IMG/VR virus record: IMGVR_UViG_3300032282_005473
Location: 1-21,725 of that record
Source of the DNA: a virus
Strand: one strand, 5' to 3'
Length of the DNA: 21,725 nucleotides
Shown: piece after piece, positions 1 through 21,725 of the stretch
How positions within the stretch are numbered: position 1 is the first letter of the stretch
Layout: each line of letters opens with the position of its first letter
The notes under the pieces: model-generated
What the model saw: the letters and a program-made list of their open reading frames with translations, nothing else
Told to the model about the DNA's origin: nothing
Database searches by the model: none
Program-made: the position numbers and the translations under genes

Positions 1-1064
1 TAGTTTAAACCATAATAAGAGTCTTCAATATTTAAATCATCTAAGTTAAAATCTTTTGGTGTATCAAGAGGTAATTCACCTCTAAACTGTGACCTAACTT
101 GTGCACGTACCCTGACTGTATAATCTAGGTTTCTCTTCTTAGCATCTTTTAATTTCTCATCAAAAGATTTACCTGTCTCATCCTTCTTGGTTTGTTGTTT
201 TCTGATTGCTGCCGCCTCAGAACCTTTTGGTTGTGAACCGTGTAAAGGTAAAGCAAAACTATCATCAGTTCCCCAAGCTAACATATCATCAACATCCATT
301 CTTAAACCAAGTTCTCTTGCCTCTTCTGTTGAACCGACAACCTTTGCGTATCTCATACCTTCAACATTGATTAATTCTTCGTTGTCTTCATCCATTGAAG
401 CAATCAATTTAAAGTTTCTAGGTATTTGATTCTTTCTATTTAACCAATATGGTAAAGATACTGTGTAAGCGTAAAACAATGTGCCAGGCATTCTTCTTGC
501 AACTTCTAACCAAGCGTCAAAATATTCTTGACTAAAGAAATCTCCTGCCTCATGAATTCTAAATAAATCTGTATTTTGTAATCCGTGGAATTTTAACGAC
601 TTAATAATTAAGTTTGCCATCTCCTCAGATGTTTTAAATTTGTTTAATAACTTTAAATTACTAAAAGCTTGGATGTTTGCCCCAGGGTATTGAGCTTGTG
701 CTCTACCTGCGTAACAAAGATATTTCGCACCTTTAGCTAATTGATAATTCTTTTCCCAACTAGCAGGTTTTTCAAACTTACCTTGTTTAGTTGTACCTTT
801 CCACTTTGCCGGTAATGTTTTACATTGTTTGGCAAAAGGACAAGTATACCCAGCTGGTAATGAGAAATAAGGCCACTGTAGTTTCATATTCCCGTTTGAG
901 AAGTTTAAAACACAATCCTTTGTTGGGTCAACTCCCATTTCTTCAGGTTCAGATAAGTCGGTTTGTTCTTTACCACCGATATGACCCAATGGATCAAAAT
1001 TTTCATCTGCCTCAAAAATGTGGTAGATATCTTCTTTTAATATTTTTTTAATTAAGTTTTTCAT
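1..1064 (-). CDS. Gp88-like phage protein, 3' end outside window
   Basis: The frame opens at ATG 1064 and stays open for 354 codons to the window edge, so the C-terminus is missing. The protein begins MKNLIKKILKED, nearly identical to the start of the next gene upstream (MKELIKKILKES), then has a cysteine-bearing region (GYTCPFAKQC, and CYAGRAQAQYPG about 50 residues later) and the segment FRIHEAGDFFSQEYFDAW. A spaced-cysteine region followed by FR-H-GD-FxSxEYxxxW is what I remember of the phage Gp88-like family, whose biochemical role is not known to me. The start lies 1 nt after the stop of the preceding gene, so it is the last visible cistron of an operon running leftwards. The N-terminal tag suggests a virion-packaged protein; that part is inference. 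Gene reality is near certain, the family call moderate. Confidence 0.8.
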   Translation of the reverse strand, partial: MKNLIKKILKEDIYHIFEADENFDPLGHIGGKEQTDLSEPEEMGVDPTKDCVLNFSNGNMKLQWPYFSLPAGYTCPFAKQCKTLPAKWKGTTKQGKFEKPASWEKNYQLAKGAKYLCYAGRAQAQYPGANIQAFSNLKLLNKFKTSEEMANLIIKSLKFHGLQNTDLFRIHEAGDFFSQEYFDAWLEVARRMPGTLFYAYTVSLPYWLNRKNQIPRNFKLIASMDEDNEELINVEGMRYAKVVGSTEEARELGLRMDVDDMLAWGTDDSFALPLHGSQPKGSEAAAIRKQQTKKDETGKSFDEKLKDAKKRNLDYTVRVRAQVRSQFRGELPLDTPKDFNLDDLNIEDSYYGLN

Positions 1065-1065
1065 T

Positions 1066-1491
1066 TTAAGTTTCAATTAAACCTTCTACGTCTTCACCAT
1101 TTATATAATCAGTTAATATATTATAAACTAATTCAAAATATTTTGTACTGTACCAATCTATAACTTCAATAACGTATTTAAATCTAGGTGTTCTTATAAG
1201 GGTGACATTATCGTGGTCCTCATTTTTTGAAATATCTACGGGAATTGAGAAATTTTCATCCCATTCAGGGGTTGCCATACCTGTATAACCATCTACACTC
1301 CACCAATACACAACACCATCAAATCTATCTTGGGAAATACTCCAACCTTTATATTCTTTAACCTTACTAATAACATCTACAATTATATCATATCGATGTT
1401 GGTCGTCTCGAACTAATTCAGGTTCACTAGTATCCACCCAACTAAAATCTTCTTCAGATTCTTTTAATATTTTCTTTATTAATTCTTTCAT
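1066..1491 (-). CDS. Unknown phage protein with N-terminal MK-LIKKILKE tag
   Basis: This 141-residue protein is not recognised. Residues 1-11 (MKELIKKILKE) match the neighbour downstream at 10 of 11 positions and end in LKE, which resembles the (L/I)xE cleavage signal of T4-type prohead proteases. The rest is acidic and rich in aromatic residues (GWSISQDRFDGVVYWWSVDG, then FKYVIEVIDWYSTKYFELVY), consistent with a small globular alpha/beta domain. It has no signal peptide, membrane segment or cysteine cluster. It starts 2 nt after the stop of the gene upstream and is followed 1 nt later by the Gp88-like gene, so it is translated from the same message. A role inside the virion is a guess based only on the tag and the neighbours. 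Confidence 0.8.
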   Translation of the reverse strand: MKELIKKILKESEEDFSWVDTSEPELVRDDQHRYDIIVDVISKVKEYKGWSISQDRFDGVVYWWSVDGYTGMATPEWDENFSIPVDISKNEDHDNVTLIRTPRFKYVIEVIDWYSTKYFELVYNILTDYINGEDVEGLIET

Positions 1492-1493
1492 TT

Positions 1494-2246
1494 TTAATCA
1501 GGTTTTTTATACCCTTTACATTGTGAAGGTGTTGGTCGACATCTTGGGTACTTGGATCTTTCTTCACCTTCTTGTCTACCACAAGATTTACACTTACCAT
1601 CACGACAAGTATTACAATCTACCCAACCCTTTGATTTACCCTGTCCACCTCTACGTTCAAACCAACCGTGTAAACCTTTTTCTTTTTCTTTTGAAAAATC
1701 TTTTTTAGGTGCTTCGTTTACAGATTTAGATTTTGTCTCCTCACCTCTTGCTCTTTTTTTTCTAGCCGCACAATGAGCTTTTTGACTAAAACCTTTGGGG
1801 TTATTACAGTTTATACTTTTTTTATAATCTTTTGACCATTTTTCGTTTAATTCTTCTTTAATCAAATCGTCAAAACTTACAATAGCATCACCACTAGCAT
1901 CTGTTCTAACTAATACTTCACGTTCTTTTGGGTAAATAGACACTACCTTTACTACTCTTTTTTCAATGCCACCCTGTGTTTTGACGTTCACGTTTTTATA
2001 AACGTCCCCTATTTTTGGGGTTTCTGTTAGATCTTCGTACTCAGTATTTTCCATCAAAGTATCTAAATCATATTCTAAATCTTCATTCTTCCAAATTTTA
2101 CCTTGACGACATTTAACAACCGCACCTGATGCGTAAGCAGAAGGCCAAACATCGTATTTACGTTTTGCAATACGTGTACAACGGTCACCCGCTTTTTTCT
2201 TTTTTTTAGCCTCTTGTAGGAGTACTTCTTTGATTATATGTTTCAT
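1494..2246 (-). CDS. Lysine- and cysteine-rich phage protein with N-terminal tag
   Basis: This 250-residue basic protein begins MKHIIKEVLLQEAKKKKK. I chose ATG 2246; a TTG at 2255 would add MVI but lies inside the upstream gene. After the tag comes a block CTRIAKRKYDVWPSAYASG with a following KCRQGKIWK, then an acidic middle, then a second basic block (KGFSQKAHCAARKKRARG). The C-terminus is a cysteine-rich module (GWVDCNTCRDGKCKSCGR, later YPRCRPTPSQCKGY) that could bind zinc. Similar lysine- and cysteine-rich modules occur, from memory, in tailed phages and in large eukaryotic DNA viruses as uncharacterised domains. The charge suggests nucleic-acid contact, for example packaging with DNA; this is inference. 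It lies 2 nt from both neighbours in the same operon. Confidence 0.8.
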   Translation of the reverse strand: MKHIIKEVLLQEAKKKKKAGDRCTRIAKRKYDVWPSAYASGAVVKCRQGKIWKNEDLEYDLDTLMENTEYEDLTETPKIGDVYKNVNVKTQGGIEKRVVKVVSIYPKEREVLVRTDASGDAIVSFDDLIKEELNEKWSKDYKKSINCNNPKGFSQKAHCAARKKRARGEETKSKSVNEAPKKDFSKEKEKGLHGWFERRGGQGKSKGWVDCNTCRDGKCKSCGRQEGEERSKYPRCRPTPSQCKGYKKPD

Positions 2247-2248
2247 AA

Positions 2249-2896
2249 TTACCAAAATTTACAAGACCAATAACCCGCAGTGGCTCTATCTTTTTTCTCA
2301 GAACATTTATGTCTTGCTCTAAAAGATTTCCTTCTTTCAGGATTTGATTTCTTAATTCTCATGTTTGGGTCACCAAAATTAACCTTCACAACATTACCTG
2401 AAGCGTTTTTAACACAAACAGAACGTTTTTTAGGACCGTCAGGTGTTAACCAAGGTTTACTCAAACCTCTGTTTGCACAAGCTCCTTTACCACCATCTTC
2501 GTTCATTGGTAATAACTCAGTAAAACCAAACTCATCAAAATGAATAACTCTGTCACCATGTTTTTGTAAATAAGATTCCATTTGTGGTTCCATCTCCATT
2601 TCATGATCATCACCATCCCCTTTAATTTCGTTCATTAAGAAATCAAAAACTTGGTCCATATTATTTTTAGCTTCAGCTATATGGTCTTGAGCCCAATCGT
2701 GTCCGTTTTCTAATATTTCTTCAATTTGATTTTCATCAAATTCTAATAAATACTCACACTGTCTTTTGATTTGTTGTAAGTTTGAAAAGAACATGTAACG
2801 TGAGCCACCTTCGTTGGTCATATCATCACCTTCTCTTATGATTTTCTTAACTAATTTTTCTATATCGTTTTCGTTTAACCTAATTACTTTTTTCAT
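2249..2896 (-). CDS. Phage protein with tag and C-terminal SFRARH/YWSC domain
   Basis: This 215-residue protein opens the leftward operon. Residues 1-22 are an amphipathic tag (MKKVIRLNENDIEKLVKKII) followed by REG, giving an IRE site like the (I/L)xE sites of the next three genes. Residues about 30-110 are acidic and probably helical. Residues 135-215 form a conserved-looking module: CANRGLSKPWLTPDG, then RSVCVKNASGNVVKVNFGDP, then ERRKSFRARHKCSEKKD, ending AGYWSCKFW. I have seen this SFRARH...YWSC module in many T4-like phage proteins of unknown function; the four cysteines and the histidine could chelate a metal. An ATATTTAT box lies 16 nt before the ATG. A packaged or structural role is inferred, not shown. 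Confidence 0.8.
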   Translation of the reverse strand: MKKVIRLNENDIEKLVKKIIREGDDMTNEGGSRYMFFSNLQQIKRQCEYLLEFDENQIEEILENGHDWAQDHIAEAKNNMDQVFDFLMNEIKGDGDDHEMEMEPQMESYLQKHGDRVIHFDEFGFTELLPMNEDGGKGACANRGLSKPWLTPDGPKKRSVCVKNASGNVVKVNFGDPNMRIKKSNPERRKSFRARHKCSEKKDRATAGYWSCKFW

Positions 2897-2912
2897 AAGA
2901 ATAATTTTATTT

Positions 2913-2920
2913 ATAAATAT
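2913..2920 (-). promoter_or_regulatory. ATATTTAT box upstream of the 2896 gene
   Basis: The minus strand reads ATATTTAT 16 nt before the ATG at 2896. The same octamer sits close upstream of several other genes, so it may be a phage-specific promoter element. Here it extends into the palindrome TATTTATA, so its direction is uncertain. Confidence 0.4.
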
Positions 2921-2940
2921 CCTAAGTATAATTACAATGC

Positions 2941-2948
2941 ATATTTAT
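2941..2948 (+). promoter_or_regulatory. ATATTTAT box 5 nt before ATG 2954
   Basis: The octamer is separated from the start codon by only 5 nt. If it acts like a -10 box, the transcript would begin at or within a few bases of the ATG, giving a leaderless or nearly leaderless message. Confidence 0.4.
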
Positions 2949-2953
2949 TGTAT

Positions 2954-3562
2954 ATGAACTTATCAAAAATATCATTAAATCTTTTAACGGAAGAAGTTTA
3001 TCTTCAAGGAATGGTTAATACTATGTATGAAAACATTATGAAAGAAGAAATAGAACCAAAAGAAAAACATTTGGTGAAGAAAGTTGCTGACGATTTTAAG
3101 TTAAACGCTGATTTTATTTTCACTTATAGTGTTGGTATTTCAGGTTTTATCGGTCCTGTTAAAACTCTTTTAGAAAATAAAGGAATAAATGTTACAGAGT
3201 ATGATGTAACACTTTTATTAATGGTTGTTATTTATATTTTATTGTCAAAATCAAATGAGGATATTAAAAAATTAATGGAAGGTTTAAAAGATAAAGGTTT
3301 GGATTCTGAAGTTAAACCTGTGTTGAGATTTGTTACAAAAACAATTGGTTTATTTAAAATTATAGGTAAAAAATTTGGTCTAGCAATTCAATCATTAACA
3401 GATATATTAGCATTCACATTTTTATCTGTCCCAGTTATGAATATTCTAAGGGATTTGGCTGACGATAAAGGTTTCAGTATTGACCGTGTAGATGATTTAT
3501 TAATGGGTTTAACATTATCTGCTGGAGCCTACACACTTAAAAATATTATGAAAAGAAAATGA
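2954..3562 (+). CDS. Unknown membrane-associated phage protein
   Basis: This 202-residue protein is not recognised. I start it at ATG 2954 (MNLSKISLNLLTEEVYLQG) rather than the in-frame TTG at 2948. The N-terminus is amphipathic and contains LLTE, again an (L/I)xE-like site. Hydrophobic stretches follow: FIFTYSVGISGFIGP, then VTLLLMVVIYILLS, then LTDILAFTFLSVPVMNIL, with a weaker one near the C-terminus, so it probably touches or spans a membrane. The C-terminus is basic (KNIMKRK). Its stop overlaps the start of the next gene by 4 nt (ATGA), so the two are translationally coupled. It is divergent from the tagged-protein operon at 2896. It could be a membrane-active virion protein or a host-modifying protein; nothing decides between them. 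Confidence 0.75.
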   Translation: MNLSKISLNLLTEEVYLQGMVNTMYENIMKEEIEPKEKHLVKKVADDFKLNADFIFTYSVGISGFIGPVKTLLENKGINVTEYDVTLLLMVVIYILLSKSNEDIKKLMEGLKDKGLDSEVKPVLRFVTKTIGLFKIIGKKFGLAIQSLTDILAFTFLSVPVMNILRDLADDKGFSIDRVDDLLMGLTLSAGAYTLKNIMKRK

Positions 3563-4008
3563 TAGTAGTTAATTTTGACCCACCTTTAGAAAGAAAAGAC
3601 TTTGAAATTGTTCTAACAAAGGTCCAAGAAATGTTTCCAGATTGGGAATGGTGTGGTAACACAGGTACGCCAACCGTTAAAAATAGAGAAAGAATTCTTT
3701 CAGGAGCTATGAAAAACCAAAACTCTTCTGGTTATGGTGCACCAATTTATACTGAGGAAATAGGTTCTTTAATATATTACGGTAGATTCAAACATTATGG
3801 TGAAGCTGATTGTTTGGCTTATAGTGGTGGTTGGAGTCAAGCCGACACTGATAGTTATATCAGACAAGGTCATGATGTTAAAGTTCTTGATGGTTGGGAA
3901 ATAGTAAGACATGGTAGTTTAGATACCGAAGATATTTTTAACTCTTTAAGTGAGTCTACATTAAAAAGAATCATTAAAGAATCTATTAAAGAGTCTAAGC
4001 TTTCTTAA
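3559..4008 (+). CDS. Unknown phage protein with C-terminal RIIKES tag
   Basis: This 149-residue protein is not recognised. Its body (residues 1-125) is compact, with several tryptophans and glycines (FPDWEWCGNTGTPT, GSLIYYGRFKHYGEADCLAY, SGGWSQADTDSYIRQG), suggesting a small folded domain. The last 20 residues, LSESTLKRIIKESIKESKLS, strongly resemble the N-terminal tags of the genes at 1064, 1491, 2246 and 2896 but sit at the opposite end. The start overlaps the preceding gene by ATGA. The 3' end overlaps the convergent gene at 3995-4225 by 14 nt, which leaves no room for a terminator. The shared tag suggests the protein goes to the same place as the tagged set. Confidence 0.8.
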   Translation: MIVVNFDPPLERKDFEIVLTKVQEMFPDWEWCGNTGTPTVKNRERILSGAMKNQNSSGYGAPIYTEEIGSLIYYGRFKHYGEADCLAYSGGWSQADTDSYIRQGHDVKVLDGWEIVRHGSLDTEDIFNSLSESTLKRIIKESIKESKLS

Positions 4009-4225
4009 CAACGTCTTTAACAAAAGTACGAAGTTTACCTTCACCCTCTAACATAATCTCAAATACGGGTACATTATTTGGGTACATCTTTCTTAAACTT
4101 TCGTCAGGTACCATCATAGAATCAATTTCATACATATCCATAACCTTACCCTTTAGAGGTGGGTTAAATGATGTGATTAATACATTATCGTTAATCCTAA
4201 AATTGTCAATCAATATTTTTTTCAT
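3995..4225 (-). CDS. Small unknown phage protein, possible SH3-like fold
   Basis: The gene encodes 76 residues from ATG 4225 (MKKILIDNFRINDNVLITSF); an upstream in-frame start at 4258 lies deep within the preceding gene and is unlikely. The pattern of short beta-prone segments (NVLITSFNPPLKGKVMDMY, then VFEIMLEGEGKLRTFVKDVV) suggests a small barrel of SH3 type, as in proteins that bind and modulate partners. I do not recognise the family. It overlaps the 3' end of the upstream gene by 20 nt and the convergent gene at 4008 by 14 nt, so it is part of a two-gene minus-strand unit. Confidence 0.65.
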   Translation of the reverse strand: MKKILIDNFRINDNVLITSFNPPLKGKVMDMYEIDSMMVPDESLRKMYPNNVPVFEIMLEGEGKLRTFVKDVVKKA

Positions 4226-4802
4226 TTTTAAAAACTTTTTTACCCCCACCAATGTCATAATAAATGTTAGACATTCTGAGTTCTGTGTTATTACCGGTAA
4301 AATTAATTAATTCTCCGTCATAGTAAACCTCACAGATTAAAGAACTTATAATAGCGTTTTCTTTTTCGTCTTGTATTTCTTTTTCTATAAATTTAAATTT
4401 ACTGAAATCAAAATCCTCTTTAGTTACAAAAACAACATCCATAAAGACGCCTTCTAATTTTTGTACAGAGGTCATAACAACTTCGTCAGTTATTGGGTAA
4501 TGATAACCCTCCAACTCAACCAATTCGATATCATTAAAACTATAACTATTTAAAACAGTTATAGGTAAATTTATTATCTCTTCATCATTCACGGCGACTA
4601 TTATATCACCATTTGTTATCCCGTAATCATGAAACTCTTGTGTAAAACCTTTTAACTTTCTCGAAATTTTTTTGTTTAAATTTTTAATCCATATGTTATC
4701 AAGGGAGTTCGAACTTTTCAGTTTGTTGTAATCTTTCTTTGTAACAATGCCCCTTACTGCATCGTAGCCTTGACCCGCAAGGGTAATTCTGACGATATCC
4801 AT
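4206..4802 (-). CDS. Unknown phage protein
   Basis: This 198-residue protein is not recognised. It begins MDIVRITLAGQGYDAVRGIV and is rich in alternating hydrophobic and charged residues, suggesting a mainly beta fold with no signal peptide or membrane segment. The middle region (GITNGDIIVAVNDEEIINLP) and the later VFMDVVFVTKEDFDFSKFKF look like paired strands. It is first in a unit with the small gene at 3995-4225, which starts inside its last codons. A minus-strand ATATTTAT box at 4900-4907 could drive it, leaving a leader of about 90 nt. Two short hairpins lie in that leader. Confidence 0.7.
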   Translation of the reverse strand: MDIVRITLAGQGYDAVRGIVTKKDYNKLKSSNSLDNIWIKNLNKKISRKLKGFTQEFHDYGITNGDIIVAVNDEEIINLPITVLNSYSFNDIELVELEGYHYPITDEVVMTSVQKLEGVFMDVVFVTKEDFDFSKFKFIEKEIQDEKENAIISSLICEVYYDGELINFTGNNTELRMSNIYYDIGGGKKVFKNEKNID

Positions 4803-4992
4803 TTTTTAATAAATTTATTAGAGATTTATTTTGCACCCCAAAGTTGGGTCGAAACATTTTGATATTTGAGAGGTTACTTAACATGGTTAAGTTTTTTTAA
4901 TAAATATCTTTCTAATTTTAAGTCTTAACTAGTCCACACTTAAATTTTAGTCAACTCTTGATTTTTAACTTAAAATCGACATATTTATTATT
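4803..4992. other. Divergent intergenic region with hairpins
   Basis: This 190-nt gap separates the minus-strand unit at 4802 from bS21. It contains the inverted repeats CCCAA-AG-TTGGG (4838-4849) and ACTTAAC-ATG-GTTAAGT (4876-4892), the latter followed on the plus strand by seven T residues. Minus-strand ATATTTAT at 4900-4907 and plus-strand ATATTTAT at 4981-4988 point at the two flanking genes. The second hairpin could terminate plus-strand read-through or be an operator. Confidence 0.4.
4981..4988 (+). promoter_or_regulatory. ATATTTAT box 4 nt before the bS21 start
   Basis: The octamer is only 4 nt upstream of ATG 4993. There is no purine-rich Shine-Dalgarno sequence in the 30 nt before the start, in contrast to what I recall for chromosomal Flavobacteriia bS21 genes, which have a strong one used for autoregulation. 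Confidence 0.4.
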
Positions 4993-5187
4993 ATGTTAAT
5001 AGTAAAAGTAAAAGAAGGAAAGGGTATTGAAAAGGCCCTAAAAGAATTAAAATCTAAAGTCATTAAAACTCGTCAAGTAAGAGAATTACAGAATAGAAAA
5101 GAGTTTGTTAAGAAATCTGTTAGAGTAAGAGAACAGAAAAAGAAAGCAATTTACGTTCAAAAGAAATTCAACCAAGAAGATAAATAA
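4993..5187 (+). CDS. rpsU: Ribosomal protein bS21
   Basis: This 64-residue basic protein has the bS21 layout: an opening beta segment MLIVKVKEGKGIEKALKELK, then a long basic helix (TRQVRELQNRKEFVKKSVRV) and a second helix (REQKKKAIYVQKKF). The length matches Bacteroidota bS21 (about 63-65 residues), and the positions equivalent to the EG-I--ALK-LK and R-L--RK-F-KPSV-R signatures are kept. bS21 binds the 30S platform near the 3' end of 16S rRNA and the mRNA exit channel. Phage-encoded bS21 is known in large phages, where it is thought to replace the host copy. The gene stands alone: its stop codon lies inside the palindromic terminator shared with the convergent lipoprotein gene. In Bacteroidota bS21 helps hide the anti-Shine-Dalgarno sequence, so this copy may retune start-site choice; that is inference. 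Confidence 0.9.
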   Translation: MLIVKVKEGKGIEKALKELKSKVIKTRQVRELQNRKEFVKKSVRVREQKKKAIYVQKKFNQEDK

Positions 5188-5218
5188 GAAAAAGGGACTT
5201 AAGTCCCTTTTTCTTATT
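5183..5218. terminator. Bidirectional palindromic terminator (GGGAC stem)
   Basis: This is a perfect 36-nt palindrome (18+18) with core GGGACTTAAGTCCC flanked by A and T runs, so it can act as an intrinsic terminator in both directions. It contains the stop codon of bS21 (5185-5187) and, on the other strand, the stop codon of the lipoprotein gene (5214-5216). Confidence 0.9.
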
Positions 5219-6149
5219 GAAGTCTCACCATCCACAATCTAGCGTCGGGTGAACTTGTAACCATGATGTTACTAAAATTAGCGTTATTTACAACCCAGTC
5301 GTTGATAAAAGTACCTTGAACTTGTCCACTCCAATCACCACCAAGAGTGGTAAAAGAATAAAGTGATAAACTTTTCATGTTATTACCTACAACACTACTT
5401 AGGTTATAAGTACGTGGTGTTGAACCATTAATTTTATACTGAGTATTAGAAACAAACTCTAAAGTATCACTAGGGTAAGTAGAAACAAAGTTTTGAATAA
5501 ACTTAGTTACAACCCATTTAGTACCAACCAAACTTGTAACTACAGGAGTAGAACCACCGATAACACCGTTATAACTGTAACCAGCTGGTACATTGGAAAG
5601 AACAGGTGTACCTGTGAAACCAACCTTAACAAAAGTTAACACTGTATAGAAAGAGTAGTTATAAGTTCCATCGTTACCTGTACTTTCAAATACCTTAACA
5701 TTCATATAATCATTGGTTGAACTCAAAACTTCGATATTACGAGCAGAACCATTTTCTAAACCATAAACATTAAAAATACCATTAGTGTTAACATTATAGT
5801 TGTAAGTAGAACCACCATCCAAAACAAACTGATTAGAACTGTTAAATTTCCAATTAGTTGAACCTTTAGTGATTATATCAATCGGTAACCAAGATGGTGA
5901 AAAAATATCAAGATTACTTGAGGTTTTAGATGGGCCAAAATGGTCGTAGTAAAAAGTTGTGTTGTTGTCAAGATTTTTAACAAATACACGACCACTATAA
6001 AGTTCCCAAGTATAACCAATAGGGTTAACATTAGATGGGTTGTTAACGGTAGTTTGAGGGTTAGCTGGTTCGATAACTTCTTTCTTACAAGAAGTAAAAC
6101 CAAATACTAATGAAACTACGATAAAGATGTTGAAGATAATGTTTTTCAT
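5214..6149 (-). CDS. Phage-encoded lipoprotein, large
   Basis: This 311-residue protein has a signal peptide (MKNIIFNIFIVVSLVFGF) and lipobox TSC with the acylated cysteine at position 21, followed by KKEVIEPANPQ. A Ser/Thr/Asn-rich mature part follows, with two beta-rich sections: about 45-190 (GYTWELYSGRVFV ... YSFYTVLTFVKVGF) and about 205-311 (GTKWVVTKFIQN ... YKINGSTPRTYNL). The GTKW...L-F...Y...Y pattern in the second section resembles lipocalin-like or META-type barrels of Bacteroidota lipoproteins. It would be exported by the host Sec pathway and anchored in the cell envelope. It has its own host-type promoter (TTTG-N19-TATATTTG). A plausible role for a phage lipoprotein is superinfection exclusion by shielding a receptor; this is inference. 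Confidence 0.8.
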   Translation of the reverse strand: MKNIIFNIFIVVSLVFGFTSCKKEVIEPANPQTTVNNPSNVNPIGYTWELYSGRVFVKNLDNNTTFYYDHFGPSKTSSNLDIFSPSWLPIDIITKGSTNWKFNSSNQFVLDGGSTYNYNVNTNGIFNVYGLENGSARNIEVLSSTNDYMNVKVFESTGNDGTYNYSFYTVLTFVKVGFTGTPVLSNVPAGYSYNGVIGGSTPVVTSLVGTKWVVTKFIQNFVSTYPSDTLEFVSNTQYKINGSTPRTYNLSSVVGNNMKSLSLYSFTTLGGDWSGQVQGTFINDWVVNNANFSNIMVTSSPDARLWMVRLQ

Positions 6150-6166
6150 AATATGTCCTTTTTTAT

Positions 6167-8170
6167 TTATACAAATATATCAATTTCTTCTTTCTTGGCA
6201 AAATTTACTTTAATCTTTTTAGGTAAATGATGGGTGTTTAAATACTCAACCAAATTTTCAACAATTTCTCTGTTAGTATCAGTTGGTACTAAATTACCCT
6301 TCTCAGGATATCTACCATGGTGTTGTCTAACTCGGTACCTCAATTCAGAAATTCTAATAACATCCGTAGTACCATCTTCGAATACCGCAATACATTTATT
6401 AATGTTACCAACGGTTATATCGTCCGCATTATAAATTGACTTGGTTCTAATATTACCGTACCATGATTCGGGTTGGTAGAATTCTACTGCCTCTTGGTAT
6501 GTGTGCTTACCTTCTTTGTTTTTACGATAAAATTTTGTTATTGGTGTACCAATTTCTACTGTCGAGCCTATACCATCACAATCTACGTGAAATATCCGTG
6601 AATCACCAGATTTAATACTGTTAGAATACCCACCAACACAATGTCCCATCTTTTTACCCTCTTGTCTCAAATCAATGGTGGTATTAAGTTCTTTAACACA
6701 ACCATTATGATTGAATTTTGAAAGGTCGATTTTTTGGTTTAATTCAACGCTACCAGCTATTTTGTCATCTTCAACAATTTTTAAGATAAATTCTTTAGTT
6801 AATTTACCGTTCCAAGTTTCTTTATATTTATCCCAATTAATGTTCTCTAAACTACCAATAATCCATTCACCTTCTTTGGAAGCCAAAGATTTGATGTATT
6901 TAACAATATTGTATTGTTCACGTATGGTTTCACAGTTCTTTAGTATGGCATTAACACCATAATGTTCCCTTGTGAATTTATCTATAAAATCAACATGTTT
7001 AATATCAAAGTCACACTTATGATAATTCTTTTTGGTTAAAATCATCATATGGGTAAATCTATTAGAATTGTAATAAGGTAAATCTACATAGTCATCATCT
7101 TTTTCATCAAATAACCAATCACGGTTGTTTTTATATACCCTACGAGACCAGTGGTCCTCAGTCATATCACCCAAGAAAACGTTTTTGTAGAATATTTTAT
7201 TGATTTTATCTTGTTCAGATTTTTTCTTAAAAGTATAAAGCAATTCCCAAACTCTTTTAAAGCTGTTGATTGGTCCAACATTTTCAATAATATCGAAATC
7301 CATTACCGAGTCGTATACCCATATCTGAACATCAGGGTTACGTTCATTACCATTATAATAAGTTTCCCTTAAGTTATAAGGTATTTCTTCTGAATTTTTA
7401 GGTTCACGGAGTATAAAATACTTTTCAACAAAGTCTTTTATTTTATCATATTTTTGTTTGGTTTCGGGACCAATTATCTTGGTCATTTGATGACTTTGTA
7501 AATGTTTGGATGCAACAGTCAAGAAACGCATTTCATGTTCAACATCACAATAAATATCTAATTCTTTCATTTTTTTATAAATCCTTATTGTGGTTTGGAT
7601 TGGTGCACAAGGATTTACAACCTTCATTTGTTTTGTTTTTAAGAAATCAACAAATTCAGGTGTATAAATAATCTTACCGTTAATCATATCAAGGCCTGCC
7701 TTACAGTTATTCAAGTCAAAACCTTCAATAATGACAAGTTCTTTTGATTTTGGTTTAACCCCTATAGTTCTATAACCATCTTCGTAGATATATTCTATAA
7801 TATTGAATATACCATCACGAGAATGTTTACTAACCCGCATTCTGGCACCAGTCTCTGAAACAAAAATACGACCGTAATTGTCGTCAACTATTTCAAGACC
7901 TTCTTCGTTTGTATAAGTTGTTGGATACCACACATCTTTAACAGGACTTAGATTACCATTTTCATGTTTTGGGATTGGTACTTGTGTGTAAACATCGATG
8001 TCGTTTATCACAATTTTACCACCATAAAGAAGATGGAATATGGTATTTGCCACAGAACCACCGGCAATAAAACTGTCTTTAACTTTAGAAATATCACCTT
8101 TACTGTTTAGTATATCTAATACTTGGTAGAACGTTTGTTCTGAATTTAGAAAATCTTCAATTTTTCGCAT
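6167..8170 (-). CDS. Nucleotidyltransferase-like protein with C-terminal PcfJ-like domain
   Basis: This 667-residue protein appears to be a fusion. Residues 33-60 read SFIAGGSVANTIFHLLYGG then INDIDVY: a GGS motif followed about 20 residues later by DxD, the catalytic signature of the polymerase-beta nucleotidyltransferase superfamily. A long middle section (about 170-450) is charged and aromatic-rich with no motif I recognise. Residues about 485-570 contain MGHCVGGYSNSIKSGDSRIF then GIGSTVEIG, the CVGGY pattern I associate with PcfJ-like proteins of phages and plasmids. The substrate of the transferase is not evident; tRNA, nucleotide or protein are all possible. It stands alone, after the terminator of the sulfotransferase cassette, with a possible promoter at 8190-8197, and has no dedicated terminator before the lipoprotein promoter. 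Confidence 0.75.
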   Translation of the reverse strand: MRKIEDFLNSEQTFYQVLDILNSKGDISKVKDSFIAGGSVANTIFHLLYGGKIVINDIDVYTQVPIPKHENGNLSPVKDVWYPTTYTNEEGLEIVDDNYGRIFVSETGARMRVSKHSRDGIFNIIEYIYEDGYRTIGVKPKSKELVIIEGFDLNNCKAGLDMINGKIIYTPEFVDFLKTKQMKVVNPCAPIQTTIRIYKKMKELDIYCDVEHEMRFLTVASKHLQSHQMTKIIGPETKQKYDKIKDFVEKYFILREPKNSEEIPYNLRETYYNGNERNPDVQIWVYDSVMDFDIIENVGPINSFKRVWELLYTFKKKSEQDKINKIFYKNVFLGDMTEDHWSRRVYKNNRDWLFDEKDDDYVDLPYYNSNRFTHMMILTKKNYHKCDFDIKHVDFIDKFTREHYGVNAILKNCETIREQYNIVKYIKSLASKEGEWIIGSLENINWDKYKETWNGKLTKEFILKIVEDDKIAGSVELNQKIDLSKFNHNGCVKELNTTIDLRQEGKKMGHCVGGYSNSIKSGDSRIFHVDCDGIGSTVEIGTPITKFYRKNKEGKHTYQEAVEFYQPESWYGNIRTKSIYNADDITVGNINKCIAVFEDGTTDVIRISELRYRVRQHHGRYPEKGNLVPTDTNREIVENLVEYLNTHHLPKKIKVNFAKKEEIDIFV
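6172..6202 (-). promoter_or_regulatory. Bacteroidota-type promoter of the 6149 lipoprotein gene
   Basis: Read on the minus strand, TTTG (6199-6202) and TATATTTG (6172-6179) are separated by 19 nt, matching the Bacteroidota primary sigma consensus TTTG-N19-21-TAnnTTTG. The site lies inside or beside the end of the preceding gene and gives a leader of about 15 nt. Confidence 0.7.
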
Positions 8171-8189
8171 GGATAGACTTTATTTTATA

Positions 8190-8197
8190 CAAATGTA
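8190..8197 (-). promoter_or_regulatory. TAnnTTTG -7 box of the 8170 gene
   Basis: The minus strand reads TACATTTG 19 nt before the ATG at 8170. The -33 region is only a T-rich stretch within the preceding terminator, so the match to the Bacteroidota promoter consensus is partial. Confidence 0.45.
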
Positions 8198-8206
8198 ATA
8201 ATAAAA

Positions 8207-8228
8207 AAAGGGACTAAAAAGTCCCTTT
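8207..8228 (-). terminator. Intrinsic terminator of the sulfotransferase cassette
   Basis: AAAGGGACT and AGTCCCTTT form a 9-bp stem with a 4-nt loop, followed on the minus strand by a T run. It lies 4 nt after the stop of the DUF2061 gene at 8233. The stem shares the GGGAC core with three other terminators in the window. Confidence 0.85.
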
Positions 8229-8232
8229 GAAA

Positions 8233-8667
8233 TTATTTTTTAATTTTTACAAATTTGTACCAAAATCTTTCATGTAAAAAGTAAATAAAAGGTTTTATCA
8301 ACAATTCACCCACACCTATTAAAGCCGATACTTGAATCGAGGCTCCTAAAAAATAAGCTGTTAAGATAGTCACAATGGTTGCCACACATCTATAAGTTAA
8401 AGTTTTTAGTATGTGTCTAAACAATACAGACTCTTCTTTAATTGTCGTAATGTAGGCAACATTGTTTCTTACTTCACAATGACCAACACAACTAATATGG
8501 TATTTAAAATCTCCAATCTCTGGCATCCAATCTTTTGTGGTACGGGTATGTCCATCAACTATAACATTAGAAACTAAAATTTCATTTCCATCTTCAATTA
8601 ACCGCCATCTTTCATCTTCAGTTTTAGAAACTGTATTGTATCTTATTTGATAAGTTTTACTTTTCAT
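8233..8667 (-). CDS. DUF2061 membrane protein with cytosolic N-terminal domain
   Basis: This 144-residue protein has two parts. Residues 1-80 are a soluble beta-rich segment (YQIRYNTVSKTEDERWRLIE ... VRNNVAYITTIKEES) that I do not recognise. Residues 82-144 match DUF2061: RHILKTLTYRCVATIVTILT, then YFLGASIQVSALIGVGELLI, ending KPFIYFLHERFWYKFVKIKK. That domain is two short membrane helices ending in a conserved YxLHERxW motif. DUF2061 proteins often lie in sulfate-assimilation gene clusters, from memory, which fits its place as last gene of a cassette with APS kinase and sulfotransferase. It overlaps the upstream gene by 11 nt. A role in sulfate supply or in membrane anchoring of the pathway is inferred. 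Confidence 0.85.
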   Translation of the reverse strand: MKSKTYQIRYNTVSKTEDERWRLIEDGNEILVSNVIVDGHTRTTKDWMPEIGDFKYHISCVGHCEVRNNVAYITTIKEESVLFRHILKTLTYRCVATIVTILTAYFLGASIQVSALIGVGELLIKPFIYFLHERFWYKFVKIKK

Positions 8668-9115
8668 TCGTCAGATAATCGATGACTAATTGTTGGATGG
8701 ATGTGTCTACCATATTTTTCCAAGCACTGTCACCATTTTTTATCGAGTCCCTTATTTTTGTTGCTGATATAAAGCCTATATTATCAGGTGGTGTAAATTC
8801 ATTTATTTCATAACCAACACCTCTACCATAATTAACGGATTCAATATCAGGTATTATTATTACTTTGACATCATCACCTTTTGATTGATGGTATTTTTCT
8901 ATCATTTCAACCGTTTGTTTAGTTGTAAACGGATTTTTCTCATCAGGTTCAATATCCCTAACCATGATTAAAGCAGGGATACCTTCTTTTAATTTTTGGT
9001 TTATTAACTCAATATGTCCAAAGTGGTATGGTTGATATCTACCGATAAAAATTGCGTATTTTTTATCCTTGTTCGAGGTGGGATCACCACCGTGATTTAC
9101 TTTACTCCAATTCAT
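8657..9115 (-). CDS. HxGH-superfamily nucleotidyltransferase
   Basis: This 152-residue protein has the two signatures of the HxGH nucleotidyltransferase superfamily: GRYQPYHFGH at residues 25-34 and ISATKIRDSIKNG at 116-128. Between them lie VRDIEPDEKNPFTTKQTVEMI, reminiscent of NadM-type nicotinamide mononucleotide adenylyltransferases. Members join a nucleotide to NMN, pantetheine phosphate, sugars or sulfate; ATP sulfurylase belongs to the same superfamily. The gene overlaps the APS-kinase-like gene by ATGA and the DUF2061 gene by 11 nt. Context therefore favours a step in sulfate activation, while the motifs favour an NMN-type adenylyltransferase. I cannot settle which. The first 18 residues are extra and probably disordered. 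Confidence 0.85.
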   Translation of the reverse strand: MNWSKVNHGGDPTSNKDKKYAIFIGRYQPYHFGHIELINQKLKEGIPALIMVRDIEPDEKNPFTTKQTVEMIEKYHQSKGDDVKVIIIPDIESVNYGRGVGYEINEFTPPDNIGFISATKIRDSIKNGDSAWKNMVDTSIQQLVIDYLTNEK

Positions 9116-9540
9116 TTTCTATTAAAAGGTATTAAATTTAAACATTCCTCAATTGTTTTATTAGTTGTGTCCATGTCAATAAACTCTTCGGTTGGGATTT
9201 CAAAATCTTTGACGAAGAAATTTTCTCTACCTCTAATTTCATCGGTATGTACAAATACCTCAATAACTTTGTTGGTTTTCTTTAAAGAATCTCTCATCTC
9301 TCTATAGGGTGCTACAACTGAAACCACAACAGTAAAACCTTTATAGTCTAAGAATCGACACAAATCTAAAACAGATTGGATGTTCTTTCTTCTACCTTCT
9401 TCAGAGTAGTCAAAATTTTGGAATAGTTCTCTTAAACCATCCCCATCGATGTGAATACAAGTATCACTACTTCTTTCAATCATTGCTGTTGCTAGAGTTG
9501 TCTTACCAGCACCAGGTTGTCCACAAAACCAATAAATCAT
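9112..9540 (-). CDS. APS-kinase-like (CysC-like) protein
   Basis: APS kinase phosphorylates adenylyl sulfate to PAPS, the donor for sulfotransferases. This 142-residue protein has a Walker A motif (GQPGAGKTT, residues 7-15), HIDGDGLRELF matching the LDGDNVR motif, RRKNIQSVLDLCRFL matching ENIRRIGEVAKL, and VVAPYREMRDS matching ISPYRADRD. EVFVHTDEI followed by GRENFFVKDFEIP aligns with the region that contains the lid. It is about 50 residues shorter than typical CysC (around 200) because the lid and ends are trimmed. It overlaps both the sulfotransferase gene upstream and the nucleotidyltransferase gene downstream by ATGA. A related P-loop kinase with another substrate is possible, but the context supports PAPS production. 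Confidence 0.85.
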   Translation of the reverse strand: MIYWFCGQPGAGKTTLATAMIERSSDTCIHIDGDGLRELFQNFDYSEEGRRKNIQSVLDLCRFLDYKGFTVVVSVVAPYREMRDSLKKTNKVIEVFVHTDEIRGRENFFVKDFEIPTEEFIDMDTTNKTIEECLNLIPFNRK

Positions 9541-10358
9541 ACGTATTTAAATTCGTCAAAAAACCATTTATAACTTTGTTTAATTCTATCGTAAGAATTA
9601 AAACCTAAAATCTCTCTGTGATCATTCTTTAGAGGTTCTATTTTGGATTTTATGGTATGGTCACCATAGATACCATGAACAGAATCATCTTCAAATGTTA
9701 TTTGCTGTACATTATTAAAGTCGTGACCTTCAAAATAAGGCAACTCTAAATAATCATACACACGTCTTATTTCTTTCTCTGGGTTGTCACAAAGGTCTTC
9801 AAAACGAATAAATAACATTTTTTCATTAATACCTTCATGGAAAATTTGTTGTAATCTTTCTACGGCTAATCCGATTGGCGGTGTGTTCGACCAATACTCA
9901 ACTCTCTTATCTGTTGTTGTATTTTTCATTTTACCGTGTTCAACCATATTAGGATCTGTATGTTGACTTTTTCTAAAATTTTTTTCCATCGATGTGTAGA
10001 TACCCCTTAAATCCCTAACCATACAAATAACTTTAGGGTTTGGATAAAAGGAATTTAAAAAATTATAATGAATACCCCAACCACGACTTTTATCTAAAAT
10101 ATAAGGTTTATCAGTTATACCATCGAAAAATCCTTCTAACCCATTTTTACAATAAGATAAAAAGGCCTTTTTCATTAATTCAGAATCTTGTGCTTTGAAT
10201 TCTGGTGAGTTGGTGTAATTACTTCTTGAAGCGTAAAGTAATTCTAATACTCCTGATGTTGGTGTTACATAAAACTCAGGGTTTTGTCCCATTACATTTT
10301 GTAATAAGGTTGAACCTGCTCTAGGGAGAGAGGATTGGAAAAATATTTTTTGATTCAT
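9537..10358 (-). CDS. Sulfotransferase family protein
   Basis: This 273-residue protein carries the 5'-phosphosulfate-binding loop FFQSSLPRAGSTLLQNVMG (residues 6-24) and a 3'-phosphate-binding element VICMVRDLRGIYTSMEKNF (110-128, with R115 and S123 as the expected contacts). LYIRFEDL-type residues appear as MLFIRFEDLCDNP. It should transfer sulfate from PAPS to a hydroxyl or amine acceptor that the sequence does not identify. It is the first gene of a four-gene overlapping cassette and lies 38 nt downstream of the gene after the tail fibre. Likely acceptors are host surface glycans, lipids, or tail-fibre glycans or tyrosines; all are inference. Sulfotransferases are a recurrent accessory gene of large phages. 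Confidence 0.88.
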   Translation of the reverse strand: MNQKIFFQSSLPRAGSTLLQNVMGQNPEFYVTPTSGVLELLYASRSNYTNSPEFKAQDSELMKKAFLSYCKNGLEGFFDGITDKPYILDKSRGWGIHYNFLNSFYPNPKVICMVRDLRGIYTSMEKNFRKSQHTDPNMVEHGKMKNTTTDKRVEYWSNTPPIGLAVERLQQIFHEGINEKMLFIRFEDLCDNPEKEIRRVYDYLELPYFEGHDFNNVQQITFEDDSVHGIYGDHTIKSKIEPLKNDHREILGFNSYDRIKQSYKWFFDEFKYV

Positions 10359-10396
10359 AAAACAATTATATATAAAAAAAAAGAAAAGAGAATATT

Positions 10397-10936
10397 TTAT
10401 TTATTTTTGATGATAACATCAGTTTTATTTAGGAAAGGACTTTCATTTTTAAATGTATAACCTATTTTAGTTCTGTTTATTGTAAGTAAATTTTCTATTA
10501 ATTTTTGGGTATAATTATTTACTTTGTTTTCAGCATTTTGAGCTAAGTCCCCATTTATTTGTGTTTGTTGTACATCATTTAAAATATTACCAATTGTTTT
10601 ACCGGTTGTTACTATTTGACCTATCATACCAATAGAATCTTTTACATCAGAAAAAACATTATCAACACCCATTTCTTTATTTAAATCAGATATTATTTTT
10701 TCTACTAAATCACCATTTTCAATAGACACAATAAATGTTCTAATTTTATCCTCTAATTTTTTTAACTCATCTTGATCACCTTTTCTTTTATTCTCATTAA
10801 TTTTTTTCAAATCAGAGTTGTGTTCGTTAATTTGTTTTTTAACCACTAAATTTAACTTTTTTAACACATCTTCACTTATACCGTTGGTTCTGTGTAATGA
10901 TGTGAGTCTTTTTGTATCTGTTTTTTCTATTGCCAT
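10397..10936 (-). CDS. Unknown helical phage protein next to the tail fibre
   Basis: This 179-residue protein is charged and largely helical. Residues about 25-75 (LNLVVKKQINEHNSDLKKIN, then KGDQDELKKLEDKIRTFIVS) look like a coiled coil. The middle (DSIGMIGQIVTTGKTIGNIL) is mildly hydrophobic, and the C-terminus is polar (FKNESPFLNKTDVIIKNK). I do not recognise the family. It starts 57 nt after the stop of the tail-fibre-like gene on the same strand, so a role as fibre chaperone or attachment protein is reasonable but unproven. Confidence 0.7.
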   Translation of the reverse strand: MAIEKTDTKRLTSLHRTNGISEDVLKKLNLVVKKQINEHNSDLKKINENKRKGDQDELKKLEDKIRTFIVSIENGDLVEKIISDLNKEMGVDNVFSDVKDSIGMIGQIVTTGKTIGNILNDVQQTQINGDLAQNAENKVNNYTQKLIENLLTINRTKIGYTFKNESPFLNKTDVIIKNK

Positions 10937-10993
10937 ATTTTTTTTAATTGTAAACTATTACATTTATTGGTTTATAAATTTGTGTCTGTTTTA

Positions 10994-13720
10994 TTATGAT
11001 GTTACTCCAGTAATTACCAAATTATCAAGAGTATCATAGTAACTTAATCTTAATATTGGTGTTGTGTTGTTGAAAATGATACAAGTGTAGTTACCATAAA
11101 CATGTGTTGCTGATGTAAAATCAATTCCGATTACCGGATATTGTATTGTATTCGTAGTAAAATTACTAACTAAAGTGTTACTCTGGAAATAGTTGAAAAA
11201 ATTGTTACTAATACAAGAATCCCCAATGATATTATCATAACAAAAATTACCAAAAACGTTATCATAACAAGTACTATTAATTGTATTACCAGCGGAAAAA
11301 AACAAACCAAAGGACTCCCCAAGTATGTTACCAGAAAAATCACCGTTTGTTATATCATTCCCAAACATACTGTTAGCTTTATTTGATAAACAGTTGGGTC
11401 CAAAGGTATTAAACCAAGAAACATCACCAATAACATTATCAGCGAAGCCAGTATCTATTTGGTTTACGTTAAAAAAATAACCTATTGTGTTACCACCAAA
11501 ATAATTGTTAATTACGTTTGATTGGAACAATGATCCGATATTATTGTAATTAAAATTATCCCCAAATATGTTATTGTTACAACCAAAACCAATTTTATTA
11601 TTATAGTACCCACCACCACCGGTGTCAAATGTCGCGTTGTAGGTAAAATCGGTACTAATTTCATTACCGATAAAATTAGCTCTAATTAAATTACCACCAT
11701 TACCTGTGTCTGGCGTTTGAACGTCGATTCCGAAGTAACTACCTATTATGTTATCTTGAAACCTTTCTAAAATTATATTTGAAAGTCCGGAAGTCATATC
11801 ATTACCAAAATAATCACCAATTCTATTTCTTTCAAATCCAACACCAACAACATTTTTTAAGAAATAATTACCAATAACATTATCTTTTGGACCATAAACC
11901 AACAAAGGAGTTGGTGGGGATGATAAAGTTAAAACATCTGTAACCGTGGCGTAAGTATCCACGCCATCATCAATTATATCATTGGGTATTAAATCACCGA
12001 TAATAACCTGTAAATACATATCACCATCTTCACCTGTCATACCCGGGTAATTATTTGTAATTTCGGCAGTACCACCTATACCATTATCTATACTTGTACT
12101 ACTTGCAAAAGGGTTTAATCCTGTAATTTCTAAAGTACAATTACCACCACCACCTGTTACAGTTACAGTTTCATTGATTCCGTAATATGTACCGGCTGAA
12201 TTAATAGTAACACCTGTCACACCTCCAGCACTTGTAGTAATATTAACGACAAACCCAGAACCAGAACCACCTGTTGTTGTGTTAGTACCATCAACATAAC
12301 CAGTACCAAGGTTTGTTATACTAACACTAGCTATTGGAGCGTATACATTATTGTATATCAACCTTGTGAAGGTTGCCATTTTGTTACCACGAGGGACACC
12401 TGAACTATCAAGACCAAAATAATCACCTATTTTATTTCTTTCGGTTTCACGGCCAAAAATATTTGATTCGCCGTCAGGACCACCGCCACAATAATTACCT
12501 ATAATATTTTCTTGAAATTTTACACCAAAAATATTATTTGTACATTTATAACCAATTACATTTAATAAAAAGCTATCGTCAACAGTGTTGTAACTAAAAT
12601 TAGATCCAATTTTGTTTTGTGCAACCGAATTTCCAATAGTGTTTGCATAAAAGTTAGCTTCAATATTATTGTATTCAAAATAATCACCTATATTATTGTT
12701 ATAACCCGATTCTATGTGGTTGTGGATACAATTATTACCAAAAATATTATTTGTTGATTTAAAAACGTAACTGTAGTTAGGATCTGGGTCACCTATATAG
12801 TTATTATTACAACTATCATTAAATGTAATAGATTCACTATAATCACCTTCTATTGATTGGCCTATATAAACTTCTTTATATGATTTATAATTACTGTAAC
12901 TTGAGGATCTATAAAAAACATAATTTTTTCCAGAAAAAATCGTACCTGAATAATTAGGATCAACATAAACACTAATATCCGTATCACTATTAACACTAGC
13001 TACTTTAACCCCAACTTCATACCCTAATTCTTTTTTAGTATCTAATAATAGTATATCACCAATACTAATTTCTGATAGAAATAAAGTACTAGAACCATAA
13101 ATTTGTCCAGTAGTACAATCATAATCAGTAATAAAACCTGTCTGAGCACCAAGATTTCTTTCATATACTTGGTAACGTTTAACAGGCATCTGAATATGAT
13201 CGTAAGACGTTCTGTTATTATTTTCATCTATTAATTCAGTAATTCTACCTTTAGCCGGGATACCCATTATTTCGGTTGAAGAGTAGTTTATGTCGTATTC
13301 GATTTTGTTAAATGAATCTACTGAGTCGTAGGCTCTTGTATCAATACTATTTACTGACGTTGCCAAAACGAATATAGGATTAGTAGATCCAAAAAAAGTA
13401 TCAACCGATGTTTTATAATTACCATCTATAAAAAAATCGGGTTTGTCAAGGATGGTTTGGAAGTCTGATATTTGATAGTAAGTACCTGGGGTCAAACTAT
13501 TAGAACCAATCATTGAAACTAAGTCGGCGTAAGTTGTGTCACTAACAGAACCTGCCTCCAAATTTACAATACTCCCATTTGGATTTAATTTTTCATAAAA
13601 ACCTGAATTTAAATCAACACCAACATAGTAAGTGTCTGTAGTAGCAGTCAAAGCACCAATGTCTTGTCCGTTAACATATACCGTAGTTTTACCGTTTTCT
13701 ATTTGTATTATTCTTCCCAT
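10994..13720 (-). CDS. Tail-fibre-like protein with tandem NxIGxxFxx repeats
   Basis: At 908 residues this is the largest gene in the window. Residues 1-30 (MGRIIQIENGKTTVYVNGQD) form a probable attachment segment, followed to about 270 by non-repetitive beta-rich sequence. From about 290 to 440 and again from about 620 to 870 the chain consists of roughly nine-residue repeats of the form N-x-I-G-x-x-F-x-x (NTIGNSVAQ, NKIGSNFSY, NIFGVKFQE, NIIGNYC), which should stack as a beta-solenoid. Between the arrays, around 465-540, lies a Gly/Thr-rich domain (SITNLGTGYVDGTN ... VTVTGGGGNCTLEI) of a type common in phage structural proteins. No enzymatic residues are apparent. A receptor-binding fibre or spike is the best reading. 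An ATATTTAT box lies 12 nt before the ATG. Confidence 0.85.
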   Translation of the reverse strand: MGRIIQIENGKTTVYVNGQDIGALTATTDTYYVGVDLNSGFYEKLNPNGSIVNLEAGSVSDTTYADLVSMIGSNSLTPGTYYQISDFQTILDKPDFFIDGNYKTSVDTFFGSTNPIFVLATSVNSIDTRAYDSVDSFNKIEYDINYSSTEIMGIPAKGRITELIDENNNRTSYDHIQMPVKRYQVYERNLGAQTGFITDYDCTTGQIYGSSTLFLSEISIGDILLLDTKKELGYEVGVKVASVNSDTDISVYVDPNYSGTIFSGKNYVFYRSSSYSNYKSYKEVYIGQSIEGDYSESITFNDSCNNNYIGDPDPNYSYVFKSTNNIFGNNCIHNHIESGYNNNIGDYFEYNNIEANFYANTIGNSVAQNKIGSNFSYNTVDDSFLLNVIGYKCTNNIFGVKFQENIIGNYCGGGPDGESNIFGRETERNKIGDYFGLDSSGVPRGNKMATFTRLIYNNVYAPIASVSITNLGTGYVDGTNTTTGGSGSGFVVNITTSAGGVTGVTINSAGTYYGINETVTVTGGGGNCTLEITGLNPFASSTSIDNGIGGTAEITNNYPGMTGEDGDMYLQVIIGDLIPNDIIDDGVDTYATVTDVLTLSSPPTPLLVYGPKDNVIGNYFLKNVVGVGFERNRIGDYFGNDMTSGLSNIILERFQDNIIGSYFGIDVQTPDTGNGGNLIRANFIGNEISTDFTYNATFDTGGGGYYNNKIGFGCNNNIFGDNFNYNNIGSLFQSNVINNYFGGNTIGYFFNVNQIDTGFADNVIGDVSWFNTFGPNCLSNKANSMFGNDITNGDFSGNILGESFGLFFSAGNTINSTCYDNVFGNFCYDNIIGDSCISNNFFNYFQSNTLVSNFTTNTIQYPVIGIDFTSATHVYGNYTCIIFNNTTPILRLSYYDTLDNLVITGVTS

Positions 13721-13732
13721 TAGCTTTTCTCT

Positions 13733-13740
13733 ATAAATAT
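13733..13740 (-). promoter_or_regulatory. ATATTTAT box of the tail-fibre-like gene
   Basis: Minus-strand ATATTTAT sits 12 nt before ATG 13720, back to back with the plus-strand copy at 13760-13767 that serves the divergent secreted protein. Confidence 0.4.
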
Positions 13741-13759
13741 ATCAATACTTTGTTTGATG

Positions 13760-13767
13760 ATATTTAT
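13760..13767 (+). promoter_or_regulatory. ATATTTAT box of the secreted protein gene
   Basis: Plus-strand ATATTTAT lies 17 nt before ATG 13785 in the 64-nt divergent gap with the tail-fibre gene. Confidence 0.4.
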
Positions 13768-13784
13768 CTAATAAAAACTGTCTT

Positions 13785-15470
13785 ATGAAAAAACTACTTC
13801 TATTTTTATTTTTACTTTCCTTATTTAATGTAGGAAAATCTCAAATGTGTAATACAACCTCAACAAATATGGGGCTTTTAACAATGACCGGTGTATGGCA
13901 GAACGCTACAGGTACGTCAGGTGCTAAAAGATATTGGACATTTAATGCAACTGCCGGATGTACCTATGATTTTAGTACTTGTAATAGTTTGTTTACTAAT
14001 GACACCTATCTTAGGTTATATTCAGGTACAAACCCTTTAACAGCTATTTTACAAACATCCAATGATGATAACGGTCCTTTTTGTGCTAGTACTAAGGCAT
14101 CAATATCTTGGGTATGCCCAACAACAGGTGCTTACTCAATATTGGTTACAAATTGGTCTTGTGCAAACCTATCCGCAAGTACTATTTTAAGTTATCGACA
14201 AACTTGTTCACCACCCTATAATCCTTGTACAACAATACCTACAATCAATTGTGGGATAACAAATAATTTAACTGTTGCGTCAGGAAATGGTATATACAAT
14301 CCACCAACAACATCTTGTGGTTTTTCGACACCAGGTAAAGAATATATTTATTCTTTTACACCAACCGTAACAGGAAATTATGTAATATCTCAACCAACAA
14401 GTTTTGGTTATATTGATTGGTTTTATAAGGTAGCATCGGGTGGTTGTAATGGAACAGGATGGACTTGTATTGATGATATAACAAATGCGAACATAGGTAA
14501 CGCAAATGTTAACATCAATTTAACTGCAGGAACAACTTATTATATAATGGCTGACCCTGAAAGTACTGTTGGTGGTAATGTTGTTTGGACTTTAAACTGT
14601 CCTACCCCACCTGTGGCAAATGATAATTGTGGAAATGCTATATCAATCACAACACTACCTTATACAAGTCCTGTAACATCAAATAATCCTTCAACAGATG
14701 ACGTACCTACAAGTACTACAAGTTGTGGTACACAAGGTTCAAACGTTTGGTATACGGTTGTTGGTAATGGTAATCAGTTGACAGCGTCTACATGTGACGC
14801 TTCTTCTAATTTTGACACCGAAGTTAGAATTTATACAGGTTCTTGTTCCGCTTTAAATTCTATGGTAGAAATTGTTTGTAATGATGATGACGCGACTTGT
14901 GCTTCCAGTAATCTAAGGTCCACAGCTAGTTGGTGTTCTAACCCTGGGGTAACTTATTATATCTCAGTTGGTTATTATGCCTCGGGTGCTGGTTATGGTA
15001 ATTTTGTATTGTCCGTAACCGATGGTACACCTTGTGTTGTATTACCAATAGAATTGGTGGAATTTGGTGGACTTAATTATAATGATTATAATGATATTTT
15101 TTGGGTTACAGCAACAGAATTAAATAATAATTATTTTACATTAGAAAGAAGTACTGACGGTTTTACTTGGTCCGTAATCAAAACACAAGAAGGTTCAGGG
15201 ACCTCGTCAACACCACATTTTTATGAATATAAAGATTATGGTTTTACAAAAGGAAAAATAAATTATTACAGATTAAGTCAAACAGACTTTAATGGTCAAA
15301 AAGAATATTTTAATATTATTGCTGTTGAATCTAAGCAGGAAGTTAAATGTGATGAATACAAATATTATAGTATATTAGGTGATGAAATCGATATTAAAAA
15401 CGTCTCACCAGGTCTTTACTTAAGAAAATGTGGAGATTACACTGAAAAAATAATAAAATTAGGAAATTAA
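13785..15470 (+). CDS. Secreted multidomain protein with T9SS-type C-terminal domain
   Basis: This 561-residue protein has a Sec signal peptide (MKKLLLFLFLLSLFNVGKSQ). Three cysteine-containing beta-sandwich units follow, at about 21-140, 145-285 and 290-420, each with aromatic-Thr-Gly patterns (YWTFNATAGCTYDFSTC, TTYYIMADPES, VTYYISVGYYASG) like the pre-peptidase or binding domains of Bacteroidota secreted proteins. Residues about 420-520 (VLPIELVEFGGLNYNDYNDI ... ELNNNYFTLERSTDG ... INYYRLSQTDFNGQKEY) match the segment that precedes type A sorting domains. The tail (YYSILGDEIDIKNVSPGLYL then IIKLGN) has the LGxxI...GxYL...K pattern of the type IX secretion sorting domain. It should cross the outer membrane by the host T9SS and be surface-attached or released. 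Binding of host surface or of other phages is possible. A strong terminator follows. Confidence 0.85.
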   Translation: MKKLLLFLFLLSLFNVGKSQMCNTTSTNMGLLTMTGVWQNATGTSGAKRYWTFNATAGCTYDFSTCNSLFTNDTYLRLYSGTNPLTAILQTSNDDNGPFCASTKASISWVCPTTGAYSILVTNWSCANLSASTILSYRQTCSPPYNPCTTIPTINCGITNNLTVASGNGIYNPPTTSCGFSTPGKEYIYSFTPTVTGNYVISQPTSFGYIDWFYKVASGGCNGTGWTCIDDITNANIGNANVNINLTAGTTYYIMADPESTVGGNVVWTLNCPTPPVANDNCGNAISITTLPYTSPVTSNNPSTDDVPTSTTSCGTQGSNVWYTVVGNGNQLTASTCDASSNFDTEVRIYTGSCSALNSMVEIVCNDDDATCASSNLRSTASWCSNPGVTYYISVGYYASGAGYGNFVLSVTDGTPCVVLPIELVEFGGLNYNDYNDIFWVTATELNNNYFTLERSTDGFTWSVIKTQEGSGTSSTPHFYEYKDYGFTKGKINYYRLSQTDFNGQKEYFNIIAVESKQEVKCDEYKYYSILGDEIDIKNVSPGLYLRKCGDYTEKIIKLGN

Positions 15471-15474
15471 AAAT

Positions 15475-15507
15475 AAAAAACCCCTGAACAACCTTCAGGG
15501 GTTTTTT
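15475..15507 (+). terminator. Strong intrinsic terminator after the secreted protein
   Basis: CCCCTGAA and TTCAGGGG, with flanking A6 and T6 runs, form a 14-bp stem around a 5-nt loop, starting 5 nt after the stop codon. It can act in both directions. Confidence 0.9.
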
Positions 15508-15571
15508 GTAGGGCCGTAAGGTTTGTACTTATCGGGATCCACCACCTTGTTTTTCTAAACAAGGAAACAAG
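15508..15571. other. Convergent gap with two hairpins
   Basis: The gap holds CCTTGTTT-TTCT-AAACAAGG (15545-15564), which may end transcription of the HNH gene although it lacks a T run on the minus strand, and a weaker bulged hairpin formed by CCGTAAG and CTTATCGG. I see no gene or tRNA here. Confidence 0.45.
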
Positions 15572-16102
15572 TTAATCTTTATTAAAATTAGATATTAGTT
15601 TACAGAAAGTCAACATGTCTTCATGTGTCATATTGTTTTTAGCGTAATTACAGGCAATACTAATAAACTGTATATTATCTTTGATGTAACCTTTTTTCGA
15701 GTCTATCCTATCTAGTGAAGCTGTTGTTATACTACCACCTTTTTTTTGTGGATGATTTAATTTGACCCCACTATATACACAAATACCGTTTTGTTTTACC
15801 CATTGTTCTAACAAATCATCTAAAGTTATATCACATTCTTTGTCTCTACTTTTAGCTTTAGCCATATATCTTCTAAAACCGGTGTATTTATCCCTTTTAT
15901 TACCACTAAAGTTTATTAAATTATCTTTATGTAAATCAACATAGTTTAATAAATGTTCACTGTGTACCTTGCCGACACAACTTCGACTACAATAATTTTC
16001 TCTACCAATTTTCAAATTCCTGTCCACCTCTGACTTATCTTTTAAAAATTGTTTACCACAATTAGGGTTTGAACAGGTTACTTCTATTTGTTTTCTCTTC
16101 AT
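15572..16102 (-). CDS. HNH-type endonuclease downstream of the tmRNA gene
   Basis: I start this 176-residue protein at ATG 16102 (MKRKQIEVTCSNPNCGKQFL); a TTG 27 nt upstream is the only earlier in-frame start. Residues about 9-50 form a zinc-binding module with CxxxxC and a later CSRSC. The C-terminal part has the layout of phage HNH nucleases of the ASLDRID class: GICVYSGVKLNHP, then TASLDRIDSKKGYIKDNIQF, then NYAKNNMTHEDML. Such proteins are commonly free-standing or intron-linked homing endonucleases. It lies on the same strand as, and 84 nt beyond, the intron-bearing tmRNA gene, separated by the tmRNA terminator, with its own ATATTTAT box 5 nt before the ATG. It may mobilise the tmRNA intron, which has no reading frame of its own; this is inference. 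Confidence 0.82.
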   Translation of the reverse strand: MKRKQIEVTCSNPNCGKQFLKDKSEVDRNLKIGRENYCSRSCVGKVHSEHLLNYVDLHKDNLINFSGNKRDKYTGFRRYMAKAKSRDKECDITLDDLLEQWVKQNGICVYSGVKLNHPQKKGGSITTASLDRIDSKKGYIKDNIQFISIACNYAKNNMTHEDMLTFCKLISNFNKD

Positions 16103-16107
16103 ATTAT

Positions 16108-16115
16108 ATAAATAT
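16108..16115 (-). promoter_or_regulatory. ATATTTAT box of the HNH gene
   Basis: Minus-strand ATATTTAT is 5 nt before ATG 16102, the same spacing as at 2941 and 17075. Confidence 0.4.
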
Positions 16116-16157
16116 GACGACATCCACAAAAATTATCCTTATCCACATAAAACAAAA

Positions 16158-16177
16158 AACCCCACAAAAGTGGGGTT
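16158..16177 (-). terminator. Terminator of the tmRNA gene
   Basis: AACCCCAC-TTTT-GTGGGGTT (minus strand) is an 8-bp stem running into a six-T run, starting about 9 nt after the mature 3' end of the tmRNA. Confidence 0.88.
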
Positions 16178-16203
16178 CTAGTTAGTGGAGGTGGAGGGAT
16201 TCG

Positions 16204-16432
16204 CTAATACTCAATAATTTTCATTACTGTTCGGACTATATCATCATCTCATTGAGATGTTGGACGCTCTAGTTGGTATTACTTTATGTCGCCATAAAAC
16301 CCAATAGTCTCTGAACCTTCCTAACTCTGTAGGCTTGGCTGCTGATTGACATATTATAGTTGACTATAACTTAGTGTTCCAGCAATTCATCCAATTTTTA
16401 AAATAACGTCACCGTTAAGTGGGTCCAAATTA
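16204..16432 (-). other. Group I intron in the tmRNA T-loop (229 nt, no ORF)
   Basis: The 5' exon ends GGGTT and the intron carries the guide GACCC (16425-16421), giving P1 with a U.G pair at the splice site. The last intron base is G (16204). P3 is GACGTT (16410-16405) with AGCGTC (16268-16263). P4 is TGCTG with CAGCA. P7 is GACTAT (16309-16304) within GTTCAGAGACTA, a typical R element, with ATAGTC (16239-16234). P8 is CATCTC-AAT-GAGATG (16259-16245). P9 is CAGTAAT-GAAA-ATTATTG (16229-16212). An extra hairpin TTTATG-GCGA-CATAAA lies between P7 and P3, as in subgroup IA. Both GNRA-type loops could make tertiary contacts. The small size and lack of a reading frame mean any homing enzyme must be encoded elsewhere. 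Confidence 0.95.
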
Positions 16433-16630
16433 AACCCTCGTCTTGTTTCATCTTACTAATACCTTCTACATGCTTAGGATAAAGTTTTCTAACTTTCCAA
16501 AATAAATATACTTTTCACACCGCGTATATCAGGACGGTGATAGTAGTTCAACTTGGCCACTATGCCATCACTTTTTTGATAACCTTCTGTTCCTAGGTAT
16601 GTTATCTACCCGATGTAGAGTTTAATCTAA

Positions 16631-16696
16631 TTAAGCTACTACTTCTGCACCTTCAGTCACAAAGTGACCTACAGTTGCGTTTGCGAAAACATCGCC
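16631..16696 (-). other. Predicted tmRNA proteolysis-tag frame
   Basis: The frame after CTCGTAAAAA most likely resumes at GGC (16696) and runs 21 codons to TAA (16633-16631). The peptide starts GDVFANATVG and ends TEGAEVVA. The resume codon is set by analogy with Bacteroidota tags that begin Gly-acidic; the same frame is also open for several codons further upstream. Typical tags have about 8-12 codons and end in LAA. Two short hairpins (GCGA/TCGC and GTCAC/GTGAC at 16668-16656) lie inside the frame. Confidence 0.7.
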
Positions 16697-16810
16697 AGTT
16701 GAATTTTGAAAGTTGGTTTTTACGAGCCTACCTAACAAGTCTCGACATGCTTACTTACTACTAATAATGACCAATCAATACCGGTCACCCCCATAATTCA
16801 AAGAACACTA

Positions 16811-16842
16811 CAAATATAGTAATAATCTTTAAAACAGTCAAT
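16811..16842 (-). promoter_or_regulatory. ssrA: Bacteroidota-type promoter of the tmRNA gene
   Basis: Minus-strand ATTG (16842-16839) and TATATTTG (16818-16811) are separated by 20 nt, close to TTTG-N19-21-TAnnTTTG, and lie 18 nt before the mature 5' end. Its upstream half touches the stop codon of the coiled-coil gene. Confidence 0.7.
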
Positions 16843-17042
16843 TAATATTCACCCAAACGTGCAGCTTTCATTTGTAAAGCGTTCATTTGTTTCTTCAATT
16901 CTTCAATCTTTTTTTCGTCTTCACGAGTTAAGTCAAATTTTGATTGAATCATACTTACTTCACGACTTAATTTATCGTGTTCCAATAATAAAGATTCAAA
17001 TACTTGTGCCTTTTTTTCTCTTTCCATTTCTTGTGGTTTCAT
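16842..17042 (-). CDS. Small coiled-coil protein
   Basis: This 66-residue protein is highly charged and helical throughout (KKAQVFESLLLEHDKLSREV, then REDEKKIEELKKQMNALQMK), with leucine, valine and methionine in heptad-like spacing, so it probably forms a short coiled-coil dimer. I do not recognise a family. It sits just upstream of the tmRNA promoter on the same strand and is divergent from the second HNH gene across a 45-nt gap. It could be a small regulator or a structural chaperone; neither can be shown from sequence. Confidence 0.65.
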   Translation of the reverse strand: MKPQEMEREKKAQVFESLLLEHDKLSREVSMIQSKFDLTREDEKKIEELKKQMNALQMKAARLGEY

Positions 17043-17074
17043 AACAATTTGTTTTTTATATATAATTATGCTTA

Positions 17075-17082
17075 ATATTTAT
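17075..17082 (+). promoter_or_regulatory. ATATTTAT box of the second HNH gene
   Basis: Plus-strand ATATTTAT is 5 nt before ATG 17088, again predicting a nearly leaderless message. Confidence 0.4.
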
Positions 17083-17087
17083 AATAT

Positions 17088-17474
17088 ATGAAGATATTAT
17101 TAAAAGAAAAGGATCAAGAACTATTAAAAGAATGTAAACGTCTTTTAAAGGAAAATCCGAATATTAAAAAACGTAAGTTAGATTTTAATGATTTAGAAAA
17201 AAGATTATACTACATAAAGGTATGGGTAATTACAGAATCTCAACCATTACATGTTTTAAAAGGTCATGATAAAAGATGTTTTAAAGGACCTTCCTGTTTT
17301 CATTTAGATCATATAGTACCAATTTCTCATGGTTTTTACAGTAAAATACCAGCAGAAAAAATAGGACATATTTCAAATTTAAGGTTTATTAGGTCAACAG
17401 TTAACATGCGTAAAGGACATAAATTAACCACTGAATCACACAGAGTATTAAGAAAAATAAAAAGAAGAATATGA
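17088..17474 (+). CDS. HNH endonuclease
   Basis: This 128-residue protein has a basic helical N-terminus (LLKECKRLLKENPNIKKRKL) and a compact HNH domain: CFKGPSCFHLDHIVPISHG at about 64-82, then HISNLRFIRSTVNMRKGHKL at about 94-113. The LDHIVPxSxG...NLRxxxxxxNxxKG arrangement gives the expected HxxH...N...N metal-binding set, and the CxxxxxC pair may stabilise the beta-beta-alpha fold. It should nick or cut DNA. It flanks the tmRNA locus on the side opposite the first HNH gene and is transcribed away from it. It may be a free-standing homing endonuclease; I see no intron next to it other than the one in the tmRNA. The 3' end faces the convergent protease gene. Confidence 0.85.
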   Translation: MKILLKEKDQELLKECKRLLKENPNIKKRKLDFNDLEKRLYYIKVWVITESQPLHVLKGHDKRCFKGPSCFHLDHIVPISHGFYSKIPAEKIGHISNLRFIRSTVNMRKGHKLTTESHRVLRKIKRRI

Positions 17475-17518
17475 AAAAGAATTTTACAATTTTGAAAACC
17501 AATGGTAATGATTTAAAG

Positions 17519-17914
17519 TTAGAGTGATTGATTTTTTAAATCAACATCAACAACAAACTTACCTTTTAAAAGTTTTCGACCTAAAAGAATTGGGAATTTC
17601 ATTTTACTTCTATCCGCCAATGTGAAATTGGTTCTAACTTTACGTCCTAAAACATTTATTAAAATTTTAACAACATATCTTTCTTCTGTGTGACCAAAAG
17701 AAGATTTGATTATCTTCTTTTTGAAAGAGTCAAATGTTACGACTTGTTTATTAGGAAGAAGGCATGTTATCACACCTTCTTTTTCTTTAATCCATTTAAC
17801 ACCTAAAGAAGATGTTGTAGCACCCGTATCAATACGAGCATGAATTATTTTCACACCTAATTCAGGAAAAGAAACAAACTCTTCCGAACCAATTATAGTT
17901 TTTGGTTTACTCAT
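17519..17914 (-). CDS. RimB-like retropepsin-fold protease (PF05618-type)
   Basis: This 131-residue protein has the DTGA active-site motif of retropepsin-like enzymes (HARIDTGATTSSL, residues 25-37, D29), the central TFDSFKKKII...ERYVVKILI strands, and the terminal signature FTLADRSKMKFPILLGRKLL with FVVDV. This is the pattern of the so-called ATP-dependent zinc protease family that includes RimB. RimB acts in the RimABK system with the glutamate ligase RimK, whose substrate is ribosomal protein bS6. I start it at ATG 17914; TTG 17926 would add four residues. It overlaps the metallophosphoesterase gene by 8 nt. No RimK-like ligase is in the window, so a substrate on host bS6 or another glutamylated protein is inference. 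Confidence 0.8.
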   Translation of the reverse strand: MSKPKTIIGSEEFVSFPELGVKIIHARIDTGATTSSLGVKWIKEKEGVITCLLPNKQVVTFDSFKKKIIKSSFGHTEERYVVKILINVLGRKVRTNFTLADRSKMKFPILLGRKLLKGKFVVDVDLKNQSL

Positions 17915-18509
17915 GGTGACTGTCAACTAATGAAACTTTTCTTTTTAGTAATGTTTTTTTAATTTCATCATAAGAAATAGGGGTATAACCTATGACATTA
18001 CAACCAACATCCATTACCCTTCTTTTATAGTAATCTTGGTTGGATTTCATCAAACTACCATGACAGTGTCCGTGAAGATGCCATGAACCGTGATGAGCTC
18101 TGTTCCAACTAAGGATTGGGTAGTGACTCATTATAATGTGAGTACTTCCACTTCTATCGTCAGAATCTTTATCTTCTACAGTAATTTCGGTACCATACTC
18201 ATAGATTTTTTCAATCCTATCAAGTTTAGAAATGTCTTTTAATTTGTCATGGTTACCCATAATGTGATGAATTTTACCTTTAACTGAATATAAGAACCAT
18301 TTAGATAATTCATCGTTACCAAAAGATAAGTCACCAAGGTTGTAGACAATATCATCGTCACCAACCACAGAGTTCCAATTTTTAATTAAGTCGACGTGCA
18401 TTTCTTGAACATCTTTAAAAGGTCTACCGTCAAATTTTAAGACGTTGTGGTGACCAAGATGTAAGTCACTAATGAAAAAAATGTTTTGTTTTTGATATTT
18501 TGTTTTCAT
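17907..18509 (-). CDS. Calcineurin-like metallophosphoesterase
   Basis: This 200-residue protein shows all the blocks of the dimetal phosphoesterase fold: FISDLHLGHHN (D15, H17), NLGDLSFG (D60), MGNHDKL (N86, H87), MSHYPILSW (H129) and HLHGHCHGS (H148, H150). Enzymes of this short bacterial and phage type hydrolyse phosphodiesters such as cyclic nucleotides or nucleic-acid ends; the substrate cannot be told. Length and motif spacing are normal and nothing is missing. It is the first gene of a two-gene unit with the RimB-like protease. The start codon lies 4 nt after a TAAATTTG box, so the message may be nearly leaderless. Confidence 0.9.
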   Translation of the reverse strand: MKTKYQKQNIFFISDLHLGHHNVLKFDGRPFKDVQEMHVDLIKNWNSVVGDDDIVYNLGDLSFGNDELSKWFLYSVKGKIHHIMGNHDKLKDISKLDRIEKIYEYGTEITVEDKDSDDRSGSTHIIMSHYPILSWNRAHHGSWHLHGHCHGSLMKSNQDYYKRRVMDVGCNVIGYTPISYDEIKKTLLKRKVSLVDSHHE

Positions 18510-18513
18510 ATTA

Positions 18514-18521
18514 CAAATTTA
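18514..18521 (-). promoter_or_regulatory. TAnnTTTG -7 box of the phosphoesterase gene
   Basis: Minus-strand TAAATTTG ends 4 nt before ATG 18509. Only a TTTT is present at the -33 distance, so the site is weaker than the others of this type. Confidence 0.4.
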
Positions 18522-18546
18522 TAAATTTATTATCATATTAAAAAGC

Positions 18547-18580
18547 AAAAAGGGACTTTTCTTTCGAAGAGTCCCTTTTT
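18547..18580. terminator. Intrinsic terminator (GGGAC stem)
   Basis: AAAAAGGGACTTTTC pairs with GAAGAGTCCCTTTTT over 15 positions with one G.U and a 4-nt loop. It ends minus-strand transcripts from the small basic protein gene and insulates the phosphoesterase promoter. Confidence 0.88.
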
Positions 18581-18585
18581 GAATG

Positions 18586-18653
18586 TGGTAGTCGGTGAAA
18601 ACCCTGATGCTAAATCGTTTAAACTAACAAGGAATAATTACAACGACCGACTA
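18586..18653. repeat. Candidate structured RNA element, copy 2 (GGTAGTC motif)
   Basis: An 8-bp perfect inverted repeat TAGTCGGT/ACCGACTA (18589-18596 and 18646-18653) closes a 66-nt element. Its left side also forms a small hairpin GGT-GAAA-ACC followed by CTG. The first 20 nt resemble the element at 20265, with the hairpin bases changed in both arms. On the minus strand the element ends GACTACCA, which mimics a tRNA 3' end, but there is no T-arm. Strand and function are unknown. Confidence 0.4.
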
Positions 18654-18670
18654 TGTTAATTAAATAGTTA

Positions 18671-18690
18671 ATTGATTTTAAAAAATCAAT
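18671..18690. terminator. Small palindrome at the end of the basic-protein gene
   Basis: ATTGATTTT-AA-AAAATCAAT is a 9-bp AT-rich inverted repeat that overlaps the stop codon of the gene at 18686. It may be a weak terminator or an mRNA end stabiliser. Confidence 0.35.
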
Positions 18691-18865
18691 CCTCAAGTAA
18701 ACTTTTTTTATGTTTTGGTTTACGAGTATAATCTTTTACACCTTTATGTACCTTATGAGCCGGACGATTGTAAAGACCAGCTTCAATTAAAGCCTTTCTA
18801 TGAGCAGTTTTTTCAATCTTTCTCAAGGTATCTGCAGATATTTTTATAGGTTTCATCTTTTTCAT
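18686..18865 (-). CDS. Small basic protein (59 residues)
   Basis: The frame from ATG 18865 to TGA 18686 encodes 59 residues: an N-terminal helical part (KISADTLRKIEKTAHRKALI) and a strongly basic tail (HKVHKGVKDYTRKPKHKKSL). I do not recognise the family. A near-consensus host-type promoter with a leader of about 8 nt supports it as a real gene. The basic charge suggests binding of DNA or RNA, or of a host nucleic-acid enzyme; small early phage proteins of this kind often remodel host functions. This is inference. Confidence 0.7.
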   Translation of the reverse strand: MKKMKPIKISADTLRKIEKTAHRKALIEAGLYNRPAHKVHKGVKDYTRKPKHKKSLLED

Positions 18866-18872
18866 AACAGTA

Positions 18873-18903
18873 CAAAGATATAAATATAGTGTTTATCTAC
18901 AAA
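18873..18903 (-). promoter_or_regulatory. Bacteroidota-type promoter of the small basic protein gene
   Basis: Minus-strand TTTG (18903-18900), 19 nt, TATCTTTG (18880-18873): an exact fit to TTTG-N19-21-TAnnTTTG, 7 nt before the ATG. Confidence 0.75.
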
Positions 18904-18904
18904 A

Positions 18905-19345
18905 TTAATTTCGCTTTTCTTTTATTCTTTTTTCTAAAATTTCAAACAATTTACTGATTATTAAAAGACCTATTGTTATTAGAATGGGTGTGATGTAATA
19001 ACCTAAACCAATCATAACACCTATCGCACTTATAGCCCAAATAAAAGCCGCTGTAGTCACACCGATAATTTTATCGTCATGTTTCATTATAACCCCAGCC
19101 CCCAAAAAACCAATCCCTGTTACTATCTGACCTATTATCCTTGTTGGATCTATATTTGTAGAATCTTTTGATATCCAAAAAGATATGGTAGTTAGTATTG
19201 TAACACCCACAGCGATTAAAACATTAGTTCTAATCCCGGCCACTTTATTTCTTACTTCTCTATCATAACCAACTATAGCCCCACAGATAGTAGAAACCAA
19301 AATTTTAGGTAAGAAGTAGGCCATTATTTCTAATTCGTTATACAT
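18905..19345 (-). CDS. MgtC/SapB-family membrane protein
   Basis: This 146-residue protein matches the MgtC membrane domain: ILVSTICGAIVGYDRE (residues 15-30), VAGIRTNVLIAVGVTIL (35-51), QIVTGIGFLGAGVIMKHD and GVTTAAFIWAISAIGVMIGL, then two further hydrophobic segments and a basic tail (EILEKRIKEKRN). Four or five membrane helices are visible. The C-terminal cytosolic domain of Salmonella MgtC is absent, so this is the minimal form. MgtC of Salmonella inhibits the F1Fo ATP synthase and helps survival at low magnesium. It is last in an operon with DHFR and the receiver-like gene, overlapping the latter by 8 nt. A role in holding host membrane energetics or magnesium during infection is inference. 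Confidence 0.88.
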   Translation of the reverse strand: MYNELEIMAYFLPKILVSTICGAIVGYDREVRNKVAGIRTNVLIAVGVTILTTISFWISKDSTNIDPTRIIGQIVTGIGFLGAGVIMKHDDKIIGVTTAAFIWAISAIGVMIGLGYYITPILITIGLLIISKLFEILEKRIKEKRN

Positions 19346-19727
19346 TTAAATGTTTCTCCGCGTTTTTTAAGTAATCCCTAATATTTTTGGCCCCAATAGG
19401 ATTATGTGAGTGTACGTAGAATAACGGTAATTTATTACCGTTCTCAACACAATATTCAACTAACCATTTAGCGGCATCATATCCAGTTTTTTCTTTGAAA
19501 TCGGCAGTCAAAGGGTCAGGAGGACTTTCATGACCACCGTTTTGGAAATAAAATCTTGTATGTTCCATACCCAAATCATGGTCAAAACTGATATAATCGG
19601 GTAAACCATATTTTTTAATATAATTCACAAATTGATGAAAGTCTCTAACAATAACCCACTCACTTAAGTCTGTAATTGGGTAAATCATGTCTACCGACCT
19701 TAAATCATCTAAAAATAACTTTTTCAT
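19338..19727 (-). CDS. Cyclic-phosphate-processing receiver-like protein
   Basis: This 129-residue protein begins KKLFLDDLR and contains WVIVRDFHQFVNYIKKYGLP, then YISFDHDLGMEH, then YDAAKWLVEYC, and ends FYVHSHNPIGAKNIRDYL. The order LDD(L)R, SFDHDLG, KWL, and HSxNPxGxxNI is that of the receiver-derived family proposed to process cyclic phosphates at RNA ends, common in phages beside RNA-repair or nucleotide genes. No partner kinase or ligase is in the window. It overlaps the DHFR stop by ATGA and the MgtC start by 8 nt, so the three are one translationally coupled unit. Confidence 0.8.
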   Translation of the reverse strand: MKKLFLDDLRSVDMIYPITDLSEWVIVRDFHQFVNYIKKYGLPDYISFDHDLGMEHTRFYFQNGGHESPPDPLTADFKEKTGYDAAKWLVEYCVENGNKLPLFYVHSHNPIGAKNIRDYLKNAEKHLNV

Positions 19728-20191
19728 TTTTTAATCCAAGTTTGAAGTTTAAACCCTTCTTTTTGTTCATCATAGAAACACTTCCAACCTTGTTCAAATC
19801 CATATTCGGGGAAGTAAGTATCTCCTTGATATTCTCCGTCCACCAAAGATACGTAAATTCTTTGAATAAATGGAAAAAATTGTTTATAAATCTCACCACC
19901 ACCAATAATAAACACTTTTGGGTCTTCAGCGAAATCTCTAATAACATCTTCTACTCTGTCATAGATTAAACAATGTTCAGGTTTAAAATCTTTATCTTTT
20001 GTTAAAATAACGTTTAATCTTTTAGGTAAAGGCTTACCAATTGATTCAAAAGTTTTACGACCCATAATTACCGTTGAATTAAGGGTTAATGTTTTAAAAT
20101 TTTTTAAATCTTCAGGTAAGTGCCATAACAATTTGTTATTACCACCTATTAATCTATTTTTGTCGTGTGCGACTACTGCTGCAAAGTTCAT
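19724..20191 (-). CDS. folA: Dihydrofolate reductase
   Basis: DHFR reduces dihydrofolate to tetrahydrofolate with NADPH for thymidylate synthesis. This 155-residue protein has the family signatures: VVAHDKNRLIGGNNKLLWHL, PEDLKNFKTLT with the substrate-binding acid E27, VIMGRKTFESIGKPLPKR (NADPH site), NVILTKDKDF, and FIIGGGEIYKQFF. Position 22 is Leu where most bacterial enzymes have Pro (LPW), a mild departure. Phage DHFR commonly pairs with thymidylate synthase, which is not in the window. It is first of a three-gene minus-strand operon. I see no clean promoter; TATTTATTTG lies about 25 nt before the start. Confidence 0.95.
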   Translation of the reverse strand: MNFAAVVAHDKNRLIGGNNKLLWHLPEDLKNFKTLTLNSTVIMGRKTFESIGKPLPKRLNVILTKDKDFKPEHCLIYDRVEDVIRDFAEDPKVFIIGGGEIYKQFFPFIQRIYVSLVDGEYQGDTYFPEYGFEQGWKCFYDEQKEGFKLQTWIKK

Positions 20192-20232
20192 ATGTTAAGT
20201 ATAATAAGATTTACAAATAAATACAACATTAT

Positions 20233-20240
20233 ATATTTAT
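20233..20240 (+). promoter_or_regulatory. ATATTTAT box upstream of the zinc-ribbon gene
   Basis: Plus-strand ATATTTAT lies 129 nt before ATG 20370. If used, it gives a leader of about 120 nt that contains the structured element at 20265-20339. Confidence 0.4.
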
Positions 20241-20264
20241 AAATGATGATTAACTCACCTTTTT

Positions 20265-20339
20265 GGTAGTCAGAGAAAATCTCTGTAGAGTTATCCCCGA
20301 TTTGGTCGGTTAGGTAACAAAACTATTAGAATGGGTTAC
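20265..20339 (+). repeat. Candidate structured leader, copy 1 (GGTAGTC motif)
   Basis: The segment starts GGTAGTC, then a hairpin AGAGA-AAA-TCTCT. Next, GTTATC (20290-20295) can pair with GGTAAC (20313-20318) around an inner hairpin CCGA/TCGG. Alternatively GTAAC (20314-20318) can pair with GTTAC (20335-20339). The two pairings exclude each other, which is what an attenuator or riboswitch-like leader would show. It precedes the zinc-ribbon gene by 30 nt. Confidence 0.4.
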
Positions 20340-20369
20340 AATAACAAGTAATTAAAGTTAAAAAAACAA

Positions 20370-21155
20370 ATGAACATTAATTTCTCTATGGAAAAGCCTA
20401 TGGCCTATATTACGGTCAACAAAGGCAGAAAAAAAATCAAAAATGGAGTTGTCTTCATGGACAACGGAACCGAATTCGAAATCGAATTACACAATCCAAC
20501 TCAAAACACGGTTCTATCAAAAATCTCAGTAAATAACAAATTAATCTCTTATTCAGGAATTGTTTTACGTCCTGGTGAACGAGTATTCTTGGAACGTTAT
20601 CTTGATGACCCAAGTAAATTTAAGTTTGAGACTTATAAGGTCAGTGGTAATGCTGAGGAAATTAAAAAGGCTATTGAAAAGAATGGTCTAATTAAGGTTG
20701 AATTTTTTAATGAAGATACAACACCTCAAATTACATGGACTAATGGTAACAATACATTAACCATTGGTGACTATTTATCCGACACTTATACTTATACAAA
20801 TACCACAGGTTCACCTTATATTGGTGATATGACTTATACCACTTCTTTAAGTTATGGTAATATTAACGCAAGTTTAAATTCTGTTAATAATGTACCACTC
20901 AAAAGAAAATTAAGTACAAAATCAACAGAAACAGGAAGAGTAGAAAAAGGTTCACAATCAAACCAAAACTTCCAAACTGTTAATAAAAAGTTCCATAATT
21001 TCATAACCAATGTTGTAGAGTTTCATATTAAACCTACATCCCAAATGCATGTTGATGTTAAAGACATTAATAAGATGGGTAGATACTGTACAAAGTGTGG
21101 TAAAAAAGGAAAACCTGCTGATAATTTCTGTGCAGGTTGTGGAAACAGATTCTAA
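20370..21155 (+). CDS. Phage protein with C-terminal zinc ribbon
   Basis: This 261-residue protein has an N-terminal beta-rich domain (residues 1-115: MAYITVNKGRKKIKNGVVFM, then FEIELHNPTQNTVLSKISVN, then GIVLRPGERVFLERYLDD), a Thr/Tyr/Asn-rich middle that is likely flexible (TIGDYLSDTYTYTNTTGSPY), and a C-terminal zinc ribbon (RYCTKCGKKGKPADNFCAGC) with two CxxC pairs. The N-terminal pattern resembles proteins I recall from large DNA viruses and phages, of unknown function and possibly structural. A structured 5' leader precedes it. The terminator downstream is shared with the convergent lipoprotein gene. Confidence 0.8.
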   Translation: MNINFSMEKPMAYITVNKGRKKIKNGVVFMDNGTEFEIELHNPTQNTVLSKISVNNKLISYSGIVLRPGERVFLERYLDDPSKFKFETYKVSGNAEEIKKAIEKNGLIKVEFFNEDTTPQITWTNGNNTLTIGDYLSDTYTYTNTTGSPYIGDMTYTTSLSYGNINASLNSVNNVPLKRKLSTKSTETGRVEKGSQSNQNFQTVNKKFHNFITNVVEFHIKPTSQMHVDVKDINKMGRYCTKCGKKGKPADNFCAGCGNRF

Positions 21156-21181
21156 ATAAAAATAAAGTTAATCATCAATTA

Positions 21182-21205
21182 AAAAGGGACCAATCGGTCC
21201 CTTTT
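21182..21205. terminator. Bidirectional terminator (GGGAC stem)
   Basis: AAAAGGGACC-AATC-GGTCCCTTTT is a 10-bp perfect stem with A and T flanks, lying between the convergent stops at 21155 and 21209. Confidence 0.9.
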
Positions 21206-21208
21206 GTT

Positions 21209-21646
21209 TTAATATGTAAACTCTATGATACCCATATCTTCAGTTGCGGTATTTAACCCATAAGACTCTTCAACATGGTCGTCATAATAAGAATTATCAC
21301 TAACAATAACTCTACGATAAGATTTTTCTACACCATCAATATAAACTCTCATTTCAAAATGATAAGAAAGTTGTCCAGATACAGCAAACTGTACTTTTTG
21401 ACCTTTTTCAAGTCCTATATAGTCATATCTCCAAACCTGTGGGATATTAAATCTATCAATACTCGGTTTTTTATCTGAGTAGTTTGGTGTGGCGTAGATA
21501 TCGATAAAATTAGATGCTCCAGTACCAGGAGTACCCAAGAAAGTAACTTCAAACGTAATTTTATGATAATCAGTTTTTTTACAAGAGGTAAAAGTAAAAC
21601 CGATTACCACCATCATAATAAAGTATATAAAGTTTTTCATTTTCAT
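21209..21646 (-). CDS. Phage-encoded lipoprotein, small
   Basis: I start this 145-residue protein at ATG 21646 (MKMKNFIYFIMMVVIGFTFT) because a consensus promoter lies just upstream, inside any longer frame. The signal peptide ends at the lipobox FTSC with the acylated cysteine at 22, followed by KKTDYHKITFEV. The mature part is a single beta-rich domain with paired strands (ITFEVTFLGTPGTGASNFID, VQFAVSGQLSYHFEMRVYID, VEKSYRRVIVSDNSYYDDHV), compatible with an immunoglobulin-like or C2-like sandwich. The lipobox and flanking residues resemble those of the lipoprotein at 5214-6149, but the mature parts differ. Envelope display during infection, perhaps for superinfection exclusion, is inference. 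Confidence 0.8.
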   Translation of the reverse strand: MKMKNFIYFIMMVVIGFTFTSCKKTDYHKITFEVTFLGTPGTGASNFIDIYATPNYSDKKPSIDRFNIPQVWRYDYIGLEKGQKVQFAVSGQLSYHFEMRVYIDGVEKSYRRVIVSDNSYYDDHVEESYGLNTATEDMGIIEFTY

Positions 21647-21665
21647 ATGTTTTTGATTTCTTTTA

Positions 21666-21696
21666 CAAAGATACAAAATAATCAACATTAACCAAA
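21666..21696 (-). promoter_or_regulatory. Bacteroidota-type promoter of the small lipoprotein gene
   Basis: Minus-strand TTTG (21696-21693), 19 nt, TATCTTTG (21673-21666): an exact consensus fit, with a leader of about 15 nt before ATG 21646. Confidence 0.75.
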
Positions 21697-21718
21697 TATT
21701 TATTAAATAAATATTCAA

Positions 21719-21725
21719 ATGAAAA
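21719..21725 (+). CDS. Possible start of a plus-strand gene at the window edge
   Basis: The window ends ATGAAAA, and an ATATTTAT box at 21696-21703 lies 15 nt before this ATG, the same arrangement as at other genes. Only two codons are visible, so the call rests on the box alone. Confidence 0.3.

Follow-up and report, generated by a model that had tools for sequence, protein, structure and literature searches.

In many Bacteroidota the ribosome itself rations the host's bS21, by way of an unusually strong Shine-Dalgarno (SD) sequence in front of its gene. The locus described here—a bS21 gene carried by a phage and preceded by no SD—raises the question of whether a phage can feed its own bS21 into host ribosomes from outside this control. 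A phage copy that satisfied the sensor while evading this rationing would leave it to the host's regulation to carry out the replacement. The window, that is, the whole stretch of DNA analyzed, is an entire virus record from IMG/VR, 21,725 bases long.

Identity and phage origin of the gene

A preliminary description, made from the letters alone, had reported a complete bS21 of 64 residues, and this is borne out by the open reading frame, which starts with ATG at 4993 and has a stop codon ending at 5187, together with a match of its product to Pfam PF01165 (36 bits, above the cut-off of 27; residues 4-56 aligned to profile positions 2-54 of 55). The PHROG family 'ribosomal protein S21' is matched at E 0.002. 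Closest among PDB chains are 9i5v_9 (E 2.5e-10) and 7jil_z (E 5.2e-10), 7JIL being the Flavobacterium johnsoniae ribosome (PMC9723584). The two-helix fold appears in the AlphaFold2 model (helices 12-34 and 41-63; mean pLDDT 82.9, pTM 0.39), with which Foldseek retrieved two bS21-sized E. coli ribosome chains, albeit weakly (E 0.64). The identity of the product as bS21, taken by itself, is practically certain, and its host is very probably a member of the Bacteroidota. The gene and its surroundings are laid out as follows.

4206 to 4802, minus strand: divergent upstream neighbor, 198 amino acids, no family found
4803 to 4992, plus strand: bS21 leader region, 190 nt, intergenic, no SD and no significant RNA structure
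4981 to 4988, plus strand: ATATTTAT box, best read as a recurrent promoter-like element of the phage, 4 nt before the bS21 ATG
4993 to 5187, plus strand: phage bS21 (rpsU) gene, 64 amino acids, Tyr54 kept
5183 to 5218, minus strand: terminator-like stem that covers part of the bS21 stop codon region and reaches into the end of the convergent gene (one found; shuffles mean 0.3)
5214 to 6149, minus strand: convergent downstream neighbor, 311 amino acids, lipoprotein-like start, no family found

Both neighbors lie on the strand opposite to bS21, the orientation used by Chen 2022 to describe lake-phage bS21 genes (PMC9723584). Among the matches listed, and counting neighbors of at least 80 amino acids, bS21 is divergent from its upstream neighbor at 119 of 128 viral loci and convergent with its downstream neighbor at 115 of 130. 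The window shares this lone-gene arrangement, but with different neighbors: the 198-residue protein has a single relative, on the L005 contig, and a tblastn search with a 667-residue neighbor for a clue to the host gave no relative.

The preliminary description had placed the gene on a phage and in a Bacteroidota setting, and both the closest PDB chains and the check proposed there—a search of bS21 families and a tree—support this. The tree comprises 88 rows, 41 viral and 47 chromosomal, hand-picked from 128 and 157 distinct proteins, respectively. The window copy lies within a starred clade of 35 rows, all of them phage (support 98/90), apart from bacterial bS21; such a phage-only clade was also the mark of the bS21 of Chen 2022, a correspondence in kind and not in named sequences. 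The row nearest to the window copy is L005. An alignment of just 64 columns, with 34 of the tree's 85 inner branches open, makes any finer placing unsafe.

L005, L398, and L404 are parts of one syntenic contig of 29,104 bases. Its nucleotide identity to the window is 82-97% across 1248-1846, 2049-8208, 16463-17389, 17489-18888, and 19704-21725, and 67% across 13907-15570. About 24 kb from its bS21, this contig encodes a partial major head protein (phrog_138, E 2.4e-17). Endonuclease VII/HNH-like proteins occur among the genes of the window; no terminase, portal, prohead protease, or capsid gene was detected among the window proteins scanned with Pfam and PHROG, and the whole window found no match in a phage collection. 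An ordinary chromosomal rpsU, named in the preliminary description as the contrary outcome, is not what emerged. That the window is host DNA miscalled viral, with an ordinary or a second chromosomal rpsU, is hardly credible: although no terminase or capsid gene was seen among the scanned proteins and SD-less bS21 paralogues do occur on chromosomes, those paralogues adjoin a sigma-factor-like gene and sit elsewhere in the tree, and the virus record, the all-phage clade, the head protein of the syntenic contig, and the endonuclease VII-like proteins all speak against it.

Several other parts of the window are of interest in their own right. Positions 8209-13906 hold cytidylyltransferase-like, APS-kinase-like, and sulfotransferase genes along with a 908-residue repetitive protein; the syntenic contig lacks this block, its flanks being 208 bases apart there, and the block is a variable cassette. 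MgtC-like, cREC-like, and dihydrofolate reductase genes follow one another at 18905-20191, overlapping by a few bases. A 561-residue protein with a signal-like start (13785-15470) has no Pfam or PHROG match; its C-terminal stretch resembles the tail domains of type IX secretion in Bacteroidota. Similar short amphipathic N-termini ending near IIKE/ILKE recur in the window (1066-2896) and in its relative L404 (2814-4813, 6852-7223, 9709-10917, and 13510-13794), and resemble the capsid-targeting peptides that a prohead protease removes. A tRNA gene scan of the whole window found none.

The leader and its counterparts in phages and chromosomes

SD strength was scored as the duplexfold (ViennaRNA) energy of the leader from -25 to -3 against the 16S 3′ tail; as this program differs from that of PMC9976891, thresholds are roughly comparable at best. 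The leader of the window copy pairs at +0.1 kcal/mol, which amounts to no SD—as the preliminary description had it—and lies far from an extended SD (below -13 kcal/mol). Viral sources numbered 227: besides the window itself and 5 GenBank records, there were 221 loci from IMG/VR, some of which overlap as stretches of a single contig. From these, 220 bS21 genes were scored, 6 being dropped for a missing start or fewer than 60 bases upstream, and distinct combinations of protein and 40-nt leader came to 138, a sample and hence at least that many. Among the matches listed, the phage leaders have a median of +0.8, with 0/138 below -13, 1/138 below -10, and 2/138 below -7 kcal/mol. The single case below -10 is the megaphage copy L241 (15001-15198), with a fair SD at -12.1; L311 (2501-2692) scores -9.8. 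The two are adjacent in the tree (99/87) and may represent a lineage in which an SD was retained or reacquired.

Two chromosomal sets, which include paralogues and share at least one gene, were scored in the same way. The first (80 loci fetched, mostly Bacteroidales; 79 scored, one having too little upstream sequence) has 38/79 rpsU genes below -13 and 55/79 below -10 kcal/mol. The second draws on 99 genomes of a single GTDB order, Flavobacteriales, of which 92 yielded 98 places (90 scored, 8 not fetched), and has only 13/90 below -13; 77 of the 90 are not below -10, although 10 of these pair at -11.9 with an alternative anti-SD tail. Taken together, 51/169 chromosomal copies fall below -13 as against 0/138 phage copies among the matches listed (Fisher p 1.6e-15, relatedness ignored). 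Phage bS21 copies are without an extended SD almost without exception; many chromosomal copies are also without one. The window's genes in general fit the same pattern, none of the 27 examined having a strong SD (median -0.6, minimum -6.6; a mock region was stronger, median -2.7), in a set whose gene list and starts were chosen by the analyst, with one start (gene 15572-16129) misplaced. For Flavobacteriales, SDs are reported to be rarer than expected by chance (PMC9976891).

The absence of an SD had been entertained as proof that the phage gene escapes host control. This argument is weakened by the Flavobacteriales sample and by the default of this phage: since SD-lessness is the rule among its genes examined and common in Flavobacteriales rpsU, a missing SD alone does not prove escape. 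The earlier suggestion of a copy lacking the host's control thus holds insofar as the extended SD is absent, and loses force insofar as that absence sets the gene apart neither from the genes of this phage in general nor from many chromosomal copies.

A second bS21 was observed in 4 of the 99 Flavobacteriales genomes, one of which has a third (L399:6991-8081, L400:7952-9041, L401:6763-7849, L403:8013-9099; also L402:6202-8015). The leaders of these second copies carry no extended SD (L214 +2.0, L215 -1.5, L235 -1.6, L234 -1.4; L221 -9.8), while the same four genomes have an extended-SD copy elsewhere, at -17.6 to -19.4. The second bS21 lies about 30 nt downstream of a 287-residue gene, and three such copies form a starred clade. 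The product of the 287-residue gene resembles an RpoD-type sigma factor, an arrangement reminiscent of the E. coli rpsU-dnaG-rpoD operon.

Short conserved boxes in the leaders of related phages were considered as a bS21-specific operator, a reading that was rejected. Across the first 68 phage loci, which total 521,128 bases, ATATATCAAAT occurs 48 times, each time in a bS21 leader; ATATATCAAATA occurs once per record in 20/20 records searched whole, these 20 of the 68 loci having been picked for carrying the box; and GTCAAAA is present in 72/138 phage leaders against 1.4 expected (among the matches listed). Read on the minus strand, the boxes become TTGAT/TTGAC, found in 123/138 leaders (among the matches listed), and downstream hexamers agreeing with TATAAT at 5 or more of the 6 positions show a sharp peak at 17-nt spacing, with 63 cases against 18 for the runner-up. 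Judged by sequence, the boxes in relatives are the -35 part of a promoter that drives the divergent neighbor. Such a sigma70-like promoter is seen in the bS21 leaders of most related phages (L002-L069, L245-L397), about 30-60 nt upstream of bS21. On the same strand, TATAAATA, the T4 late promoter consensus, is present in 34/138 leaders (among the matches listed). Unlike most of its relatives, the window has no divergent -35/-10 promoter in this leader: a minus-strand TTGACT (4954 to 4949) is present, but no matching -10.

What the window leader does have is ATATTTAT, conserved in L005. It occurs 16 times on both window strands. Of the 14 window genes that have intergenic sequence upstream, 6 are preceded by it in sense orientation within 60 nt, at 12-25 nt from the start codon (shuffles mean 0.56, with 0/500 reaching 6). 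The box noted earlier 4 nt before the ATG is real but, being enriched before 6/14 genes, a recurrent element of the phage rather than a translation signal of bS21, and is best read as promoter-like. On this reading, transcription of bS21 would begin at the ATG or close to it. A search for sigma70-type promoters of bS21 in 4700-5400 returned 3 against 2.5 expected. RNA structure of the leader (4868-5010) is not significant (z -0.21); the L005 leader folds better than its shuffles (z -2.90).

A possible bypass of the host's bS21 feedback

Whether such a gene could serve replacement depends on the protein. In a comparison of 128 phage and 157 host distinct bS21 proteins, K40, S42, R46, K51, A52, Y54, and Q56 are common to both groups, which are separated at positions 5, 8, 10, 18, 21, 23, 24, 28, and 33. 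Residues 18-28 carry a strong phage signature; at position 28, Q is found in 91% of phage proteins, and T, V, A, and I together make up about 91% of the hosts'. The window protein follows this division, with a diverged N-terminal half, a conserved C-terminal half, and the Tyr54 typical of Bacteroidota bS21 that sequesters the anti-SD. Tyr54 stacks on A1534 (PMC9723584), and all 127 phage proteins whose alignment row has a residue at position 54 carry Y, H, or F. A similar picture, Tyr54 in 54/61 phage copies along with N-terminal divergence, was reported by Chen 2022 (PMC9723584), some of whose phages may be among the IMG/VR loci surveyed here.

Of the two effects on ribosomes that the preliminary description had considered, retention in the sequestered state is favored, on sequence grounds, because the residue that holds the anti-SD is kept. 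The opposite effect finds no footing: that phage bS21 frees the anti-SD to the advantage of SD-bearing phage mRNAs is very improbable, as Tyr54 is kept and 0/27 window genes examined have a strong SD, the differing N-terminal half being the sole point in its favor.

In F. johnsoniae, loss of bS21 or of its C-terminus lowers initiation on SD-less mRNAs, whereas Y54A or C-terminal deletion raises rpsU translation; bS21-poor ribosomes favor the extended-SD rpsU, and replete ribosomes prefer SD-less mRNA (PMC9976891). Against this background, the phage bS21 would enter the 30S subunits of its Bacteroidota host, where its conserved C-terminal half and Tyr54 would keep the 16S 3′ tail sequestered, the state best suited to translating SD-less mRNAs, including the phage's own. 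The host senses bS21 in that poor ribosomes, with a free anti-SD, make more of it; having no extended SD, the phage gene would stand outside this sensor. Once phage bS21 fills the ribosomes, the extended-SD host rpsU would read them as replete and be repressed, and the SD-less phage gene would escape this repression, making replacement one-way and presumably beneficial to the phage. That the phage bS21 is competent for sequestration and lies outside the host's SD feedback is the reading we prefer, tentatively and at somewhat less than an even chance; it applies only if the rpsU of the phage's host has an extended SD.

With its C-terminal half kept and its gene SD-less, the phage copy would be both favored by replete ribosomes and helping to make them. 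The fuller model built on this—phage bS21 satisfies the sensor, shuts off host bS21, and is favored by its own replete ribosomes, a self-reinforcing switch needing no protease or other helper—is possible, though rather doubtful. A phage protease and a host counter-defense have been suggested in PMC9976891. Against the replacement model, SD-lessness may reflect no selection for escape, and an SD of fair strength does stand before the megaphage copy L241 (-12.1), with its neighbor L311 at -9.8.

Two further explanations accept the protein as a working bS21. Late infection may simply need complete 30S subunits, so that a loosely bound, limiting bS21 is topped up with neither selectivity nor use of the feedback. 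A host-like C-terminal half with Tyr54 suits such plain supply, as does the co-expression of bS21 with structural genes reported for related phages (PMC9723584); the consistent N-terminal differences listed above exceed what it needs, and we consider it somewhat unlikely. The proposal of Chen 2022, that the diverged N-terminal half alters mRNA choice and favors phage mRNAs over host SD-less mRNAs, draws on precisely these differences, notably the residue 18-28 signature with its predominant Q28 and the N-terminal signature likewise observed in PMC9723584. However, the window genes share no leader motif beyond the promoter-like box, and no sequence handle for selection is seen, because the leaders of phage and Bacteroidota alike are A/T-rich and without SDs. 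The favoring of phage leaders over host SD-less leaders, raised in the preliminary description, receives no support from the present analysis, and ribosomes specialized in this way are unlikely.

Relation to known systems

Bacteroidota phage bS21, its Tyr54, and a proposed role in replacement have been published (PMC9723584, PMC9976891; also PMC6375957, PMC7162821). A search of the main text of openly accessible papers found none on the leader of a phage bS21 gene, and the near-absence of an extended SD across phage copies may be a new observation at the survey level.

A second bS21 that shifts translation according to leader type is reported from Francisella tularensis (bS21-2; PMC9578407, reviewed in PMC10931766). 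It differs in being chromosomal and in belonging to an SD-using bacterium; the likeness lies in the way of working. Closer in setting are the megaphages of Bacteroidetes, 634-735 kb in size, from Al-Shayeb et al. 2020 (PMC7162821; LR756502, LR756501, LR745206, LR756504), which also encode a bS21 of Bacteroidota type that shares 47-57% identity with the window copy. One of these is L241, with its fair SD; the other three of the four (L240, L242, and L243) group with chromosomal rows of the tree, which suggests separate captures.

The lake-phage bS21 of Chen 2022 (PMC9723584) agrees with the window copy in being Bacteroidota-type, with Tyr54 and a diverged N-terminal half, in standing as a lone gene opposite its neighbors' strand, and in falling in a phage-only clade. 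It differs in that the window copy has no terminase, portal, protease, or capsid genes as neighbors among the proteins scanned, and the window belongs to another lineage, for which a single syntenic contig was found. With F. johnsoniae rpsU (McNutt et al. 2023, PMC9976891), finally, the window gene shares the protein family and the anti-SD contact Tyr54, at 42% identity to the F. johnsoniae-like chromosomal copy L195. The two part company at the leader, where F. johnsoniae-like rpsU (L194/L195) carries an extended SD of about -20 kcal/mol as against +0.1 for the window, and in that the window copy is phage-borne.

Follow-up and report, generated by a model that had tools for sequence, protein, structure and literature searches.

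A predicted phage-encoded type IX secretion cargo protein with a short C-terminal sorting signal

The stretch of DNA analysed here (the window) comes from IMG/VR as a virus record 21,725 bases long, and it contains a 561-aa ORF with an ATG start (13785-15470, + strand) that we predict to encode a cargo protein of the type IX secretion system (T9SS). Our preferred explanation, which we consider probable, is that a T4-like phage infecting T9SS-bearing Flavobacteriia has a binding protein exported through a short C-terminal domain (CTD) to the cell surface or into the medium. The features on which this explanation is built are as follows.

13761..13767, + strand: TATTTAT, 24 nt upstream of the ATG, an element that virion genes and further cargo genes also have; candidate phage promoter element
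13785..15470, + strand: predicted phage-encoded T9SS-type cargo, the whole ORF of 561 aa, from its homologues
13785..13841, + strand: Sec signal peptide, residues 1-19, MKKLLLFLFLLSLFNVGKS followed by Q, from the sequence and an AlphaFold2 helix at residues 2-18
13842..14207, + strand: beta-sandwich domain 1, residues ~20-141, from the AlphaFold2 model
14220..14606, + strand: beta-sandwich domain 2, residues ~146-274, from the AlphaFold2 model
14610..15035, + strand: beta-sandwich domain 3, residues ~276-417, from the AlphaFold2 model and homologue alignment
15039..15326, + strand: FN3-like pre-CTD domain, residues ~419-514, LPIEL...W.TATE.NN.YFTLERS.DG...YYRLSQTDFNG, from homologues, the model and Foldseek
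15336..15467, + strand: short CTD, residues ~518-561, from tail alignment, profile comparison and the model, compared with PMC11969387
15475..15507, no strand assigned: strong hairpin with flanking A/T runs, directly 3' of the cargo stop codon

The Sec signal claimed by the original prediction is borne out by the MKKLLLFLFLLSLFNVGKS-type N-terminus together with the modeled helix, and cleavage would be expected before Q20. By a simple rule, such a signal is also found in 87 of 105 distinct phage cargo proteins. The three beta-sandwich units that had been proposed are likewise seen as blocks in the AlphaFold2 model of the whole protein (pLDDT 66.6, 11 sequences) at residues about 26-140, 159-271, and 286-416, the third of which is missing from the homologues in L001 and L002; a fourth, separate beta domain follows at 424-514. 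A model of the last 150 residues reached a pLDDT of 90.3 with 58 sequences, and both models end in three strands at residues about 526-529, 543-549, and 552-558 (115-117, 132-138, and 141-147 in the numbering of the fragment, with a tail pLDDT of ~90). With Foldseek, the whole model is related to CUB, ColG collagen-binding, and MAM-like modules and the pre-CTD domain of the C-terminal model resembles FN3-like domains, all of these being likenesses at the level of fold only, because the TM scores are low. There was no CTD structure among the matches listed for the C-terminal model, the three-strand part probably being too small for Foldseek to recognize. An enzyme function was rejected, as no catalytic family was matched in NCBIfam, Pfam, or PHROG, and we propose that the cargo is a non-enzymatic binding protein.

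The tail of ~44 aa (...YYSILGDEI...PGLYLRK...EKIIKLGN) carries motif B as YYSILGDEI (527-535), motif D as GLYL (543-546), and motif E as EKIIK (554-558), with 6-7 residues separating B from D in an alignment of 77 tails. Its conserved columns (G532, E534, G543, Y545, and K558) are common to relatives, which agrees with the C-terminal tail picked out originally, and a K or R occurs within the last nine residues of 102 of the 103 short tails. Overall, the segment after the FN3-like domain in the window protein and its phage relatives measures 50-62 aa and has the terminal pattern N.LGQEV...G.....Y.DGS..K. The type A form (TIGR04183/PF18962) is a CTD of 70-80 aa with seven strands and a YPNP start. 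The window tail is like it in its place after the FN3-like domain, in motifs that align in profiles, and in having a bacterial homologue with a type A CTD, but at ~44 aa it has three strands and no PNP motif, lacking the first (YPNP) half, four strands, and ~16 residues between B and D. When the ORF was searched against NCBIfam (to E 10), Pfam, and PHROG, no T9SS sorting model was matched, and the TIGR04183 cut-off of 23 bits was not reached, with no hit even at E 10. Formally, this is the outcome that had been named beforehand as speaking against a sorting domain; it is accounted for by the tail being a short-CTD variant, which contains motif B, motif D (GxY), and the basic motif E alone, few residues between B and D, and a single predicted three-strand sheet. 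Type B (TIGR04131) and type C (NF033708) domains are also T9SS C-terminal signals, and neither model matched any of 60 short-tail proteins at E 0.1. In a profile-profile comparison, 47 short tails aligned with 78 long CTDs at motifs B, D, and E (E 3.2e-4, prob 38.8), as against a best result of E 3.9e-3 (prob 8.6) from 100 column-shuffled controls. Scoring single short tails with an HMM of bacterial long CTDs was dropped as evidence, since the window tail reached 6.7 bits versus 10.7 for the best of 1400 shuffles and most single short tails score no better than shuffles.

CTDs of this short kind have so far been shown by experiment only in Prevotella intermedia. It has 48 of them, some with demonstrated cleavage and glycosylation, and no other species has been reported to combine short with long CTDs; the short ones have been modeled as three strands binding PorV in the same way as long CTDs (PMC11969387). 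They resemble the window tail in their length of ~40-55 aa, in having only motifs B, D, and E with few residues between B and D, in their three predicted strands, and in their position at the C-terminus of exported proteins, a likeness taken from the published description only, whereas they belong to a different branch of the phylum and are not in phages (PMC11969387). For HBP35 of P. gingivalis, secretion needs no more than the final 22 residues.

The original prediction had also described the segment before the tail as typical of T9SS cargo, and this proved accurate. The ~100-aa FN3-like domain was confirmed in at least 567 bacterial stretches, all 80 of the 80 kept loci lie in Bacteroidota records, and in most of those bacterial proteins a canonical YPNP-type CTD directly follows the domain, which is the position occupied by the short tail in the window protein. 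A chromosomal homologue in the G003 genome aligns over residues 1-515 with 38% identity, has a canonical CTD at its C-terminus (TIGR04183 39.0 bits, PF18962 47.8 bits), and adjoins a PorP/SprF gene (223.8 bits). Because this homologue combines a canonical CTD with a place beside PorP/SprF, the phage protein is by descent a predicted T9SS cargo, with a CTD of the short kind. The short tag of bacteria ends a few residues from the stop and sits on unrelated N-terminal regions, often with Sec signals and in some cases without the FN3-like domain, a placement expected of a sorting signal. There are 27 copies in one genome, and SprA plus at least 100 TIGR04183 domains (long CTDs) are encoded in all 10 of the tested genomes with the short tag.

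Searching with a short-tail query yielded 60 short and 3 long non-redundant tails from phages versus 10 short and 78 long from bacteria. When the viral contigs were re-searched with long-CTD queries, which reverses the bias, the phage tails remained mostly short (55 of 65). Pooling the cargo proteins with the FN3-like domain, short tails are found in 93 of 105 distinct phage proteins versus 10 of 88 bacterial ones, for which the Fisher value is descriptive only, since the tails are related to one another. Among 395 evenly drawn Bacteroidota genomes, the short tag occurs in four (about 1%), one of these being a partial long-CTD match, namely that in G180, one of the three outside G003, which was rejected as a short tag. 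The tag is present in 60 of 100 genomes from the GTDB family of G003, which takes in records labelled Fluviicola and Crocinitomicaceae, and in 174 of 299 sampled genomes (58%) from the corresponding Crocinitomicaceae-containing order. Confinement to a single family was rejected, as the tag spreads over this whole order, and its distribution points to the same order for the host of the window phage. The short-CTD examples that were tested (G003, G438, G538, and others) are unmatched by the NCBIfam and Pfam sorting-domain models, and annotation of this bacterial order probably misses T9SS cargo. In a tree of the FN3-like domain, the phage or bacterial label needs 24 changes, compared with a shuffled mean of 64.5. 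A direction of transfer was not taken from this tree, as it has too few columns and its supported branches force only 4 changes.

A search for homologues in other phages, suggested originally as a check, was positive. In L001-L006, the homologue is the first or second gene downstream of a T4-like major capsid gene, in L016 it is near such a gene, and in these records the homologues often form tandem pairs. Four phage records of 462-642 kb, LR756502, LR745206, LR756500, and LR756504, also contain the C-terminal part. Among the 18 related phage records, a canonical CTD over the cut-off was found in 11, including 462-642 kb phages, and both canonical and short forms in 7; many of the records used in the analysis are fragments. 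The L011 record is syntenic with the window, with most flanking proteins 61-90% identical, and its cargo carries another N-terminal domain in front of the shared C-terminus, which is 62% identical over 151 aa. From this swap within a syntenic setting, the N-terminal binding domains appear to be exchangeable modules, with the FN3-like domain and tag being kept.

The position of the gene after the T4-like major capsid gene in relatives could also suggest a virion protein, in which case the Ig/FN3-like domains would decorate the head or tail and the protein would be in the particle rather than secreted. Phage virions do often bear FN3/Ig-like domains, and the structural matches included some tail proteins. 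However, the window protein has a Sec signal, as do 87 of the 105 distinct phage cargo proteins, the best full-architecture bacterial homologue is T9SS cargo, and the genes flanking the cargo in both the window and L011 are not capsid genes. A decoy would be another function for such a protein: if overproduced, its CTD could occupy PorV/SprA and thereby block the display of host adhesins or phage receptors. The pre-domain and tag are the most conserved part across otherwise variable proteins, and a minimal tag would suffice to bind the shuttle, as a decoy would need. Yet F. johnsoniae secretes type A CTD fusions normally even when they are made in large amounts, PorV there being apparently in excess or recycled (PMC12618676), and elaborate exchangeable N-terminal binding domains would be needless for a decoy. 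Both roles are less likely than that of secreted cargo, and we assign a low probability to each.

Less probable still is a Sec-exported periplasmic protein with a degenerate and non-functional CTD, the tail being a truncated relic. The missing YPNP half, the four missing strands, and the absent TIGR04183 match would fit a relic, but a relic would decay, whereas this tail is conserved across phages (G532, G543, and K/R in 102 of 103), and there are bacterial genomes with up to 27 copies of the tag on diverse proteins. Host DNA misbinned as virus, which would make this an ordinary bacterial T9SS cargo, is extremely improbable and was rejected: the gene is bacterial in kind, but it is in a virus record with phage families around it, namely GP88 (PF17338, 2.3e-33), phage DHFR (phrog_316), and a phosphoesterase (phrog_547), and its relatives are found next to capsid genes as well as in phage records of 462-642 kb.

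The transcriptional setting of the gene bears upon when the predicted cargo would be made. Because there are minus-strand genes on both sides of the ORF and a hairpin directly after it, the latter likely a bidirectional terminator, the cargo ORF is probably its own transcription unit. TATTTAT is present in 36 of 107 cargo upstreams with a peak near -22, the background being 2.8% per 60-mer, and it is also found before the prohead protease and other structural-region genes. Since the element is shared by these genes, late expression of the cargo gene is somewhat favored. We consider TATTTAT to be a candidate promoter class of this phage group; in the window it is found upstream of 2249-2896, 10994-13720, 13785-15470, and 19724-20191, and in L005 upstream of several ORFs, in most cases some 20-30 nt ahead of the start codon. 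A T4 late motif (TATAAATA) located ~52 nt before the window ORF was dropped in favor of TATTTAT, as it occurs in only 5 of 99 cargo upstreams.

In the mechanism we propose for secreted cargo, the protein would probably be made together with virion genes and carried by Sec across the inner membrane of the infected cell, after which the host PorV/SprA translocon would recognize the short CTD as a minimal three-strand, type-A-like signal, and the binding domains would end up outside, either on the surface of the cell or released from it. For type A signals PorV suffices, and as it is apparently in excess or recycled (PMC12618676), a shuttle would not have to be supplied by the phage. That the phage uses the host T9SS, as originally suggested, is strongly favored by several independent lines of evidence, a match to a curated sorting model being the one part that did not hold, and secretion itself is likely. 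A benefit at the surface is more doubtful; it might come from changing the surface of the infected cell, whether by masking receptors, excluding superinfection, or letting cells or debris adhere. Speaking against secretion, the conserved FN3-like domain before the CTD might by itself be just a structural module. Tentatively, phages of this order may have settled on a minimal T9SS tag with exchangeable modules as their own set of secreted or surface proteins for late infection, the tag having spread by repeated exchange with hosts, possibly via phages.

Phage-encoded T9SS cargo had been called little described, which is fair, although it is not undescribed. Cryophage (2020) encodes three T9SS-CTD cargo proteins, an endoglucanase, a GH39 protein, and a PA14 protein (PMC7468147), T9SS sorting domains are carried by crAss-BACON cluster 2 phages (PMC6949934), and UniProt already lists, under the name 'Secretion system C-terminal sorting domain', a protein from an uncultured Caudovirales phage. 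The window family is like both of these phage groups in encoding such cargo, and like Cryophage (PMC7468147) in that the cargo varies between related phages. Their cargo was identified as sorting-domain proteins (type A in Cryophage), whereas the window family has short CTDs and beta-sandwich binding domains. A search of open-licence papers turned up no description of short CTDs for phages or for the Crocinitomicaceae group; what is new here is the tag in its short form, how strongly it predominates in phages, and where it is distributed. If this account is true, it is routine for phages of T9SS-bearing Bacteroidota to send their own proteins out through the host machine, and a tag overlooked by annotation has led to underestimates of the secreted proteomes of both phage and host. 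The ~44-residue tag also offers a natural minimal signal for probing the recognition needs of PorV and SprA, as well as a way into studying superinfection and surface change within a group of aquatic bacteria that is widespread.

Several other genes were observed along the way. In L025, the region 166-1129 upstream of a cargo pair encodes a protein with a canonical TIGR04183 CTD (40.4 bits) and an SprB-repeat ORF (PF13573, 3.3e-8), by their matches a small cluster of surface-type genes. In the window, the gene divergent from the cargo gene (10994-13720, - strand) encodes a 908-aa protein with many N.IG..F..N repeats (beta-helix-like) and no family match, perhaps a spike or fiber. Lipoprotein-type N-termini are encoded at 5214-6149 (- strand, ..FGFTSCKKE) and 21209-21688 (- strand, ..FTFTSCKKT), making these possible phage-made lipoproteins, and the former ORF has 89% identity to its counterpart in the syntenic phage L011. 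A sulfotransferase-like gene at 9537-10358 (- strand; PF13469 9.3e-19, phrog_27463 9e-41) is adjoined by an APS-kinase-like and a cytidylyltransferase-like ORF. The phage also encodes an MgtC family membrane protein at 18905-19345 (- strand; PF02308, 7e-34), a RimK-type zinc protease-like gene at 17519-17914 (- strand; PF05618), and a cREC_REC cyclic-phosphate receiver domain gene at 19338-19727 (- strand; PF20274).

Follow-up and report, generated by a model that had tools for sequence, protein, structure and literature searches.

This locus raises the question of what a group I intron is doing in the tmRNA gene of a phage. tmRNA is among the most conserved bacterial RNAs and its T-arm is fixed by function. 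In the window, the whole stretch of DNA analysed here (21,725 bases, linear, an IMG/VR virus record), a tmRNA gene on the minus strand (16792-16183) is split in its T-loop by a group I intron of 229 nt. The initial annotation regarded this arrangement as a control point during infection. That proposal is unsupported, as alleles with and without the intron and a companion nuclease point to a mobile element. Most likely, the tmRNA of the phage was invaded by a mobile group I intron that has a free-standing HNH endonuclease, aimed at the T-arm, as its partner in collaborative homing.

The 5' exon (16433..16792, minus strand) was delimited from the sequence and 24 complete relatives. It comprises the 5' strand of the acceptor stem, the resume codon and tag frame, the pseudoknot region and the 5' half of the T-arm. 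Read by eye, it starts with GGGGGTGACCGGTATTGATTGG at 16792 and ends with GAGGGTT at 16433. The intron (16204..16432, minus strand) occupies internucleotide position 3 of the T-loop, between TT and CGAAT, as judged from RF00028, an alignment and covariation. The 3' exon (16183..16203, minus strand), also read by eye, is CGAATCCCTCCACCTCCACTA from 16203 to 16183 and consists of CGAAT, CCCTC, CACCTCC and A, followed by CTA. Removal of the intron in silico gives the predicted exon junction GAGGGTT-CGAATCCCTC (16433/16203) and a perfect T-arm, GAGGG-TTCGAAT-CCCTC, with a loop of the TTCRA type. The acceptor stem of seven base pairs (GGGGGTG/CACCTCC) contains a G3-U70 pair, which is the mark of alanine tRNAs. 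The discriminator A at 16186 is followed by CTA; thus, CCA is not encoded.

The tag reading frame (16631..16696 including the stop codon, minus strand) would encode GDVFANATVGHFVTEGAEVVA, with the resume codon at its start placed by alignment. A Bacteroidota-type promoter, TTG-N20-TATATTTG (16811..16841, minus strand), was located by comparison of upstream regions and a promoter scan. The boxA-like element GTTCTTTGA (16798..16806, minus strand) lies directly upstream of the tmRNA 5' end, and a strong intrinsic terminator (16156..16179, minus strand) follows immediately past the gene.

The gene escapes the standard tools. ARAGORN reports no tmRNA in the window, either with the intron or after its removal, and the Rfam tmRNA model RF00023, proposed as a check in the initial annotation, has no match to the window gene even in a relaxed scan. 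Therefore, the assignment rests on comparison with relatives. In 2.9 million viral contigs, a pattern combining the intron core, the T-loop and the acceptor had 44 matches, of which about 30 are tmRNA genes split at the identical site, between GGGTT and CGA. BLASTN of the window exons against isolated phages gave short chance matches only. For comparison, 25 complete intron-bearing genes were used, window included. ARAGORN finds none of the 25 unspliced and 11 after splicing in silico, while random removal of the same length yields a mean of 0.25 calls among the 25 genes. Cuts shifted by -2 to +5 nt still yield 5-10 calls. The gain supports the location of the intron, not that of its exact ends.

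A 21-codon tag frame of the type GNTFAKLQAVGLLRTEEVTVA, closed by a stop codon, is present in all 25 complete genes. Of the codon differences that involve a single base, 61.5% are synonymous when read in this frame, compared with 33% and 5% in the other frames; by this measure, the 21-aa tag is under purifying selection in the family. The acceptor and T-stem halves stand on opposite sides of the intron. Across 19 distinct sequences, 12 acceptor/T-arm pairs are paired in 99.6% of cases and show 31 double changes, compared with 8.0 in shuffles. G3-U70 is present in all 19. The reading as a tmRNA gene, made already in the initial annotation, is borne out by the restored T-arm and acceptor and by these relatives.

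The intervening sequence is matched by the Rfam model Intron_gpI (RF00028) at 16443-16212 of the minus strand over the full length of the model (1-253) with 106.1 bits and an E-value of 5.3e-27. This match, a check also proposed beforehand, and the T-arm restored by removal confirm a group I intron in the T-loop. The conserved core P3-P9, of which P3, P4, P7, P8 and P9 could be drawn in the initial annotation, is recovered in the full-length match and by covariation: in an alignment of 20 introns, 31 of 55 consensus pairs show double changes that keep the pairing. The 5' exon ends with U (T16433), the intron ends with G (G16204) and, in P1, GGGUU can pair with the guide GGACCC, placing the splice-site U 16433 opposite G; all three features had been claimed. 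The exact boundaries rest on these U-G and omega-G rules and on intronless alleles, since the gain in ARAGORN calls is not nucleotide-specific. The coordinates first assigned, 16432-16204, proved correct. In two relatives (L143 and L163) the intron ends in A instead of G. Because about 30 further viral contigs are interrupted at this site and the acceptor/T-arm pairs covary, the intron is not a chance resemblance.

The two missed calls, the absence of an encoded CCA and the divergence of tag and body between the window gene and other members (64-71% identity in the exons) could be read as decay, the tmRNA and its intron being relics and the RNA not a working tmRNA in the window phage. This is very unlikely, considering the perfect acceptor with G3-U70, the perfect T-arm after splicing, the selection acting on the tag frame in the family, the promoter, boxA-like element and terminator in place, and the intron helices, all of which are intact in the window according to RF00028.

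The intron closest to that of the window, with the same P4 sequence, is found in L123/L262, a contig of 125 kb whose tmRNA is unusual in having a tag frame of more than 30 codons. In several records (L120, L126-L128, L132, L136, L140-L142 and others) genes for a Clp-type AAA+ unfoldase and an M20-peptidase-like protein, identities read from sequence, lie about 2-4 kb upstream of the intron-bearing tmRNA. They could be linked to the fate of tagged proteins; neither was seen in the window. No SmpB gene was found in the intron-bearing records searched, most of which are fragments.

The motif TTG-N18-23-TAnnTTTG, which is the Bacteroidota promoter type, occurs in 1.7% of random stretches but in 17 of the 21 distinct upstream regions compared, among these 17 that of the window. 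The boxA-like sequence GTT[ACT]TTTGA stands directly before the tmRNA in all 21 genes with intron and HNH gene and in 55 of 123 genes with neither (0.4% by chance). crAss-like phages infect Bacteroidales, and relatives in these phages together with the window's own promoter bear out the Bacteroidota-type signals noted initially. The viral origin of the contig is likewise supported. A large terminase gene is present in 14 of the 21 longer records that were searched, the majority of which bear the intron. Among the window genes, GP88, DHFR and others are of phage type, but a structural hallmark gene was not identified; the assignment of the window to a phage is therefore based on IMG/VR and on the relatives.

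Unrelated proteins of the window (3-1076, 1066-1491, 1494-2255, 2249-2896 and 3559-4008) have in common a short helical motif at a terminus, typified by MK.LIKKILKE. It is also found in neighbours of L072, L150 and L163 and may be a shared signal for sorting or packaging. Upstream of the tmRNA lies an HNH-like nuclease gene (17088-17474, plus strand; PHROG 5104/7785) that is different from the downstream one.

The mobility of the intron is indicated by pairs of closely related alleles. L266 carries intron and HNH gene and L351 carries neither, with flanks that are 93-95% identical. L134 (intron and HNH gene) and L398 (HNH gene only) share about 96% identity in the surroundings of the locus. 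Their stretch from the T-arm to the HNH gene is divergent, with 73.5% identity in the HNH region, and all seven tmRNA differences fall within the last 32 of 395 nt. Co-conversion around a homing site would leave such a pattern, and so would mutations by which a cut site escapes the enzyme. The tmRNAs of L115, which has no intron, and L072, whose intron is read as position 2, are identical in 407 of 408 positions, and the two loci are 100% identical over 210 bases downstream. At the sequence level, the intron and the intron-HNH segment thus show allelic presence and absence together with local replacement of the T-arm. Intronless alleles such as L354, L351 and L115 exist as potential targets. 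In L072 and L088, the intron sits at T-loop position 2 (between GCGGGT and TCGATT) and constitutes a second form in phages, with tmRNAs nearly identical to intronless ones; this position was reported almost only from Anaerolineae (PMC11915505).

These alleles also bear on the idea of a regulatory switch, in which splicing is tied to the state of the infected cell and the tmRNA matures only when rescue is wanted. It is established tmRNA biology that an unspliced RNA without a T-arm could not be charged, and within the family the intron shows good conservation. However, the intron is dispensable, since some phage tmRNAs that carry it have near-identical counterparts that lack it. Furthermore, apart from the group I core, no ligand-binding domain and no additional conserved element is obvious in the alignment, and the association with a homing nuclease accounts for the presence of the intron. 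A switch is accordingly highly improbable. A mobile element, tolerated because it would splice itself, remains the preferred reading.

The HNH gene (15572..16102, minus strand) was missed in the initial annotation. It encodes 176 aa, and its ATG at 16102 is positioned 80 nt past the tmRNA 3' end. The product matches the endonuclease family PHROG 3322 (E-value 2.9e-22) and is the proposed homing partner of the intron. The closest match to its AlphaFold model (pLDDT 88) is PacI, a restriction enzyme of the HNH type (E-value 7e-4). Membership in the Endo VII/DHHRN group was rejected, as SLDRID is found where the central DHDH motif is expected.

In 19 of 29 position-3 loci with a placed intron, window included, the tmRNA is immediately followed by a gene of this family, in either orientation. 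It is next to three of the first 81 intronless tmRNAs (L026, L038 and L083). Approached from the nuclease side, 21 of the best 80 viral relatives adjoin a tmRNA 3' end, and 15 of these 21 tmRNAs are uninterrupted. The family is thus a tmRNA-flanking nuclease and not strictly an intron partner, and it may act alone, since it adjoins many intronless tmRNAs. After dereplication at 90%, HNH genes are directly downstream of 14 of 25 intron-bearing and 14 of 80 intronless tmRNAs (p=4e-4). The association weakens at 80% (9/18 versus 13/54, p=0.07) and 70% (5/13 versus 11/38, p=0.73). The statistic is sensitive to relatedness, as its significance is lost under stricter dereplication. Within the subset collected by 5' motif only, which contains few HNH-bearing loci, the association is not significant.

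LAGLIDADG genes were observed in antisense orientation inside the tmRNA intron of L107, L040 and L044 and just downstream in L088 and L163; different nuclease families are therefore linked to the same T-loop site. These loci, the 15 uninterrupted tmRNAs and the loss of significance would suit an HNH enzyme that merely favours the downstream flank of tmRNA genes, the intron moving by other means such as LAGLIDADG enzymes. Such independence is rather unlikely, as HNH genes of the same family reside inside the tmRNA introns of two crAss-like phages, cr128_1 and cr6_1, and intron and HNH gene are jointly present in L266 and jointly absent in L351.

The best matches of the window nuclease among annotated phages are indeed crAss-like. 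In cr128_1, an unannotated tmRNA with the tag GNTYRAAA is interrupted at the identical T-loop position by an intron of about 870 nt, and the HNH gene within it is antisense. In cr6_1 (L254, NC_055894, 2700-4260), an intron of about 870 nt containing the HNH gene splits the T-arm between ACGGGTT and CGACTCCCGT; the last base of this intron would be A, not G. The GGGGCAT 5' piece that matches is located downstream, and in cr114_1, a relative of cr6_1, a permuted tmRNA is annotated whose T-arm is not interrupted. On these grounds, the cr6_1 tmRNA appears to combine circular permutation with an intron, a form that Table 3 of the 2025 tmRNA database (PMC11915505) does not list. The Rfam motif RAGATH-7-assoc was found just upstream of the cr6_1 intron, over the expected region of the tmRNA 3' piece.

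Carriers of the HNH gene that have no intron mostly have altered T-stems; L398, with GAGCG, is an example of such a recoded allele. Among intronless tmRNAs, the inner T-stem GGG is present in 3 of 14 with HNH gene and 44 of 66 without (p=0.003; p=0.0008 at 80% and p=0.003 at 70% dereplication), the two groups having been recruited differently. Within the 5'-motif sample alone the contrast is not significant. There is about an even chance that the HNH family targets the tmRNA T-arm in general, with immunity gained either by a T-loop intron or by paired recoding of the T-stem, and with the intron reaching even a permuted crAss-like tmRNA, that of cr6_1.

For the window, the following course of events is proposed. 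The precursor would be transcribed from the Bacteroidota-type promoter to the terminator just past the gene. The intron would fold and excise itself with a guanosine cofactor, restoring the T-loop. The mature tmRNA would then accept alanine and, in rescuing ribosomes, add a 21-aa tag of the phage type. As self-splicing would restore the tmRNA, the insertion would cost the phage little. The downstream HNH protein would serve as a free-standing homing endonuclease that targets intronless tmRNA genes in the region of the T-arm. During co-infection it would cut the tmRNA gene of a rival phage, and repair would copy the intron-HNH segment into it. The carrier itself would be protected from its own HNH enzyme because the intron splits the target site, as in collaborative homing.

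The initial annotation considered phage tmRNAs to be few and the combination with an intron to be unusual. Phage tmRNAs are not scarce in IMG/VR, and the window is not an isolated oddity: when viral tmRNAs were sampled by their 5' motif only, regardless of introns, 7 of 135 among the matches listed carried an intron (5.2%). The published database holds 883 intron-form genes among 97,179 (PMC11915505); the difference has a p-value of 2.6e-4 in what is a rough comparison, as the samplings differ. In addition, 84,980 genomes were scanned with the exact core and 3' patterns. The exact core pattern revealed no position-3 relative in them. Ninety matches of the 3' pattern in this collection were judged by inspection to be chance, except L195 (Anaerolinea).

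T-loop group I introns in bacterial tmRNA genes, which the initial annotation had mentioned, are confirmed by the literature (PMC11915505), and phage tmRNAs are known as well. The phage lineage with its nuclease appears to be new; the open literature searched contains no description of an intron-form phage tmRNA or of a tmRNA-directed nuclease. The bacterial genes share with the window a group I intron in the T-loop, U at the 5' splice site and G at the 3' end of the intron. The site of the window is read as position 3 of that study, where it was reported from the class Bacteroidia only. In contrast, the genes described here are found in phage contigs, have divergent 21-aa tags and are accompanied by an HNH gene of a tmRNA-flanking family, whereas the bacterial homing endonuclease genes are of the LAGLIDADG type and lie inside the intron (4%).

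Phage-encoded tmRNAs were reported from 402 of 18,146 phage genomes (PMC9004378) and from huge phages (PMC7162821). A tmRNA gene of the phage's own is common to those genomes and the window. No intron form was described in these studies, which used ARAGORN, a program that calls none of the 25 intron-bearing genes compared here. ARAGORN-based counts of phage tmRNA thus overlook intron-bearing genes. The Jug phages (PMC12363816) resemble the present ones in being Bacteroidota phages with many group I introns and stand-alone HNH genes. Splicing of their introns was shown by RNA reads (PMC12363816). Those introns interrupt protein genes such as terL and nrdD, with no mention of tmRNA.

The closest mechanistic parallel is F-CphI, encoded beside the psbA intron of cyanophage S-PM2, for which collaborative homing was shown (PMC6083498). 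Both systems combine a free-standing nuclease gene with an adjacent intron-bearing phage gene, and in both the intron is proposed to block self-cutting. Here, however, the putative target is a tmRNA gene, and the nuclease is a PacI-like HNH enzyme with SLDRID in place of the DHDH motif of Endo VII. Natural alleles of every state are available for testing: no element, intron, HNH gene, both, or recoded target. A nuclease-intron pair aimed at phage tmRNA would, if true, provide a clean example of collaborative homing beyond psbA.
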